Source: Streptomyces sp. NBC_01237
Lineage (GTDB): Bacteria > Actinomycetota > Actinomycetes > Streptomycetales > Streptomycetaceae
Assembly: GCF_035917275.1 (NCBI RefSeq)
Contig: NZ_CP108509.1
Location: forward strand, 558,001-622,000
DNA: 64,000 nucleotides
Direction of reading: 5' to 3'
Made by a program: the position numbers and the translations under genes. Within the stretch, counting starts at the first letter, position 1. Each line of letters begins with the position of its first letter. This document shows positions 1 to 64,000 of the stretch, in pieces. The notes below the pieces were generated by a model, which saw only the letters and a list, made by a program, of their open reading frames with translations, was not told the origin of the DNA and did no database searches.

Positions 1-2
1 CC

Positions 3-449
3 AGTGCGCTGCTGTGCTCGGAGACCGGAAAGGTGCTCTCCGACGCGCACTTCGTCTTCTACAACAACCTCAACAGCCCCGACGGTTCCGTCCGCCACAC
101 CGGCGACAACCTGACAGGTGAGGGCGAGGGCGACGACGAGTCCATCGACATCGATCTGTCCGGGGTTCCGGTCGAGATCGCGAAGATCGTGTTCCCGGTG
201 TCGATCCACGACGCCCAGAGCCGCGGCCAGAGCTTCGGCCAGGTGCGCAACGCGTTCATCCGCGTGGTGAACCGGGCGAACGGCGTCGAGCTGGCGCGCT
301 ACGACCTCAGCGAGGACGCATCGACCGAGACGGCGATGGTGTTCGGCGAGCTGTACCGGCACGGTACGGAGTGGAAGTTCCGCGCGGTGGGCCAGGGGTA
401 CGCATCGGGGCTCGCGGGCATCGCCTCCGACTACGGCGTCAATGTCTGA
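3..449 (+). CDS. TerD-family protein (5' end outside window)
   Basis: The frame is open from the first bases of the window, so the N-terminus lies upstream; the GTG at 33 is internal. The visible part is the C-terminal three quarters of a TerD-type Ca-binding beta-sandwich: the H-x-V-F-Y-N-N segment (residues around 7-13 from the GTG), the acidic DESIDIDL strand, and the [12 protein letters not shown] and [11 protein letters not shown] strands, all typical of the tellurite-resistance/stress TerD family. In Streptomyces such proteins occur in many copies and relate to stress and differentiation more than to tellurite itself. No ter partner genes follow here. Family assignment is firm, physiological role is not. 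Confidence 0.9.
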
Positions 450-671
450 CGGGTGATCCCCCGCCGTCCGGCCGCCACGGCGCCCGAAGGCCGTTGATCA
501 CCTCACGGCGGATCCGCCCATCGGGCAACTGCGCGGCGGGTACGGGGCGACCGCCCCGTACCCGCCGCGTCTCTCACGGTCCCCCAGGAACCCTCGAACG
601 ACTGCTCAGTGATCGAACGTACGCAGCGCTTCTTCCCGCTTCGTTCGGACCGACTGCGCGATCATGTCCAC

Positions 672-1271
672 ATGGCCGATGACCACGCACACATCCAGGA
701 CTTCTTCACCGCCCGTGCGGCCGACTGGGACAGCCGGTTTCCCGACGACGGGCCGGCCTACGACGCCGCGGTAGGTGCGCTGGGGCTGCGCCCCGGAGAC
801 GCCGTGCTCGACGCGGGCTGCGGTACGGGCCGGGCGCTGCCGGCGCTGCGCTCCGCCGTCGGATCAGGCGGCACCGTGCTCGGCGTGGACCTCACGCCCG
901 CGATGCTGAAGGAGGCGGTACGGGCCGGGCGCGGGCGGAGCGGGGTCCTACTGCTCGCCGACGCCGGACGGCTGCCGCTCCGCACCGGAGCGCTGGACGC
1001 GGTGTTCGGCGCCGGACTGATCTCCCATCTCTCGCGGCCGGCCGAGGATTTGAAGGAGCTGGCGCGGGTCGTGCGGACGGGTGGGCTGCTGGCCCTGTTC
1101 CATCCGATCGGCCGGGCCGCGCTGGCCGCGCGCCACGGCCGCAGCATCACCGATGACGATCTGCGGGCCGAGCCCCGGCTCGGCCCGCTGCTGGCCCGTT
1201 CCGGATGGCGGCTGGACTCGTACACCGACGAGGACGACCGCTTCCTGGTCCTCGCCGTCCGTACGGTCTGA
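672..1271 (+). CDS. class I SAM-dependent methyltransferase
   Basis: A 199-residue Rossmann methyltransferase. The SAM-binding glycine motif VLDAGCGTG lies near residues 44-52, the acidic strand-2 end VLGVDLTPAML follows, and the motif around LLLADAGRLPL is the post-II region, so this is a Methyltransf_11/25-type enzyme. Start: the frame opens at GTG 609, but ATG 672 gives an N-terminus (MADDHAHIQDFF) normal for the group; neither start has a strong Shine-Dalgarno. It stands alone between the TerD gene and a divergent oxygenase gene, so the substrate cannot be inferred. Confidence 0.85.
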   Translation: MADDHAHIQDFFTARAADWDSRFPDDGPAYDAAVGALGLRPGDAVLDAGCGTGRALPALRSAVGSGGTVLGVDLTPAMLKEAVRAGRGRSGVLLLADAGRLPLRTGALDAVFGAGLISHLSRPAEDLKELARVVRTGGLLALFHPIGRAALAARHGRSITDDDLRAEPRLGPLLARSGWRLDSYTDEDDRFLVLAVRTV

Positions 1272-1413
1272 TACCGGTCGCCCGCGTCGGCGGCCGGAAG
1301 GGGTTGCCCGGGCGTTGCGCACGCACGAGCTGGACGATGCCTTCCGGGGGGCGTGCCACGGTCGCGCGGCGACCGGCGAGGCCGAACGGCGGTGGCTCCG
1401 GGCCACCTTGGAC

Positions 1414-2319
1414 TCACTCGGCCGGAACGTCCGACGTCCGGCCGCGCGGGACCGGGCAGCCGCGCACACCCGGTGTGGGGAATGTTCCGAGTCCGGCGAG
1501 CTCATATCCGTCCGGGTACCCCCTGATCTCGGGGTTCTGGCGGGCGTAGTGCGGTGCCCTCCGGGGTGGCAGGAGCCGTACGGCGCGGGCGCGCAGCCGC
1601 AGCGCGCCACGGGTGAGCCCGCGGGCGACGGGCCCCGGCCGCTCGTAGCGGAACGCCCGCAGCAGCGAATCGTCGAGGAGCGCCAGGCCGGCGCCGCGCA
1701 CGGCGGGTGCCAGCACGGCCGGGTACCAGGAAGCCATCAGGTCCAACGTGGCGTCGGAGACCCTGCGGCCCCCCTCGTCCCAGCCGAAGTGCTCACGCTC
1801 GTAGGTGTCGAGGGTGCGCTCGAAGTCCTCGTACGTCCGGGGCACGTCCTTGATGCCGAGCTGGGCGCCGAACGTGCGGTAGTACGCGGCGAAGGCGCGC
1901 AGTTCATGGTCGGACAGCCTGCGCCAGCCGTAGATGTCGAGCCAGCGCTTCGGCGTGACGACAAAGGTGCACAGAACGTAGCGCATGTCGTCATCGCTGA
2001 TGTCGTAGCCGCGGTGCATCTGATTGATCCGCCGAATGGCGGTACGCCCCTGTTCCGCGTCGAAACCGTGCTCCACGACGCTGTCGAGAAGCAGGGCGGT
2101 GTCGTCGTACCGCTTCTGTGCACGCTCCGTCAGTTCGGCGGTCTCGGCGAGGAGTCGTCCGATGCTGGGGATGGCATAGGTGCGGTAGAGGGCCAGTTCG
2201 AGAGCCCGGGTGATGTCCCAGGGGAACTCGTAGGTGACGGTGAGGCGGTAGATCTCCAGGAAGTCCCGCTCCGGATCGAGCCGCTGAATCTCCTTCAGCC
2301 GGTCGTACCTTTTCACCAC
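1414..2319 (-). CDS. MpaB/Rubber-oxygenase-type (DUF2236) protein
   Basis: A 301-residue protein of the oxygenase MpaB / latex-clearing-protein superfamily, known for haem-dependent oxygenases and lyases and for many uncharacterised actinobacterial members. Supporting features are the helical N-terminus, the PWDITRALELALYRTYA helix, the RRINQMH helix with its conserved histidine and the following YDISDDDMRYVLCTFVV segment, and the WY-PAVLAPAVR C-terminal helix. The start ATG 2319 is divergent from the gene at 2494, with a shared 174-base intergenic region. No redox partner is adjacent. Substrate unknown. Confidence 0.75.
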   Translation of the reverse strand: MVKRYDRLKEIQRLDPERDFLEIYRLTVTYEFPWDITRALELALYRTYAIPSIGRLLAETAELTERAQKRYDDTALLLDSVVEHGFDAEQGRTAIRRINQMHRGYDISDDDMRYVLCTFVVTPKRWLDIYGWRRLSDHELRAFAAYYRTFGAQLGIKDVPRTYEDFERTLDTYEREHFGWDEGGRRVSDATLDLMASWYPAVLAPAVRGAGLALLDDSLLRAFRYERPGPVARGLTRGALRLRARAVRLLPPRRAPHYARQNPEIRGYPDGYELAGLGTFPTPGVRGCPVPRGRTSDVPAE

Positions 2320-2493
2320 GATGTCCCCCTGTTCGGCCGGAGGCCCAACCCTACGCGGGACTCGCCGTGCACGCGGAGGTTCCGCGGCGCACCGGATGCC
2401 CGTCGGCTGCCCGCCGGTCGCCCCGTAACCCCGCTTGTCAGGGCCTCGACTACAGGGTTACCGAGTAGTTAGGGTGCGCCGACGGACCAAGCG

Positions 2494-3486
2494 ATGAGCG
2501 ATGAGGAGGACGCTGTGGCCGGGACGGACGACACGGTTGCCGACGACGACGCACTGTTTGTGCTGACCGCGGTGCTGCTCACCCCCGCGCAGTTCCCGAG
2601 CGTGCTGGGTGACGACTATGTGGCCGCCTGCCGGACGCTCGCCCTCGAACCGTACGAGGAGGGCTACGGTCTGGTCCTCGGCCAGGACGGCAGCGGTGCC
2701 CGCTGGACCGTGGTCGTGGAGGACGTCTCGCTGGTCGCGGTCGCCATCGCCGCCTGGGACTGCGGAATGGATTACGACCTCTCTCCCGACGACCGTTCCG
2801 TGGTGTGCGCGCTGCCGGGCTGGCCGCTCGCCGTGGCTGTCGCCGCGCCCGGTGTTCCCGCGCCGCACGATCCGCTGCCGGACCCGGAGGCCGAAGGGGT
2901 GGGTCCCGCCCCGCTGTCGCCGCCCGACACGGACGCCTGGGGGCCGGCGCAGCGGCGCCTCGGGGCTGACGAGATCGCCGCGCATTGGGCGACCTGGCGC
3001 GAACAGATAGACGACTCGGCGTTCACCCTGCCCGGGGAGGCGTGGCACGGGGCAGCGGCGGCCGGTGAGACGGTGCACGAGGAAGCGGCGGCTGCGGAAA
3101 CCCTGCGCGAGGAAGCGGCCACCGTGGGTGCGGGGAACTCCGGGCCCGGCGGGGTGCGAGAGGCGGGTGCGGTCACCGAGGATTCCGGGGCACCGAACGG
3201 GAACGTGCGGTCCGGGCAGCACCCCGGTGTGCGCCGGGTGCTGGAGGAGGCCCGTGCCTATACGCGGTCCCCACCGCCGCCCGGCCGGGTGCGGTCCTCC
3301 TTCGCCTCCGACGACGCCCGCACGCTGCGCGCCGATGGTCCGGGCTGGTCGCTGGTGGCCAGGACCGACGACATCGCGTTCATCCTGCTGGACGAGACGC
3401 CGGGCGAGATCCTCACCGTGGGCCGCGGCCCCGAGCTGCCCGGCCTGCTGAAGGCGCTGGACGACTTGGCCGTACGACCCGCCTGA
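2494..3486 (+). CDS. hypothetical protein with two conserved ends and a variable acidic middle
   Basis: A 330-residue soluble protein I do not recognise. The N-terminal 120 residues look like a folded domain (predicted strands such as ARWTVVVEDVSLVAVAIAAWD). The middle (about 125-250) is rich in Ala, Glu, Gly and Pro with repeated EEAAA-like runs and is probably disordered. The last 80 residues resume a strand pattern (GPGWSLVARTDDIAFILLD). No membrane segment or signal peptide is seen. It is transcribed away from the MpaB-like gene. Confidence 0.7.
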   Translation: MSDEEDAVAGTDDTVADDDALFVLTAVLLTPAQFPSVLGDDYVAACRTLALEPYEEGYGLVLGQDGSGARWTVVVEDVSLVAVAIAAWDCGMDYDLSPDDRSVVCALPGWPLAVAVAAPGVPAPHDPLPDPEAEGVGPAPLSPPDTDAWGPAQRRLGADEIAAHWATWREQIDDSAFTLPGEAWHGAAAAGETVHEEAAAAETLREEAATVGAGNSGPGGVREAGAVTEDSGAPNGNVRSGQHPGVRRVLEEARAYTRSPPPPGRVRSSFASDDARTLRADGPGWSLVARTDDIAFILLDETPGEILTVGRGPELPGLLKALDDLAVRPA

Positions 3487-3611
3487 TTCCGGGATCACCC
3501 TGGCCGGGCGGAGGCTCCGGAGTCAGGCCCGCGTGCTCCGGGACGTACGAACAGACCGGCGGGCGGCGCCCCACTGCGGGCGCCGCCGTACGACTGTCCG
3601 GCCGGCCGGGG

Positions 3612-3794
3612 TCAGCGGCCTATCTCCTTGCGGCTGATCCTGCGGAGCCGGCGCCGCTGGGACGGGTCAAGCATCAGATATCCCACGACGGGGACGCCGA
3701 TCAGCACCAGCAGCGCCCACCAGAATCCGATGAGGGGCCACAGGACGGCCGCCGCGACAACACCCCCGATGGCGATCTTCGCACCGTTCGACAT
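3612..3794 (-). CDS. small membrane protein, 60 aa
   Basis: ATG 3794 is preceded on the minus strand by a GGAGG-like sequence. The protein has one long hydrophobic stretch or helical hairpin (AIGGVVAAAVLWPLIGFWW and the LVLIGVPVVGYL that follows) and a strongly basic tail (QRRRLRRISRKEIGR). This pattern fits a small PLDc-N/DUF-like envelope protein of the kind common in Streptomyces. It lies downstream of the desaturase gene on the same strand but about 80 bases away, so co-transcription is possible. Function unknown. Confidence 0.7.
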   Translation of the reverse strand: MSNGAKIAIGGVVAAAVLWPLIGFWWALLVLIGVPVVGYLMLDPSQRRRLRRISRKEIGR

Positions 3795-3877
3795 GGTCCA
3801 CGCCTCCTTCGCGGCCGGAGCCGCTCCTGTTGTGTGAACGCTCGTACGCGCCCATCGGTTCCGCCACGCGGCCGCGA

Positions 3878-5050
3878 CTATCGCAGCGGTTCGCCGACCT
3901 CGTGCATGTGGGTCAGCGCCTGGCGGTAGGACTCGATGAGTCCGGTCTCCGCGTACGGCATCCCGATGTCCTTGCAGTGGGCCTTGACCAGCGGCTGGGC
4001 CAGTCGCAGGTGAGGTCGCGGCATGCTCGGGAAGAGGTGGTGCTCGATCTGGTAGTTCAGGCCTCCGAGGAACCAGTCGGTGAGGACGGCCCCGCGTACG
4101 TTCCGCGAGGTCAGCACCTGCCGCTGCAGGTGGCCCCAGCGGTCGCCGTCCGGGTCGGGCATCTCCATGCCCTTGTGGTTCGGGGCGAAGGCCATGCCGA
4201 GGTGGAGGCCGAACAGCGCGTGGTGCACCAGGGCGAACACGACGGCCTTGCCGAGGGACATGGTGGTCAGGAGCAGCGTGGCGTACAGCGCCAGGTGCCC
4301 GGCCAGCAGCAGACCGGAAAGGGCGCGCTCCCTGACGGGCTGACGCCGCAGGAACTGGAAGCCGTAGATCTTCAGGGCGATGCCTTCGAGGAGCAGCATC
4401 GGGAAGAAGAGCCGGGCCTGGTTGCGGGTGAGCCAGCGGGCGAAACCTTCGCGCTGCGCCGCCTGCTTCTGGGTCCAGACAAGAGCGCCGACGCCGACGT
4501 CGGGATCCTTGTCGATGTGGTTGGGGTTGGCGTGGTGGCGCACGTGCTTGTCGTTCCACCACGCCTCGTTCATACCGAGGAGCAGATTGGCGTGGAAGAG
4601 CCCGATGATGCGGCTCGCCCTGCGGTCACCGGATATCTGGGCGTGTCCCGCGTCGTGTCCGACGAAGGCGGTACGGGTCCACAGGATCGCCAGCGGCAGC
4701 GTGAGGAGCAGGGTCCACCAGGTGTTGCCCAGGAGCACGAGACCGGTGATCACCGCCCCCAGGGCCACCAGGTTGACCATGATGCCCGCCCCGTACCAGC
4801 CGGTGCGCCGCTCCAGGAGCCCTTGTCCCTTGACAGCCCTCAGAAGAGGGGCAAAATCGCTCCCTGAACTCCCGGTGCCCGCGGCACTCGCGGAACCGGA
4901 TCGCTCGGCGCCCTGCCCCTGCGAAACCGGGTCCCGCGAAACCGGGGTCTCCACATGCGCGCCCGCGGCGCGCGCGACACTTCCCGTGCTTCCGGAACTG
5001 TCCGATCCGTCGCGGGCGGGCTCCGCAACGGTGGCTATCGCCTGGGGCAT
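3878..5050 (-). CDS. membrane acyl-lipid fatty acid desaturase
   Basis: A 390-residue integral membrane di-iron desaturase. All three histidine boxes are present: HDAGH at 132-136, HVRHH at 169-173 and QIEHH at 334-338. The Q in the third box is the signature of front-end or DesA3-like acyl-lipid/acyl-CoA desaturases. Hydrophobic helices flank the boxes. The first 65 residues are a Ser/Gly/Ala-rich, probably disordered extension. Start ATG 5050 was chosen over the longer open frame because the upstream part has no homology pattern. An electron donor (ferredoxin or oxidoreductase) is not adjacent. A role in membrane lipid unsaturation is inferred from the family. Confidence 0.92.
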   Translation of the reverse strand: MPQAIATVAEPARDGSDSSGSTGSVARAAGAHVETPVSRDPVSQGQGAERSGSASAAGTGSSGSDFAPLLRAVKGQGLLERRTGWYGAGIMVNLVALGAVITGLVLLGNTWWTLLLTLPLAILWTRTAFVGHDAGHAQISGDRRASRIIGLFHANLLLGMNEAWWNDKHVRHHANPNHIDKDPDVGVGALVWTQKQAAQREGFARWLTRNQARLFFPMLLLEGIALKIYGFQFLRRQPVRERALSGLLLAGHLALYATLLLTTMSLGKAVVFALVHHALFGLHLGMAFAPNHKGMEMPDPDGDRWGHLQRQVLTSRNVRGAVLTDWFLGGLNYQIEHHLFPSMPRPHLRLAQPLVKAHCKDIGMPYAETGLIESYRQALTHMHEVGEPLR

Positions 5051-5306
5051 GACATCTCCGGTCTCTGGGCATGTGCGCTGACCTTGTAGAACGTACGGAT
5101 TGGGGGCTTGTGGCAGCCATGGCGCCACCACCCTGGTTCTCCGGGGGTTTGCCCCCGTGTCCCACGGTGGTGCTGGCTGCACCACGAGACCGGAAGGCAG
5201 AGGAAAGTGATGGGGATCACGACGCAGAATTGCCGGAAGAGACGACGGGTGGAGTACCCTCGGCGACCCCGACCCACTAGTCAAATTTGAGGAATCTGAC
5301 ATCGCT

Positions 5307-8273
5307 GTGCACCTGCACCCTGCGGCAACGCTTTCCGAGATTTCTGAACTGTCCCGCTGCTCCGCAGTCTTCCTCCCCGCGGATCCGGCCCGTAGCGGCC
5401 TGATCGCGTTCTGGAACCCGGACGGTAGCACCCCGCCCGCGGCTCCCGGGATTTCGAGGGAACTGACCGTCGTAGGAGCCGATGCGCAGCCGCATGCCGT
5501 ACCGGCTCTGCACCTGCCCGTGCGGGATGCCCTCGCTGTTCTCACACGGGCGCGGGTGAGCGGGCACGCCTCCCCCGCGACCGCCTTCTGGGGAGCCGCC
5601 GGAATCCTCGCGCTCCAACTCGTCGCCCGTGGGCTGCTGCTGCCGGGGCTGAGCCCCTTGGACCACGATGCGTGGCGGGCCGGTCCGCTGACCCCGGACG
5701 ACCTCGCGCGGATCCGGGAGCTGGCGGCGTCCATGCCTCCCACCGCCCACGCGGTGCCACTGGACGCCGGCCCGGACACAGCGGCGGGCCGGCCGGTGCT
5801 GCTGCCCGAACCGGAGCGGTTGCTGCGGGCGTTCCTGGACGCGGTGGCCGACGGGCTGCCCCGTACGCCCGCCGCCACGTTCGCCACGACGGGCCCCGCC
5901 TTCGCCGCCGGCGCGCCGCAACAGCTCCCCGGTCTGCGGGGCTGGGCGGCCGATGTCGCGGCCGGTCATGACGCGGGTGTACGGCTCTCCCTGCGGATCG
6001 AGATGTCGGAACCGGCCGAACCCCTCACCGCGGCCGGCTCCGACCACGGCTCGCACCGGAACCGTCACCGTCCCGAGCAGTCGCAGCCGGGTGACCGTGG
6101 ACCGTCGTTCCGGGCCGTCCTGCAGATCCACAGCGTCAGCGACCCCACCCTGGTCGCCGACGCGGCCGAGGTGTGGGCGGGAAGCGCGCCGACCGCGGCG
6201 GCATTCGGACCGCGGGCCCGGATGGACGCCCTGCTCGCGCTGCGCCGCGCCGCCCGCGCCTGGCCTCCCCTGGCCCCCTTGCTGTCGGCCGCGGTGCCCG
6301 ACTCGGTGGAACCGGCCGACGAGGAGATCGCCGAGCTGCTGGGCCCCGCCGCAAGGGCCCTGGCCGCGACGGGCGTTCAGGTGCACTGGCCCAAGGAACT
6401 GGCCAGAAAGCTCACCGCACGCGCGGTGATCGGACCGCCGGACCCGGATGACGGCCCGACCGGGTCGAAGGACGGCCCCGGAGCCCACGCCGGCACCGGG
6501 TCGGACGGTCCCTCGTTCCTGTCCGCCGACGCGCTGCTCGCGTTCAACTGGCGGTTCGCGCTGGGCGACCGGAAGCTGAGCCGGGCGGAGATCGACCGGC
6601 TCGCCGAGTCCAGCAGGCCGGTCGTCCGTCTGCGCGACCAGTGGGTGCTCATCGACCCCGAGGAGGCCCGACGGGCCCGGGAGTCCCAGGACCGCAAGGT
6701 CACACCCATGGACGCGCTGGGCGCCGTGCTGACCGGTTCCACCGAGGTGGACGGGCACCGGGTCGAGGTCGCGGCGACGGGCTGGCTGGAGCAGCTGCGG
6801 GACCGGCTCACGGATCCGGAGTCGGGCGAACAGCAGACGATCGGTCAGCCCGGGGCGCTCACAGCGACCTTGCGCGACTATCAGCTGCGGGGCCTGAACT
6901 GGCTGAACACCATGACCTCACTCGGTCTCGGCGGATGTCTCGCCGACGACATGGGACTCGGCAAGACCATCACCCTGATCGCCCTGCATCTGCACCGCCA
7001 GAGCGATCCCGCGGCGGCCGGGCCGACCCTGGTGGTGTGCCCGACGTCCCTGATGGGCAACTGGCAACGGGAGATCGAGAGGTTCGCGCCGGGCACGCCG
7101 GTGCGTCGCTTCCACGGTGCCGCGCGCTCCCTGGAAGGGCTCGCGGACGGCGAGTTCGTCCTCACCACGTACGGCACGATGCGCCTCGACGCGCCCCGGC
7201 TCGCCGGGGCGAACTGGGGAATGGTCGTCGCCGACGAGGCGCAGCACGTCAAGAATCCGCATTCGGCCACGGCCAAGCAGCTGCGGGCCATCGGTGCGCG
7301 GGCGCGCGTCGCACTCACCGGCACGCCGGTGGAGAACAACCTCTCCGAGCTGTGGGCGATCCTCGACTGGACGACCCCGGGACTCCTCGGCCGGCTCGGT
7401 ACCTTCCGTACCCGGTACGCCGACGCGGTCGAGGGCGGCAACGACCCGGCGGCCGCCGAGCGGCTCGCCTCCCTGGTACGCCCGTTCCTGCTGCGGCGCC
7501 GCAAGTCCGACCCGGGCATCGCTCCGGAGCTGCCGCCGAAGACGGAGACCGACCGTGCGGTGTCGCTGACGGCGGAGCAGACGGGCCTGTACGAGGCGGT
7601 GGTGCGCGAGACCCTGGCGGAGATCTCCGGATCCGACGGATTCGCCCGGCGCGGGCTCGTCATGAAGCTGCTGACGGCTCTCAAGCAGATCTGCAACCAC
7701 CCGGCGCAGTACCTCAAGGAGGAGCAGCCGAGGATCGCGGACCGTTCGGGCAAGGTGGAGCTGCTGGACGAACTGCTCGACACGATCCTGTCCGAGGAGG
7801 CGAGCGTGCTGGTGTTCACCCAGTACGTGCAGATGGCCCGGCTGCTGGAACAGCATCTGGCGGCGCGCGGAGTGCCCACCCAGTTCCTGCACGGCGGCAC
7901 GTCCGTCGCGCAGCGCGAGGAGATGGTCCAGCGCTTCCAGGCGGGCGAGGCCCCGGTCTTCCTGCTGTCGCTCAAGGCGGCCGGGACCGGGCTCAACCTC
8001 ACCCGGGCCGAGCACGTGGTGCACTTCGACCGCTGGTGGAACCCGGCGGTCGAGGCGCAGGCGACGGACCGCGCGTACCGGATCGGCCAGACCCGGCCGG
8101 TCCAGGTGCACCGGCTCATCGCCGAGGGCACCATCGAGGACCGGATCGCCGAGATGCTGGCCCGCAAGCAGGGGGTCGCGGACGCGGTACTGGGTTCCGG
8201 CGAGGCCGCGCTGACCGAACTGACCGATGCGGAACTGGCCGACCTGGTCGAGCTGCGAGGGGGCGCACGATGA
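5307..8273 (+). CDS. SNF2-family DEAD/DEAH-box ATPase
   Basis: A 988-residue bacterial SNF2 helicase-like protein. The N-terminal half contains the bacterial SNF2-associated domain. The C-terminal half (about 530-985) carries the two RecA lobes: Walker A DDMGLGKTITL, DEAQ-type box II (VVADEAQHVKN), the TGTPVENNLSELW motif III, and motifs V/VI (GTGLNLTRA and the RIGQTRPV arginine-finger motif). It acts as a dsDNA translocase or remodeller. The GTG start has only a weak upstream GAGGA. The stop overlaps the ATG of the SWIM zinc-finger gene (ATGA at 8270), a pairing found widely in actinobacteria and suggesting a two-protein complex. Confidence 0.93.
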   Translation: MHLHPAATLSEISELSRCSAVFLPADPARSGLIAFWNPDGSTPPAAPGISRELTVVGADAQPHAVPALHLPVRDALAVLTRARVSGHASPATAFWGAAGILALQLVARGLLLPGLSPLDHDAWRAGPLTPDDLARIRELAASMPPTAHAVPLDAGPDTAAGRPVLLPEPERLLRAFLDAVADGLPRTPAATFATTGPAFAAGAPQQLPGLRGWAADVAAGHDAGVRLSLRIEMSEPAEPLTAAGSDHGSHRNRHRPEQSQPGDRGPSFRAVLQIHSVSDPTLVADAAEVWAGSAPTAAAFGPRARMDALLALRRAARAWPPLAPLLSAAVPDSVEPADEEIAELLGPAARALAATGVQVHWPKELARKLTARAVIGPPDPDDGPTGSKDGPGAHAGTGSDGPSFLSADALLAFNWRFALGDRKLSRAEIDRLAESSRPVVRLRDQWVLIDPEEARRARESQDRKVTPMDALGAVLTGSTEVDGHRVEVAATGWLEQLRDRLTDPESGEQQTIGQPGALTATLRDYQLRGLNWLNTMTSLGLGGCLADDMGLGKTITLIALHLHRQSDPAAAGPTLVVCPTSLMGNWQREIERFAPGTPVRRFHGAARSLEGLADGEFVLTTYGTMRLDAPRLAGANWGMVVADEAQHVKNPHSATAKQLRAIGARARVALTGTPVENNLSELWAILDWTTPGLLGRLGTFRTRYADAVEGGNDPAAAERLASLVRPFLLRRRKSDPGIAPELPPKTETDRAVSLTAEQTGLYEAVVRETLAEISGSDGFARRGLVMKLLTALKQICNHPAQYLKEEQPRIADRSGKVELLDELLDTILSEEASVLVFTQYVQMARLLEQHLAARGVPTQFLHGGTSVAQREEMVQRFQAGEAPVFLLSLKAAGTGLNLTRAEHVVHFDRWWNPAVEAQATDRAYRIGQTRPVQVHRLIAEGTIEDRIAEMLARKQGVADAVLGSGEAALTELTDAELADLVELRGGAR

Positions 8274-9691
8274 GCGACGCATACGAGGACGCGTACGAGG
8301 ACGACGGCTACGACGGGCGGGGCGGCGGGCACGACGGCTGGCAGGGCGACGAACCGGACGGCGACCGGGGCGAACAGCCCGGATACGGCCGGGGAGTCGA
8401 GGGGCGCGGGGGCCCCGAGCGTACGTTCGCGGCCCTGCCACCGGCGCACGGGCGCGGGTTCGCCACGTCATGGTGGGGCCAGGCGTGGCTGAAGGCGCTG
8501 GAGGACACGGCCCTCGACGGTCAGCAGCTCAAGAAGGGGCGCCGGCTGGCCCGGGAGGGCAAGGTCGGCGCGGTCTCCGTGCGGCCGGGCCGGATCACCG
8601 CGGTCGTCCATGAGCGGGACGCGACGGCGTACCGCAGCGATGTGCTGCTCCAGCAGCTGAGCGAGGAGGAGTGGGACCGCTTCCTGGACATGGCGGTCGA
8701 ACGGGCCGGACACATCGCGGCGCTGCTGGACCGGGAGATGCCGCCGCACTTGGTGGAGGACGCGGCGGCGGCCGGGGTGGATCTGCTGCCGGGCATCGGT
8801 GACCTGGAACCGGAGTGTGCCTGCGAGGCGTGGGACCACTGCCCGCACACGGGCGCCCTGTGCTACCAGGTGGCGCGGCTGCTGGACGAGGACCCGTTCG
8901 TGTTGCTGCTGCTGCGGGGGCGCGACGAGCGGCGGCTCCTGGACGAGCTCCAGGTGCGCAGTGCCGCCCGAGCGGTCCGCTCGGTGCGCGGGGAGCCGAC
9001 GGGCGCGGAGGACCGGAGTGCGCCCGCGGCCCGGCACGGCGTTCCGGCCGAGGAGGTCTACGCCGCGGAGGGCATTCTGCCGCCGCTGCCCGCACCTCCG
9101 CCGGTACCCGACGAGCCGGGTCTGCCGCCGTCCCTGGACACGGAGACCGACCCGGCGCCGGGGCTCGACCCGGCGGCGCTGGAACTGCTGGCGTCGGACA
9201 GTGCCGTACGGGCCCACAGGATGCTGCGGGAAGCACTGGCTCCGGCGCACGAACACCGGCCGGTGCCGGTCGAGTTGACACCGGAGCAGGACGCGGTACG
9301 ACTGGCGGCCGACACCGCTCCCGAACCATGGATCGCCACTCGGCTCGCGGCCGGCTCCGGTCGGCAGCGGGCCGACCTGGACATCGCTGTGCGCGCCTGG
9401 CGGTACGGCGGCAGCGCCGCGCTCGCGGTGCTGGAAGAGGAGTGGGAGCCGGACCCGGAGTCCCTCGCGCGGGCGCGGGCGCAGCTCGCCGCGGCCTGGG
9501 AGGAGGGAGAGCGCCCGCAGTTGCGTGCCGGGCGTGCCCGCTGGACGGTGACGGGCGCCGACCTCCAGCTCCGGTACGGGCGGGACGGGCGGTGGTGGCC
9601 GTACCGCAAGGAACGCGGCCGCTGGGTGCCGGCCGGGCCTGCGGACGACGATCCGGCGGGCGCGCTGGCGGTGTCGCCGGCCGACTCCTGA
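8270..9691 (+). CDS. SWIM zinc-finger protein, partner of SNF2
   Basis: A 473-residue protein translationally coupled to the SNF2 gene by a 4-base overlap. The SWIM-type zinc motif C-x-C then C-x-H is visible as CACEAWDHCPH near residue 180. The N-terminal 45 residues are Gly/Asp-rich and probably disordered. A conserved WWGQAWLKALE segment follows, as in other actinobacterial SWIM proteins encoded next to SNF2 ATPases. The C-terminal part is helical. SWIM domains bind DNA or protein, so an adaptor role for the upstream ATPase is inferred. Confidence 0.88.
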   Translation: MSDAYEDAYEDDGYDGRGGGHDGWQGDEPDGDRGEQPGYGRGVEGRGGPERTFAALPPAHGRGFATSWWGQAWLKALEDTALDGQQLKKGRRLAREGKVGAVSVRPGRITAVVHERDATAYRSDVLLQQLSEEEWDRFLDMAVERAGHIAALLDREMPPHLVEDAAAAGVDLLPGIGDLEPECACEAWDHCPHTGALCYQVARLLDEDPFVLLLLRGRDERRLLDELQVRSAARAVRSVRGEPTGAEDRSAPAARHGVPAEEVYAAEGILPPLPAPPPVPDEPGLPPSLDTETDPAPGLDPAALELLASDSAVRAHRMLREALAPAHEHRPVPVELTPEQDAVRLAADTAPEPWIATRLAAGSGRQRADLDIAVRAWRYGGSAALAVLEEEWEPDPESLARARAQLAAAWEEGERPQLRAGRARWTVTGADLQLRYGRDGRWWPYRKERGRWVPAGPADDDPAGALAVSPADS

Positions 9692-9877
9692 TCCGACGCA
9701 TACACGTACCGGGGGCGGGGCAGTACCTGTGCCGGAGGCGGAGGCGCCGTACCCCGGCGTGTGTGCGAGGCCGGGTTCGCCATCTGCTGCCCTCACGTTC
9801 AACTCGATGTCACCGGGTGTTGTACGTGGGGGCGGAACCTGACGGCGCTGATGAACCTTTGTGCCCCAGGAGGCCCC

Positions 9878-11239
9878 ATGTCCACGCGTGTTGTCCGTCG
9901 TGCCCTTTCTGTCGGGCTGCCGCTCGCCCTGCTGTCCACCCTCGGTGTCGCCGCCACCGCGACCGCCGGTACGCAGGAAGGCCATGGACACCACGAGCGT
10001 CCCGACCGGACCGCGAGGATCACCGGGAGCGCCGTGCTGGGCGACATACCCCTCGCCGGATTCAGCAACGGTCTGCTGCCCGGCACGGTCTCCGACGACC
10101 GGGGTGTCCAGCTCGGCGGCATCGGCAGCGACATCTACCCGGCGGGCCGCAAGGGCGAGTTCTGGACGGTGACGGACCGCGGGCCGAACGGCCAGATCAA
10201 GGTCGACGGCAAGAAGCGTCGTACGTTCCCCGTCGCGGGCTTCGATCCGGCGATCGTGAAGATCCGGGTCAGCGGCAAGAAGATCAAGGTGCTGAGCGCC
10301 ATCCCGATCACGACGCGTTCCGGTGCGCCGGTCACGGGGCTGCCGAACCAGGCGAGCCGTGACGAGGCCCCGTACACGCACGACGCGCTGACCCCCCTCA
10401 CGTACAACCCGAACGGGCTGGACACCGAGGGCGTCGTCCGTGCGGCGGACGGCTCGTTCTGGCTGGTGGACGAGTACGGCCCCTCCCTGGTCCATGTCTC
10501 CTCGCGCGGCCGGGTGCTGGCCCGCTACGTGCCCGAGGGCCTGCGGCTGAAGGGCGCCGACCACCCCGTCGTCGAGGCCCTGCCCGGAGTGCTGCTGCAC
10601 CGCAAGATCAACCGAGGTTTCGAGGGGCTGGCCCTGCTGCCCGGCGGGGATCTGGTGATGGCGGTGCAGAGCCCGCTCTCGCTGCCCGACGTGGACGCGG
10701 GCGAGTCCTCGCGCAATGTCCGGCTGCTGCGCTTCTCGACGAAGAAGCAGGCGGTGACCGCCGAGTACGCCTACCGGTTCGACCCGGTCGACGTCGTCGA
10801 CCCGGGCGAGGACGACACGTCCGAGCTGAAGATCTCCTCGGTCGTCGCCCTGGACCGGAACACGCTGCTGGTCGAGGAGCGCACCGACAAGGCGGCCCGA
10901 CTGCACCGGGTGACACTCCCCCACGGCTCGGGCATCCTCGGCTCGGCCTGGGACGACCCGGCGACCTCCCCCTCGTACGAGGAGCTGACGAACCCCTCGG
11001 CAGCCGGTGTGCGGGTGCTGCGCAAGAGCCTGGTCGTCGACCTCGGCAAGGTCGCGGGAGTGCCCGGCAAGATCGAAGGCGTGGCGGTCACGGGCCGGAG
11101 CACGCTCGTCCTCATCAACGACAACGACTTCGGGATGACGGACGGCGCCGAGGCGTTCGACGCGAACGGCCGCCTGGTCGACAGCGGCATCGAGACCTCG
11201 GTGACGTCGCTCAAGCTCCCCCGCCCGCTGAAGGGCTGA
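9878..11239 (+). CDS. secreted esterase-like phytase-family protein
   Basis: A 453-residue exported protein. ATG 9878 was chosen because AGGAGG lies directly upstream (9869-9874) and because a Sec signal peptide starts there: two arginines, the hydrophobic run ALSVGLPLALLSTLGVAAT and an A-x-A cleavage site near residue 30. The mature part matches the esterase-like activity of phytase family: the SDDRGVQLGGIGSD and EFWTVTDRGPNG blades, LDTEGVVRAADGSFWLVDEYGP, and FEGLALLPGG. These are calcium-binding beta-propeller proteins. It is a single-gene unit, and its true substrate is unknown. Confidence 0.88.
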   Translation: MSTRVVRRALSVGLPLALLSTLGVAATATAGTQEGHGHHERPDRTARITGSAVLGDIPLAGFSNGLLPGTVSDDRGVQLGGIGSDIYPAGRKGEFWTVTDRGPNGQIKVDGKKRRTFPVAGFDPAIVKIRVSGKKIKVLSAIPITTRSGAPVTGLPNQASRDEAPYTHDALTPLTYNPNGLDTEGVVRAADGSFWLVDEYGPSLVHVSSRGRVLARYVPEGLRLKGADHPVVEALPGVLLHRKINRGFEGLALLPGGDLVMAVQSPLSLPDVDAGESSRNVRLLRFSTKKQAVTAEYAYRFDPVDVVDPGEDDTSELKISSVVALDRNTLLVEERTDKAARLHRVTLPHGSGILGSAWDDPATSPSYEELTNPSAAGVRVLRKSLVVDLGKVAGVPGKIEGVAVTGRSTLVLINDNDFGMTDGAEAFDANGRLVDSGIETSVTSLKLPRPLKG

Positions 11240-11469
11240 TCCCGCGCGGAACCGCGCCGCCGGCTGAACCACCGGCCCGGCCCCGAACACCTGCCGTCTT
11301 CCGTCACCTCCGCGACGGCCGTACGGTGGGCCCCGCCAGACGCTCGGCCGTACATCGGACAACGGCTTCCGGTCATCGGACATGAGGAGTCACGGGGTGT
11401 CACATCGCAGGGTGCCGGGTCGCGGGGTATTACGTGCCGGGCTGCCGGATCACGGGGCGTCAGGTAGCG

Positions 11470-12240
11470 GATCGCCGGCGGAAACGCACACGGAACTGCG
11501 GCGCGATGCCGTGGGACTGTGCGGGGTCCTCGGAGTGCGGGCCTCCGCCCGGTTCGGGTCCGTCCTCGGCATCATCGAGGTACTCGTCTTCGTCGGGTTC
11601 GCGGTGGTGCTGACCGGGAAGGCGGGCCCACGCGGTGCTCGGGGCGGCGCTCCCGATCGGACTCGTGTACGTCCTCATCGCGTACGCCATGTCCGTGTAC
11701 TTCGGGCCCGACGGGTTCGCCGATTTCGGTACGTCCGGCAGCGCGTCCTGGGAAGGCGTGGCCCGCGCGTCGTCCGGACTGTTCTCGGTGCTGCTGTTCT
11801 TCGCCGTCGTCAACTCGACGCCGGCCGACGCCAACGCCTGTGCGAACGTCTCCACCCGGACCGCCTTCGCGCCGGGGCGGATCCGGGTGTTTCCGCACGC
11901 CTTCGCGCGCCTGCGTCCCCGGCGCCGTTACCCGGTCACCGGCTTGGCCGCGCAGTTCGTGATCGCGGACGGCGCGGCACTCGGGCTGGAGTTCGCCTAC
12001 GACCCGGTGACGGCGTTCGTGCTGCCGGCCACCGTCATCGTGACGGTCATCATCGGGGTGTGCGTCGTCGTCGACCTGGCCTGTGCCGGGTACTTCCTGC
12101 GGCGCCACGATGCCTTCAACCCCGTACCGCGTCTCCTCTCCCCGGTGCCGGGCATCGCGGCGTTCGTCCCGGCCCTGCTGACCGCGGCGGGCATTCCCGC
12201 CTTCGGCTTCGTCTCGGAGCTCAGCGCTCCCGTGTCGTAA
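11470..12240 (+). pseudogene. decayed APC-family amino-acid permease
   Basis: Two reading frames together give a broken amino-acid permease. In one frame (to about 11630) an N-terminal RRDAVGL piece is joined to SVLGIIEVLVFVGFAV. In the next frame, from about 11630, AVLGAALPIGLVYVLIAYAM continues through VNSTPADANACANVSTRTAF to the C-terminus. APC permeases normally have 450-500 residues; here several N-terminal helices and the stretch after the KAG motif are missing, and the frame changes near 11620-11635. I read this as at least two deletions plus a frameshift. The intact C-terminal 201-residue frame could still be translated but would not be a transporter. Confidence 0.75.
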
Positions 12241-12424
12241 GCGGGCCCGGTCGTCGGCGTCCGGATGCGGCCTCGTCGTCCCGGCGGTACCGCTGCGGCG
12301 CCATCCGGAACGGGTGGCGCAGACCGGGCAGGTTCATCTGGATGAGGCCGCGTGGCAGACAGCCACCGGGCCCGGGAGCGCCGCGACCACGACCGGCGCC
12401 ACGAGCGATCCTGGGACCGATCCC

Positions 12425-12454
12425 GGGACCAGGACCAGGACCAGGACCGGGACC
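12425..12454. repeat. short tandem hexamer RGGACC x5
   Basis: Five head-to-tail copies of RGGACC (R = A or G) lie in the 260-base gap between the permease remnant and the acetamidase gene. A 64-residue Thr/Gly-rich open frame runs through it and ends in an ATGA overlap with the next gene, but I do not count that as a gene. Confidence 0.7.
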
Positions 12455-12504
12455 GGTGTCGGGACCAAGCCCGAGTCCACGCCCGAGACAGGAGATGAGC
12501 AGCG

Positions 12505-13521
12505 ATGAGCGACCCCAGGATTCTGACCGTGCGACCGCGGGAGGGCGAGTACGCCTGGACGTTCGGCGGCGCCGCACCGGTGGCACGGATCGAGCCGGGT
12601 ACGTACCTCGACCTGTACACCGAGGACTGCTTCGCGGGACGGGTGCGCTCCGACAGGGACCTGGTGTCGGAGGTGTGCGAGTTCCCCTACCTCAACCCGC
12701 AGACGGGCCCGTTCCATGTGGTGGGGGCCGAGCCGGGCGACACCGTGGCGGTGCACTTCGTGTCGATCGAACCGGCCAGGGACTGGGCCGCCTCGACGAC
12801 CGTGCCCCTGTTCGGGGCGCTGACCTCCACGCACACCACGGCCTCGCTCCAGGCCCCGCTGCCCGAGGTGGTGTGGATGTGGCAGCTGGACCGGGCGCGC
12901 CGGACCTGCCTGTTCAGCGCCCGGGACAGCGACTTCCAGGTGGAACTGCCGATGGATCCCATGCACGGCACGGTGGGGGTGGCCCCGGCCAACCTCGAGG
13001 TCCGGTCGGCGCTGGTGCCGGACGCGCACGGCGGCAACATGGACACGCCCGAGATGCGGGCCGGGGTGACCTGCTATCTGGGCGTCAACGTCGAAGGCGC
13101 GCTGCTGAGTCTGGGCGACGGGCACGCCCGTCAGGGCGAGGGCGAGACCTGCGGCGTGGCCGTGGAGTGCGCGATGAACACAGTGGTGCTGGTCGAGCTG
13201 CTGAAGGGCGTCGCCACGCCGTGGCCACGGATCGAGTCGGACACCCATCTGATGTCCACCGGCTCCGCGCGTCCTCTCGAAGACGCCTTCCGTATCTCGC
13301 AGTTGGACCTGGTGCAGTGGCTGGCCCGCGACTACGGGCTCTCCGAACTCGACGCGTACCAGCTGATCAGCCAGGCCGGTGAGGCACCGCTGGCCAATGT
13401 CTGCGACACCAACTACACCTGCGTGGCCAAGATCCGCAAGGAATGGCTGCCCGCGGGGGAACCGAACCGCGGCCTCCATCGTCATCTTCGGCAGACGGCC
13501 TCGGTCTTGCCCCGATCCTGA
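12505..13521 (+). CDS. acetamidase/formamidase family protein
   Basis: A 338-residue FmdA/AmdA-family amidase, a group that hydrolyses short-chain amides to the acid and ammonia. Typical elements are the N-terminal VCEFPYLNPQTGPFHV segment, GAEPGDTVAVHFVSI, the HGTVGVAP motif, the glycine-rich GGNMDTPEM motif and LGDGHARQGEGE, which are the conserved active-site blocks of the family. ATG 12505 follows AGGAGATGAGCAGCG, a usable ribosome-binding site. Location directly after a dead amino-acid permease suggests a former uptake/hydrolysis pair. Confidence 0.9.
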   Translation: MSDPRILTVRPREGEYAWTFGGAAPVARIEPGTYLDLYTEDCFAGRVRSDRDLVSEVCEFPYLNPQTGPFHVVGAEPGDTVAVHFVSIEPARDWAASTTVPLFGALTSTHTTASLQAPLPEVVWMWQLDRARRTCLFSARDSDFQVELPMDPMHGTVGVAPANLEVRSALVPDAHGGNMDTPEMRAGVTCYLGVNVEGALLSLGDGHARQGEGETCGVAVECAMNTVVLVELLKGVATPWPRIESDTHLMSTGSARPLEDAFRISQLDLVQWLARDYGLSELDAYQLISQAGEAPLANVCDTNYTCVAKIRKEWLPAGEPNRGLHRHLRQTASVLPRS

Positions 13522-13556
13522 TCCTGCGTCACCATCCCTTCCCCACAGGAGTGCCG

Positions 13557-14138
13557 ATGCACCGCAGAAGACTTCTTCAGGGCGCCGCCGTCACCGCGGC
13601 GGCGGCTCTGCTCCCCGCCTCGGCACGGGCCGTGGCCTCACCGACGGGCGAGACGGACTATCCGGCGGCCCACTGGGCACCGGCGTCCACGTCCAACTAC
13701 ACGTCCTCGTCCCGGCCGGCGGCGTACCCGGTCGAATTCGTCGTCATCCATGTCGCCCAGCAGACGTTCGACGAGACGATCGGCATCTTCCAGAATCCGG
13801 CCAAAAAGGTCTCCGCACACTATGTGGTGCGTTCGGGCGACGGATACGTGGCGCAGTGCGTGCGGGAGCGGGACATCGGCTGGCACGCGGGGAACTGGGA
13901 CTACAACACCCGCAGCGTCGGCATCGAGCACGAGGGCTGGGTGGACCAGCCCGCCTACTTCACCGACGCCATGTACGAGCGTTCGGCGAAACTGACGGCG
14001 GACATCTGCGATCGTCACGGCATCACGAAGGACCGGTCCCACATCATCGGCCACCACCAGGTCCCGGGCAGCGACCACACCGACCCGGGAGACAACTGGG
14101 ACTGGGTCCGCTACATCCGCCTGGTGAATCTCTCCTGA
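13557..14138 (+). CDS. Tat-exported N-acetylmuramoyl-L-alanine amidase
   Basis: A 193-residue secreted cell-wall hydrolase of the Amidase_2/T7-lysozyme/PGRP type. The N-terminus HRRRLLQGAAVTAAAALL has the twin-arginine pattern and an alanine-rich signal ending near ARA. Zinc ligands are the histidine of FVVIHVAQQ, the histidine of the IIGHHQVPG motif and the Asp/Cys position in HTDPGDNWDW. RSVGIEHEGW is the conserved core strand. ATG 13557 follows an ACAGGAG motif; GTG 13551 is an in-frame alternative. It probably cleaves the peptide stem from muramic acid. Confidence 0.9.
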   Translation: MHRRRLLQGAAVTAAAALLPASARAVASPTGETDYPAAHWAPASTSNYTSSSRPAAYPVEFVVIHVAQQTFDETIGIFQNPAKKVSAHYVVRSGDGYVAQCVRERDIGWHAGNWDYNTRSVGIEHEGWVDQPAYFTDAMYERSAKLTADICDRHGITKDRSHIIGHHQVPGSDHTDPGDNWDWVRYIRLVNLS

Positions 14139-14211
14139 CTCCCCCTCCTCGGCGGGCCACAGCGACTACTCTCCGCACCTGGGTTGTCGCGGAGGGCCGA
14201 CCGGGGTCACG

Positions 14212-15501
14212 ATGGGCAGGCGCGACGCCCCTGGACGGGAGGGTGAGTTGACGGACCCCTGGGTGGCTCTGGCAGCCGACGCGGATCCCGGCGAACAGCT
14301 CGGTGCGCTGCGTCATGCGCACGAGGTGTTCACCTCGGCGGGACGGCTGGAGCGACCGGTACGTTCCGTGGTGGGCGAGTCATGGCGCCGATCGGCCCGC
14401 GCCAGGGTCAGCCCGGACGGTGCGGCGCTGATGGACCTCGGTGCGGAGGAGCTGGGTTCCTACCGGGAGGCCCACCCGCTGGCCCGTGCGATGCCGGTGA
14501 TCCGCGAGCTGATGAGCGCGTACGCGACCGACGGGGAGCATCTGCTCGCGGTCTGCGACGCGCACGGCAGGCTGCTGTGGGTCGAGGGTCATCCGGTGAC
14601 GCGGCGACGCGCCGGAGCGATGGACTTCGTGGAGGGCGCCCGCTGGGCGGAGTCCGTGGCGGGCACGAACGCGCCGGGGACGGCGATCGCCGTGGACCGC
14701 CCGGTCCAGGTGTTCGGCGCGGAGCACTTCCTCCGGCCGGTGCAGCAGTGGACGTGCGCCGCGGCCCCGCTGCACGACCCTCGGACCGGGCGGGTGCTGG
14801 GAGCAGTCGACATCACCGGCGGGGACCGGCTGGCACATCCGCACAGCCTGGCGTTCGTGCAGGCCGTGGCACGGGCGGCCGAATCCCAGCTGGCCCTCCT
14901 GGCACCACCACCGACCGGTGAGTCCGTTCAGCTCAGCGCACTGGGGCGGGACGAGGCGATGCTCGTGGCGCAGGGCCGGAAGATCCGCCTCAGCAGGCGC
15001 CACAGCGAGATCCTGGTGGCGTTGGCCCGCCGTCCGGAGGGCCTCGGGGGTGACGAACTACTGGTCGAGCTGTACGAGGACGAGTCCGTGACCCCGGTGA
15101 CACTGCGGGCCGAACTGTCCCGGCTGCGACGGCTGCTGGGCCCCGACCTGCTCCGCTCACGCCCGTACCGGATCGCCGCCCCGGTGGACGCCGACTTCGA
15201 CACGGTGGCGCGCAGGCTGGGATCCGGGGCGGTGGCCGCGGCGATGGGCGCGTACGCGGGCCCGCTGCTGCCGGGGTCGCAGTCCCCCGCCGTGGTACGG
15301 CTGCGCGGGCAGCTCGCCGACCAGCTGCGGGCCGCACTGATCGACCGGAGCGATCCGGGCCTGCTCGCGGACTGGGCGTACAGCCCGTGGGGCGAGGAGG
15401 ACCTGCCGGTCTGGCGGGCCCTGGCCGGAGCCGTACCGAGGGAGCGGCGGGCCGCGCTGCTGGCCAGGGTGCGGGGGCTCGACGCGGAGCAGCGCGGGTG
15501 A
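14212..15501 (+). CDS. GAF-domain transcriptional regulator
   Basis: A 429-residue regulator. Residues about 50-230 form a GAF sensor module (the [21 protein letters not shown] and [16 protein letters not shown] blocks typical of AcoR-like N-termini). The C-terminal part carries a winged-helix-like domain ([19 protein letters not shown], then [13 protein letters not shown]) instead of a sigma-54 AAA+ domain. This family commonly sits upstream of aldehyde dehydrogenases, as here, so control of the next gene by an aldehyde or alcohol signal is likely. Start: ATG 14212 opens the frame; TTG 14248, with GGGAGGG just upstream, is a credible alternative. Confidence 0.85.
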
Positions 15502-15667
15502 CGGCACGGCGGTCGTGGCGGCCTGCCGTCACGACGCCGCCCGGTCCGCGCCACCGTGCCGACGGGCCCGCCCCACGCCGTGCAACGACGTTGCAACGTC
15601 GCGTTCCCTAGCCTCGCGCCGAGGGCCGTCCAACGGCGGGCGGCACCGCATCCGGGAGGCCACAGAG

Positions 15668-17191
15668 ATGACCCGTTACGCTGCGCCGGGCACCGAGGGC
15701 GCCATCGTCTCGTACGAGTCGCGCTACGACCACTGGATCGGCGGCGCGTACGTCCCGCCGGTCCGGGGCCAGTACTTCGAGAACCCGAGCCCCGTCAACG
15801 GCCGCCCGTTCACCGAGATCGCCCGCGGCACCGCCGAGGACGTCGAGCTGGCCCTGGACGCGGCGCACGCGGCGGCGCCCGGCTGGGGGGCGACCTCGGC
15901 GGGCGACCGCGCCTCGGTCCTGAACCGGATCGCCGACCGCATGGAGGCGCATCTGGAGGAGCTGGCGGTCGCCGAGAGCTGGGAGAACGGCAAGCCGGTG
16001 CGCGAGACGCTGGCCGCCGACATCCCGCTGGCCATCGACCACTTCCGGTACTTCGCGGGAGCGCTGCGCGCCCAGGAGGGCTCGCTCAGCCAGCTCGACG
16101 ACGACACCGTGGCGTACCACTTCCATGAGCCGCTGGGAGTGGTCGCGCAGATCATTCCGTGGAACTTCCCGATCCTGATGGCCACCTGGAAACTGGCCCC
16201 CGCACTCGCCGCGGGCAACGCGGTGGTCCTCAAGCCGGCCGAACAGACCCCGGCCTCCATCCACTTCTGGCTCACGCTGGTGTCGGACCTGCTGCCGCCG
16301 GGGGTCGTCAACATCGTCAACGGCTTCGGCGCGGAGGCGGGCAAGCCCCTCGCGTCGAGTCCTCGTGTCGCGAAGATCGCCTTCACGGGCGAGACGACGA
16401 CGGGGCGGCTGATCATGCAGTACGCCTCCGAGAACATCAAGCCGGTGACTCTGGAGCTGGGCGGCAAGTCGCCGAACATCTTCTTCGACGACGTGTCCTC
16501 GTCGAACGACGACTTCCTGGACAAGGCCCTCGAAGGCTTCACCATGTTCGCCCTCAACCAGGGCGAGGTGTGCACCTGCCCCTCGCGTGCGCTGATCCAG
16601 CGCGGGCACTACAACGAGTTCCTGGAGGCGGGCATCGCCCGCACCGAACAGATCGTTCCGGGGCACCCCCTGGACACCGCCACGATGATCGGTGCCCAGG
16701 CGTCCAACGACCAGTTGGAGAAGATCCTTTCGTACCTGGACATCGGACAGCAGGAGGGCGCGAAGATCCTGACGGGCGGCCGGCGTGTCGAGCACGGAGG
16801 TGAGTTGGAGGGCGGCTACTACGTCCAGCCGACGATCTTCGAGGGCGACAACCGGATGCGCGTCTTCCAGGAGGAGATCTTCGGCCCGGTGGTCGCGGTG
16901 ACGTCCTTCACCGACTTCGACGACGCCATCGCCACGGCCAACGACACGCTGTACGGCCTCGGCGCCGGCGTGTGGACCCGGGATGGCAACACCGCCTACC
17001 GGGCGGGCCGCGCCATCAAGGCGGGCCGGGTATGGACGAACTGCTACCACGCGTATCCGGCACACGCCGCGTTCGGCGGGTACAAGCAGTCGGGCATCGG
17101 CAGGGAGAACCACAAGATGATGCTGGAGCACTATCAGCAGACGAAGAACCTCCTGGTGTCGTACTCGCCGAAGAAGCTGGGCTTCTTCTAG
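15668..17191 (+). CDS. NAD-dependent aldehyde dehydrogenase (AldA/ExaC-like)
   Basis: A full-length 507-residue aldehyde dehydrogenase. Seen are the [19 protein letters not shown] cofactor motif, the catalytic Glu block [12 protein letters not shown] and the catalytic Cys in GEVCTCPSR. The C-terminus [21 protein letters not shown] is nearly invariant in the ExaC/acetaldehyde-dehydrogenase subgroup that oxidises acetaldehyde and other short aldehydes. It lies 166 bases downstream of the GAF regulator and is followed by a strong hairpin terminator, so it appears to be the last gene of the ordinary chromosome before the island. Confidence 0.95.
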
Positions 17192-17200
17192 ACACAGAAA

Positions 17201-17240
17201 AAGGGCGCCTGACCAGGTGTTTTACCCGCCAGGCGCCCTT
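17201..17240. terminator. terminator hairpin after aldehyde dehydrogenase; also next to the island edge
   Basis: An 11-bp perfect inverted repeat (AAGGGCGCCTG and CAGGCGCCCTT) with an 18-base loop lies 10 bases after the stop. A-rich and T-rich flanks on both sides make it usable for both the dehydrogenase and the convergent integrase gene. Part of it matches an inverted copy at 61277-61294 and a direct near-copy at 19325-19339. Confidence 0.8.
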
Positions 17241-17351
17241 CATGCCACGCATCCAGACCGTGGAGCGAGATGCGAGGTAACTCCCCATATCTCCCACCCC
17301 TGTCCCACCTCTGACCAGCTGTTCCGGGGCATTTCCGGGCCAGGACCGGGC

Positions 17352-18743
17352 TCATGTGTCCCGTGCGGTGTCTTCCGGCCCTTCCCACCGCCGCATCGAC
17401 TCCTCTATCAAGGTGTTGGCATGATTCTGCGCTTCGGCCAGGAATTTGGCGTAGTAGCGAAAGAGCACCTGGATACTCTGCCCGGCCCGACGCGCGCACT
17501 CCGCAGGGTCGACACCCGAGGCAAGCCAGAACGAGATTCCTGCGTGACGCAGGTCGTAGGGACGTTTCACCAGCTCAAGGGCATGCTCGTCGAGGGTGAG
17601 CGCCGCCTCGCGTGCCCGTCCCCACGTGATGCCGTACGCCGAAGCGTCAAGGTAGTTGCCGGCGGCATTGCGGAACATACGTCCGTCGGGGGCAACACCG
17701 AAATTCTCTATATGCTCGCGAAGCATGCGGACAAGCGCGGGCGGGATCGGCACCGGCCGCGTCGCCTTGGCTGCACGCCGTTTCAGCGGGTGGACCTCGT
17801 GGACGGCGCCGTCATCAGTCCACTGCTTCCCTGCCGTCACGACCCCGCCCTTAAGATTGAGGATCCCCCACCCACCCGCCGGCAGGCGGCACTGAGACTT
17901 CTGCAAGTGGATGACCTCACCAGGACGCATGGCTGCGTAGTACATGCAGCCGAAGAAGGCGTACAGGTGCGGGCCGCGACCGGGCAGTGCCTTGACAGCG
18001 GCAAGCAGGCGGCCCACCTGCGCCGGGTTGGGTACGCAGTCCGGATCGACCTCGTCGGCGACCTCCGGCCCAGACCATCGCAGACCACCCAATGGGTTCT
18101 GGCTGAAGTACCCCCGCTCCACCGCAACGCCGAACACCTCGTTCACCGCGGCCTTCTTGCGCTTCACGGTCTTTGCGGCAGCGGCTGTCCCATCGACCCT
18201 GCGGCACAACGCGTCGAGGCCCCGGCGCAGCACGTCGGGTTCCTCCAACTCGCCGACGGGCAGCGAGTGACGCCGCAGCCAGTCCAGCGCAGCCTGCCAC
18301 TCCTCGGGCGGGTCTTCCTGCCAGGCTTTCTTGTTGAATGCCCACGAGTACAGCGCCCGCCGCAGTTCGTGAGGCGCCCGGGATACGAACTCTGGCTCAA
18401 CAAAGGCTGGAGTGATGGTCGCGAGGGCGTCGGCCAGCGTTCGGCGTGTATTGCCCGGCGTGCGATCCCACCGCTGCTCGATGTATTCCCTCGCCAGGTC
18501 ATACCATGTCGTGCGTTGCTTCAGAGCTCTAAGCTCGGAGGCAGGCAGACCGGTCCTTACATCGAACGGCTCCCCGTCGCGCGCAGCGGTGAGGATCTTG
18601 GAACGTCGGCTCTCCGCAAGTCCTTTCGTGAGAAATGACTCAGATTTCTCCCGCCCATCGACCGTCCAGCGAACCTCGAAGCCATTGCGTCGCTCGGGCC
18701 GCTCACGGATCTCCCAAAACCGGACTCTGTAACTCATCGCCAT
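17352..18743 (-). CDS. tyrosine site-specific integrase
   Basis: A 463-residue phage-type integrase. The N-terminal 110 residues are an AP2-like arm-binding region (VRFWEIRERPERRNGFEVRW), followed by a SAM-like core-binding domain and the catalytic domain. Catalytic residues seen: Arg in YYAAMRPGEV, the R-H pair in RPYDLRHAGISF, and Tyr in LFRYYAKFL. The usual GH(S/T/K) third-box histidine is replaced by Gln (ARRAGQS), so activity deserves a check. The start overlaps the upstream excisionase-like gene by 10 bases. The gene runs toward the chromosomal boundary, as in many integrative elements. Confidence 0.92.
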   Translation of the reverse strand: MAMSYRVRFWEIRERPERRNGFEVRWTVDGREKSESFLTKGLAESRRSKILTAARDGEPFDVRTGLPASELRALKQRTTWYDLAREYIEQRWDRTPGNTRRTLADALATITPAFVEPEFVSRAPHELRRALYSWAFNKKAWQEDPPEEWQAALDWLRRHSLPVGELEEPDVLRRGLDALCRRVDGTAAAAKTVKRKKAAVNEVFGVAVERGYFSQNPLGGLRWSGPEVADEVDPDCVPNPAQVGRLLAAVKALPGRGPHLYAFFGCMYYAAMRPGEVIHLQKSQCRLPAGGWGILNLKGGVVTAGKQWTDDGAVHEVHPLKRRAAKATRPVPIPPALVRMLREHIENFGVAPDGRMFRNAAGNYLDASAYGITWGRAREAALTLDEHALELVKRPYDLRHAGISFWLASGVDPAECARRAGQSIQVLFRYYAKFLAEAQNHANTLIEESMRRWEGPEDTARDT

Positions 18744-18931
18744 TCAGGCGTATCCCTTTCACACGCTTCCCACCATGCGTCTAGATCAACGCGGCGGCAG
18801 CGCAATTCACCATTTGGAAGCTTGATCATTCGAGGAGCCTGTCCACGAGCACGCAAGCGGTAGAAGGCTGATGAGCTCATTCGGATTTCCGCCAAGATCT
18901 CGGAGAGCTTGAGCGCAGCAGGGCGAGCCAT
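18734..18931 (-). CDS. excisionase-like helix-turn-helix protein
   Basis: A 65-residue MerR/AlpA-type DNA-binding protein: LKLSEILAEIRMSSSAFYRLRARGQAP forms the HTH with the wing start, and LRCRRVDLDAWWEA is the conserved tail of AlpA/Xis-like proteins. ATG 18931 has GAGGAAG just upstream, and the open frame to 18979 is ignored for that reason. The 3' end overlaps the integrase start, so the two are translationally coupled, the standard xis-int arrangement for directional recombination. Confidence 0.85.
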   Translation of the reverse strand: MARPAALKLSEILAEIRMSSSAFYRLRARGQAPRMIKLPNGELRCRRVDLDAWWEACERDTPEWR

Positions 18932-19073
18932 ATCTTCCTCACGGACGTCGGATGAGTTGCCAAGATCCGGGCGACGCAAAGCAGCCAGCCCAGAGGAACG
19001 TTGGCATGAACGATCACTTCATCCGCACAGCTCCACCGCCAAGCGCAGCCGATACGAACACTTCAAATGGTCG

Positions 19074-19108
19074 CGACGATCGCCGGTTTGGCCAACCGGC
19101 GATCGTCG
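19074..19108. terminator. 15-bp perfect hairpin, left copy
   Basis: A perfect 15-bp inverted repeat with a 5-base TGGCC loop, core CGCCGGTT / AACCGGCG. It has no T tract. It lies between the excisionase start and the 3' end of the first DUF5655 gene. Its core is almost the same as that of the hairpin at 59784-59822, next to the second DUF5655 gene. It may be a terminator or a structural/recombination site. Confidence 0.6.
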
Positions 19109-19330
19109 TCTATGTTGCGCGCACAAGGAACCGCTCCCCCGCCCTCTTGGGCTGTTCACGCCTTAGCCGCGCCGCACCCTCGCAAGGGCGGGCAGTGAAG
19201 CAGACGAACCGGATTACGGGATCCCAGCAGGGTTCCTTGGGCCGATCCCGGGGAGAAAGCCGAGCCGTAAAGGGGGCTGCCTGCCTGGGCGACCGGCACT
19301 GCCGTGCAACCATCCATCGCGCCGCTGACC

Positions 19331-19410
19331 TGGTGTTTTCCAGGTCGTTGTACGTTGACATGGTCTCGCACGAGATTCCAGCGCTTGAGGGATCCTTCTC
19401 ATCTGCCGTG
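19331..19410. repeat. 80-base imperfect direct repeat, copy 1
   Basis: Aligns without gaps to 20491-20570, 1160 bases to the right. The best blocks are GTTGTACGTTGACA and TTCTCATCTGCCGTG. The two copies bracket the first DUF5655 gene. The rest of 18932-19524 has no convincing gene on either strand. Confidence 0.7.
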
Positions 19411-19524
19411 GGCGAATGCCCTGACATCCCCAGCCTGCGGCTGACCTGCCCATACGTTGAGAGGCATCCACAGACAGCATCGCTCCAGACGCCAAAACCT
19501 CGTGCGGAAAAGGCCGTTACCGGT

Positions 19525-20301
19525 TCACGCCGCCGCGTAGCCCTCGCAGAACAGGTCCAAAGCACGCTCAAGTTCCAGTTCGACCCGCAAATGCACCTCT
19601 AGGTCGCCCGTGCCGTGGTGCCCCAGCTCCGTCACGTGCCGGGTGAACCCAGGCACAAGGTCGAGTTTCTGCGGATCCACCTTCACATAGACGAGAAGTT
19701 TCGTCCTTTGCGGCGGGCAGAAGCAGGCAAAGTTCCGCAGGCGCTGATAGGCCCGGTACTGCCTGCGCTGGACACAGTTCACGTCTCCGAGACTGAGCAA
19801 CGCCTCACCGACAGCCTCGGCCAGCTCCTCCATCGCCCCGGCCCGCCCCTGAGACACCTGGAGCACACCCCCGCGCCGGTGCTCGCGCACGGCAAGGGCG
19901 TCATAGCGCGTGAAGTCTCCGGCGATACAGATCAGCCTCGGACCGCTCCACAGCACCTGAGCCGCGGCCATCGCCCCAATTCGCTCGCGGACCAGACACT
20001 CGAACTCCACCCGGTGATCCATCAACCACGACAGGTAGAACAAGCCCTGGTTGACGACGCCCGCGTCCGTGCTGCTCTTGTACTCAACGACGACCGGTGA
20101 ACCGCTCGCGTCGAGACCGAGCGAGTCGATCCGACCACCGTGGACCAGCCCCGTACTGTACTCGCTCGCCAGGAAATGGAAACCCAGCAGCATCTCCATA
20201 TCCGCCTCGAAGAGACGCTGCACATCGGCCTCGACGTCGGCAAGGCTCGGCACAATCTCGGTCACGCCGCCTTTCGTGTTGAACAGTTTCAGGCCCGACA
20301 C
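19525..20301 (-). CDS. DUF5655-like protein with PD-(D/E)XK nuclease-type core, copy 1
   Basis: A 258-residue soluble protein starting at GTG 20301 behind a GGAGGGG site. The middle has the pattern LASEYSTGLVHGGRIDSLGLD followed by GSPVVVEYKSS: an aspartate, then E-x-K at the end of the next strand, as in NucS/RecB-like endonuclease folds. The following blocks GVVNQGLFYLSWLMDHRVEF and WSGPRLICIAGDFTRYD are diagnostic of the DUF5655-containing group. The DNA target is unknown. A second copy with high similarity lies at 59928-60803 in the same orientation. Confidence 0.75.
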   Translation of the reverse strand: MSGLKLFNTKGGVTEIVPSLADVEADVQRLFEADMEMLLGFHFLASEYSTGLVHGGRIDSLGLDASGSPVVVEYKSSTDAGVVNQGLFYLSWLMDHRVEFECLVRERIGAMAAAQVLWSGPRLICIAGDFTRYDALAVREHRRGGVLQVSQGRAGAMEELAEAVGEALLSLGDVNCVQRRQYRAYQRLRNFACFCPPQRTKLLVYVKVDPQKLDLVPGFTRHVTELGHHGTGDLEVHLRVELELERALDLFCEGYAAA

Positions 20302-20490
20302 CTTCCCCTCCTCGATTCAGAGACCACCGACGCCGCGCAGGCGCAGGGTCGTTTCCATACGTGACTTGGGGAACATGAAGAATCGGTTGCGTATATGAAC
20401 CGCCGGCTACGTCTGCCCTAGCCGGAGTGCCGCAGCCCGCGTGTCAGTAGGACTGACTCCTCACATGTTCGCCAGGCGGCCACTGGCGAG

Positions 20491-20570
20491 CCTGTTTTTC
20501 ACGGGTGTTGTACGTTGACATATCCTCGGAAAGGGTTCCAGTCCTTTGAGGCTCTTTCTCATCTGCCGTG
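20491..20570. repeat. 80-base imperfect direct repeat, copy 2 (upstream of DUF5655 copy 1)
   Basis: Partner of 19331-19410. A small hairpin (20469-20489, 7-bp stem TCGCCAG/CTGGCGA) precedes it. The TTGACA sequence inside both copies could be a -35 box, but no convincing -10 follows at the right distance. The stretch 20302-20597 otherwise holds no gene. Confidence 0.65.
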
Positions 20571-20727
20571 AGCAGAATCCAGCATGGAGAGTATTTAGAC
20601 CGTGTCTCACGTGGTGGGTTCGACAAGCTTCGCCCCTGAACGGTGGCTGCCCTGGCGCGACTATCCGAGGCCGGTCACGCCCAAGAAATGATTATGCCGC
20701 TGCATGGCGTTAGCCGATCATGTGCGT

Positions 20728-21447
20728 ATGACCGACCAACTGGCGATCAGTACCTTGACCTTGCAGCACAGGATCCCGGTCGACTGGGCGGCGGACCCGT
20801 GGGCCGAGGTGCGCCCTCTGATCGATGGCGTAGACGTTCTGAAGGCAGTCCACCCGGAAGGGATGGCACTCAGTCGCCGGCACTGGACAGGTCCTGCCGA
20901 GAGCTGGCCGCTGGCGGTCACGAAGGAGCCGCGCAGGGTCAACATCGCCGAGCCGCCCTGCACCGCCGGCTGCTGCGGCGCTCTGTACGTCACCATGCGC
21001 CGCGAGGGAGACCGGGTGATCTGGGACGCCTGGGAAAACACCAGCAACGTCATCGCCGTGCCCGCGGACTTCTGGTTCGATGCCGCCCAGTACGAAGCCG
21101 AACTCGCACGGGCCGCAGCCGACCGCAGCTGGGAAGAGCCGGTGGACACCATCGCCCGGCTGCTTCATCAGACCCTTGCGGACAGCGGCTGGTTCGAGCG
21201 GTGGGGCTGCGTCCTCACGAATGTCTCGCCACGACGCGAGGAGCACGACATGCCCGAGGAGCTCACCAGCCCCGAGGGGGTCGATGTCAGCTTTCACGAG
21301 GTTCAGGCATCGGGGGCGCGTGCACGTTCGTACTGGTACGAGTTGTTCACCACCCACGAGCAGCCCGTGGAGGAGCAAGTGCGGCAGCTCGCGGCCCGCA
21401 TTCTGGCGGACGACCCGCGGAAGACTGCTGAGCTTGAAGGACACTGA
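20728..21447 (+). CDS. hypothetical passenger protein inside the IS unit
   Basis: A 239-residue protein I do not recognise, convergent with the transposase. The first half has the stretch NIAEPPCTAGCCGALYVTMRR, with three Cys in seven residues, and then GDRVIWDAWEN; the second half is a helical, acidic region (YEAELARAAADRSWEEPVDT). Codon use is like that of neighbouring chromosomal genes, so it seems a real gene. ATG 20728 is preferred; ATG 20704 adds eight residues. There is no strong ribosome-binding site for either. It may be a protein of DUF type that responds to or modifies something local, but nothing in the sequence shows a function. Confidence 0.65.
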   Translation: MTDQLAISTLTLQHRIPVDWAADPWAEVRPLIDGVDVLKAVHPEGMALSRRHWTGPAESWPLAVTKEPRRVNIAEPPCTAGCCGALYVTMRREGDRVIWDAWENTSNVIAVPADFWFDAAQYEAELARAAADRSWEEPVDTIARLLHQTLADSGWFERWGCVLTNVSPRREEHDMPEELTSPEGVDVSFHEVQASGARARSYWYELFTTHEQPVEEQVRQLAARILADDPRKTAELEGH

Positions 21448-21469
21448 AGACCAGTCCTGGGAATGGGCA

Positions 21470-22287
21470 TCACAAGGGGATTTTGGCGAGTTTCTTGTAG
21501 CAGATCAGGGTGGCGGCGAGGCCAAGGAAGGCGAGAAAGTGGCTGCCTTTTCGTTCGTACCGGACGGTGAGGCGGCGGTAGCCGAAGAGCCAGGAGATCG
21601 ACCGCTCGATCTTCCAGCGATGCCGTCCGAGCCGCTCACCCGACTCGATACCGGGGCGGGCGATCCGTGCGACGAGGTTCCGACTGCGGAGCCAGCGGAG
21701 GTGCTCTGCGGAGTAGTACGCCTTATCCGCGCGGATCTTCGCTGGCTTCCACCGGCGTGGCCCGCGCCGGGAACGGACGGCGGGGATGCCGAGAATTAGC
21801 GGCTTGAAAGCCTGGCTGTCGCGCATGTTCGCCCCGGACACCGCGACGGCCAGCGGCAGGCCCTGAGCCTCGGACAGCACGTGCAGTTTGCTGCCCTTCT
21901 TCCCGCGATCGACCGGATTCGGCCCGGTCAGCGTTCCCCCCTTTTCGCCCGCACCGACGCGGCATCGACGATCGCAGACGACCAGTCCAGCCCGCCCCGG
22001 ACGCCGAGTTTGTCCAGCACCGCCCGATGCAACCCGCGCCACAGCCCGGCCTCGGTCCACACGGTGAACCGACGGTGCGCGGTGGCCGACGAGACCCCGA
22101 ACGACTCCGGTAGATATCGCCATGCACACCCGCTCGTCAGCACGTACACCACGGCCGTGAACACTGCCCGCTCGTCCACCGGAGCAGTCCCCCCACCTTG
22201 CGGGCGGGACTTGAACCTTGGCAGCAACGGAGCGGTCAGCTCCCACAGTTCGTCCGGCACCAACCGACGCGACAAGCTAACCTTCAC
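21470..22287 (-). CDS. IS5-family (IS427 group) DDE transposase, expressed by -1 frameshift
   Basis: Two overlapping frames: orfA (22287 to 21928, 119 aa, starting MKVSLSRRLVPDELWELTAP) and orfB (to 21470). The join is the slippery run GCGAAAAGGGGGGAA at about 21936-21950: frame A ends ...AKRGER-stop, and a -1 shift continues as KGGTLTGPNPVDRGKKGSK. The DDE set is visible as the Asp of SAIVDAAS, the Asp of KIRADKAYYS and the Glu of RWKIERSISWL with the downstream R/K. Both frames look intact, so the transposase is probably functional. Confidence 0.88.
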
Positions 22288-22499
22288 GATTCGGCATCAT
22301 GCCGCATCGCAGAAGCACCACGTGAGACAACCTCTTAGCAACCAAATGATGCGGATTTCCATGTACCTTCCGCCGAGACCGGGCACCACCAAAGCAAGAC
22401 GTAGCCGCCAGCCCACTGGACTAGGCCGAGCGCCTCACCACGTGCTCACGGATCAACCGCATCGACATGGTCGCGGCTTCGACGGAGGCCCTGCACCTC

Positions 22500-22760
22500 A
22501 CCACCCAACAGGTCCGCATCACCCTCGCCGATGGTCAGGTTCGCAACGTCGCAGTTGCGACTGCCGCCACAGGCTCGGGTTCACCTCCGATGCCGGGGTG
22601 TCGTCGCCGATGTAGTCGAACCACGCCGGGTCGAAGAACATCCGTCCGTCCGCCGACCGGACCGTGCCCGGAACGGGGCGATGAGCCCTCGGTTGTTGTC
22701 AGGGAAGTGCTGCCGGTCCTCCATCGCGAACCGGGTGATGGCCCGCGGTTGACGGCCGCG
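22500..22760 (-). pseudogene. fragment of an alkylsulfatase-like metallo-beta-lactamase protein
   Basis: The minus strand encodes, in two frames, FAMEDRQHFPDNNRGLIAPF and then SADGRMFFDPAWFDYIGDD followed by ASEVNPSLWRQSQL. This order (FADRQ-like, RGLIAP, NPSLWRQ) matches the N-terminal segment of BDS1/SdsA1-type linear alkylsulfatases. A frameshift separates the two pieces, the metal-binding THxHxDH region is absent, and the frame closes soon after. It is a remnant lying just outside the IS right end, perhaps the gene the IS or an earlier event destroyed. Confidence 0.5.
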
Positions 22761-23246
22761 GCCCTCGCGGTGGCAGTCGTGGGCTCGTGGGCCACGAACG
22801 GCTTCCTACTGATGCCGCGCCGGGCGGCTCGGCGCGGACCTGAAGTCGAGCCTCACTCGGTGGGGCGGGGCGAGCCAGGCGAATGGGGCCTTCGGGTCAA
22901 GCGTTCGACATCAATCGGAGGTCCGGCGCCGGACGCCCTGGCTGCCCAGATCCAGGTGCTGTCGCCCCTGCGCAACCCCGCAACCGGCGCCACCCCGCAT
23001 CCACACGATGGACTGCAAGGGTACCTAGCTCCTTGTCACATGGCTCGGCCTACCAGACTCATACCCGAACCCGTTGCGCCCCGGCAACGTCCCCTGGTAG
23101 ACGCGCTTCATCCCGGCATGACTTCGGCGAAGTCTGTGAACGGCTTTGGCACCGGCCACGGCAACCTACTCAACTGCACCTCCGACCAGCCGCTGCATGC
23201 CAGCAAGGTCGTGTATCGAGTTCATTAGGTGCAGCAAGGGGAGACT
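22761..23246. other. gene-free stretch
   Basis: No frame on either strand shows convincing codon bias, a start with ribosome-binding site, or a recognisable domain. Probably decayed DNA continuing from the alkylsulfatase remnant. Confidence 0.5.
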
Positions 23247-23636
23247 TCAGTCGCCGCTCGTCCTGATCTGCGCTCCGTGTTCATTGCGCTCGTATGTACG
23301 CCGCTCGTTCTTCTCGACCTTTCGGGCCACTTCTGCTTCGAGGTCGAGCCCGTTCATTTCCGCCAAGGCGGTCAGGTAGAGGAACACGTCGGCCAGCTCT
23401 TCGCCAAGATCGGGCAGCCCTTTGCGCCAGGCAGTGAAGGCTTCACCGACTTCAGCCGTAAGGAGACCGAACTCCAAAGCCACGTCGGTGGTGTTGAACC
23501 CCTTGAGGGTCTTGTTCTCCCAGGCGAGCTTCTGGGCAGCTCCGATCTCCAAGACTCCTCCAGCGGCGGTACAGCAGGTGCCCTGGAAGCCTAGCGGGAG
23601 TGTTGTGCCGGCGTGTTGGCTTCGGCGAGCCATCAC
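23247..23636 (-). CDS. MazG-like nucleotide pyrophosphohydrolase
   Basis: A 129-residue protein whose residues about 28-115 match the MazG-like/dUTPase-helical superfamily: AQKLAWENKTLKGFNTTDV, then acidic Mg-binding residues E62 and E65 (TAEVGEAF) and E79, E80, D83 (GEELADVFLYL). These enzymes cut non-canonical or specific NTPs to NMP plus PPi. The first 27 residues have no family match, so translation might start later. The start overlaps the end of the kinase gene by 4 bases, making this the last gene of the seven-gene operon. Confidence 0.82.
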   Translation of the reverse strand: MMARRSQHAGTTLPLGFQGTCCTAAGGVLEIGAAQKLAWENKTLKGFNTTDVALEFGLLTAEVGEAFTAWRKGLPDLGEELADVFLYLTALAEMNGLDLEAEVARKVEKNERRTYERNEHGAQIRTSGD

Positions 23637-24133
23637 CCTGTCGATCGGAGATCGAGGAACGAAGTATCGAGCGTGAGCACATGGGTGTATTCAGCGAGCG
23701 TGGAGAAGATCCTCTCGTAGCCTGTCACCAGAGTTGAGACCTCTTCCAGGCCGACGGCCTCGCCATCCCGTGACAGAAGCCGCTGGTGAATGAGGGCAGG
23801 CGGCGCGGTCAGGTGAACGAGCACGCCGGATCTCGCGATAACGCTCTCGGCCAGGTCGATCGCCTGGGTCCAGTTGATCCTGGAGCGCCCCCGGTAAAGC
23901 GGGCCGTAGACCAGTTCGCTGATGAAGCACCGATCGAAGAGGATCCTCCCGCCCTGGGCGAGGATGGCCCTGTAGCGGCTGGGCAGGTCGAGGTGGTCGG
24001 GAGTCCTCGGGGAGTGCACTACGACGAAGCCGTGGTGCGACGACAGGCTCTCGCCGAGTGTGCTCTTACCGACTCCGTCACAACCTTCCAGAACCACGGT
24101 CTGGTACTCGCCGGCGATCTCTTCGAGGTTCAT
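23633..24133 (-). CDS. thymidylate-kinase-like P-loop kinase
   Basis: A 166-residue P-loop kinase. Walker A is GCDGVGKST (residues 17-25). The next conserved element, GGRILFDRCFISELVYG, is the D-R-(x) motif of thymidylate kinase-like enzymes, and LVHLTAPPALIHQRL is the lid-adjacent LxxPxxxxxxR block. It is shorter than Tmk (about 210 aa) and lacks part of the lid, so its substrate may not be dTMP; deoxynucleoside-monophosphate kinase activity is an inference. It is coupled at both ends through 4-base overlaps. Confidence 0.82.
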   Translation of the reverse strand: MNLEEIAGEYQTVVLEGCDGVGKSTLGESLSSHHGFVVVHSPRTPDHLDLPSRYRAILAQGGRILFDRCFISELVYGPLYRGRSRINWTQAIDLAESVIARSGVLVHLTAPPALIHQRLLSRDGEAVGLEEVSTLVTGYERIFSTLAEYTHVLTLDTSFLDLRSTG

Positions 24134-25083
24134 GTGGCCAGCCACGACAGGACGGATTCGCCGTTGTCGAGGTGCGCGTCGGCAGCGTACTGGATCATGA
24201 GATTTCGCCAGTTGGGCTCGCGGCCTTGAGCATGGGTGTACGTCATCCGTGGCTGGAAGGCCGCGATCCTTACGCCACTGGCCAGAGCAGCACCGATGAG
24301 CAAGGCGGTACCCGGTGGTGTCTCGGGGCCGGAGACGTCGACCAACAGCCGGGCTGCCGAGCGCACCGCGGTCAGGTCGGCCAGCGCCCCTGCCATTAGG
24401 TCCGACGCGGTGAAGCGCTGGGGCACCACTACAGTGTGACCGGCGTCCACACAGGCTTGGGCCAGCTGGTCCTGGCCCCACGCCGTGTACGGCGACGCCT
24501 CGACGTACACGGGTGTACCGATAGTTCTCGGAGGGCACGCGGGGAGGCGGGCGTGGTTTGGGAGGGTGAGCAGGGCGTCGACGGCTGCGTCGAGGGCCGT
24601 GTTCGTCTGAACCACGTTGCGTGTCTGGAAGTCCTGGAACCGCGACCGGCCCGGAGCCGGCGGCAGAGGCGGTGTTCCGAGGCTGTCCACGCGCACGATG
24701 CGGGTGGCCACGGCCTGGAGGAGGGGGTCGGGGAACTCGAGATGGGTGCCGGCCTCGGTCATCGAGTAGGTCTGGAAGTCGGTGGTGAGCACGACGACAG
24801 GAATGCCGGAGGCGGCGGCGTATCCGATCTCCATGCAGACCCCGTCGTCGAGGCTCGGACCGTGCAGGATGGCGATCATGGCGCCGAGGCGGCTCAGGCG
24901 TCTGCGGTCAAGCTCGAACAGGCGGCGCCCCTTGACCTCGGCGACGAGGTCCTCCTCGTCGGTGTCGCAGAACGGCAGGAAGACGCGATCGGGACCGGCC
25001 TTCGCGGCAAGTCGGTCGGCGAGGTCGGCAGCGAGAGCGCGATCGTGGGCCGCGAAGAGCCGGTGGGCTATGTAGACGGACAT
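24130..25083 (-). CDS. tandem nucleoside 2-deoxyribosyltransferase-like protein
   Basis: A 317-residue protein with two Rossmann-like NDT/DRHyd domains. Domain 1 (1-105): SVYIAHRLF, then LGAMIAILHGPSLDDG and VCMEIGYAAASGIPV, with Glu85 in the place of the catalytic nucleophile of nucleoside deoxyribosyltransferases. Domain 2 (about 190-302): TPVYVEASPYTAWG, then LLVDVSGPETPPGTALLIG, where the nucleophile position is Leu261, so it looks degenerate; the REPNWRNLMIQYA tail is family-like. Such proteins transfer or hydrolyse the N-glycosidic bond of (deoxy)nucleosides or nucleotides. Domain duplication with one dead half suggests a structural or sensing role for domain 2. Confidence 0.82.
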   Translation of the reverse strand: MSVYIAHRLFAAHDRALAADLADRLAAKAGPDRVFLPFCDTDEEDLVAEVKGRRLFELDRRRLSRLGAMIAILHGPSLDDGVCMEIGYAAASGIPVVVLTTDFQTYSMTEAGTHLEFPDPLLQAVATRIVRVDSLGTPPLPPAPGRSRFQDFQTRNVVQTNTALDAAVDALLTLPNHARLPACPPRTIGTPVYVEASPYTAWGQDQLAQACVDAGHTVVVPQRFTASDLMAGALADLTAVRSAARLLVDVSGPETPPGTALLIGAALASGVRIAAFQPRMTYTHAQGREPNWRNLMIQYAADAHLDNGESVLSWLAT

Positions 25084-25108
25084 CGGGAGAGGCCCCCAAG
25101 TCGGTAGG

Positions 25109-25927
25109 TCAGCCGCGTCGGGGCGCGGGGATTGGAAGGGACGGGGCCGCGACGTACCTGGCTGCGGCTGCTGTCGCCTCCGCCAGGGCCTGGGCGGTTG
25201 TCGCACCGCGTGAGCGGTGGGCCAGGAAGGTCCCGGCCAAGGTGTCACCGGCGCCGGAGACCTCGTGCGCAGGGTACGGTGGCGGAACGGCAGAAGCAGA
25301 CGTACGCCCGAAGTTGCGGACCACTACGGCCCGGGGACCGTCGGTGATGACCACCTCCGGCAGCGTGCCGCAGTCGATCGCCTGTTCCAGGAGCCGGTAC
25401 TCGGCGGTGTTGAGGAACAGAGTGGTCGCCTTCGGCAGCCATGGGGCGGCTGCACGGATCATCGCTTCTGCACTCGGTAGGAAGAAGTCCACGCTGAAGT
25501 CGGCTGCGTTCGAGGTGAGTCGGCCGAGCACTGCCGCCACGTCCAGCGGGCGGCGGCAACAGACGTGGAAGGTAGCGCGCGGGTGCGCGTCCACGTGCCC
25601 GAGAGCGTGCTCGGTCAGGATCTCGGCCACGCCGTACTCTGTGCCCACCCTCATCAGCTCGCCCTGCAGGTCGTACTCCAGGTCGAAGGTCGTGGAGGTG
25701 CCGTCGGCCTGGAGCCGTGCTGACCAGTCGAGCGAGTCCAGGCCCGGCGTCTCGGGCAGGTGTGCGAGATCGTTTCCGAGGACGCAGACCGGGGCTGCCC
25801 GGCGGCCGGACTTCGTCGCCGCCAGCGATACGAACAGGGCCGCGCCGCCGAGCCGGGAACCACCACGGTGGTCGGGGTAGCGGGTCAGGTCCCGGCTGAT
25901 GTTGCCGATCACGTCGAGCCGTTCCAC
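25109..25927 (-). CDS. PfkB-family sugar/nucleoside kinase
   Basis: A 272-residue ribokinase-fold protein starting at GTG 25927 (GGGGGAG upstream). N-terminal DVIGNISRDLTRY is the first strand, SRLGGAALFVSLAATKSG is the di-glycine motif, and EVSGAGDTLAGTFLAH contains the anion-hole and catalytic GAGD (D228). It is slightly shorter than typical PfkB enzymes (about 300). The substrate could be a nucleoside, as adenosine and pseudouridine kinases belong here, or ribose; the neighbouring NDT-like gene favours a nucleoside or the released sugar. Gap to the next gene is 25 bases. Confidence 0.87.
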   Translation of the reverse strand: MERLDVIGNISRDLTRYPDHRGGSRLGGAALFVSLAATKSGRRAAPVCVLGNDLAHLPETPGLDSLDWSARLQADGTSTTFDLEYDLQGELMRVGTEYGVAEILTEHALGHVDAHPRATFHVCCRRPLDVAAVLGRLTSNAADFSVDFFLPSAEAMIRAAAPWLPKATTLFLNTAEYRLLEQAIDCGTLPEVVITDGPRAVVVRNFGRTSASAVPPPYPAHEVSGAGDTLAGTFLAHRSRGATTAQALAEATAAAARYVAAPSLPIPAPRRG

Positions 25928-25943
25928 GGTCTCCCCCAAGGGA

Positions 25944-26768
25944 TCAGGCAATCCGGGTCGGGTGTGCGCAGCCGATGACCTTCGTGCAGACCGGTCGCTG
26001 GCGGCAGAGCTGTGGGGAGGCACCGTTGAGGTACAGGCGCTTGAAGTAGATCAGGACGAGGTGCACCCACCAGGTCGGCTCCACTCCTTCCGGGATCGCG
26101 ACCCGGTACCCGTTGGCGGTGGCCAGGGAACGGAGGTCGGTCGAGCGGGCGTGTACGGCGGCTTCAAGGACGTGCCGCATCCGTTCGTGCGCTACGGCGC
26201 CCGACGGGAGGGTGATGCCCAGGACGGGTGCCAGCTTGGTGACCATGCCGGAATCGACCGGGATGATGCCGCAGTGGTACCCGCGGGCGGTGAGCAGTGC
26301 GCACTGGGCGACCTTGTAGGACGCACCCCGCACCCGCGTGGCCAAGTCGAGGACCAGGGCGTCGAGATTGGCCGACTCCGCAGTCGGGTCGACCCCTTCC
26401 TTCTCCCAGTTCTGTAGGAGCTCGGCGAGGGAGCGCATGTAGTCGATCCGGGTCTGTGGCAGGCCGATGGGGCGTACCAGCGCCTCCAGTTCGGCGTCCG
26501 TGCCCGTGACGAGGCTGTCGAAGCCACGGGTATCCGCTGATGTGATCACTCGGGCGTATGTTTCCACCATTCGGTAGGAGATCCGGGTGGACCAACCGGC
26601 GGCGAGCATCCGTACCCGTGGGTCTCTGATCGAGGTCGGCCACCACCGGTTTTCGTCGTGGTTGGCCTCCACCTCGGCCCGCACGTCCGGCAGGCTGGCG
26701 GCTCGGACAATCAACCGATGGACACGCCGGATCTCAAGTGGTGTTGGTTTTGCGCGTTCGATCGTCAT
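25944..26768 (-). CDS. HhH-GPD/endonuclease III-like protein
   Basis: A 274-residue helical protein. The block VRGASYKVAQCALLTARGYHC followed by IIPVDSGMVTKLAPVLG aligns with the helix-hairpin-helix and catalytic loop of EndoIII/MutY-type DNA glycosylases, with K152 at the catalytic Lys and D172 at the catalytic Asp position. The C-terminus has three closely spaced cysteines (C255, C261, C267 in LCRQRPVCTKVIGC), like a modified 4Fe-4S loop although the spacing is not canonical. So a base-excision activity on DNA, or a related base-binding fold, is likely. It overlaps the racemase-like gene by 4 bases. Confidence 0.72.
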   Translation of the reverse strand: MTIERAKPTPLEIRRVHRLIVRAASLPDVRAEVEANHDENRWWPTSIRDPRVRMLAAGWSTRISYRMVETYARVITSADTRGFDSLVTGTDAELEALVRPIGLPQTRIDYMRSLAELLQNWEKEGVDPTAESANLDALVLDLATRVRGASYKVAQCALLTARGYHCGIIPVDSGMVTKLAPVLGITLPSGAVAHERMRHVLEAAVHARSTDLRSLATANGYRVAIPEGVEPTWWVHLVLIYFKRLYLNGASPQLCRQRPVCTKVIGCAHPTRIA

Positions 26769-27487
26769 GGACCAACTCCAGCAGGGGCTCGGGTGGCATG
26801 AAGGGCCATGGCGAGGTTGGACGAAATTACCGGCTTGCCGAACCGGTGCTCCAGTTCGGCGACTGCTGCCAGGGTGTGCCACCCGGTGCAAGACAGGACT
26901 ACCGCTCCGGCAGCCTCGACGGCGGCCTCCGGCAGCTGCTCCACTAGGGCAAGGATCTGGTCCGGGGGGACTTCGGGGTAGCCATCGGTCAGGCCCAGAC
27001 TCGCGTGGGCCAGGACCTCCATACCGGCCTCGTTCAGCGCCGCAGCTTCCGCTTCGGTCACCGGAGTGGGGTAGGGCGTGACGAGAACCACACGTGCCAC
27101 GGCCGCGTCGGTCAGAGCCCACAGGAGGGCGTCGAAGGCGGTGACCACTCCGCTCGGCAGTGGCGGGCCGTCGGTGAAGCCCGCCGACGTGCACGCCAGC
27201 ATCACCGTGTCGAGCGGGATGTGCGACAACGAGTCCAGCGCATGAACCGATGCCTCGCGCAGTCCGTGCCAGAAGGAGGTGTCGATCGCCGTCGTCCTGG
27301 ATGCGGGCACGAGCCGTGCGTGGTGGAAGACCGTGTGGCGCAGGCCGAGGCGGGGCAACTCGGTCTCCACGGCCACGTTGGCCCAGGGCAGCAGCATGCC
27401 CGCACGGACGGTGCCTTCCGCGGCCGCTTCCAGAGCAGCCAGTTTCGCGAGTGTCCCGTCAGGCAGGGGATGCAACGCGTTCTCCAA
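26765..27487 (-). CDS. Asp/Glu/hydantoin racemase-superfamily protein
   Basis: A 240-residue protein with the two-cysteine architecture of the aspartate racemase/maleate isomerase/arylmalonate decarboxylase superfamily: C99 in VMLACTSAGFTDG and C200 in VVLSCTGWHTLAAV. GMLLPWANVAVETELPRLG at the N-terminus resembles the maleate cis-trans isomerase subgroup. The natural substrate is unclear: it could be an amino acid, a dicarboxylate or a hydantoin-like ring from base breakdown. The start lies inside the 3' end of the radical SAM gene (29-base overlap), so translation is coupled. Confidence 0.78.
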   Translation of the reverse strand: MENALHPLPDGTLAKLAALEAAAEGTVRAGMLLPWANVAVETELPRLGLRHTVFHHARLVPASRTTAIDTSFWHGLREASVHALDSLSHIPLDTVMLACTSAGFTDGPPLPSGVVTAFDALLWALTDAAVARVVLVTPYPTPVTEAEAAALNEAGMEVLAHASLGLTDGYPEVPPDQILALVEQLPEAAVEAAGAVVLSCTGWHTLAAVAELEHRFGKPVISSNLAMALHATRAPAGVGP

Positions 27488-28979
27488 AGATCATGCGCGG
27501 CGAATGACCGGTGACCACCAGATCTCCGGTAGTCCCCAGGGGCACTCGAGCGCTGCGCTCGATGACCTGGATGGAGTACGAGCCCAATCGCCGCCAATAG
27601 GTACCCTCCTCGCTGATGAAGTAGGAGTGCAGTCCCGGCACGCGCAGGCCGGTAGGGTAGATCCGCTCTTTCATCGGCTGATCCCAGGTGAAGTCGATGT
27701 CCGCCTTCCACGACGCGAAGTGCTCGGCCGACGGCAGCGGCTCCGGCTCGTTGAGCGAAGCAAGCGGGGTACCGGGGAAGGCTCTCGCCAGGCGTACGTT
27801 CGTCCGGTGGCACAGCAGGCCGGCGTCGAGTATCCCGGCCAAGCCTCGAAGGTTCGCCACGTGAGTGTTGTGAGTCTCCCCGGGGAGACCGTAGATCAGG
27901 TTCAGGCCGGGGAGGAGCATCGGCAGACCACCGGGGCCGCGGGCTGCGCCTGCCTCGTTCACATGCCCGATGGCACGCATCAGAATGTCGGGCGTGCAGG
28001 TGAGGGTGTTGCGCTCAATAACAGCCGGGTCGAAGCTCTCGATGCCCATCGGCGCGCAGTTGCCCTCGGTGCAGAAGTCCGCCACCAGCTTCGCGATGCG
28101 TAGCCCGACGGGCGCGGCCACGGCGAGGGGGTCCGCGTTGTCGATGTGGAGCACCTCCAGTTCGGGGCAGCACTCGCGGATGCCGCTGAGCAGGGCGCGA
28201 ATCGCGGTCTCGTCCCGATGACGGTAGGAGAAGAAGCAGGTCTGTTGGCCGAGGCGGAAGTTCCGAATGCCAGCTGCGTAGAGCTGGGCGGTCTCGGCCA
28301 CGACGTCGTCAACCTCGCGGAAGGCGACGAGAGGCGATTTCGTCGGTTCGTTGCAGAAGTCACAGAACTTGCGTCGGGTGCAGCCGCGGTACAGCTCCAG
28401 CTCGGCGATCGGACGCCAGGGCATCTGCTCGACGAGGCCGGTGAACGAGTCGCGTTCGAGACGCATCTGCTCGTAGCCGGCCGGGCGTCGGCTGCCAAGC
28501 AGAAGGTCACCGGACGTCACGGTATGGGTATGAACAGCGTCGAACAGCCCCGCGTACTCCGCAGGCGTGGCTAGGGCGTAGGCGGACAGCGGCCCGAGCA
28601 GGTAGCGACGGCCGCGCGTGCAGGCGAGTGCGCGAGCAATCTCCTCGAACGATCCATTCACGGCGTGCAGGTGGACGGACGGGACCGCGTCTCCGGCGAT
28701 GACGATCACGATCGCAGCATCTCGCAGGAGCTGAATAGCGGTGTCCCGGTTGACGGTGGTCGAGTAAGTGAGCCGATCGCTTTGGGGCGGTTCGACGGTG
28801 GGCTTGCCTCCGGCCAGGCACCATCGGACATCGTCGATGGTCACGTACCGGACCTCTGCCTCCGGCCGGGCCTGTCGGAGTGCAGACCAGGCGTTCCGGA
28901 CGTAGGTCGACAGGTAGGGCGGTACGCCGAGGCCACTCGGCTCGACGGTGAAGCAGTCCAGGATCACTACAGGCTGCAT
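27459..28979 (-). CDS. radical SAM protein, first gene of the nucleotide operon
   Basis: A 506-residue protein: an N-terminal B12-binding-like Rossmann region (1-180, VPPYLSTYVRNAWSALR), a radical SAM barrel, and a TRAM-like C-terminus (LGTTGDLVVTGHSPRMIFGE). The cluster cysteines lie in YRGCTRRKFCDFC (C200, C206, C209), so the spacing is C-x5-C-x2-C instead of the standard C-x3-C-x2-C. The rest of the barrel has LRIAKLVADFC and NLIYGLPGET, as in MiaB/YgiQ-like enzymes. ATG 28979 follows GGAGGGA. The reaction is unknown; a methylation, methylthiolation or ring rearrangement of a nucleoside or peptide are options. Confidence 0.85.
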   Translation of the reverse strand: MQPVVILDCFTVEPSGLGVPPYLSTYVRNAWSALRQARPEAEVRYVTIDDVRWCLAGGKPTVEPPQSDRLTYSTTVNRDTAIQLLRDAAIVIVIAGDAVPSVHLHAVNGSFEEIARALACTRGRRYLLGPLSAYALATPAEYAGLFDAVHTHTVTSGDLLLGSRRPAGYEQMRLERDSFTGLVEQMPWRPIAELELYRGCTRRKFCDFCNEPTKSPLVAFREVDDVVAETAQLYAAGIRNFRLGQQTCFFSYRHRDETAIRALLSGIRECCPELEVLHIDNADPLAVAAPVGLRIAKLVADFCTEGNCAPMGIESFDPAVIERNTLTCTPDILMRAIGHVNEAGAARGPGGLPMLLPGLNLIYGLPGETHNTHVANLRGLAGILDAGLLCHRTNVRLARAFPGTPLASLNEPEPLPSAEHFASWKADIDFTWDQPMKERIYPTGLRVPGLHSYFISEEGTYWRRLGSYSIQVIERSARVPLGTTGDLVVTGHSPRMIFGERVASPA

Positions 28980-29105
28980 ATGGGTCTCCCTCCAGCGCTG
29001 AGGGTTTCGGCGGTGTTCCAGCGGCGTCTTCGCCGGGAAGAGCCGCGGGCCCCAGAGCGCATTCATTGTCGGCGCTGGCAGGGCCTTGGGAGGAGAGGGC
29101 AACGG

Positions 29106-29129
29106 GGTTGTCCGGTTGTACGGGGGTTG
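29106..29129. promoter_or_regulatory. three GGTTG repeats between divergent radical SAM and regulator genes
   Basis: In the 213-base divergent intergenic region GGTTG occurs three times in 24 bases (29106, 29114, 29125), each after G or C. Its position, about 65-85 bases before the regulator start and 125-150 before the radical SAM start, fits an operator for the HTH/TPR regulator at 29193. No direct evidence. Confidence 0.3.
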
Positions 29130-29192
29130 CATCTCTGTGGCGCTGTGTCGGAAGGCTGGGACGCAGGGTGATCTGCAAGGCATCATCTACAC

Positions 29193-30578
29193 ATGGGCAG
29201 TTCAAAGGCGAGCAGTGAGAACAACGCCGCGTTCGCGGCGGTGCTCACGGAGGCCGGTTCTTCACACGCCGCTTTGGCTCGCAAGGTCAACGAACTGGGT
29301 GCGCTGCAGGGCGTGGTGTCCCGCTACGACAAGGCGTCGGTGACCCGGTGGCTACAGGGTATGACCCCGCGAGGCCGCGCCCCGGAGTTCATTGCCGCTG
29401 CCCTGGCAGGGTTCTTAGGCCGATCCATTTCCCCTGTTGACATCGGTTTCACAGATCAGCACCAGAGACCTGTGGTCGCAAGGGCCTTGACGTACCGTGA
29501 AGATGTGGGTGAAACACTTCATACGCTCGCGGAGCTCGGTTCGACCGATATCTCGCGACGCAGTCTCCTCGGCGCGGTTCCGTACGTCGCGACGGCTCTT
29601 TTGGACCCTCAACGGCATTGGTTGCTTTGGCTCCTGGAGGACGAGCAAGCCTCCCGGCTCGCTGTAGTGGCTGGCGGCGGCCCCGTCGAGCAGGTCCAGG
29701 CGATGATCGAGATGTTCGACGAGATGGACAATCGCTTCGGCGGTGGTGGTGTGCGGGCGAGCATCGTGCACTATCTGAGCACCGAACTCGCACCCATGCT
29801 GCAGCAGCGCAACCTTTCCTCGGGCCAGCGCAGACTCCTGTACACCTCGGCTGCCAAGTTGGGGGCAATGGCTGGTTGGTGCTCGTACGACGCCGCCGAC
29901 TACGGGCTCGCGGAGCGCTACATGATCCAGGCGCTGAGGCTGTGCGCCGAGGGCGGAGACCGCGTGCTCGGCGGGCAGATCCTAGCTGGCATGTCGCACC
30001 TCGCCACCAGCCTGGGCAACCCCGCCGAAGGAGTCTCGCTAGCGAGAGCGGGTATCGCGACAGCCAAGTCGGTGGGCAGCCCGCTCGGGCTCATGCGCTT
30101 GTACGCCATGGCCGCCCGCGGGTACTCCGCCCTGGGCGACTCCCAGCGCGCGACGGCATCCCTCCTGGAAGCCCACAAGAACCTGGAGGTCAGCCGGGGC
30201 CCCGCCGAGGAGTCGCCGTGGGTTCGCTTCCTGGACCACCACTATCTGGAAGCCGAGGCGGCCCTGGTCCACCGCGACCTCGGCGAAGCCGCAGAGGCCG
30301 AGCACCTCGCCCGGGCGTCAGTCAAGGCGAACGGCGACCGCCGCCGCCGGCAGGCCATCAGCCGCTCGGTGCTCGCGACGGCGTTCCTTCAGCAGAACAG
30401 GTTGGACGAGGCGGTCGACACTGCGAGCAACGCCGTGGACCTGCTCGCCGGAGTGCACAGCGAACGGTCCGTCCAGGCTCTGCGCGACTTCCGTGCACGT
30501 CTTACTCCTCACCAAGGCGAGTCCATCGTCCGCGACTTCGAACGAAAGGCCCGGCCGATTCTCGGTACAGCTGCCTGA
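29193..30578 (+). CDS. HTH/TPR transcriptional regulator (NsdA-like)
   Basis: A 461-residue protein. The N-terminal 80 residues form a Streptomyces-type HTH (SHAALARKVNELG, then DKASVTRWLQGMTPRG). The rest is a superhelix of tetratricopeptide-like repeats (such as ADYGLAERYMIQALRLCAEGG and AEAEHLARASVKANG). This architecture is that of NsdA and many pathway-linked regulators of Streptomyces, in which TPRs sense a peptide, protein or small molecule. It is divergent from the seven-gene operon, so it is its most likely regulator. Confidence 0.85.
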   Translation: MGSSKASSENNAAFAAVLTEAGSSHAALARKVNELGALQGVVSRYDKASVTRWLQGMTPRGRAPEFIAAALAGFLGRSISPVDIGFTDQHQRPVVARALTYREDVGETLHTLAELGSTDISRRSLLGAVPYVATALLDPQRHWLLWLLEDEQASRLAVVAGGGPVEQVQAMIEMFDEMDNRFGGGGVRASIVHYLSTELAPMLQQRNLSSGQRRLLYTSAAKLGAMAGWCSYDAADYGLAERYMIQALRLCAEGGDRVLGGQILAGMSHLATSLGNPAEGVSLARAGIATAKSVGSPLGLMRLYAMAARGYSALGDSQRATASLLEAHKNLEVSRGPAEESPWVRFLDHHYLEAEAALVHRDLGEAAEAEHLARASVKANGDRRRRQAISRSVLATAFLQQNRLDEAVDTASNAVDLLAGVHSERSVQALRDFRARLTPHQGESIVRDFERKARPILGTAA

Positions 30579-30587
30579 AGCTCCCGG

Positions 30588-31397
30588 TCAGTATCCTTCG
30601 GGCGTCGGCGCGTTCTGGCCCTTGTCGACGGGCAGGTTGATCCCGGTCACCGCTCGCGACTGGTCCGAGAGCAGGAAGGCGATCGCGTCTGCCACCTCCT
30701 CCGGCCGCACCAGTTCTCTCCCCGGGAACTCCGTTCGGAATCGGTCGAAGGCCGACGGGTCCTCCCGGCGCATCCGGTCCCAGCGCTTTCCGGGGATGAG
30801 CATCGATCCGGGCGAGACCGCGTTCACGCGAATGCCATCCGTAGCCAGCTCCCTGGCCAAGGACGACACCATGTGGATCTGGGCCGCCTTCGCCGAGCCG
30901 TACTGAGCCTGCGGGCCGGGCTTCCACCCGGAGACCGAGGCCACGACGACGATCGACCCGCCACCGGCCGCTCGCAGGTGCGGGGTGGCCACCGCGATCA
31001 GCCGGGCGACATGGCCAACGTTCAACTCCCAGGTCGCCGCCCAGTCCTCCGCTGTCGCCTCGGTGATTCCCCTCCCTCGCGCACCGCCCGCACACGCGAC
31101 AACCCCGTCCAACCCTCCCAGCGCTGAGGCGGCCTCCTCGACAAACCGCTCCAGCAGTTCCGGCGCGGAGACGTCCAGAGTCCGGGTGAATAGAGCAGTC
31201 GGCACATCGAGCGAACTGCGCAGCGCTTCCAGCGGCTCGGGCTTCCGGGCGCATGTCGCCACCCGCGCTCCTTCGGACAGGAGCAAGCGCACGATGTGTT
31301 CTCCCAGCCCTCTGGAGCCTCCCGTCACCACAATTCGGCGGCCCGCGAACTGTCCAGTCGCCGCCCGCTGCCCACCGGTATGTCCTGCATCAGTCAT
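30588..31397 (-). CDS. SDR-family NAD(P)-dependent oxidoreductase
   Basis: A 269-residue classical short-chain dehydrogenase. TGGSRGLGEHIV is the glycine motif, ELNVGHVARL the N-N motif region, VASVSGWKP carries the catalytic Ser, and YGSAKAAQIHM has the Y-x3-K pair. The C-terminus ends normally (GRELVRPEEVADAIAFLLSD, then ITGINLPVDKG). It is convergent with the regulator (9-base gap) and divergent from the ATP-binding protein. Substrate not predictable; the FabG-like fold is certain. Confidence 0.92.
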   Translation of the reverse strand: MTDAGHTGGQRAATGQFAGRRIVVTGGSRGLGEHIVRLLLSEGARVATCARKPEPLEALRSSLDVPTALFTRTLDVSAPELLERFVEEAASALGGLDGVVACAGGARGRGITEATAEDWAATWELNVGHVARLIAVATPHLRAAGGGSIVVVASVSGWKPGPQAQYGSAKAAQIHMVSSLARELATDGIRVNAVSPGSMLIPGKRWDRMRREDPSAFDRFRTEFPGRELVRPEEVADAIAFLLSDQSRAVTGINLPVDKGQNAPTPEGY

Positions 31398-31602
31398 CTG
31401 CGCAACCCTTCACCAACCGTGCCAACCCGCGTGGTCAAAGACATCCTCCATGCACCCTTCTTACCGGGCCGCCGGGGCGGTTCTCTTATGGACGTACCCG
31501 GCCTGGGACCAACCGTGCGGCGACAATCGGCGAGCGATGGGCCCCACGGAGCCGGGTGACCGCACGAACTCCCCCATCCCACCGACGAAGCCGAGGCCAG
31601 CG

Positions 31603-32112
31603 ATGTGCCAGAGCATCACCGCCCCCAGGGCTCCTGACTGGATGGACGTCAAGCACGACTCGAAGTGGAACCCTGCCACCGCCACCGTCGAGACTGCGGC
31701 TGCGACGGATCCGGGGCCGGGGCCACTGGCATCACGTGCCTTTGAGGTGGTGATGAGTCCGGATCCGGTTCGCGTCCCGCAGATACGGCACGTCACAGCA
31801 GCGGTCATGCGGAACTGGGCTGTACCCATTCCCCTGGCGCAGGATGTGGGACTCGTCGTATCCGAACTCGTCACGAACGCGATCGAGCACGGCCTCGGGA
31901 CTGTCTGCCTGCGGGTGTGGCAAGGCCCTGGTGAACTCCACGTCGAGGTCGCCGACGACAACCCGGCCCCCGCCCGGCTTCGTGCCGCCGGCGACGAAGA
32001 GGAGTCCGGCCGCGGACTGTTCTTGGTCGCCGATCTCGCTCGGGGCTGGGGCGTGAGGGACGGCGGTCGAACCACTTGGGCTACGTTGCGAGCCCCTTCG
32101 GATATCCCATGA
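31603..32112 (+). CDS. ATP-binding anti-sigma/RsbW-like HATPase_c protein
   Basis: A 169-residue GHKL ATPase domain protein of the type very abundant in Streptomyces. N-box: VGLVVSELVTNAIEHG; G1 box: ELHVEVADDNPAPA; G2: EESGRGLFLVADLARGWG. This is the serine-kinase anti-sigma-factor fold. Start ATG 31603 was selected as the nearest start in frame after a GAGGCCAG stretch; the true start might be at a later methionine. The stop overlaps the ATG of the next gene, so both are coupled. Confidence 0.85.
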   Translation: MCQSITAPRAPDWMDVKHDSKWNPATATVETAAATDPGPGPLASRAFEVVMSPDPVRVPQIRHVTAAVMRNWAVPIPLAQDVGLVVSELVTNAIEHGLGTVCLRVWQGPGELHVEVADDNPAPARLRAAGDEEESGRGLFLVADLARGWGVRDGGRTTWATLRAPSDIP

Positions 32113-32600
32113 TGAGCGCCGTCAGCGTGGGCGCCCCCAGCAATCGGCGACGGAGGCTGATCACTTCCGAGGACGTGGCGATGCGCAGGCTCGCCCACTC
32201 CTTATCCCTCTCCCTCATTGCCGAAGGCATCAGCGATGACCTGATCGACACCGTGGAGGAAATCCTCGGTGACCGGCCGAGCACCGTCGCTGACGGCGGC
32301 GGTCGGAGGCTCGACGGTGTGTTGGTCCGCCTCGGGCTTCCCGCACCCCGGCGGCGGCCCCCTGCAGTCGAGCCGCTGAGCGCCGCGGACACCGCGAGAA
32401 TCACTCACCGGTTCCGACGGGCCACGCACCAGCTCATACAAGTCGCCCCATATCGGGTCACGACGTTCCCCACCGAGGAACTGTGCCACCTGCTCGCCCT
32501 GCGCAACGAACATCCGGCCCCCGATGAGGCGCTGTCGTACCTGCGCCGGTACGCCCTGGCGATCGTCACTCTCCTCAACCTGATGGGAGATGACAACTGA
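32109..32600 (+). CDS. hypothetical protein, 163 aa
   Basis: Starts in a 4-base ATGA overlap with the HATPase gene. A basic N-terminus (NRRRRLITSEDVAMRRL) is followed by an all-helical domain; the C-terminal block PTEELCHLLALRNEHPAPDE and then ALSYLRRYALAIVTLLNLMGD is conserved in small Streptomyces proteins found near HATPase and LuxR-like genes. I know no biochemical function. A 217-base gap without a gene follows. Confidence 0.7.
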   Translation: MMSAVSVGAPSNRRRRLITSEDVAMRRLAHSLSLSLIAEGISDDLIDTVEEILGDRPSTVADGGGRRLDGVLVRLGLPAPRRRPPAVEPLSAADTARITHRFRRATHQLIQVAPYRVTTFPTEELCHLLALRNEHPAPDEALSYLRRYALAIVTLLNLMGDDN

Positions 32601-32817
32601 CGCCCATCGCAGACGCCGGGACGCCCCAATACTCCGGAGGTCTGCCCCCTGCGCCGTCACGACGCGGTCCGTCCGTCCCCCCTTCGGTCGGCCGAGGCGC
32701 CTCCGGACGGAATCCTCACCACATCTTCCGTCTCGGTGGCACGCGTACTCGTGGGCGGTGCCCAGCACGGTGCCTGCAACGACGACCGACACGTCAGCCA
32801 TGAAAAGGAGTTGAGCA

Positions 32818-33285
32818 GTGATCGCTTCAACCGTCGCGAAGATCGTCCTCGCGCCCCGAGAGCGGGAGGTCCTTGAAGGGCTGGCCGCAGGAGACACACT
32901 TGCCGAAGTCGCGGGGGCCCTCGATATCCGCAAGACCACCGCTGCGGGCTACCTCCTTCTCGCGAAGAACGAGCTGTACGGCGCGAGCGATACCGCCGCT
33001 GCGGTCGCCGTCGGCTTCGCCGTCGAGGCCATCACCCAGCCTCCTTTGCTGGACCCGGTGGAGCGGCACCTGCTGCACGAGCAGCGGGCCCTCGTAGCGT
33101 TCATCGCGCGGGGCCTTGGCCCCGCGCAGATGGCCAGGGAGCAGAACCGTCCGGTCACCGATGTACGTGCGGACGGCCGGGAACTCCTCAAGAGCCTGCA
33201 GGCCCGGAACCGGCCGCATCTGATCACCCGCGCGTGGCAGTTTCAGATCCTCACCGCGGGCCAGGTGACTTCGTGGCTTCGCTGA
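32818..33285 (+). CDS. LuxR/GerE-type HTH protein
   Basis: A 155-residue DNA-binding protein from GTG 32818, with AAAAGGAG 7 bases upstream. Residues 10-60 (VLAPREREVLEGLAAGDTLA and EVAGALDIRKTTAAGYLL) form a GerE-like HTH. A second similar but weaker HTH-like block (LVAFIARGLGPAQMAREQN) follows. There is no receiver domain. Its 3' end overlaps the next gene. Confidence 0.78.
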   Translation: MIASTVAKIVLAPREREVLEGLAAGDTLAEVAGALDIRKTTAAGYLLLAKNELYGASDTAAAVAVGFAVEAITQPPLLDPVERHLLHEQRALVAFIARGLGPAQMAREQNRPVTDVRADGRELLKSLQARNRPHLITRAWQFQILTAGQVTSWLR

Positions 33286-33689
33286 CCGACTCGGTGCCAG
33301 ACAAGGTCGAGGTTCTGGCCATCGTCGAGACGGCGCTCGCCTGGGATCTGAGTGGCTCTGATCTGCCACCTGCCGACGTCACGCTTGGCATGGTCGAGCA
33401 GTTGACCACGTACGGCCGGGTCGTCGCCATCGCCCTACGCACTATGTGTCTGAGCCTCCCCGCCGAGTCGGAGGCCCGGTTGGGGGCCCAGGCCACGCTC
33501 AGCGAGGCGGGCCGCCGCCTCTATCTCCCGCCGCCGGAAGGCACGCGGCCGGCGGCGGCGCGCCGCGCGCGGAACGTGGCCCGCCTCGTCCAGGGGCTGC
33601 TCCGCGCTACCCACCAGGTCAGCGCCGAGCAGCGGTCGGCACCGCACTCCACTCCGCAGCAAGCCCCTACGAAAGGCACCTTGGGATGA
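33273..33689 (+). CDS. hypothetical helical protein (DUF6415-like)
   Basis: A 138-residue helical protein; GTG 33273 overlaps the preceding gene by 13 bases, and the longer frame from 33234 is an alternative. The layout (ADVTLGMVEQLTTYGRVVAI, then LSEAGRRLYLPPP and RRARNVARLVQGLL) resembles the DUF6415 family described as natural-product-associated in Streptomyces; I am not certain of that name. Stop and next start overlap as ATGA. Confidence 0.65.
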   Translation: MASLTDSVPDKVEVLAIVETALAWDLSGSDLPPADVTLGMVEQLTTYGRVVAIALRTMCLSLPAESEARLGAQATLSEAGRRLYLPPPEGTRPAAARRARNVARLVQGLLRATHQVSAEQRSAPHSTPQQAPTKGTLG

Positions 33690-34132
33690 AGACCTCACAC
33701 TCCGTTCTCGTCGCCGCCGTGGTCGGAACCGCCGGGCTCGTTCTGTCCGAGCGGCAGAACCGACGGCGGCTCGCGCTCCAGGCTGCGGAAATGCACCAGA
33801 CGTGGATCGCCGAGTTGGCTGGGAACCCGGAGCTGCGCGCGGTCTGGGCCCCGCCCGGCGGGGAACTGCCGGACGAGGAGCACAAGAACCTCCTTCACGC
33901 CAACCGGCTGATCTCTCTCCTGGCCGCCAAGTTCCGGGCAGGGCTCTTCGACAGGCACTCGATGCGGGTCCAGGCGCAGTGGCTCATGGAACGCGAGATC
34001 GCCCGGATCTACTGGCGAACGCTCGGCAGTCTCCGTGAGGGCGAAGCGATCGACCGGACAGACCGCATGTTCAACGCGATCCTGTCCGCCGAGTACACCG
34101 CCGCTGTCGGCAAGGACCCAGTCGCCGCCTGA
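33686..34132 (+). CDS. DUF6082-like membrane-anchored protein
   Basis: A 148-residue protein with an N-terminal hydrophobic segment (VLVAAVVGTAGLVLS) that could anchor it to the membrane, followed by a cytoplasmic helical domain. The pattern NPELRAVWAPPGGELPDEEHKN and then LHANRLISLLAAKFRAGLFD fits the DUF6082 group, common in Streptomyces. It ends the coupled HTH, DUF6415-like, DUF6082-like trio. Function unknown. Confidence 0.7.
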   Translation: MKTSHSVLVAAVVGTAGLVLSERQNRRRLALQAAEMHQTWIAELAGNPELRAVWAPPGGELPDEEHKNLLHANRLISLLAAKFRAGLFDRHSMRVQAQWLMEREIARIYWRTLGSLREGEAIDRTDRMFNAILSAEYTAAVGKDPVAA

Positions 34133-34282
34133 ATCCCCAGGACCGGGGCCTCCTCCCGGACATGCGGACCGCCGCGCCCGTGCACGGCGGACCCCGACCC
34201 GGTCTTCGGTGGAGGAGGTGGTGCTGAGACACCGCGCCCTGGCCGCACCCCGTGGAAGCACATGCGGCCGGCCCACGCACCG

Positions 34283-34308
34283 CCCGCCCGTCGTCGGCGA
34301 CGGGCGGG
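34283..34308. terminator. hairpin in the 34133-34537 gap
   Basis: Perfect 11-bp stem CCCGCCCGTCG / CGACGGGCGGG with a TCGG loop. It lacks a U tract, as usual in Streptomyces. It likely ends the DUF6082-like transcript. The remaining 400-base gap has no gene; the GH15 gene is preceded by GGAG at 34522. Confidence 0.7.
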
Positions 34309-34537
34309 TGCACCACCCGGCAGCCGGACCTGGAACAAGGCTCGGGGCCGGAAGAAGCGTGTGGGGAGGACTCCCCGTCGTCGGGCTCCTCCCCACGCGC
34401 GAAGCTCCCGCCGCGCGTCCCACGGACAACCGTGCGGCGCTCCCTCACAAGCCCGCATGCCTCATGCCGATCGTCGGCCGTCTCGGCGGTCGGCCAACTG
34501 ACCCCGGAACCGTCCGGCGCTATGGAGTAAAGACACG

Positions 34538-36571
34538 ATGAAACGCCTCCCCCGCATTGAGCAGTACGGCCTGATCGGCGACATGCAGACCAGCGCGCAT
34601 GTGTGTGACGACGGCTCGGTCGACTGGCTGTGCCTGCCCCGCTTCGACTCAGCGGCTGTCTTCGCCGCTCTTCTCGGAACGGAGCAGCATGGTTCCTGGC
34701 GGATATGTCCTGCGCCTGTCGCGGAGGGCGTCCCCGGCGTGGTCGCTCGACGTGGATACCGGGGCGACTCGCTCGTCCTGGAGTCCGAGTGGCGCACGCC
34801 GACCGGGACGGTTCGGGTGGTCGACTTCATGCCGCCTCGTGACGGGGCGCCGCAGATGATCCGGATCGTCGAAGGGACGGTCGGCGAAGTGCCGATGATG
34901 TCGGCCCTGCGTCCTCGGCCGGGCTATGGCCGTGTCAGCCCGTGGATCCACGAGCTGGGCGGGCGCGTGATCGCCGAGGCGGGCGCGGACGCCCTGTGGC
35001 TCGACTCCTCGACCCCGCAGGTGGAGAAGGACGGGTCGGTCGTCAGCTCGTTCACGGTCGCCGCCGGCGAGAGTGTGGCGTTCGTTCTCAGCTGGTGCCC
35101 GTCCCACGCGGCACCGCCGGAGATCCCGGACCCGGACGCCGCTCTGGCGGACACGCTCGGGTTCTGGCGTGACTGGACGGGCCAGTGTACTTACGAAGGG
35201 CCGTACCGCGAGGCCGTCGTGCGTTCCCTGATCACGCTGAAGGCGATGACCTACGCCCCGAGCGGCGGGATCGTCGCGGCGCCGACCACTTCCCTGCCCG
35301 AGGAGATCGGCGGCGGCCGGAACTGGGACTACCGGTACACCTGGCTGCGCGATGCCTCCGCGACTCTGGCCGCACTGCTGGGAACCGGGTACCGGCAGGA
35401 GGCCGAGGCTTGGCGGCGGTGGCTGCTGCGGGCGGTCGCCGGTGATCCGGAGAACCTGCAGATCATGTACGGGATCACCGGGGAGCGTTATCTGCCCGAG
35501 CGGGAGCTGCCGTGGCTGCCCGGGTATGAAGAATCGGCCCCGGTGAGGGTCGGCAACGGTGCCGCGGACCAGCTGCAGCTCGACGTGTACGGCGAGGTGA
35601 TCGAGACTCTCCACCTCGCGCACCAGGGCGGGGTTGCTCACTGCGGCGACACGGCGGTCCTGCACCGACGGCTCGTGGAGCACCTGGAGGAGTGCTGGCA
35701 GGAACCGGACGAGGGGATCTGGGAGATCCGGGGGGAGCGCCGGCACTTCGTGCACTCCAAGGTGATGGCGTGGGTGGCGGTCGACCGGACGATACGGCTG
35801 GCCGAAGCCGGCGCCCTCGACGTCGACCTGTTCGCGCTGATCGAGCTGCGTGAGGCCATCCACCATGAGGTCTGCGTCAAGGGCTTCGACCCGGTGCGCA
35901 ACACCTTCACCCAGTCCTACGGCTCGAAGGAGCTGGATGCCTCCCTGCTGCTGATTCCCCGGGTGGGTTTTCTCCCTGCCGACGACCCGCGCGTCGTCGG
36001 CACCGTGGACGCTGTCCGTCGGGAACTGTCCACGTCGGACGGACTAGTCCGCCGGTACCCCACTGCCGGGGATCGGGCCGGAGTCGACGGCCTCGCCGGT
36101 GACGAGGGCACGTTCCTGCTCTGTGCCTTCTGGATGGTCGACGCGCTCTCTCTGACCGGCCGCCGGGCCGAGGCCCGATCGCTGTTCGGCCGCCTCCTCG
36201 CCCTTCCCAACGACCTCGGTCTTCTCGCTGAGGAGTACGACCCGGTGGCCGGACGACAGCTCGGCAACTTCCCCCAGGCTTTCAGCCATATGGGTCTGGT
36301 CCAGAGCGCTCTGCTCCTGCAACAGCTCTCGGACACGCCCTCCCGCGACTCAAAAGCCACAACGGCGACAAGCACCCGCTGTGACGGAAGCGCCCACGCC
36401 GCGGATGCCCCACGCGCTGATCAGGACGCCACCGTGGCCGCGATGACCGGGCAGTTGGGCCCGGACCCGACCAGCGAGCAGTTTGTGCACGCGCGGCGTG
36501 AGACGACTGACCGGTGCGAGGCCCTCAAGGAAGCGGGCAAGAGCTTCGCAGACACGGGTGCAGACCAGTGA
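34538..36571 (+). CDS. GH15-family glycoside hydrolase (glucoamylase/trehalase type)
   Basis: A 677-residue cytoplasmic GH15 enzyme with the super-sandwich N-terminal domain (IEQYGLIGDMQTSAHV and GSVDWLCLPRFDSAAVFA) and the (alpha/alpha)6 barrel starting at about 230. RNWDYRYTWLRDASATL is the hallmark of bacterial GH15 trehalases/glucoamylases, and LPEEIGGGRNW precedes it. The last 75 residues are poorly conserved. There is no signal peptide. Activity is probably alpha,alpha-trehalase or isomaltose/glucan hydrolysis. It leads a six-gene chain in which every junction is a 4-base overlap. Confidence 0.9.
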   Translation: MKRLPRIEQYGLIGDMQTSAHVCDDGSVDWLCLPRFDSAAVFAALLGTEQHGSWRICPAPVAEGVPGVVARRGYRGDSLVLESEWRTPTGTVRVVDFMPPRDGAPQMIRIVEGTVGEVPMMSALRPRPGYGRVSPWIHELGGRVIAEAGADALWLDSSTPQVEKDGSVVSSFTVAAGESVAFVLSWCPSHAAPPEIPDPDAALADTLGFWRDWTGQCTYEGPYREAVVRSLITLKAMTYAPSGGIVAAPTTSLPEEIGGGRNWDYRYTWLRDASATLAALLGTGYRQEAEAWRRWLLRAVAGDPENLQIMYGITGERYLPERELPWLPGYEESAPVRVGNGAADQLQLDVYGEVIETLHLAHQGGVAHCGDTAVLHRRLVEHLEECWQEPDEGIWEIRGERRHFVHSKVMAWVAVDRTIRLAEAGALDVDLFALIELREAIHHEVCVKGFDPVRNTFTQSYGSKELDASLLLIPRVGFLPADDPRVVGTVDAVRRELSTSDGLVRRYPTAGDRAGVDGLAGDEGTFLLCAFWMVDALSLTGRRAEARSLFGRLLALPNDLGLLAEEYDPVAGRQLGNFPQAFSHMGLVQSALLLQQLSDTPSRDSKATTATSTRCDGSAHAADAPRADQDATVAAMTGQLGPDPTSEQFVHARRETTDRCEALKEAGKSFADTGADQ

Positions 36572-37230
36572 GCCCTCTCGACAATCCGGTCAAGCCGGAG
36601 ACGGCCCGCCCCTCTCCCGGGCCTGCGGCTCTCTGCGTATACGAGATGCGGCCCCTGCTCACCGATGCCCAGAGGGCAGAGGCCGGCGCCCTGGTCGAGG
36701 ACCGCCTCAGCTGGCTAGCGGCCAGAGGGGTGCCCCTCCCTGGATCCTTCGAAGGCGTCCCGGCCCTCTTCCGTGAAGAGCGGCACCAGTCCGTCGGCCT
36801 GTTCGAGGACGACGTCCTGCTCGGCTGCCTGATCCTCGACCGGGAAGCGGACCTCGGGCATTGGGGTAGGCATGGGGCCCGCCGCGGCCTGTTCCTCGGC
36901 CACGTCCACACCCTCCCGGAACGCCCGGACAACATCGTTCGGCTGATCACTCTCTGGGCGTCCGACTACGCAGCCCGCCACAACGTTCCTTACGTTCGCG
37001 CCGAAGTTCCCGCCGGTCACGACCCCCGCGTGGCTACCACGGAAAGCCTCCTTTCCAACCTGCAGGACATGGGCTGGGAGCACCGCGGAACAGGCACCGG
37101 GACGAATGGCGAGCCGGTGACCCGGCTCGAACTGCGTGCCGACCCGCATCTCCGGCTCACACCCCTCATCCTCTGCACCGTTCCTTTCCCTGCCCAGGCT
37201 CTGTCCGGGCACGACCGGAGCACATCATGA
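36568..37230 (+). CDS. GNAT-like acetyltransferase
   Basis: A 220-residue protein starting at GTG 36568 in a GTGA overlap. Residues about 20-205 follow the N-acyltransferase fold: VYEMRPLLTDAQRAEAGALV, then a strand and helix around LFEDDVLLGCLILDREADL, LFLGHVHTLPE and RLITLWASDYAARHNVPYVR, and a C-terminal LQDMGWEHRGTG that resembles the last GNAT helix/strand. The acetyl-CoA pyrophosphate loop is not a clean Q/R-x-x-G-x-G/A match, so acceptor and even activity are unproven. Confidence 0.65.
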   Translation: MSPLDNPVKPETARPSPGPAALCVYEMRPLLTDAQRAEAGALVEDRLSWLAARGVPLPGSFEGVPALFREERHQSVGLFEDDVLLGCLILDREADLGHWGRHGARRGLFLGHVHTLPERPDNIVRLITLWASDYAARHNVPYVRAEVPAGHDPRVATTESLLSNLQDMGWEHRGTGTGTNGEPVTRLELRADPHLRLTPLILCTVPFPAQALSGHDRSTS

Positions 37231-37919
37231 CGGCCACCGCCCCTCTCCGCCCCGACCTCGCCGACGACTTGATCGCACGCTACGAGCAGGCCACCGAACG
37301 GTGGGCCCGGCTCGTCCGCAACCAGCTCGACGCCATCCACATCGGGCAGAGCCGCCACGCCGACCACGCCAACGCGGCCGTCCTGAAGCGCATCCTGGCC
37401 GACCACGACTGGCCGGGCCTCCAGCTCGTCGGCCCCGATGCCGCCCAGGCCGCATGGCGTATCGCCCTGCACGCCGACCATGCCCCGGACTTCCAACGCA
37501 CCGCCGCACAACTGCTCGACCGCGCTGTCCAAGCCGATGATGCGCCCGTCCAGCAGTGGGCCCACCTCCATGACCGCGCCCTCGTCAACAGCGGTCAGGC
37601 CCAGGAGTTCGGCACGCAGTACCGCACCGGCCCCGGCGGTCTGGAACCGTATCCGGTGCGCGAGCCGGCCTTGCTCGACGACAGACGAGTAAGCGTGGGC
37701 CTCCAACCCGCCGCCACCGCGCTGCACGCCCTGCGGCAACGCCTTGCCTCAGCCCCCGGCCATGGCGACACAACCGGCGACATAGTCGTCCCCGCGAGGA
37801 GTGCCGTCCCTGTGGAGCGCCGTCTCTGGCAGCTGAAGCCGCGTCGCCACATCAGACCGGTTACGGAAGCGACACCCGATCAGGTATCCGCGGGCGAACT
37901 GCGGGCGGTGGGGCAGTGA
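37227..37919 (+). CDS. DUF6624-family protein
   Basis: A 230-residue protein of the DUF6624 group. Seen are ILADHDWPGLQLVGPDAAQAA, the HADHAPDFQRTAAQLLDRAV repeat-like helix pair, HDRALVNSGQAQEFGTQY, and VREPALLDDRRVSVGLQP. This pattern is frequent in bacteria but the function is not known. The C-terminal 60 residues are basic and variable. Coupled to both neighbours. Confidence 0.82.
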   Translation: MTATAPLRPDLADDLIARYEQATERWARLVRNQLDAIHIGQSRHADHANAAVLKRILADHDWPGLQLVGPDAAQAAWRIALHADHAPDFQRTAAQLLDRAVQADDAPVQQWAHLHDRALVNSGQAQEFGTQYRTGPGGLEPYPVREPALLDDRRVSVGLQPAATALHALRQRLASAPGHGDTTGDIVVPARSAVPVERRLWQLKPRRHIRPVTEATPDQVSAGELRAVGQ

Positions 37920-38362
37920 GGCACTCCGCCTACGTGTCCGTATCAACGGGAAACGATCAACGCGGGCGAAGCAGCGCCGCCCACCTTCGGGCTCTGCGCG
38001 AGACAGCCTGCTCCGCCGTCCTGCGTCGTCTCGCCGGCCGCCCAGTTCTTGTAGCCCGGTACGCCCTGGTCGCACCCGGCCAGGACGCTGCCGACCGCCT
38101 CGCCCAGTCGATGGGTGTCGTCACCCGCGAGGGATGGGTCGCTGTTGTGGCCGCCTACGACGACACCGGCATGACCGACCCCGCGACGCGCCCCCACCTG
38201 GCCCGGCTCTGCACCGCGATCCGCCGCGGCGAGCTGCACGGCATCGTCGCCCCATCCCGCACGGACATCAGCACCTTCCACAGCGCCTACGAAGACGCCC
38301 TGGACACCATACGAACCTGCGGCGGCTTCCTCGCCCTTGCCCGAGATGAGACAACCCTGTGA
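37916..38362 (+). CDS. resolvase-domain-like protein, probably catalytically inactive
   Basis: A 148-residue protein from GTG 37916 (GTGA overlap). The start AYVSVSTGNDQ resembles the YxRxS motif of serine recombinases, and EGWVAVVAAYDDTG...RPHLARLCTAI...GIVAPSRTDIS follows the later order of the resolvase catalytic domain (Y-x-D-x-G, R-P-x-L, D-x-S). The conserved Arg of YxRVS is Ser here, and there is no DNA-binding tail, so I think the fold was reused. Its role in the operon is unknown. Confidence 0.55.
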   Translation: MRHSAYVSVSTGNDQRGRSSAAHLRALRETACSAVLRRLAGRPVLVARYALVAPGQDAADRLAQSMGVVTREGWVAVVAAYDDTGMTDPATRPHLARLCTAIRRGELHGIVAPSRTDISTFHSAYEDALDTIRTCGGFLALARDETTL

Positions 38363-38556
38363 CTACACCCCCCAGGGCACCGCTGCCGCACCCCGAGCAG
38401 AGCCCTCGCTCCGGCAGCCGTCCCTTGACGGCAGAGGATTCCGACCCGCCCCGCATCCCCGACAACAAGCAGCTCGTCGGCAACAAGGCCGATGACTTCG
38501 CCATATCGGGTACGAATGGGACGGTACAGGTCTCGGCCGCCCGGGTTGGTTCATGA
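38359..38556 (+). CDS. small protein, 65 aa
   Basis: GTG 38359 overlaps the previous stop and its own stop overlaps the LuxR start (ATGA at 38553), so it is held in a chain of couplings, which supports translation. It is Pro/Ser-rich in the first half (RAPLPHPEQSPRSGSRPL), with a possible short folded tail (ISGTNGTVQVSAA). No homology recognised. Confidence 0.5.
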   Translation: MTTPPRAPLPHPEQSPRSGSRPLTAEDSDPPRIPDNKQLVGNKADDFAISGTNGTVQVSAARVGS

Positions 38557-39188
38557 GTTCCAGCGAAGCCCGGACGAGGGTCTCGGTCAAAGCCGGGGAC
38601 CCGCTCTCCCTCGCGGGCATACACACCCAGCTGCGGCAGAGCCCGGAGATCACCCTGCTCCATGGCGATGAGGAGTACCAAGCTGAAGTAGTGGTCGTAA
38701 TCGTGGACGCCGTCCAGGAGGACGAACTACGAATCCTGCGTCACATTCAGCGCACGAGTACCGCCCGCACCGTTCTGGTCACCACGGACATCGATGAGCA
38801 GAAGCTGGTGAGCGCCGCGGAATGCGGCGTCGCCGGTGTGGTCAGGCGCTCCGAGTCCACGCCCGAGCATCTGGTGCATGTCATCGGGACGGTGGCGCGC
38901 GGGGAGGGCCACCTGCCCTCCGATCTGCTCGGACGCCTCCTCGAAGAGGTCGGCAGGCTCCAGGGGCAGGTGCTCGGTCCGCGCGGTCTCCACTTCACCG
39001 GACTGTCGCCGCGTGAAGTAGATGTGCTGCGGCTGGTCGCCGAGGGATACGACACCGCGGACATCGCGACGAAACTGGCCTATTCCGAGCGCACGATCAA
39101 GAACGTGCTGCATTCCGTGATGACCCGCCTCCAGCTGCGAAATCGTTCCCATGCGGTGGCGTTCGCAATGCGTCAGGGACTCATCTAA
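38553..39188 (+). CDS. NarL/LuxR-type response regulator-like protein
   Basis: A 211-residue protein with a receiver-like domain (1-125) and a C-terminal GerE HTH (FTGLSPREVDVLRLVAEGYD and TADIATKLAYSERTIKNVLH). In the receiver the acidic cluster near residue 20 is changed and the phosphoacceptor Asp position in VVVVIVDAVQED is uncertain, so it may be an atypical, phosphorylation-independent regulator. There is no partner histidine kinase nearby. It closes the GH15-led operon and could autoregulate it. Confidence 0.85.
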   Translation: MSSSEARTRVSVKAGDPLSLAGIHTQLRQSPEITLLHGDEEYQAEVVVVIVDAVQEDELRILRHIQRTSTARTVLVTTDIDEQKLVSAAECGVAGVVRRSESTPEHLVHVIGTVARGEGHLPSDLLGRLLEEVGRLQGQVLGPRGLHFTGLSPREVDVLRLVAEGYDTADIATKLAYSERTIKNVLHSVMTRLQLRNRSHAVAFAMRQGLI

Positions 39189-39347
39189 TGCGAACCGAGG
39201 CCAGAAAAGCGCCGCTCGCCCACCGCAGGCGTTCCACGGGACGCGGCCCAGTGGCCCGTGTACAGGGACGAGACGCCCGGATTCTGCAATCTCGCGGCAA
39301 GCCATGGCCGCGAACACGGCGCCCACACCTCTGCACCCGCCCGCGCA

Positions 39348-39374
39348 GCGCCGGAAGCACAGCACTTCCGGCGC
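39348..39374. terminator. hairpin after the LuxR gene
   Basis: 10-bp perfect stem GCGCCGGAAG / CTTCCGGCGC with a 7-base loop, 160 bases downstream of the LuxR stop. It likely ends the GH15-led operon. No gene is seen in 39189-39430. Confidence 0.65.
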
Positions 39375-39430
39375 AACAGCCGCACGGAAGCACGCGTTTC
39401 AACGAGCCAGTAGCAGCTCGCCCGTCCTAC

Positions 39431-39661
39431 ATGACATCTCACAGAATTGCTGAGTCCATGCCCGCAAAGCCGTCCACAGGATGGACGAAGACCGGCCGCC
39501 TTCCGAACGCTGGTGCTGCCGGCGACACCGGCCGTATCCACCTCGTTGCCATCGAGTTGTTCGGCATCGTCAGCGTGGTCAGCGCGCCGTACGTGTGGAG
39601 CACCATCAATGGAATCGTTTGCCTGTACGGGGCTGCGGGCTCGGCTCGGGGGTACCTCTGA
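39431..39661 (+). CDS. small hydrophobic protein upstream of CPBP gene
   Basis: A putative 76-residue product from ATG 39431 (or 49 fewer bases from ATG 39458). The sequence has a polar start (MPAKPSTGWTKTGRLP) and a hydrophobic core (IHLVAIELFGIVSVVSAPYV, then STINGIVCLYGAAG), with strong G/C at third positions like true genes here. The stop TGA overlaps the ATG of the CPBP-like gene (39661). There is no good ribosome-binding site. It could be a small membrane partner, or a leader/bacteriocin-like peptide handled by the downstream protease-like protein; that is speculation. Confidence 0.4.
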   Translation: MTSHRIAESMPAKPSTGWTKTGRLPNAGAAGDTGRIHLVAIELFGIVSVVSAPYVWSTINGIVCLYGAAGSARGYL

Positions 39662-40716
39662 TGTCGAACCATGACCCGCTTGTTGCCCCTCTCGGCCGCG
39701 ACGTCGATGGCCCGGCCCGCAGCTCCGAAGCTGGCACCGGGCGCGCTCTGGCATCGGCTGTCGGACTGCTGACGCTCGCCAGCTGCGCACCGATGGCGTC
39801 GGGTGTCCTGCACGTCCGTGGCCTGCTCGGCGTGGAGTGGACACCGAGCGCCTACCACCAAGCCCTGGTGGTCCAGCTGATCGGGGCGTCCCTGACCTCG
39901 GTCTGGCTTTTCTGGGCTGTGGTCGCCCGGACACGGTTACGGCCCGCCCAACAGTGGATGCAGGGCAGCGCGGCGGCCACCTACGGTGCGATCGTCGTCG
40001 TCACTGCCCTTCCCAGCATGGCCACCGGCCTCCTCGGCCTCACTCTGGCCGCCGGCGCACTTGCCTGGCTGGCCATAGAGGTGACTCATGCCCGAGGTGT
40101 GCCTCTGAATCTGGCTCTCGGGACCCGGACCCGTGCGGTTGGAACGCAGCGGACGTGGACCGTGGTCGGCGGCACCATCGCCGCGTGCGCGGTGGGTGGA
40201 GGCGTCATGGGCATTTCTGTGATGCTCCTGCGCGTCCTCGACGCTGACGGCACCGTACCGGTGATGGCCGGTGGCCAACTGTCCGGGCTCGGGCTCGGCG
40301 GCGCGGGCGATCTGATACTCAGCGTTCTTTGTGCCGCGATTCTCGAAGATCTCGTCGTCGTTGCTGCGGGGAGCACGTTGCTCGCCGCGGCGAGCAGACC
40401 GGCGTGGCTGATCTACACCACGATCTGCGTGATCGAGGTCCTTCTCCACGCCTACGTCGGAGTGCCCGCCTTGGCCATGGCCCTGTACGGGGCAGGCCGC
40501 GTCTGGCTCTTCCGACGCTACGGCCTCGTGACCTCCATGATCATCGGCCACGCGGCCTTCGATTTGGTCGGCGGACTACTCATGTCACTGCCCCTCCGAT
40601 ACCGCCTGCTCATCGCACTGCCGTGCATCCCAGCCATCCATATCGCAGCACGCATCAAACAGCGCTCTGCCGCAAGAAATAACTCCGCCTCCCAATCAAG
40701 AGACACCGAAGTGTGA
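39661..40716 (+). CDS. CPBP-like intramembrane protein
   Basis: A 351-residue polytopic membrane protein with about 8-9 hydrophobic helices. Three candidate CPBP/Abi motifs are visible in order: AAILEDLVVVAAGS (motif 1, E-x-x region; the usual E-E-x-x-x-R is replaced by E-D and lacks the Arg), HAYVGVPALAMALYGA (motif 2), and IIGHAAFDLVGG (motif 3, H-x-x-x-D). CPBP proteins are Rce1-like proteases or inactive relatives acting in peptide maturation, immunity to bacteriocins or regulation. ATG 39661 overlaps the small ORF upstream. Confidence 0.7.
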   Translation: MSNHDPLVAPLGRDVDGPARSSEAGTGRALASAVGLLTLASCAPMASGVLHVRGLLGVEWTPSAYHQALVVQLIGASLTSVWLFWAVVARTRLRPAQQWMQGSAAATYGAIVVVTALPSMATGLLGLTLAAGALAWLAIEVTHARGVPLNLALGTRTRAVGTQRTWTVVGGTIAACAVGGGVMGISVMLLRVLDADGTVPVMAGGQLSGLGLGGAGDLILSVLCAAILEDLVVVAAGSTLLAAASRPAWLIYTTICVIEVLLHAYVGVPALAMALYGAGRVWLFRRYGLVTSMIIGHAAFDLVGGLLMSLPLRYRLLIALPCIPAIHIAARIKQRSAARNNSASQSRDTEV

Positions 40717-40908
40717 GTCCAACTGCTCTCGACAGCTATCGGCCCCATACCGATGAGCGCTTGAGCACCCCTGTACGAGGCGAACCGACCGTGGATGGCT
40801 CCAGATTCACCGTGCCAGACACAGCGGAACGCGTTGCTGCCCGGATCTCGCTCGTGCCGTGACCCGGCATTACCTGACCGACCTGATCCTCACTACAGGA
40901 GGCATCAC

Positions 40909-42714
40909 GTGCACACTCCGACCAACTCCAATCGGCTCACGCCTTCGGAACCGACAGCCCCTCAGGCATTGAGCGTTCCGCTCGACGGAACCATCGAGAG
41001 CATCGTCACGCGCATGGCCCACTTGGACGAGCAGTGCGGGGGACCGGCCCCGGCCCCGGTGCTAGCACTGGGTATCTTCGAGCGGGTCGGCTCGAACTGG
41101 CTTTCCGACTCGCTGCGCGGGGCGATGCCGCAGCACAACGAGCCCTTTCGCCAGCAGCTCGGCCGCGAACACCCGCTATCACCCGGCAACCGCATCCCGC
41201 CGAGCCTCCAGGGAACCGGTCTCAGCGGCTTGGGCCTGCACCAGCTGCTGTGCGCGCTCGGCGACCTGCACGGCCACCCCCGGCACCTGGTCAAAGAGAC
41301 GAACCTGTTCTTCGCCGTGGACACCGTCCTGGGAATGCTGCCCCAATCACCGGTTGTCGTCCTCACCCGGGCCCCTATCGGCATCGCTTCCTCATTCGCC
41401 CGTGGGCGGCTCTGGGACCGGTGGCGCTACGGCGACCGGTACGCACAGGTCGCCGCGACGGCCCGCGCACCGCGCTGGCGCACAGCTTTCGCCCCGCTCC
41501 TTCCCGATGACGACCCCGACCCGTCCACCGCCCTGGGACGCCTGATCACTGTGAACGCCCTTCTTCTGTCCCGCGCCTTGCACGAGGGGCCCCCTGCCTC
41601 CCGCCCCTGCCTGGTCATCCCGTATGAACAGCAAGTCAGCGACCGGCCCCGCACAGAGAACGACCTCGCCCGGTTCCTGAACATCGAAATGCCGAAACTC
41701 AGGAATGTGCCGCTGATCACCACCGGCACCACGGCCGCGTCGGACACAACGTTCGCCACCATCGGGCGCAAGGACGCCCTGGTCGCCGAACTGGCCCCCG
41801 GCACCGCAGAACTGGTCATCACCGCGGTTGACAAGACCCTCGCCCAGGCCCGTCGTCTGCTCGCCCCCGAGGTCACGGAGGCCGCCGCCCAATGGCTTAC
41901 CCGTAACGACCAGTACGAGGTGCACGAACCCACGCCACGGCCCATCCGCCGGGCCCGGTCGGAACCCACTTTTCAGAGGATGCCCAAGCCGGCGTACAGG
42001 CCGGTGGCAGGAACCCAGTGGCGCAACTTGCTGGTCACCAATACGGAAATGGCCGAGCTGCTGACCATGCTGCACGCGGGCGGTGCAGCGAACTCCCGTC
42101 TGGGCACCAACCTGCTGGTTTGCCCGATGCCCCACGAGCGTGGCGGGCGCCTCCACTACGACCAAGCCGATCGGCGGTGGCGGATCAGCCGAGGATACGA
42201 ACAGCATCCCGCGTACTGGGTCACCTGGATCGGAGCAGCATTCATGGCGGCGTGGTGCGGAGCGCGCCTGCCCACCCGCACCGAAGCACTGCAGGCGGCA
42301 AAGGGAGCGCGGGCGCACAACAGCGACTACGTAGCGGGCGACAGTTGCCCCGTTGCGGAACCCGGGCTCGGCGACCGGGAGGTCCACCACCTGATCGGCA
42401 ACGTGCAGGTCTGGTGCGGCGACGGTCCCGATCAGCCTGAATCACGGCCCGTGCAGAAGTACTTGTTCGGTGCTGCGTGGAACACACCGGGCACCGAGGA
42501 GGCGGTGACTGCCGTCCGCTCCCGCTATCTGCTCGGCTCCTCGCGTGGCGTGGGTGTCCGCCTGGTGCGCGACGCCCACACCACGGACGCCGCACGGCTA
42601 GGGGCCTGGGAGCTGGCGCACCGGCTCAATCAGTGGGTCGCCGCCGCCGACAGCTCCGCCCAGGCCACGCCGGGCGGGCTCGACCGTCTGCTGCTCAGCA
42701 CGTTCGGGTCATAG
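40909..42714 (+). CDS. sulfotransferase-SUMF1-like fusion protein
   Basis: A 601-residue protein from GTG 40909 with AGGAGG at 40897-40902. Residues about 48-300 look like a PAPS-dependent sulfotransferase: LGIFERVGSNWLSDSLRGAM is the 5'-PSB loop, LVKETNLFFAVDTVL and VVVLTRAPIGIASSFARGR are the 3'-PB strand and helix with the conserved Arg and Ser. Residues about 395-580 resemble the FGE-sulfatase/SUMF1 C-type-lectin fold: YWVTWIGAAFMAAWCGARLP, GNVQVWCGDG and GAAWNTPGT, ending SRGVGVRLVRD. The cysteine pair of true FGE is not evident. Sulfation of a metabolite or glycan is inferred. Confidence 0.75.
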   Translation: MHTPTNSNRLTPSEPTAPQALSVPLDGTIESIVTRMAHLDEQCGGPAPAPVLALGIFERVGSNWLSDSLRGAMPQHNEPFRQQLGREHPLSPGNRIPPSLQGTGLSGLGLHQLLCALGDLHGHPRHLVKETNLFFAVDTVLGMLPQSPVVVLTRAPIGIASSFARGRLWDRWRYGDRYAQVAATARAPRWRTAFAPLLPDDDPDPSTALGRLITVNALLLSRALHEGPPASRPCLVIPYEQQVSDRPRTENDLARFLNIEMPKLRNVPLITTGTTAASDTTFATIGRKDALVAELAPGTAELVITAVDKTLAQARRLLAPEVTEAAAQWLTRNDQYEVHEPTPRPIRRARSEPTFQRMPKPAYRPVAGTQWRNLLVTNTEMAELLTMLHAGGAANSRLGTNLLVCPMPHERGGRLHYDQADRRWRISRGYEQHPAYWVTWIGAAFMAAWCGARLPTRTEALQAAKGARAHNSDYVAGDSCPVAEPGLGDREVHHLIGNVQVWCGDGPDQPESRPVQKYLFGAAWNTPGTEEAVTAVRSRYLLGSSRGVGVRLVRDAHTTDAARLGAWELAHRLNQWVAAADSSAQATPGGLDRLLLSTFGS

Positions 42715-43137
42715 CCCGATAGCGGACTTCGGCCCCATGTACGACCCGGCGCCCGGGAACCCCTGCCGGCACAGTTTCACGAACAGGTCGCTGAATCCCA
42801 GAGCGGGCACATCGACCAGCGCCACGAACTCGACGCCGCGGATCTGCCGGGTGTCCGCGCCTTCCTTGACCTCCCCGATCTCCCCGCCCACGCGGCGGGC
42901 CTCGAAGGTGATGTGAACGACGTGCGCATTGATGTTGTCGCACAAGTACAGCAACCGACCCACCTCAATCTCGGCGCCGGTCTCCTCCCGCATCTCTCTG
43001 ACCAGTGCCTCTTCCAGCGTCTCGCCGTCCTCGACCTTGCCCCCCGGCAGGGACCAGCTCCTGGGGCCGTCGGTGTCCTGGTTCAGCAGGAGAAGCCTGT
43101 CGTCCTCGATGACGATGCCCGTCACACGTGTATGCAT
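42709..43137 (-). CDS. NUDIX hydrolase
   Basis: A 142-residue NUDIX protein. The box reads GGKVEDGETLEEALVREMREETGAEI, split here as GGKVEDGETLEEALV and REMREETGAEI, with all catalytic residues (G-x5-E-x7-R-E-x2-E-E-x-G). The NAHVVHITFEARRVGGEIG strand is typical of MutT/ADP-ribose-like members. The gene is convergent with the sulfotransferase gene (6-base overlap) and divergent from the nucleotidyltransferase. It may clean up a nucleotide by-product of these genes. Confidence 0.92.
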   Translation of the reverse strand: MHTRVTGIVIEDDRLLLLNQDTDGPRSWSLPGGKVEDGETLEEALVREMREETGAEIEVGRLLYLCDNINAHVVHITFEARRVGGEIGEVKEGADTRQIRGVEFVALVDVPALGFSDLFVKLCRQGFPGAGSYMGPKSAIGL

Positions 43138-43181
43138 CCGCCGACGCTATCGTCCGGGGACCCGGCCCGAAGGGGACAGCG

Positions 43182-43988
43182 ATGAACCGGCCACCAAACT
43201 TCTCGGTACTCCCTGTGGTGATCGCCGCCGGAGGACTGGGCACACGGGTAAGTGCCTGGTCGCCGTACCTGCCCAAGGAGCTGCGCCCAGTCTGTGGCCG
43301 GCCGGGGCTCGCGCACATCGTGGACGAAGCCGCCGCCATCGGCAGTGGCCATGCTGTCGTGGTCCACCACCCCTACTACACGCCCCTGACCGACTGGACC
43401 CGCCAGGTTCTCGCCCCCGGAGCGCTGGCTCGCTACCGGATGCTCACCAACCAGCTTCCGGGCCGCCCATCGGCCTCCGACCTCCTCCAGGTCGACTTCA
43501 TCGCCCAGCACGGCAGGTACGCCGACGTGACGTCCGTGCTGAACGGTGCCGAACACCTGCGCACCGGGGACCTGTACGTGATCTTCGCTGACAACGTCGA
43601 CCCCACTCACACAGCGCTGTCCGCTCTAGCCACGGCAGCCTCTCCTGATACACCGGCTGTGCTCGCAGCGCCCTTCGATGCAACCGCAGCGGGCCACCAC
43701 GGTGTGATCGTCTGCGCGGGCAGAGAGCCGGTCCAGAGGTTGGTGCAGCTGATCGAGAAACCCGACCGTGAACACGCGCTGCGACTGGAGGCGGAACACG
43801 GCACCGCCCGCCTTAGGCTCCTCCAAGGGCGGATGCGGGCTACACCCGGCCTCCTGCGCCACCTAGCCACCACCTCACGCAAGACGAACAGCGAGCCGAA
43901 GCTGTCCCTGTCGCTGGCTTCCTACGCCCAGGCCCACCGCGTCGATGTCGTCACCAGCACGCAACCCATGACAGACCTCGGCAGCTGA
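43182..43988 (+). CDS. nucleotidyltransferase, GalU/RfbA-like
   Basis: A 268-residue sugar-phosphate nucleotidyltransferase. The nucleotide-binding G-rich loop VVIAAGGLGTRVSAWSPYLP and PKELRPVCGRP (the conserved Lys) are present, and FADNVDPTHTAL replaces the D-N metal site. It resembles UTP-glucose-1-phosphate uridylyltransferase but is 30 residues shorter at the C-terminus. A sugar nucleotide for a glycan sulfated by the neighbouring fusion protein is a possible theme. Start ATG 43182 with AAGGGGACAGC upstream. Confidence 0.85.
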   Translation: MNRPPNFSVLPVVIAAGGLGTRVSAWSPYLPKELRPVCGRPGLAHIVDEAAAIGSGHAVVVHHPYYTPLTDWTRQVLAPGALARYRMLTNQLPGRPSASDLLQVDFIAQHGRYADVTSVLNGAEHLRTGDLYVIFADNVDPTHTALSALATAASPDTPAVLAAPFDATAAGHHGVIVCAGREPVQRLVQLIEKPDREHALRLEAEHGTARLRLLQGRMRATPGLLRHLATTSRKTNSEPKLSLSLASYAQAHRVDVVTSTQPMTDLGS

Positions 43989-44304
43989 GTGAGCAGGAGC
44001 GCGCGCCGCCCTGTAGCAAGATCATCACGAGTATCCCGAGAGCCGACAACGCCCTCGGGAACTGCCTGCACGCAGAGATCGTATCCCTCGACGGGTTCGT
44101 CGATGCCCATGCAATGGGCGCGTATGCGGGGCCGTATGGGTCACCTGATCTCCGGGATTCGCCGCCCGCATCTCCACGCGCTGCACCGCCAACAGCCACC
44201 TACACGCTGGCACCACCAAGCAGTCTTCTGTGGCAGTACGCCTGCACACGACACGACCTCGTCGCGAACGTTCGCGCCCTCGCATAGGGCTGCGTAGGTG
44301 TGCC

Positions 44305-44333
44305 CCCGCCCGCGAGGCAACCTTGCGGGCGGG
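44305..44333. terminator. GC hairpin in the 43989-44498 gap
   Basis: 9-bp stem CCCGCCCGC / GCGGGCGGG with an 11-base loop. It lies 317 bases after the nucleotidyltransferase stop and 165 before the next gene. The rest of the 510-base gap holds no supported gene. Confidence 0.6.
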
Positions 44334-44498
44334 CGGATGGAGGGCTCCTGGAGGCTCTCATGCGGTGGGCTCGCGGGCCGCCTAGGTCAGGAGCGTCCGA
44401 CTGTTGGCGTCTTCCGGACTGCGCTGCCGGCGCGTCGCCGCAGAGCCACCGAACTGTTCCGAATCGCAGGTTTTACCCATTGGGCGCAGAGTTCCCAT

Positions 44499-45344
44499 AT
44501 GTGGCCAAAAATATCCGAAATCGCCGATGCCGCCGAGCAGCTGCTCCTTCACCCCCCAGTCGACACCGAGGGGCCGCTCCCACTTCCGGTGCACGACTGG
44601 AGAGGAGCCCTGAGCGCCATCGTGGATCGGATAGGCATACCCACCTTGTATGGGGGTGGTGCGGCCGGTCCGAACATCCGCTGGCGGCTGCCGCAACACA
44701 CATTGCTGCTCCATCCGGGTGATGTGGGCCTGATTCTTTCCTGCCACGGCACGGAGGTTCTGGAGACGGCGGAGCGTGACGCGTTCGACCGCGGGGTCGG
44801 TGACGACAAGGGGCAGGTTCCCCGCTACAGCGACCTGCCGTATCTCTGGCAGGTGGCCCGCAACGGCATCGGCACTCTCCCGCCGAGCTTCCCGGCCCCT
44901 CCCCTCGCTCCGGACTGGGACCGGCTGGAGGAGTCGATACGGTCGCTATGTCACGCCTGGGCGACCCAACTGACGCCGCAGGTGAACGACTGGGCGGGAT
45001 ACAACGTCGTAAACCACGCGGACGGCGGTCGAGTCCTGGCCGTGCTCTACGGAGCAGACGACGGCCTGACCATCTATATCGACGACCGCGACGGCTCGGG
45101 CAGCGGCGATTACGCCGTCACCATGAGGCATCGCGGCTGGGACAGCCGAGTGCCGCTTCTCCAGTGGTGGGACGCATACTTTGCCGCCGATGCGGACGGA
45201 GCGGAGGCAGCGGCGAAGCTCGTGGTGAAGGAGGTACGCGCACGCGGTGCGCGAATGCCCGGCGACCTCGGGGTGACCGACGTGAACTGCGGGGACAACG
45301 GGCAACTGATGCTGCCAGGGCTTGGCATCGCGCCCGAGGACTGA
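44499..45344 (+). CDS. hypothetical protein, 281 aa
   Basis: ATG 44499 (WPKISEIADAAEQLLLHPP) is chosen because the in-frame region before it (44298-44498) does not look coding. The C-terminal half has mixed alpha/beta character (DWAGYNVVNHADGGRVLAVL, then GLTIYIDDRDGSG), with a W-rich LLQWWDAYFAAD helix. No domain I can name. Codon use is normal for the organism. Confidence 0.6.
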   Translation: MWPKISEIADAAEQLLLHPPVDTEGPLPLPVHDWRGALSAIVDRIGIPTLYGGGAAGPNIRWRLPQHTLLLHPGDVGLILSCHGTEVLETAERDAFDRGVGDDKGQVPRYSDLPYLWQVARNGIGTLPPSFPAPPLAPDWDRLEESIRSLCHAWATQLTPQVNDWAGYNVVNHADGGRVLAVLYGADDGLTIYIDDRDGSGSGDYAVTMRHRGWDSRVPLLQWWDAYFAADADGAEAAAKLVVKEVRARGARMPGDLGVTDVNCGDNGQLMLPGLGIAPED

Positions 45345-45925
45345 ACACGTGGAACCGAACACGGTTCAATGGAAATTGACTTTGCGCGTGCAGACTTGAG
45401 CGCCAGTCAGGCGTGGGAATTCTCCTGACGTGCGACCGATTGCCATTCCTGGGTCCTAGCTGGCAACAAGCAGGCGCCCATTCAGGCATTTTGCAGGACC
45501 AGGGGTCCTGAAGAGGCGTCACCGCAGATACCCGGGAAAGGAATTGCCAGCACATCCAGAGACGCACAGCCCCGTTCTGGGCAGTCGAGCTCCCACGCAA
45601 CAGGAGGTCCCGCAGACTCGAACATGTCCAGGTCAAGCGACGGAGGGAATCGCGACACCATCTACAACGAAGACGCGCTCCCCTTCTTCCGCGTCACGGA
45701 ATCACCCGCCCGAAAGAAATGATCTTGCCCAGTCGGTCAAGGTGAATTCTCTTCGCAAATTCAGGCGAACCGGAATTCCGTACACCCTGGTGATTTCCGC
45801 TTCGAAGCGGCAGGCATAAGGTCTGACGATCAGGCCGCTTCCGAGCCTGCCCCAGGATCCTCGGAAGTAGGCATCTCGGGGCCGTCCGACTGGACGGTTC
45901 CGGCGAATGCTCGGGAGAGTCAAGA
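45345..45925. other. gene-poor stretch
   Basis: An AT-richer 580-base region with only a weak 91-residue open frame (45544-45819) lacking third-position bias, ribosome-binding site and homology. It may hold the promoter of the ImmA/IrrE-MAB_1171c operon. Confidence 0.5.
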
Positions 45926-46519
45926 ATGAGTGCGTTGCGGGCGCTGAAATTGGGCGGCGAGATGCGTCGGCTGCGTCGCGAGTGCGAGGACCGGCTGTCT
46001 GGCCTGCCGATCCCGCACCCGTTCACCGTGCAACGGCTTGTGACAAGCATGGAAGTCGCGCTGGGCCGGACCATTCACCTGCTGCCGGTGGATGATCCGG
46101 ACGCGGATCTGCGCACCGCGTGCGGTCTGCGGGTGAAGGGGCTGTCAACGACGTACATACTCTTCCGGCGTCGGCCCACACCGAACCAGACCGAGCACAC
46201 GATCCTGCACGAACTCGTGCACGAGTGGGTGGACCACGGCACGAGCATTCCCCTGGTGGACGTACTGGACAGACTTCCGTCCGGAGTGCGGGGGAAACTG
46301 CTGGACGAACTGGGGCCGGGCGCCCTCGTCCAGGCGCGAACGCGCTACAACACTGCAGAGGAACAGGTCGCGGAACTGGGCGCCTCCGTGATCAAGCGGC
46401 AGGTCCGTCGGGCGACACCGCCGGGTGACGACCTGGTCAGTCAGTTGGAATCGAGCCTCTCCCACCCGGTGGCCGCACCGCGCGGGGCGACGGGTCAGAA
46501 TGCGGAGCAACTGTGCTGA
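45926..46519 (+). CDS. ImmA/IrrE-type metallopeptidase-like protein
   Basis: A 197-residue protein with the zinc-binding motif HELVHEW (residues 95-101) after QTEHTIL, typical of ImmA/IrrE/COG2856 peptidases that cleave XRE-type repressors. A glutamate after the helix is not obvious, but LGASVIKRQVRRAT in the C-terminus fits. It overlaps the MAB_1171c-like gene by 7 bases and is two genes from an XRE regulator, the known protease/repressor theme. Confidence 0.85.
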   Translation: MSALRALKLGGEMRRLRRECEDRLSGLPIPHPFTVQRLVTSMEVALGRTIHLLPVDDPDADLRTACGLRVKGLSTTYILFRRRPTPNQTEHTILHELVHEWVDHGTSIPLVDVLDRLPSGVRGKLLDELGPGALVQARTRYNTAEEQVAELGASVIKRQVRRATPPGDDLVSQLESSLSHPVAAPRGATGQNAEQLC

Positions 46520-47757
46520 GCGGCCTTATCTGGGCGGCGGCCATCGCCATGACGGCAGTTGCTCTGTGGCGCCTGCCGGCCCTGCGTCACGGTGATCGTC
46601 TTCGGCGGTCTCTGTGGTTTTGCACTTTGGCGTTCAGCGGGACGATCTGGTGCCGGGTGCCGCAGGTGAAGCATGCCTTGGACCACTCCCCCGTGACGGA
46701 CCTCTCCGCGCTGGGAAAGTACCTGACGTCCATGGGTGCGATCCTCGCGATCCTCAACTACATCACGGCAATCTACGCACGGCCTATCTCCGGAGTCCCG
46801 CCGCGGCACATCACCGTTTCGCGGCGGGTGAGCCGCGTCGCCAATGCGAGCGCCCTGGGGGCCCTGGCCGCCATGGTCGTCCTCTTCTTCACCGTGGTGG
46901 ACCGGAGCCGGCCGAGCGTTGACTTCGCCGCCGATCACGCCGGGCAGTGGGGTGCGGGGCTCTTCCTGACGATCGTGTACACGTACCTCGCGGCTGCCGC
47001 GTCAACCTGCTGCTACCAGTGGAGCCGCGCGAGTCAGCGCGCGGACACCCGGTCGTTGCGCATCGGGCTGACCCTCATGGCCGCTGCCATGGTCATCTAC
47101 ACCGTTTACCCCGCACTGCGCATCTTCACGGTCTGGTTCCCCACGGATGCCAGCTCGGTCACGATGCGCACCATCGCCGACTCCGTCAATCTGGTGGTAG
47201 CGGGGCTGTGGGCCGCCGGCGCGAGCATCCCGTCCACGACGGCGGTCGCGGCACGCTGGACGTCCCGGTGCGCACTGCGCACTCTTTACCCTCTGTGGCG
47301 GGATCTGATGCGCGCCTTCCCCCACCTCGCCTTCCAGCCGCCCGGGTCGGCCGCCAGGGAGATGATTCGCCTCTCGCCCCCGCTGGACGTGCGCCTGGAC
47401 CGCTGGACGCAGGAGATCGGCGATGCGGTGGAGCAGCTGCGTCATCACGCGGCCGAGGACCTGATGCCCTGTGCGCAGGCCGCGGCCGAATACCTTCCCG
47501 ATCCGGAACCGGCAGCCGAGGCTTACTGGATCCGTGCTGCCCTGCACAGCGCGGGCGCGGGAAAGCGGGCTCCACTCCCGGTACGGGGCCTGCCGAGTAA
47601 GCCCTTGAGCGATGCCCGGGCGGAGGGGTTCTGGCTGGCGCGGGTCACCCGCGCCTACACCGCCATGACGCCGGAGCAGGTGCGTCAGCTGCTTCAGAAG
47701 GCAGGGGCGCCTGCGAGCGGCAGCCCATACCCGGAAGGCCAAGCGCGTGCGGCGTAA
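46513..47757 (+). CDS. MAB_1171c-like multi-pass membrane protein
   Basis: A 414-residue protein with about seven membrane helices in the first 250 residues (such as LIWAAAIAMTAVALWRLPAL, YLTSMGAILAILNYI and VNLVVAGLWAAGASI) and a soluble tail with DVRLDRWTQEIGDAVEQLR, which is diagnostic of the actinobacterial MAB_1171c/DUF6545 family. Function unknown; annotated as putative transporter. GTG 46513 lies within the preceding gene. It is convergent with the XRE gene. Confidence 0.82.
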   Translation: MLSGLIWAAAIAMTAVALWRLPALRHGDRLRRSLWFCTLAFSGTIWCRVPQVKHALDHSPVTDLSALGKYLTSMGAILAILNYITAIYARPISGVPPRHITVSRRVSRVANASALGALAAMVVLFFTVVDRSRPSVDFAADHAGQWGAGLFLTIVYTYLAAAASTCCYQWSRASQRADTRSLRIGLTLMAAAMVIYTVYPALRIFTVWFPTDASSVTMRTIADSVNLVVAGLWAAGASIPSTTAVAARWTSRCALRTLYPLWRDLMRAFPHLAFQPPGSAAREMIRLSPPLDVRLDRWTQEIGDAVEQLRHHAAEDLMPCAQAAAEYLPDPEPAAEAYWIRAALHSAGAGKRAPLPVRGLPSKPLSDARAEGFWLARVTRAYTAMTPEQVRQLLQKAGAPASGSPYPEGQARAA

Positions 47758-47775
47758 CCAGTTGCCGCGTCGGAC

Positions 47776-48642
47776 CTACCGCGAACCGCCGTCCTGCTCG
47801 TGAGCGTTCTCGGCTGCCAGCAGTTCATTGAGCACGCTGAGCATCGCCGGGGAAACCCCGCCCTCGCCGCCACGCGCGGCGAGGGCGATGTCGCGCTGCT
47901 CCGCGAGGTACCGGATGTCCTCCAGTACGCGCCGCTCGACCGAGGCCCCGTCCTCGAAGACGATCGGGGAGACACCGAGCACCGCGCCGAGCCCTTCGAA
48001 GGCGATTCTCCGGGCCAGGCCGCTGAACACGTCGGTCGCGGCCATACCGGCGCGCAGGGCCGCGATCTGCGCAGGCTGGACGAGGTCGCTGCCCAGCTTG
48101 GCGTTGACGGCTGAGGCAACGTCGCTGTCGGACACGTCGGCGCCGGGGAATGCCGCCCGGAGAAGGGCTTCGAATCCTTCGGTCGGCGTCTTCCCGGGGG
48201 CGGATCGGTGTGAAGGTACGGACTCACCGAAAGATCTGGCCTCGGCAGCCCGCAGCTCCTCGCTGGTCACTCCGTACAGCTCCGCCAGCATGGCGACCGC
48301 GTCGGCGTCGAGTCGGCGCACCCCGCGCTCAGCGCTCCCCAGCAGGAAGCGGCTCAGCACCCTCGCCGCGTCTGCGGCAGCGCCCTGGGAGTAGCCCGCA
48401 TCGCAACGCAGGTCCACCAGGTCGGGATCGCCGTCCCGGGGGAACAGGACGTCAAGATCCTGGCCGAGCAGCTGTGCGATCTTGGGCAGCTTCTCCGCCG
48501 GAGGAAACGCCCGTCCGCTCTCCCACGTGGCCACGGGCGCGTGCGAGCCCAGGCCCAGCCCCTGGGCCAGGACGCGCTGATGCATGTCAGCGGCGCGGCG
48601 CACCTCCCGCAGGCGGCGGCCGTCGAAGCGGCGTGATGGCAC
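47776..48642 (-). CDS. XRE-family regulator with a second HTH-like domain
   Basis: A 288-residue protein starting at GTG 48642, chosen for CAGGAG 4-9 bases upstream; the frame can be extended to ATG 48708 but without such a site. Residues 10-65 form one XRE HTH (RRLREVRRAADMHQRVLAQG and ATWESGRAFPPAEKL). A second HTH-like unit follows (DLRCDAGYSQGAAADAARVL, VAMLAELYGVTSEELRAAE). The C-terminal helical part may bind the MAB_1171c/ImmA partners. A stretch with TACATCACGTAGG upstream may be its operator. Confidence 0.85.
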   Translation of the reverse strand: MPSRRFDGRRLREVRRAADMHQRVLAQGLGLGSHAPVATWESGRAFPPAEKLPKIAQLLGQDLDVLFPRDGDPDLVDLRCDAGYSQGAAADAARVLSRFLLGSAERGVRRLDADAVAMLAELYGVTSEELRAAEARSFGESVPSHRSAPGKTPTEGFEALLRAAFPGADVSDSDVASAVNAKLGSDLVQPAQIAALRAGMAATDVFSGLARRIAFEGLGAVLGVSPIVFEDGASVERRVLEDIRYLAEQRDIALAARGGEGGVSPAMLSVLNELLAAENAHEQDGGSR

Positions 48643-48708
48643 CTGTGCTCCTGAATGTGCTGGTGAGAGGGTCGGAGGCTGCGTCAAAACAACCCCTTGC
48701 AACATCAC

Positions 48709-49507
48709 TTTACATCACGTAGGTTTTCGTTGTGGGGCCGGAGGGTGACCTCTCTGCGGCCACCTCATCCCCCACTTCTCCAGACCGTGCGAGCGACAGT
48801 GCGCGCCGCCACGACCAGGCAGGACCCCACCCATGCCAGCGAACCAGTTACCGTTCCAGGGGCGACCGGCACTCTGACCGGCAGCCTGTCCGGGGCCCTG
48901 TGCGCGGCGACTGCCGGCCGAGTGAACGCCCCGGCGCCCGCCCCAGCGCTTGCGGCACCCAAGGAGCGGACGCCGTTCGGCGGGCGGGGCTGGCGCGCGA
49001 TGCGCCGCCTCAGCAGTCGCCGGTCAGCGCATGAGGAACGCCAGCACCGAGGCGCCCGCGGGCAACTGCGCGACCGACCCGCCCTGTGACTCTCTGCAAC
49101 TAGTACAGAGTTTGAGAACCAACTCTGGATCTTGGCACGGGACCGTGCGATGTTCGTCGTCCCCCAGGCATACCGCCCGGCACTACGAACATGAAGAGCG
49201 CGGCAGGCACCGACCAGACCGCGTAGGTCCGCATACAGCGGCGGCGCCCGAGAGCGCGAACTCCCGGACGCCGAACGCATAAAACGGCATACCCGCCCCG
49301 GCAAGGGCGAGATTGCCCACCATCACCACGCTGAGTCCTTCCGAGGGGCGCATCAGCGTGGCAACACTGCAAATGGGAGTATCGCATGCCTCCTGCCCTG
49401 CGTAAAAGGCCGTTCCGTACGGCCTGCGCGGCAGCCACCTCCGCTCCGGCGCCTCAGCGCCCCGAGCCGGAGCACCCCATCCCGGCCCGCCCCACCGGGA
49501 GCGGCCG
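48709..49507. other. intergenic region before the phage/ICE-like block
   Basis: An 800-base stretch. A CATCACTTTACATCACG sequence at about 48701-48720 and CTCTGCAACTAGTACAGAG at 49089-49107 (5-bp inverted arms) look like operator-type sites for the flanking genes. Open frames present (for example on the minus strand at 49183-49749) lack start signals and codon bias. Confidence 0.45.
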
Positions 49508-50401
49508 ATGAGCGCCGAAGCCCGCGAGTGGGTGTGGGAGCACAGCTCCAGCCGAGGGGCCGCGCGCCTGGTCCTGCTGTCGATCGCCGACCGGGTGGCC
49601 GACGAGCAGTGCATCTCCTGGGCCTCGCTGTCCAGCCTGGCCAAGCGCACGCGCGCCTCGGTCTCCACGGTGCGCGAAGCCGTCGAGCGCCTGCTCCTCG
49701 CAGGCGAGCTGGAACAGATCGACGACCTCGTCGGCCCGCAGCGCAGCACGGTCTACCGTCTGCCCCTCGCCGCCGAGGCCGTCGTAAAGACCCGGCGAGA
49801 GCAGCAGGAGGAGGGCGGCGACGCGGCGGTGTCCGACGAGCCCGACGCTCCCGCGAGGCTCCGGCTCTCAGCTCTGCGGCGGTACGGGATCCGCCCCCGT
49901 GAGGTGCCGGAATCCGCCGCGAGGGTCCGGAAACCGGCAGTACCGGAAACCGGCAGGTCGCGACGGAAACCGGCACACCGGCGTGCTGGCCACCGGCACA
50001 GCGATGTACCGGCCACCGGCACACAGAACCGTAGTGAACCTGATTTGAACCGGAGGTACAGCAGTGGTGCTGCCGTCCTCTCGGCTGCCGAGTGGCAGGT
50101 CGACCCGGCCACCCATGCCTGGCTCCGCCAGCAGGGACACCTCGACCGCCTCGGCGAGCAGGGCCTGCAAGCAGCCGACGCGAAGTGGCGTGCCCACCGC
50201 GCCGACTTCAAGCCGAGGCCGGCGGACGCCTGGAGCGCCGACTGGAAGTCCTGGGTCGCCCGAGAGCACGCTCCTGGCCGCCCGAACCTCCACGCCGTGC
50301 CCGGCAAGAACAGCACCACGCCTGGCGGGATGACGCGGGCCGAGGCACACACCGCCGCTCTTCTCGCCGCACTCGACGAGCCGACCGGAACGGAGGGCTG
50401 A
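49508..50401 (+). CDS. winged-helix protein, probable replication initiator-like
   Basis: A 297-residue protein. The N-terminal 85 residues are a winged-helix (LVLLSIADRVADEQCISWAS and ASVSTVREAVERLLLAGELEQ), the type found in phage/plasmid replication proteins and lambda O-like initiators. The middle (about 90-185) is Arg-rich and contains the iteron-like DNA repeats; the C-terminal block WLRQQGHLDRLGEQGLQAADA and then KWRAHRADFKPRPADAW is DnaT-like. It begins a plus-strand gene chain, which fits an element-encoded initiator. Confidence 0.65.
   Translation: MSAEAREWVWEHSSSRGAARLVLLSIADRVADEQCISWASLSSLAKRTRASVSTVREAVERLLLAGELEQIDDLVGPQRSTVYRLPLAAEAVVKTRREQQEEGGDAAVSDEPDAPARLRLSALRRYGIRPREVPESAARVRKPAVPETGRSRRKPAHRRAGHRHSDVPATGTQNRSEPDLNRRYSSGAAVLSAAEWQVDPATHAWLRQQGHLDRLGEQGLQAADAKWRAHRADFKPRPADAWSADWKSWVAREHAPGRPNLHAVPGKNSTTPGGMTRAEAHTAALLAALDEPTGTEG
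49927..50021. repeat. iteron-like direct repeats inside the initiator gene
   Basis: Five copies of CGGAAACCGGCA or GGCCACCGGCA within 95 bases, beginning at about 49928, 49944, 49964, 49987 and 50010, all in the same direction. The spacing (16-23 bases) and location in the middle of a winged-helix gene mirror lambda-type origins, where iterons lie inside gene O. Confidence 0.55.
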
Positions 50402-50403
50402 CC

Positions 50404-51117
50404 GTGGACCGCCGCGAAATCGCCGCCCTGCTGGCCTACCTCGGCCGCCTCGACCCCCGCACCATCCGCACCGGCCAGGGCGAAGCACGCGACCAGCTCG
50501 CCCAGTGGTACGAGCTGCTCGGCGACGTGCCGATGGCCACCTCGCACGGCTGGGACGTCCTCGTCGCCGCCCGCCAGCACATTCGCACCTCGCCCTACCA
50601 GATCCTGCCCGCGGACGTGGCTCGTCCCTGGGAGAGCTACCGGCGCGACCGCCTGGCCAGGCACTCCGATCCGACGCCGTCCGTCGACCCGGACGACCAG
50701 GCCGCCTGGACCGCCGAGCTGGTCGGCACCCGGCGTGCTGTCGCCACCGGCACCGCGCAGCCCGCACAGGCCCGGGCCATCACGACCGGCCGCGACGGGG
50801 TCGACCCGAGACTGCGGGCGAGACTGCGGGAGATCGGCTCCTGCATACCGCCCGCCGCCCGAGTCGCCCTCGCGCCCTACCGGCCCGCCCGAGCGGCACG
50901 CGAGGCAGCCGTCGCGCAGGGTCTGCCCGACGCTCTGGGTGTCCGGTGCGCGTGGTGCCTGGCCCAGCCCGGCGATCCGTGCCGCCGCCGGAGGATCGGC
51001 CCCGACGGCGGGGCTCGCGGGACCGCCCCGTGCCCAACTCATCCCAGCCGCCTCGACCTCGCCACCGCCCAGCAGGCCGAGCAGACCGAGCAGGTCCGAC
51101 AGCCCGCCGCAGCCTGA
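50404..51117 (+). CDS. zinc-finger protein of phage/ICE type
   Basis: A 237-residue protein from GTG 50404, 2 bases after the previous stop. The N-terminal helical part (REIAALLAYLGRLDPRTIRT, then GDVPMATSHGWDVLVAAR) is a conserved actinophage-type domain. The C-terminus has CAWCLAQPGDPCRRRR and CPTHPSR, that is C-x2-C...C with a His, the zinc-finger of small actinobacterial phage proteins. DNA or RNA binding is inferred. Confidence 0.7.
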   Translation: MDRREIAALLAYLGRLDPRTIRTGQGEARDQLAQWYELLGDVPMATSHGWDVLVAARQHIRTSPYQILPADVARPWESYRRDRLARHSDPTPSVDPDDQAAWTAELVGTRRAVATGTAQPAQARAITTGRDGVDPRLRARLREIGSCIPPAARVALAPYRPARAAREAAVAQGLPDALGVRCAWCLAQPGDPCRRRRIGPDGGARGTAPCPTHPSRLDLATAQQAEQTEQVRQPAAA

Positions 51118-51273
51118 CCTGCGCGCAAGGCCCGTGCGCCCCCGTCCGGTGCACCGCCCTCCCCACACCGTCCCGTCCCGGCTGCGGCGCACGCCTTCGT
51201 GCCGCAGCCGGCCCCCGACGCCGCGTCCGCCCACGGCCCCAGCGGCCGACGCGGCAGCCCATCGGAGATCCCC

Positions 51274-51906
51274 TTGCGCCACATCACCACCCACGACGCG
51301 CCGGCCACCGGTCTGCGCGGCATCGGAGACACGAGCTGGCACGTCCGCGGAGCGTGCTACGCCATGGACCCCGAGGATGCCGACGCGGTGTTCTTCCCCG
51401 GCCCCCGGGACCACGAGGACATCGCGGAGGCGAAGGAGCTGTGCGGCTGGTGCCCCGTACGACGTGACTGCCTCGACTTCGCCCTGGAGAACGTCCTCAA
51501 GGAGGGCGTCTGGGGCGGCCTGACCGAGGCCGAGCGGCGTCCCTTGCACGACGGCCTGCCCCAGCGCCTCGACTACCGACGTGTGACGGCCTTCTTCCGC
51601 GGACGCGACGTCCATCTCACCGAGGCCGAGCGGCAGGTCGTCATCGACCACGCCTACGTACGCGGCTGGCGGCCCGCCCGGCTCGCCGGCGCCCTGCAGA
51701 TCAGCCACAAGCACGCCCGTGACCTGCTCCGGCAGGCCGCCAACAAGGTCCTCGACCGTGACCGCACCTACGGCGTGCCACGGCCCAAGAAGAAGCGGAA
51801 GAAGACCTCCCCGACCACCATGGGTGCCCCCGCGCCGATCAAGCCCGGCACACGTCCTGCGGCGCCGCTGGCCTCGGCGTCCGCCCCTCTCGGGAAGGCC
51901 GCATGA
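51274..51906 (+). CDS. WhiB-family Fe-S regulator with C-terminal HTH-like tail
   Basis: A 210-residue WhiB protein. Cluster cysteines are C28, C57, C60, C66 (RGACYA, ELCGWCPVRRDC) and the G-V-W-G-G turn is at 78-82. The start is probably TTG 51274 with GGAGA upstream, because the longer frame (from 51199) has no site. After residue 110 it has an unusual extension with a second HTH-like unit (LTEAERQVVIDHAYVRGWRP and ARLAGALQISHKHARDLLRQ), perhaps a sigma-70 region 4-like fold. WhiB proteins bind sigma-A. Stop overlaps the DUF2637 start. Confidence 0.87.
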   Translation: MRHITTHDAPATGLRGIGDTSWHVRGACYAMDPEDADAVFFPGPRDHEDIAEAKELCGWCPVRRDCLDFALENVLKEGVWGGLTEAERRPLHDGLPQRLDYRRVTAFFRGRDVHLTEAERQVVIDHAYVRGWRPARLAGALQISHKHARDLLRQAANKVLDRDRTYGVPRPKKKRKKTSPTTMGAPAPIKPGTRPAAPLASASAPLGKAA

Positions 51907-53228
51907 CCCCCGCGGCTGCACACCCCGCCGTCGCGCCCGTCGGGTTCTGGGACCGGCTCGCCATCGTGGTCCTCGGCCTCGCCGGATGCGCCCTCAGCTA
52001 CGACGCCCTGCAGCAGATGGCCGTCGCCATCCACATCCGCGGATTCCTCACCTACCTCTTCCCCCTCGTGATCGACGGCTTCATCGCCTACGGGGTACGC
52101 GCACTTCTGGTCCTCTCCGAGGCCCCGCTGCGCGCCCGGCTGTACGTCTGGGTGCTCTTCGGTACGGCCACCGCAGCGAGTATCTGGGCCAACGCCCTGC
52201 ACGCGGTCCGCCTCAACCAGCAGACCACCCACTCCGGTCTGCGCCTGGGCGACACGGTCGTCGCAGTCCTCTCCACCCTTGCGCCCCTCGCCCTGGCCGG
52301 CGCGGTCCACCTGTACATCCTCATCACCCGCCACCACCCGGGTGCCGGATACGCGGCGGACCGGACGGTGAAGGTGTCCGGGAAGCGGAATACGGACCAC
52401 GGGCCCACCTCAACTCCTGCACCGGGCCGGACCCGCCCTGCAGGCCGTCCGGGAGAGGCTTCGGACCGCGGGCACAAACCAGCGTCGCAGGCGGGTCCAA
52501 AGAGCGTGGACCAGACCGCCGCGTCGGGCCAGGGCCACCCGCGGACCACGGACCAGGCCACCGAGACCGTCCCGGCGGACCACGATGCCCCGGCTACGGG
52601 TCACAGGACCAACTCCACCTCGGACCAGGCTGCGGGCCACGACCCGGCTGCTGCGGCCCAGCAGACCGTCGGTGGTCCGCAGGGCGTCGAAGGCAGTGGG
52701 CGGACCAGGAAAACCCCAGGTCAAGGCGCCCAGGTCTCCCATGGTCCGGCGGAGCACGACCGGCCGGATCAGGGGCACCGACCGGCCCAGGATCTTGACC
52801 CGGCGAGCGCGGACCAGGGTGCCCCGGCAGACCGGATGCCGGACCACGAGCACCCTCGGACCACGGACCGGTCCACCGAGCCCGCCGACGCCCCGGACCA
52901 CACGGACCAGCCCGCGGACCGTCCGGCGGACCACGACGAGGACGAGTCCTCGGGCGGACCGCAGGGGTCGCGGACCACCGACCACAAAACCTCGCAGGCG
53001 CCGCGGACCACGTCTGCGGACCAGAACGACGAGGTCCCGTGGGAGATGAAGGTCGAGGTCGCCCGCCAAGCCGCTCTCGAAGCGGGTCGTATGACCCGCC
53101 GGGTCATACGACCTCACCTTCGGCGCAACAACATCAGCATCAGCAACGAGGGCTTCCGCAAGCTCCAGGCTCAGCTGTACGCAGACCCCGGGCTCGCGCA
53201 CCTGCCCCGAACCACGAGGAAGCCGTGA
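51903..53228 (+). CDS. DUF2637 membrane protein with long repeat-rich linker
   Basis: A 441-residue protein. The first 155 residues carry four membrane helices (LAIVVLGLAGCALSYDALQ, YLFPLVIDGFIAYGVRALLV, LYVWVLFGTATAASIWANAL, VAVLSTLAPLALAGAVHLY), the DUF2637/SpdB-like domain found in Streptomyces plasmids and phages. A 240-residue Asp/His/Thr/Gln/Pro-rich linker with repeated TTDH and ADQ motifs follows; at the C-terminus a helical DNA-binding-like piece (MKVEVARQAALEAGRMTRRV) is seen. The linker DNA is a dense array of one octamer (see repeat). A spreading or DNA-transfer-related role is suspected. Confidence 0.78.
   Translation: MTPAAAHPAVAPVGFWDRLAIVVLGLAGCALSYDALQQMAVAIHIRGFLTYLFPLVIDGFIAYGVRALLVLSEAPLRARLYVWVLFGTATAASIWANALHAVRLNQQTTHSGLRLGDTVVAVLSTLAPLALAGAVHLYILITRHHPGAGYAADRTVKVSGKRNTDHGPTSTPAPGRTRPAGRPGEASDRGHKPASQAGPKSVDQTAASGQGHPRTTDQATETVPADHDAPATGHRTNSTSDQAAGHDPAAAAQQTVGGPQGVEGSGRTRKTPGQGAQVSHGPAEHDRPDQGHRPAQDLDPASADQGAPADRMPDHEHPRTTDRSTEPADAPDHTDQPADRPADHDEDESSGGPQGSRTTDHKTSQAPRTTSADQNDEVPWEMKVEVARQAALEAGRMTRRVIRPHLRRNNISISNEGFRKLQAQLYADPGLAHLPRTTRKP
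52394..53023 (+). repeat. polar CGGACCA repeat array, about 17 copies
   Basis: By eye I count about 17 copies of GGACCA, nearly all extended to CGGACCA and followed by C or G, in 630 bases, all on the plus strand. The copies use at least two reading frames: as T/A-D-H or D-Q, and as R-T-T, R-T-N or R-T-R. The repeat is therefore maintained at DNA level and not only as a protein repeat. Such polar octamers direct FtsK/TraB-type motors (KOPS, TRS) or act as ParB/initiator sites. Confidence 0.6.
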
Positions 53229-53419
53229 TGAAGACCTGCCACCAGTTCGACACCGTCCGCGCGGAGTACGAGCGGGAGATCGGCTTCATGCTCGCCCACT
53301 CCCGGCGGCACGCGGGCAGGCCGGCGGCGAAGTCCAGCGCAAAGCAGGCTGCATCGACGAAGCAGCGAATGGCCCGCGCGCTCTCCAGCCACGTCGGGCG
53401 CTGCCTCGAGTGCGGCTGA
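53228..53419 (+). CDS. small protein, 63 aa
   Basis: Starts at ATG 53228 on the last base of the preceding stop (TGATG). Sequence: an amphipathic helix with FDTVRAEYEREIGFMLAHSR, a basic middle and a C-terminal CLECG, perhaps half of a zinc ribbon. Small basic proteins of this kind are common in actinobacterial phage and plasmid operons. Function unknown. Confidence 0.6.
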   Translation: MKTCHQFDTVRAEYEREIGFMLAHSRRHAGRPAAKSSAKQAASTKQRMARALSSHVGRCLECG

Positions 53420-53505
53420 CCTGGCGAAATCCCAGCTCAACTCCCCTACCCACAAGGGGTGGCCCGGCTGAGTGCCGGGCCACCGCCCCGCTTAGGAGGT
53501 ACGCC

Positions 53506-54137
53506 GTGATTCCGCGTCCCCCACCGAACCCGACCCGCAAACGCACGCTGCCTCCGCACGACAGCTGGCGACCGAAACGAGCGCCGCGATCACCGCTGTC
53601 CTCAACCAGCAACCCTGCCCCGGCCCCGATCTGAGCGACGCCTTGGTCAGGCTCCACCAACTGACCTACCTCAGCGCACAATCCGCCGGCCACACAGCGC
53701 ACAAGGCCCGCGAACTGACCGCCCTGGCACCCCAAGACATCGTCACCAGCGCAGCACGCATCGCCCAGGAGCCAGGCCGTGACCGCTCCGGCGCCCCCGC
53801 CGAACTGCTGGCTCCCGCACACTGCGCCGCGCTGTACGAGATCACCCGAGGACGCGCTGTGGTCACCGAATCCATGGGGCGGCGGTACGTCAACAGCCGG
53901 GGACCCAGGATCCTGATCAGCACACTGCGGCACCTGGAATCCAACGGCCTCGTCGACTGCACTGAGGGCTCGGCCGCGCCCGCGTTCAAGGGCGCGCCAC
54001 CCCTGGACCGCCTCCGCCTCACCCCCGCGGGGGCGACAGCCGTCGCCTCCTTCATCGGACTCCCACCGGCCAGACCGGCCGCGCCGACCCGCGTGGTCCC
54101 TCCGGCCCCAGTCCAGTTGCCCTCCCGAGGCCGCTGA
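53506..54137 (+). CDS. winged-helix-like protein with probable frameshift near its start
   Basis: AGGAGG at 53494-53499 and GTG 53506 form an excellent start, but that frame ends at TGA 53632-53634. From about 53508 the codon bias belongs to the neighbouring frame, which continues to 54137 and has no ATG/GTG; its first alternative start is TTG 53643. One extra base in the CGTCCCCCA run would join the two. The C-terminal part looks like a winged helix (ALYEITRGRAVVTESMGRRY and ILISTLRHLESNGLVD). Either a frameshift mutation, a sequencing error or programmed slippage is possible. Confidence 0.55.
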
Positions 54138-54199
54138 CGACTGAGAGCTGCACCGTCCACGCCCCACCATCGAAGGGACGACCCTGACAAGGAATCACC

Positions 54200-54982
54200 C
54201 TGCCCATCTCTGACACCCTCTTCTGTGTCCTCGCCCAACCCGTCTGCCAGCTGGGCGTGTTCCTTCCCGCCGGCCTCCACACCGCTACGGCCGAACGCCG
54301 AAGCCTCGACGCCCTCGCACGGGCCGGCGCCGACCTGTTCGAGGTCGGCCTCGCACATAGCGATGCGTTCCTCGACGGCCCCGTCATCCAGTCCGCATAC
54401 CACACCGCCCTGCGGCGCGGACATGTGCTCGACCGCGCTCTCCGTGCGGTCGAGCACGCCGCCGTCCTCCGCCCGACCATCCTGATGACGTACTGGAACC
54501 CCGTCGCCCGCCACGACCCCGAGCGCCTGGCCCACCGGTTCGCTGATGCCGGCGCCGCCGGCATCATGGTCGTCGACCTTCCCGATCACGCGGCCGGAAC
54601 ATGGCAGCGCACCGCCGCCAAAGCAGGGCTCACAGTCCCTCATCTCGCCCCGCGCACAGCGACCGATCAAGAACTCGGAGCGATACAGCAGACCGCGTCC
54701 GGCTGGCTGTACGCCCCCGCCGCCACCGCTCCCACCGGATACCGCGGCCCCCTCGACCTTGCCGCACTGGCCGCCGCCATCCAGCGCGTACGCGCCACCG
54801 GCCCGCTACCCATCGTCGCCGGGATCGGGATCTCGACCCCGGCCCTCGCTGCCGCCGTGGCGCCTCTCGTGGATGCCGTCGTCATCGGCACGCCCGTCGT
54901 GCGAGCTCTCCAGCAGAGCCCCGACTCGGCGACGGTCACCGTCGCCGCCTTCGCCGACGCGCTCCGCATGCCGCGGCACTGA
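54200..54982 (+). CDS. tryptophan synthase alpha-like protein
   Basis: A 260-residue TIM-barrel of the TrpA family. FEVGLAHSDAFLDGP matches the catalytic E49/D60 block (E-V-G...D-G-P), PTILMTYWNPVARHD the TYWNP motif, and VAGIGISTPALAAAV the phosphate-binding loop. The first methionine-type start is GTG 54257, which would remove the first barrel strand, so translation probably starts at CTG 54200 behind AAGGA (54189-54193). No trpB or other trp gene is near, so its use inside a mobile element is puzzling: IGL/BX1-like indole release, or a different TIM-barrel reaction, are possibilities. Confidence 0.72.
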   Translation: MPISDTLFCVLAQPVCQLGVFLPAGLHTATAERRSLDALARAGADLFEVGLAHSDAFLDGPVIQSAYHTALRRGHVLDRALRAVEHAAVLRPTILMTYWNPVARHDPERLAHRFADAGAAGIMVVDLPDHAAGTWQRTAAKAGLTVPHLAPRTATDQELGAIQQTASGWLYAPAATAPTGYRGPLDLAALAAAIQRVRATGPLPIVAGIGISTPALAAAVAPLVDAVVIGTPVVRALQQSPDSATVTVAAFADALRMPRH

Positions 54983-55022
54983 CCGGCCTCGCCCCGCGTA
55001 CCCCATCGACAGGAACTTCCCT

Positions 55023-55937
55023 ATTTCCCCCATCCCGGCGTTCCGCGCCATCTCCCTCGGTGCCGGAGTCCAGTCCAGCACCATGCTCGCCCTGTCCGCC
55101 GAAGGCATCCTCCCGAGAGTCGATTACGCAATATTCGCCGACACCGGATGGGAGCCGCGCGCCGTATATACCCACCTCGACCGCCTCGAAAAGGAGATCG
55201 CTACACCGGCTGGAATACCCGTCCTTCGGGTAACTTCCGGAAACATCAGGAACGACGCACTCGACCCCAGTCACCGCTTCGCCTCCATGCCCCTGTACAT
55301 CCTGAACAAGGATGGAAAGCAAGGCATGACCCGGCGACAGTGCACCGGCGAATATAAGATAAAACCAATAAAGAAGAAGGTCCGTGACCTTCTCGGCTAC
55401 CCCTATCCTCAGCGAGTCCCGAAGGGCGTATTCGTTGAGCAGTGGGTCGGCATTTCCACGGACGAGTTCCACCGCGCCAAGGACGCAGACGTCCGCTACA
55501 TGCGCAACGTCCACCCCCTCATCGATATGGGCTGGTCGCGTAGCGACTGCACCCGTTATCTGACGTCCATCGGGCTCGCGGACACACCGAAATCGAGTTG
55601 CCTCGGCTGCCCCTTTCACGGGAACGCTCAGTGGCGCCAGATCCGCGATAACAGCCCGGCCGAGTGGCAGGACGTGGTGGAGTTCGACGCCGCTATACGG
55701 CAGGGCAACGCGCGAGCCAACGCCACCGGAAGCAAGCTGCTCGGCCAGGCATTTCTTCACCGCTCGCGGGTGCCCCTGAGCGAGGCGCCGATCGACCACG
55801 TCACTGCTGCGGAGAAGGCCGCCCTCCAGGACGGCGCGGACGAGTGGGAGAACGGTGTGCCGGACGGCTGCTCGCCCTGGGCCTGCCGCGGCGACACCGC
55901 AGCCCCGGAGCGGAGCGATTTCGGACTGGCCACGTGA
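55023..55937 (+). CDS. PAPS-reductase-like PP-loop ATPase
   Basis: A 304-residue protein of the phage/ICE PAPS reductase/adenine nucleotide alpha-hydrolase group. The PP-loop is SLGAGVQSSTMLAL, IFADTGWEPRAVYTHLDRLE the second motif, and the cysteines in RRQCTGEYKIKPI and SSCLGCPFHGN are typical. ATG 55083 would cut the PP-loop, so the start must lie upstream; no ATG, GTG or TTG is in frame nearby. ATT 55023, 9 bases after AGGAA, is the best candidate. It overlaps the methyltransferase gene by 4 bases, suggesting joint DNA modification or cofactor supply. Confidence 0.75.
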   Translation: MSPIPAFRAISLGAGVQSSTMLALSAEGILPRVDYAIFADTGWEPRAVYTHLDRLEKEIATPAGIPVLRVTSGNIRNDALDPSHRFASMPLYILNKDGKQGMTRRQCTGEYKIKPIKKKVRDLLGYPYPQRVPKGVFVEQWVGISTDEFHRAKDADVRYMRNVHPLIDMGWSRSDCTRYLTSIGLADTPKSSCLGCPFHGNAQWRQIRDNSPAEWQDVVEFDAAIRQGNARANATGSKLLGQAFLHRSRVPLSEAPIDHVTAAEKAALQDGADEWENGVPDGCSPWACRGDTAAPERSDFGLAT

Positions 55938-57205
55938 TACTCGATCTCTTCGCCGGGCCGGGCGGGTGGAGCCGGGCGCTGACCGTGCTCGGCGTCCGCG
56001 ATGTCGGCCTGGAATGGGACGAGTGGGCGTGCAAAACTCGTGTGGCGGCTGGTCAGTTGACGCTGCGGACCGACGTCGCGATGTATCCGACGTGGCCGTG
56101 GATCGGGCGGACCGTGGGCGTGATCGCCTCTCCGCCCTGTCAGGCGTGGAGCATGGCCGGCAAACGCCTCGGCCTGGTGGACCAGCCCCTGGTCCACCAG
56201 GCCGTCGAGGACCTGGCCGCCGGCCGCGACACCCGCGAGCGGCTCCTTGCCGCCTGCCGTGATCAGCGTTCGCTGCTGGCGGCCGAGCCCATGCGCTACC
56301 TCCACGCCCTGAACACGGCCGGACAGCCGGAGTGGATCGTCATGGAGGAGGTCCCTGATGTTCTGCCTCTGTGGAAGCAGTACGCCGTCATCCTGCGGCG
56401 TTGGGGGTTTTCCGTCTGGTGCGGCATTCTCAACGCCGCGGACTACGGGGTGCCGCAGACCAGGAAGCGGTCCATCCTTCTCGCTTCCCGGATCCGCACC
56501 GCACAGCCACCGGCACCGACACACGCCCACGTGCACGAGCCGGAGAGCCTGTTCGGGCCGGGCCGCGTCCGGTGGGTGAGCATGGCCGAGGCGCTGGGCT
56601 GGGGAGCAACCGACCGGCCCGTGCCCACCGTCTGCGCCGGCGGCGGGCCTGGAGGCGGACCTGAACCGTTTCCCTCCGGTTCCCGTAAGACACTGTCCGA
56701 CGCCCGCGACCGCGGCGCCTGGGAACCTCGGCACCAGGACACCGTCCGGCAGTCCCCCTGGGATAGTGCAGGTCAGGCGCCCCGGCACGGCATCCGCGAG
56801 GACCCCGCCTCAACTACTCCGGCTGCGAGATTCACCGCCGAGGCGCACCGCTGGTCCTGGTCCCTGCGCAACAACAGCCAGGCCAACTCCACCGTCAGAT
56901 CCATCGACGAACCGGCTGGCACCCTGTTTTTCGGCCACCGAGCGAACGAGTGCACCTGGGTCGCCCAGCCTCTCAACTCACCGATGCGGGACGCGGAATC
57001 GTCGACCTCTCCGGAGCCGATCAGGATCACCGCCCGCGAAGCCGGCCTGCTGCAGACCTTCCCTGCGGACTACCCCTGGGCGGGCAACAAGGGACAGCAG
57101 TTCTCCCAGATCGGCAACGCAGTCCCCCCACGCCTCGCCGCCCACCTGCTCGCCCCACACCTGAACATCCCCCTCAACCCCGACGACTTCACCCTGGCCG
57201 CCTGA
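55934..57205 (+). CDS. C5-cytosine DNA methyltransferase
   Basis: A 423-residue Dcm-type methyltransferase from GTG 55934. Motif I LDLFAGPGGWSRAL, motif IV VIASPPCQAWSMAG with the catalytic Cys (P-P-C-Q, 67-70), motif VI VMEEVPDVLP (E-E-V in place of E-N-V), motif VIII PQTRKRSILLA, and motif X FSQIGNAVPPRLA are all present. The target recognition region (about 200-350) is Pro/Gly-rich. No cognate restriction enzyme is adjacent, so this is likely an orphan protecting the element or a maintenance/anti-restriction enzyme. Confidence 0.93.
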   Translation: MILDLFAGPGGWSRALTVLGVRDVGLEWDEWACKTRVAAGQLTLRTDVAMYPTWPWIGRTVGVIASPPCQAWSMAGKRLGLVDQPLVHQAVEDLAAGRDTRERLLAACRDQRSLLAAEPMRYLHALNTAGQPEWIVMEEVPDVLPLWKQYAVILRRWGFSVWCGILNAADYGVPQTRKRSILLASRIRTAQPPAPTHAHVHEPESLFGPGRVRWVSMAEALGWGATDRPVPTVCAGGGPGGGPEPFPSGSRKTLSDARDRGAWEPRHQDTVRQSPWDSAGQAPRHGIREDPASTTPAARFTAEAHRWSWSLRNNSQANSTVRSIDEPAGTLFFGHRANECTWVAQPLNSPMRDAESSTSPEPIRITAREAGLLQTFPADYPWAGNKGQQFSQIGNAVPPRLAAHLLAPHLNIPLNPDDFTLAA

Positions 57206-58320
57206 TGCCCCACACCCCCGAACCAGACGAGGACGACCCCGACGCGATCCCCCCGCCGCACCCGGTGGTCCACGTCGAACAGGCCCTCCTCGGTGCCCTT
57301 CTGCTCGAACCACAGCGCCTTCGCGACGTGACCGGAATCGGTGCCGACGCGTTCTCCACCCCCGCCCACGCCGCCCTGTTCACCGCGATCAGCTCCCTAC
57401 CGGCGCCCGACCCGGCCGAGCACGCGCAGGACACGAAGTGGCTCGGCGCCGTGCTCGCCGCCGCCCGCGAGCAGACACGCGGGCTGTCAGCCCTCTACCT
57501 GCAGCAACTCATCCAGGTCTGCCGATGGCCTCAGCACACACCGGCGTACGCCCGGATCATCGAAGCGGAGAATGGCCGGCGTCGTTTGGCCGCCGCCGCC
57601 CAGCAACTCACACGCACCGCGGGCGACACCACACTCCCCCAGCGCGTGGCCGCGACGCTCGCCGAGGCCGATGCCCTCACCACCGTGGTGGACGACATCG
57701 CCGCCAGATTCCCTCCGCACGCCGGATCCCTGCCCCGCACCTCCGCTCCCGCCCCGGCCACAGATCTCGACGAGGACGCGGTCGACGAGGAGCAGCTGCT
57801 GCTCGCGACCGCCACCGCGCACCCCGGCGACATCGAGCAGATGCGATGGCTGACAGCCGGCGACTTCACTCAGCCTCTGCACGCCGGCCTGTGGCAGTGC
57901 TTGACCGCCCTGTCGCAGCGTCGCGCGCCGATCGACCCCGTGACCGTTCTGTGGGAAGCACGACAACGTGGCCTTCTCGGCCCAGAGGTCCGGCCGCAGG
58001 AGCTGCTGACCGTCCTCGCCGATCCGTTCGGCGCCGCGGAGCACTGGGGCGAGCGCGTCCTGCAGCGCCACCTCCTCGCGACAGCCCGGCACATCGGCAG
58101 GCGCGTCGAGGCGTTTGCCGACGACCCGGCCACCACGTCGTACCAGCTCGTCCTCGGCAGCCGCCGCGCCCTCGCGGACCTGTCCGCCGTACGGACCCGA
58201 TGGCGCCACGCCACGGCTCCCGTGCCGAACAAGGACACGCCCGTACGTGCACGAGCGGCATCACCACCACGAGCCGGCCCGCCCCAGGCCGCAGCACCCA
58301 CCACACGGATCTCTCGTTGA
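57205..58320 (+). CDS. protein with two DnaB N-terminal-like domains, no helicase domain
   Basis: A 371-residue protein. Residues about 20-125 (VEQALLGALLLEPQRLRDV and ADAFSTPAHAALFTAISSLP) and about 195-300 (DEEQLLLATATAHPGDIEQM and GDFTQPLHAGLWQCLTALS) both match the DnaB N-terminal domain that binds primase and other replisome proteins. There is no RecA-like helicase part. Starts in a TGATG overlap with the methyltransferase gene. A helicase-loader decoy or an initiator adaptor is inferred. Confidence 0.78.
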   Translation: MPHTPEPDEDDPDAIPPPHPVVHVEQALLGALLLEPQRLRDVTGIGADAFSTPAHAALFTAISSLPAPDPAEHAQDTKWLGAVLAAAREQTRGLSALYLQQLIQVCRWPQHTPAYARIIEAENGRRRLAAAAQQLTRTAGDTTLPQRVAATLAEADALTTVVDDIAARFPPHAGSLPRTSAPAPATDLDEDAVDEEQLLLATATAHPGDIEQMRWLTAGDFTQPLHAGLWQCLTALSQRRAPIDPVTVLWEARQRGLLGPEVRPQELLTVLADPFGAAEHWGERVLQRHLLATARHIGRRVEAFADDPATTSYQLVLGSRRALADLSAVRTRWRHATAPVPNKDTPVRARAASPPRAGPPQAAAPTTRISR

Positions 58321-58380
58321 TCCCCAACCCCATCGGCGGCCGGACCAACAGCGCCCCGGCCGCCGAAGGAAGCGATCCTC

Positions 58381-59754
58381 GTGACCACTCCCTTCACCGA
58401 CGCCCACGCCCGTCTCGACGCCCACCCCGGTCACCGCAGTGCTGTAGTTGCCACCATCACCGGCTCCCAGGCCCACATCGCCCACGTCGGGCTGGATGCC
58501 GCCGGCTGGACAGCTCTGGACAGGAACACGCTGGTCCTGGCACGCATCGACCGTGAGGAGCCGTACTGGGCCGCGGATGCGGCCCGCGAACTCCTCGCCG
58601 CCGGGATCACCGTCGAGATCGCGCCCCTGGTCCAGGCAGCAATGCGCAGGGACTGGACCTGGTCCGAGTTTCCAGTTCCCTGGTCCACCTGGGCCCAGAC
58701 CCGGAAGGTTTCCGAGCAGGCCCAGACGATCTACGACGACATCCGCCACGGACACCTCCGCATCCACGCCCACGCCCAACACGGACACACCACGGTCGCC
58801 GTCGGCACCTACCTCGCATGCTTCGGCGGCGTCAAGAGCGTCCTTCTCCACGGCGAGAACCACCTGCGGAAGATCACCGGCACCTTCGACTCGCCCGCAC
58901 AGGCCCTGACGGAATTCGAGAGGTGCCACGGCGCCGCCATGCTCATCGGGCCCCCAGAGCCCACTGAAACCGAGCGCGCCACGGCCGAAGCACGAACGTC
59001 CCTCAGTAGAAAAACCGGTGAGTCCGGGCACGCCATGCGGAACCCGGAGACCGTGCCGGCCTACGCCGCCGACGCCGGTGACCACAACGCCTTGCTCGAC
59101 CAATTCCTCGACACGCACGGCCAATGGCAGAAGTGGCGTACCTGGTCCGACGACACCACCCACGCCATCCACGAAGACCAGACCCTGCGCATCGAACTAG
59201 CCCACGAACACCCCGCCCACCAGACCGCCTGGACCGTGGCCGCATACGAAACACCCGTCTCCGACCGGACGTGGGCTCTCACAGCAACCGGCACAACTCC
59301 AGCCCCGGTGCTGGAGGGCCTGCTGACACACCTAGCGATCATCGCCAACGCGGGCGCGGCCGAAGAGGGCCCCGTGGACGAGCAGGCTGCCACGACCGCC
59401 ACTGAACCCCTCACCGAGGCTGGGTGGAAGCACACCGTGGAAGACGGACGCTGGATGCGCTGGACCTCACCCGCCGGCGACGCAGGTGTTCAGTTCCAAG
59501 CCGTCACCCAGCAGCCGGGACTGCATACCTGGACGGTCTGGGCCGGCCCGAGCCTCAACCGAGCAACCTGGATCCTCACAGCGTCCCCGAGCACGCCCGG
59601 CTCGCTGCTCGCCGACCTCTCCGAGACCCTTGCCCATGTAACCGGCATTCGCCAGGCCCCAGCTACAGGTCCCAGGCGCAAGACGGGCCTCGGCGAGTCG
59701 CCTCTGTCCATCCCGGGACTTAACTCCGTTCCCGCTGCGCGCCCTACCCGTTGA
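58381..59754 (+). CDS. DUF317-domain protein
   Basis: A 457-residue protein. The C-terminal half contains the DUF317 pattern (W-x-x-W-x-S-P-A-G-D-A-G, FQAVTQQPGLHTWTVWAGPS and WILTASPSTPGSLLADLSET), which is restricted to Streptomyces plasmids, phages and integrative elements. The N-terminal half (VVATITGSQAHIAHVGLDAA) is another conserved region of the same families. The function is unknown. It ends the plus-strand block just before a strong hairpin. Confidence 0.82.
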   Translation: MTTPFTDAHARLDAHPGHRSAVVATITGSQAHIAHVGLDAAGWTALDRNTLVLARIDREEPYWAADAARELLAAGITVEIAPLVQAAMRRDWTWSEFPVPWSTWAQTRKVSEQAQTIYDDIRHGHLRIHAHAQHGHTTVAVGTYLACFGGVKSVLLHGENHLRKITGTFDSPAQALTEFERCHGAAMLIGPPEPTETERATAEARTSLSRKTGESGHAMRNPETVPAYAADAGDHNALLDQFLDTHGQWQKWRTWSDDTTHAIHEDQTLRIELAHEHPAHQTAWTVAAYETPVSDRTWALTATGTTPAPVLEGLLTHLAIIANAGAAEEGPVDEQAATTATEPLTEAGWKHTVEDGRWMRWTSPAGDAGVQFQAVTQQPGLHTWTVWAGPSLNRATWILTASPSTPGSLLADLSETLAHVTGIRQAPATGPRRKTGLGESPLSIPGLNSVPAARPTR

Positions 59755-59783
59755 GTGCCGGGCCGGCAGAGCGGCGCAACATA

Positions 59784-59822
59784 GCGCGGGAGCGCCGGTT
59801 AGCCAAACCGGCGCTCCCGCGC
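59784..59822. terminator. 17-bp perfect hairpin between convergent genes
   Basis: Perfect 17-bp stem with AGCCA loop, core CGCCGGTT / AACCGGCG, no T tract. It sits between the DUF317 stop and the minus-strand DUF5655 stop, an ideal bidirectional terminator. Its core matches the hairpin at 19074-19108. Confidence 0.75.
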
Positions 59823-59927
59823 ATCATTGGTAGTCCACCGCCACGACCTGCCCGTACGTCGAAAGGCACCACCCGGACCGAGAACCGGCCGAGCGCGACA
59901 CGCGCCTCGCCAGATACCCGCAACCGT

Positions 59928-60803
59928 TCACGCCGCTGCGTAGCTCGCACGGAACAGACTCTCAGCACGCTCCACGTCCCGCGTGGTGCGCAGCTGTACC
60001 TCCAGGTCGCCCGTGCCATGGTGGCCGAGCCCCGTCACGTCGCGGCTGAAGCCGGGCACGAGGTCGACCGCCTTGGGGTCGGCCTTGAGGTAGACGAGGA
60101 GCTTGCTCCGCTGCGGCGGGCAGACGCACGCGAAGTTCCGCAGCCGCTGATACGCCCGGTACTGCTTGCGCTGGATGCGGTTCACACCGTTGCCCAGGCC
60201 CAGCAGCATCTCGTCAACCGTTCGCACCAGATCGTCCATGGGTGCACTGCGGCCTTCGTCGGGCGACTGCCGGCGCGCCCGGCGGGCCGCCGGTGTCCGG
60301 CCGCTGACGGATGCCACGGTCTCAAGGCCGAGCAACGCGCTGCCGAAGAGGCGGTACCGCACCAGGTCGATGCTGCGTCTGTGCTCACCGACCGCGTGCA
60401 CGTCATAGCGCGTGAAGTCGCCGGCGATGCACACCAGCCTCGGTCCGCTCCAGAGGACCTGGGCCGCTGCCGTCGGCCCAAGCCGGTGACGGACCAGGTG
60501 CTCGAACTCGCGGCGGTGGTCCATCAGCCACGACAGGTAGAACAACCCCTGGTTGATCACACCAGCGTCCGTGCCGCGCTTGTACTCGACGATGACCGGG
60601 CTGCCGTTCTCATCCAGCCCGAGCGAGTCGATCCGGCCGCCATGGACCGGCCCGGTGCTGTACTCGCTTGTCAGGAACCGGACACCCAGCAGGGCCTCCA
60701 TGTTTGCCTCGACAAGGCTCTGCACGTCTGCCTCGACGTCAGCAAGACGCGGCGTGACCTCGGTCACGCCGCCTTTTGTGTTGAACAGCTTCAGGCCCGA
60801 CAC
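59928..60803 (-). CDS. DUF5655-like protein with PD-(D/E)XK nuclease-type core, copy 2
   Basis: A 291-residue paralogue of the 19525-20301 gene. Shared blocks: LTSEYSTGPVHGGRIDSLGL, ENGSPVIVEYKRGTD, GVINQGLFYLSWLMDHR and PRLVCIAGDFTRYD. It has a 33-residue middle insertion (YRLFGSALLGLETVASVSG with ARRARRQSPDEG) and ends with FSRDVTGLGHHGTGDLEVQL like copy 1. GTG 60803 follows GGAGGGG. The DNA around both starts and beyond both stops is also similar, so the modules are duplicates. Confidence 0.75.
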   Translation of the reverse strand: MSGLKLFNTKGGVTEVTPRLADVEADVQSLVEANMEALLGVRFLTSEYSTGPVHGGRIDSLGLDENGSPVIVEYKRGTDAGVINQGLFYLSWLMDHRREFEHLVRHRLGPTAAAQVLWSGPRLVCIAGDFTRYDVHAVGEHRRSIDLVRYRLFGSALLGLETVASVSGRTPAARRARRQSPDEGRSAPMDDLVRTVDEMLLGLGNGVNRIQRKQYRAYQRLRNFACVCPPQRSKLLVYLKADPKAVDLVPGFSRDVTGLGHHGTGDLEVQLRTTRDVERAESLFRASYAAA

Positions 60804-60843
60804 CTTCCCCTCCTCGGCTCATGGATCATGAACGCCGAGTGGG

Positions 60844-60861
60844 CACGGAATTGTTTCCGTG
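60844..60861. promoter_or_regulatory. inverted repeat upstream of DUF5655 copy 2
   Basis: Perfect 7-bp arms CACGGAA / TTCCGTG around TTGT, 41-58 bases upstream of the GTG start. Position fits an operator; there is no clear equivalent upstream of copy 1. Confidence 0.4.
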
Positions 60862-61428
60862 AACGGCTTCCCGAAGGTGAAGAAGGCGTGCGCACGGACC
60901 GCCTTGGGCACGCTTCTCGTCTGGCAGCCATAGATCACCGCTGTTGTCCGGTGTTCTCCCGGCACGGAACGCAACCAGGGGTCCAACCCCGAAGAGCTGG
61001 ACCCCTTTCGGCCGCACGTCTACTACTGAGCCAAGGACGTGGTGCGAAGTCACGCCACAACCTGACCGGGGCCTCTGCCATGCCACCTGGCATAGCGTGC
61101 TCCTGGGCCTCCAGGCACACACTCCCACGCGCAAGCTATCGAGCCTCCCGCTCCTTGGCCGCCGTCCCAGCGAACGGGATCCGTGGCCAACGCGTGGCCA
61201 ACAGCAGTCAGGAACAGGCAGAAACACCCAGATGGAGGCCGATCCAGTCAGTAACCCAGAACCCCCACCATGGGCAGTAAAACGCCTGGTCAGGGGCTTT
61301 CCAGCGGCCATTCCAGCCAGGGGTGGCGGCCCCCACAGGACTGATAGACGAAGACCGAGGCCAGCTGCCCCCGTTACAGCTCGCCTCCTTCCTTGCACCA
61401 GCACCGAGCCTTTGGCCAGGCACACGTG
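60862..61428. other. right-edge non-coding region of the island
   Basis: No supported gene on either strand. Contains a hairpin GGGTCCA / TGGACCC (about 60972-60999) and, at 61277-61294, the inverted counterpart of the left-edge sequence at 17208-17225. It may be the remnant tail of another integrase. Confidence 0.5.
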
Positions 61429-63453
61429 TCAGAGATTGGCCTCCGCCTCCTCGTCCGCACTGGTTTCGTCCTCGATCAGCCCGTACGGCGGCCGCTCCTC
61501 GTTGCGGCTGTAGCGCACCACCACGTCGTTCTCCACCAACGGCGGCGGGCTGTTGTCGGCGACGATGAGCTGGGCTCGGCTGCCGCGGTCCGCGAGCCAG
61601 CGAGAGAGGTGCTGGTAGAAGTCGCCGATCGCCACGGCGTCCGCGATCACGGCATCGAGGGTGCCGCCGTGGCCGAGGTTTTTCTGAGGGCTGTCGATCA
61701 TGAGGAATCCGGGGTGTGCGGCCCCTCCTTCGACGGCGATCTCGAAGACGGCGAGCTGCCAGGCCAGGGTCAGCAGGGTGCGGGCGCCGGACGAGGCTTC
61801 TTGGTACGGCTCACCCCGTACGAAGGGGGTGAGGTCGGTCTTGATGAAGGGGGTACTGACCTTGGGGTAGCGCCAGGCCCGCAGGAGTTCGCCGTATCGG
61901 TTGCTGATCTTGACGATGACACGGTCACGGTCGTGGGAGGCGTCTCCGAGCTGTTCGAGTTCCTCCCGGAGACGGGCGATCTCGGTCTCGTGGCGTTGCA
62001 CGGCGTCGGCCCGTTTGGTGAGTCCTTCGCGGAGCTTGACCGCGCTTTCGGCCTGTTCGAGTTGGCGCAGGATCTGCTCGCGCCTTCGGTGAAGGTCGTC
62101 GCGGGCGGCGAGGAACGGTGAGACGGAGGGGGACGTCGCGGTGTCCAGCGCGGCGGCGGCTGCCTCTTCCCGGAGGGCCGCGTCTTCGGCCTGGAGCTTG
62201 AGGGGGGCGAGTGAGGCACCGAGCTCGTCGATGTAGCTGCTGATCTCCTTGAGGCGGGCCTTGGTGGACCGGGTCTCCGCCTTGACGTCCACCCGGCTGT
62301 CCTCGGCCTGGCTGCCGGCGTCGGCAGTGCCCAGGACCAATGCGCCCTCTTCTGCGCTCAGCTCGTGATGGCACAGGCTGCAGCGTCCGTTGCCAGCGGT
62401 GGGGGAAGCCGAGAGCCGGTTCAGGCAGGCGGGGCAGGTGGTCACACTCAAGGGGTCGAAGAGCTGCTGCGCCTCGCCGAGCATGCCGAGCTTGAGGAGA
62501 TCATCCGCGTACTGGGCCCGCAGAGGCATCAGGCGTTGGAGCTGCGTTTCGCAGTCCCGCAGGACCGCTGCCGCCCGGCGGGAAATCCCGGCCGCCGCTT
62601 TGTGCTGGCTGCGCAGTTGGGCCGCGAATTCCGTTCCCGCCTGCGCACGGCGGTCCAACTCCCTAAGCTGGCTCGTGATGTCGGCCAGTTCCCGTTCGTG
62701 GACGGCAGGAGTGGGTTCGCCGTTCAGCACGGTGGGAGCCTGCTCCACGACGAAGGTACGGGCTGCCGCGAGTTCGGCCTTGGCGCGGTTGAGCCGGCCG
62801 CCGAGTTCCTGGATGCGCTGGCCGAGTTCGACGGCGCGGTCGTCGTGAACGCCGAAAGCGACGTCGACGACTTGCCGCAGTTTGTGCTTGCGCATGTAGT
62901 CGTTCTCGAACAGGAAGTTCTTGTCCGCGACGCGTTCGTTGGGAAGGAAGGCGAGCCACATCACGTCGCGGAAGCTGAGCGGGTCCGTACGGGATTCGCT
63001 GTTGGTGGGCGCTTCGCGTAGCTGGACACCTGCGAGCTTGCAGTGGCTCAACAGGAGGGAGGACAGACTCTCCTGCGCCCCGGGCGGATCGATGGTCCTG
63101 CTCTCGGCCCGGGAGACGGTCGTGCTGTCGAGCGTTCCGCGGCGGACGAAGGCGACCTTTGAGGGCTCTCCGACCGACCGCTCGATCACATGAGGCTCGC
63201 CGGAGAGCTCCACCTCCAGAAGGCACGAACGGACCCTGCGCAGCACTTCCTGGTGGCGCGGATGCCGTTTCGCGCCGAGCCCGTAGGCGATGAACTCCAG
63301 CACCGCTGTTTTGCCGGAGCTGAACGCCCCGGCGATGACGGAGAGGTTCCGCACCCTCTGTCCGGAGGTGAAATCGACGTCGTAGGACCGCTCGATGCCG
63401 ACCAGGCGCAGGCGGCGGATACGGATGCCGGGAAGCGGCTCCATGGTGATCAT
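61429..63453 (-). CDS. Rad50/SMC-like ABC ATPase of an ABC-3C-type system
   Basis: A 674-residue ATPase. Walker A AGAFSSGKTAVLEFIAYG (near residues 37-55), long coiled-coil arms with a zinc-hook-like pair in the middle (TTCPACLNRL and GRCSLCHHEL), the ABC signature ASSGARTLLTLAWQLA, and Walker B FLMIDSPQKNLG. Such proteins act in dsDNA sensing or end processing. ATG 63453 overlaps the upstream stop by 4 bases; ATG 63444 is an alternative with better spacing to GGAGGG. The pairing with the next gene is that of ABC-three-component defence loci. Confidence 0.82.
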   Translation of the reverse strand: MITMEPLPGIRIRRLRLVGIERSYDVDFTSGQRVRNLSVIAGAFSSGKTAVLEFIAYGLGAKRHPRHQEVLRRVRSCLLEVELSGEPHVIERSVGEPSKVAFVRRGTLDSTTVSRAESRTIDPPGAQESLSSLLLSHCKLAGVQLREAPTNSESRTDPLSFRDVMWLAFLPNERVADKNFLFENDYMRKHKLRQVVDVAFGVHDDRAVELGQRIQELGGRLNRAKAELAAARTFVVEQAPTVLNGEPTPAVHERELADITSQLRELDRRAQAGTEFAAQLRSQHKAAAGISRRAAAVLRDCETQLQRLMPLRAQYADDLLKLGMLGEAQQLFDPLSVTTCPACLNRLSASPTAGNGRCSLCHHELSAEEGALVLGTADAGSQAEDSRVDVKAETRSTKARLKEISSYIDELGASLAPLKLQAEDAALREEAAAAALDTATSPSVSPFLAARDDLHRRREQILRQLEQAESAVKLREGLTKRADAVQRHETEIARLREELEQLGDASHDRDRVIVKISNRYGELLRAWRYPKVSTPFIKTDLTPFVRGEPYQEASSGARTLLTLAWQLAVFEIAVEGGAAHPGFLMIDSPQKNLGHGGTLDAVIADAVAIGDFYQHLSRWLADRGSRAQLIVADNSPPPLVENDVVVRYSRNEERPPYGLIEDETSADEEAEANL

Positions 63454-64000
63454 CCCTCCCAGGACGTTTCCAGCACGGGCCCCGGGCCCAGCACGCTCAT
63501 GAGGGCAGCAGCAGGTCCGTCGGATCCGTCCGGCCTCAGCCACCGGGCGGTCTGCTCGCGCAGTCTCTTGTCGGTGAGTTTGCGGAGCTGGCGGACGACG
63601 ATGCCGGCGGCGGTGGTGAAGGAGGTGGCGTAGGTGGCGGTGAACCGGCCGCCGAGATCCTGACCGGCCTCGGTGATCGAGTAGGTGAGGGAGCCGTCGC
63701 GGTTGCGGATGCGGCAGCACCCGTAGGCCACCAGGAGCGCCAGGTCGTGCTGGATCCGTTCGCGCCGGCTCGTGAACCGCTGTGAGGAGGACGCGTAGGC
63801 CAGGACCTGCGGGTCGAATCCGGCCAGTCGCAGGAGGCTGGCGTCCCGGCTCTCGGGGGGAACGACGAGGAAGGGGTTCGCGGACAGGAAGTCGTAGTAC
63901 CCGATGCGCTCCAAGGTCGCCCCGTTCGCGTCCTGCGCGGCGACGGCGTCCAGGAGCAGCAGCAGTTGAGCGAGGCGGAATGGCACCTCGTCCTCGGGCA
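63450..64000 (-). CDS. ABC-3C middle-component-like protein (5' end outside window)
   Basis: At least 183 residues; the frame is open to the window end, so the start may lie beyond (GTG 63986 is one option). Helical and strand pattern with AQLLLLLDAVAAQD, IGYYDFLSANPFLVVPP, RERIQHDLALLVAYGCCRIR and GLVVRQLRKL-like segments resembles the winged-helix middle components of ABC-3C systems. It is coupled to the ATPase by a 4-base overlap. The third component (effector) should be upstream, outside the window. Confidence 0.65.
   Translation of the reverse strand, partial: PEDEVPFRLAQLLLLLDAVAAQDANGATLERIGYYDFLSANPFLVVPPESRDASLLRLAGFDPQVLAYASSSQRFTSRRERIQHDLALLVAYGCCRIRNRDGSLTYSITEAGQDLGGRFTATYATSFTTAAGIVVRQLRKLTDKRLREQTARWLRPDGSDGPAAALMSVLGPGPVLETSWEG

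Follow-up and report, generated by a model that had tools for sequence, protein, structure and literature searches.

A seven-gene operon and its divergent regulator

The window, a 64-kb stretch of contig C2 from the 10.19-Mb genome of Streptomyces sp. NBC_01237, carries seven co-oriented genes on the minus strand (23247–28979), with successive spacings of −29, −4, +16, +25, −4 and −4 bases. The coupled operon described in the initial annotation, with overlaps or gaps of at most 25 bases, is real and correctly located. From its upstream end, the operon encodes a radical SAM enzyme (rSAM; 27459–28979, 506 aa) with a Rossmann-like N-terminus, radical SAM barrel and C-terminal β-barrel; an Asp/Glu-racemase-superfamily enzyme akin to maleate isomerase and arylmalonate decarboxylase (26765–27487, 240 aa, TTG start); a predicted HhH-GPD-fold N-glycosidase (25944–26768, 274 aa); a PfkB-family kinase (25109–25927, 272 aa, GTG start at 25927); a two-domain nucleoside 2-deoxyribosyltransferase (NDT)-like protein (24130–25083, 317 aa); a small P-loop deoxynucleoside/deoxynucleotide kinase resembling YorR and phage thymidylate kinase (23633–24133, 166 aa); and a MazG-type NTP pyrophosphohydrolase (23247–23636, 129 aa).

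Opposite the operon lies the HTH/TPR regulator of the earlier reading, which we assign to the NsdA family of TPR regulators (29193–30578, plus strand; NF053720, 7.6e-112); an SDR oxidoreductase gene (30588–31397, minus strand) is convergent with it. The divergent promoter region between regulator and operon (28980–29192) holds conserved CAACC direct repeats (about 29104–29130), along with an inverted repeat that reads TGTCC..GGACA in relatives and is imperfect in the window. From the sequence we infer that these repeats constitute a candidate operator.

Predicted folds of the rSAM and HhH proteins

The rSAM model aligns to 4jc0 and 7mjw over 408–412 residues, reaching model residue 504–505, and displays the MiaB/RimO architecture of an N-terminal domain, rSAM barrel and TRAM-like C-terminal barrel. 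MiaB and RimO bind an auxiliary cluster via three conserved N-terminal cysteines and use a CX3CX2C rSAM motif. Aligning the family (A9; the window, 17 loci and 43 of the best 120 proteins, intact copies chosen) gives a CX5CX2C motif (C200, C206 and C209), five additional invariant cysteines (248, 303, 308, 328 and 390) and no invariant cysteine in residues 1–190, where only C9 (58/61) and C54 (55/61) are near-conserved. The protein is modelled as a MiaB/RimO fold in a family without the conserved N-terminal triad that marks a methylthiotransferase. JGI labels the actinomycete proteins ‘radical SAM superfamily enzyme with C-terminal helix-hairpin-helix motif’, which we take to be COG1031, a term absent from the papers listed by one literature search.

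The HhH protein has an HhH-GPD fold, its best match among the families listed by the fold search being EndoIII, a DNA enzyme; that match counts against the nucleotide-acting enzyme we favour below. Within the family alignment (A1; the window, 50 of the best 120 proteins and three loci, intact copies chosen), residues equivalent to the catalytic Asp and to the Lys of bifunctional glycosylases, as set by secondary-structure position and not superposition, are D172 (54/54) and K152 (51/54, N in three). A C255-X5-C261-X5-C267-X-H269 motif is present in all 54. The hairpin GxG is not retained, with G148 in 32/54 and S150 in 54/54, the corresponding hairpin of the own-genome EndoIII being PGVGRKT (a profile alignment of the HhH family to this EndoIII spanned residues 84–117, outside the hairpin region). 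Mainly because the DNA-binding hairpin is missing, we place the enzyme on free nucleotides, where it probably acts. The proposal that this protein removes a base is supported at the family level, with action as a DNA glycosylase made less likely by the loss of the hairpin.

Conserved residues in other enzymes of the operon

Residues of catalytic type are also conserved in other proteins of the operon. N37, C99, Y139 and C200 of the racemase-type protein occur in 16/16 sequences, the PfkB GAGD motif in 17/17, and MazG-type residues E62, E65, E79, E80 and D83 in 18/18. The NDT-like protein is assigned by sequence to the nucleoside 2-deoxyribosyltransferase family PF05014 (73.6 bits against a cut-off of 28.8), with the catalytic glutamate E85 of domain 1 in 19/19; domain 2 has a weak NDT likeness, does not have the glutamate and carries a conserved C-terminal motif (residues 288–299). 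These alignments (A2–A7) have 16–20 rows, fragments and doubtful starts being excluded (for example, the PfkB of L030, L040 and L051). All residue counts derive from chosen intact copies and exclude broken ones, and the protein searches, giving 733, 405 and 428 clusters, each contribute their best 120, so that HhH proteins outside the operon may exist among the more distant relatives. Deoxy compounds are suggested by the NDT, YorR and dCTPase-like relatives. At the family level, the assignments support removal or exchange of a base, phosphorylation and hydrolysis of an NTP, in line with the initial annotation.

The seven genes are inherited as one unit

Searching genome contigs with the rSAM protein gave 32 related loci from named genomes, a lower bound given that the search patterns were built from that one protein. 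All seven genes are recognizable in the same order in 27 of these; three more (L036, L037 and L050) stop at a contig end within the operon, and two (L055 and L056) are rSAM remnants only. Complete loci occur in Streptomyces, Kitasatospora, Actinacidiphila, Nonomuraea, Actinomadura, Actinoplanes, Thermoactinospora and Sinosporangium, and in metagenome-assembled genomes including a Solirubrobacterales bacterium, with rSAM identity falling to 64%. The MazG gene is inverted in 6/27 (L042, L044, L045, L046, L048 and L049), and one assembly (L035) has the NDT and kinase genes fused into a single 473-aa open frame. Distance matrices were compared between the seven families, and each of the 21 pairs is correlated (r = 0.62–0.92, 14–19 loci per pair, with a contribution from shared species descent); none of 999 permutations reached the observed value. 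The operon is conserved more than by chance, bearing out the earlier expectation of a single unit with a same-order neighbourhood.

Four genes of the cassette (rSAM, HhH, NDT and racemase type) were also searched for in 200 genomes from the family to which the window belongs; because this set shares genomes with the 32 loci, neither count is independent of the other. An identical 11/200 genomes (own genome counted) carry both rSAM and HhH, and these are also the ones with strong racemase-type matches (E ≤ 2.5e-92); further racemase paralogues begin at 2.5e-30 and bring the overall count to 125/200. For NDT, the search recovered these 11 genomes, two more with partial operons in decay, and a single distant match (2.5e-7). 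One partial operon, G154, retains most of the NDT gene and part of the kinase; in the other, G085, the kinase and MazG genes are almost entire beside a fragment of NDT, and none of the front genes is present in the 15 kb read. G085 is the clearest instance of cassette genes without the remainder. Separate occurrence of the genes, which the initial annotation had named as its refutation, is therefore not seen for the rSAM, HhH and strong racemase matches but is seen for the kinase and MazG of G085. In a class-level sample, 1/394 genomes was positive, namely the window's own.

Some copies are broken: L051 has a shortened PfkB and G066 an rSAM gene split by a frameshift. Together with G085, these indicate that not every copy must function whole, which counts against the pathway proposed below.

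Boundaries of the unit

We compared the called genes of the window with 45 loci (L015–L059, same-genome duplicates included). Only the seven genes, the regulator and the SDR gene recur widely; three further window genes match L030 at 32–42%, transposase pieces match two loci and one gene matches an archaeal locus. Among the 16 complete Streptomycetaceae loci, 13 have the SDR gene and 13 a full-length regulator relative (≥66% identity), which is divergent and upstream in 12 and downstream in L035; the exceptions are a fragment in L051, a 29% relative in L038 and none in L039.

ORF clusters shared by at least five loci include many antisense frames. Those identified outside the unit are tyrosine integrases (seven loci), an adjoining HTH-type gene (HTH detected in one of two scanned members) and an HATPase_c_2 gene near the SDR gene. 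The window's own HATPase at that position has tblastn matches in 9/45 loci (34–41% identity) and was left out of the unit. Neighbours of the deep-branching loci scanned are mostly unrelated among themselves. No conserved transporter, resistance or tailoring gene was identified among the recurring neighbours followed up; two copies have one MFS gene nearby, immediately upstream in L035 and, on the NBC_01304 plasmid, upstream by a few kb.

The cassette is carried on plasmids and probably on an integrative element

Both the rSAM and the HhH gene are present in three plasmid records from Streptomyces. The linear plasmids of NBC_01304 and NBC_01456 reproduce the window layout: rSAM is followed by two unnamed genes, a carbohydrate kinase gene, NDT and a further two unnamed genes. 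Sphaerisporangium rSAM copies share 84–85% identity with that of the window, above the 68–70% of Nonomuraea, Sinosporangium and Thermoactinospora, genera of the same family; this pattern suggests horizontal transfer.

An aldehyde dehydrogenase gene in the window has its 3′ end (17135–17342) repeated at C2:706215–706423 of the same genome (209 bases, 93%), and an integrase-like gene (17352–18743; sub-threshold Pfam match, E = 9e-4) adjoins the first repeat. The same 57-base core recurs ~8 kb downstream of the aldehyde dehydrogenase gene in a relative (G562), and GC content within the window changes from 71.3% before the junction to 67.8% after it. The repeat and the adjoining integrase-like gene suggest that the cassette probably sits on an integrative element of ~131 kb, a stretch that may hold more than one element. 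Past the repeat, the right flank did not align with flanking sequence from the relatives compared, and no tRNA gene was found in the window.

A proposed nucleotide pathway and its alternatives

Our leading, if tentative, interpretation is that the seven genes form a self-contained pathway, under the control of the NsdA-type regulator, that yields a (deoxy)nucleotide with a modified base. MazG would cut an NTP to the NMP, from which the HhH-fold enzyme, as a nucleotide N-glycosidase and not a DNA repair enzyme, would free the base. The rSAM enzyme and then the racemase-superfamily enzyme could alter the freed base, and the NDT-like enzyme would attach it to deoxyribose (or detach it). Phosphorylation would fall to PfkB at the nucleoside stage and to the small P-loop kinase at the nucleotide stage. 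The lack of an identified conserved transporter argues that the product probably stays in the cell, as a nucleotide serving as a signal, antimetabolite or precursor. What the analysis establishes is the unit and its joint inheritance, the modelled folds of two enzymes and the retained residues of catalytic type; substrates, step order, direction and product are what we infer from the enzyme families. More doubtful is a bolder form of this idea: a new closed base-swap pathway on a mobile cassette with an NsdA-type switch, in which a canonical nucleotide is dismantled and its base rebuilt by radical chemistry to give a non-canonical (deoxy)nucleotide as internal signal or weapon.

Prokaryotic viperins make chain-terminating nucleotides against phage; the cassette might do likewise, or produce some other poisonous nucleotide, the glycosidase and MazG then protecting the cell itself. 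Its presence on plasmids, near integrase-type ORFs in seven loci and probably on an integrative element, its patchy spread and the pairing of an rSAM enzyme with nucleotide kinases would all suit such a role. We give this account a low probability, and searches of defence and phage sequences yielded nothing positive for it. PADLOC-DB 2.0 matches at E < 0.01 are confined to the kinase (PDC-M51B, 8.2e-9; VakA, 1.2e-7), with the best stretch at residues 13–42 (P-loop); the racemase-type protein has a marginal Cas3b match (E = 0.066), and none of the seven proteins has a full-length match in that database. The rSAM, HhH and NDT proteins have no match at E 1e-5 in 50,697 phage records. Scanning 123 proteins encoded beside the cassette at 27 loci gave matches to 48 PADLOC families at E 1e-10 (raw counts, no comparison set); of the 25 families inspected, 24 are single-member, largely overlapping methyltransferase models plus at least one pPIWI type, and mad2 has four members. 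Pfam identifies integrases in 5/123 of these neighbours. The neighbour matches inspected are few, and the phage defence once suggested for the operon finds no backing. The broader nucleotide-pathway reading stays plausible, in a sharper form.

Two further accounts can be drawn up. In one, to which we give a similarly low probability, the cassette cleans DNA bases or the nucleotide pool: a modified base would be excised from DNA by the HhH enzyme, its matching dNTP and its dNMP or nucleoside would be broken down by MazG and NDT, the kinases would recycle the remainder, and the rSAM and racemase-type enzymes would detoxify the base. Against this, the DNA-binding GxG hairpin is not conserved, with S150 invariant, and a patchy 11/200 is unlike housekeeping repair. 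The other, which we consider somewhat less probable still, is an RNA-base system, with the MiaB-like rSAM enzyme modifying a tRNA base that the HhH enzyme then salvages in the manner of Qng1, which recovers the queuine base from turnover nucleotides. The lack of a conserved N-terminal cysteine triad and the deoxy-directed NDT, YorR and dCTPase-like relatives argue against it.

Returning to the base-modified (deoxy)nucleotide pathway, we file the cassette as an orphan biosynthetic/nucleotide operon. A conserved, mobile seven-enzyme unit for which no described function was found is a good place to look for a signal, a natural product or a nucleotide that is new. Its rSAM protein represents a subfamily with additional invariant cysteines, and a hairpin-less HhH-fold enzyme would show how a DNA-repair fold was redirected to the metabolism of nucleotides. 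Because carriage is nearly all-or-none, deletion combined with metabolomics would be readily interpretable.

Comparison with known systems

The view that this is not a described system agrees with the open-access literature, where nothing on the gene set was found (part judged by title, with subscription journals mostly outside its coverage). Nucleoside antibiotic clusters with NDT-like hydrolases (MilB/BlsM) combine NDT-like and radical SAM enzymes; the cassette differs in having no identified conserved tailoring, transporter or resistance gene, and no matching paper was found. Phage thymidine hypermodification pathways include a P-loop kinase, an HhH-type protein and rSAM enzymes, but the HhH and rSAM proteins here have no PHROG match up to E 0.1 and, as above, none among phage records.

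For the individual enzymes, the rSAM protein departs from the MiaB, RimO and MtaB methylthiotransferases in its absent N-terminal triad, CX5CX2C motif, five extra cysteines and low identity (14–15%). The B12-type enzyme MgmA ties with them on Z (22.6, 348 residues), yet covers the model only up to residue 445. An uncharacterized archaeal relative from Natronorubrum bangense (30% identity over 98%) shares the rSAM cysteine triad; this single sequence does not have the five extra cysteines and has no operon surrounding it. With EndoIII and other HhH-GPD DNA glycosylases, and perhaps with Qng1 (DUF2419), the HhH protein has the fold and catalytic Asp in common, along with a Lys in 51/54; it is set apart by its replaced hairpin GxG and by a C-X5-C-X5-C-X-H motif in place of the four-cysteine Fe–S loop.

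Flanking repeats and gene content

An aldehyde dehydrogenase gene ends in a 209-base att-like repeat (window 17135-17342), adjoined by a weakly integrase-like gene (17352-18743). A second copy of the repeat is found 131 kb distant, on contig C2 of the same genome (G000:C2:706215-706423), and in the genome of a relative (G562) its 57-base core is likewise present twice. The repeat-bounded stretch includes a C5 cytosine DNA methylase gene (55985-57205). Within the window, 40909-42714 encodes a 601-aa protein with an FGE-sulfatase match (8.9e-7) and a weak sulfotransferase match, and a gene beginning SGLKLFNTKGGVTE occurs in two copies spaced 40 kb apart (19525-20301 and 59928-60803).

Neighbours and relatives of the operon

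Near the SDR oxidoreductase gene is a HATPase_c_2-like gene (31753-32112, + strand); several loci carry similar genes close to SDR. Among relatives of the operon, Actinacidiphila oryziradicis has a single 473-aa open frame corresponding to the NDT-like and small P-loop kinase genes (L035:13872-15293), and archaeal Natronorubrum has a relative of the radical SAM protein followed by a TRAM-domain gene (L057:11977-14230). On a Streptomyces plasmid, a VUT-family gene annotated as queuosine salvage lies ~10 kb from the operon (L058:1908-2474; single occurrence). Between the window's operon and the integrase-like gene, two overlapping frames (21470-22287) resemble a transposase of IS5 type; pieces of it match the loci L038 and L055, the latter retaining only a radical SAM remnant.
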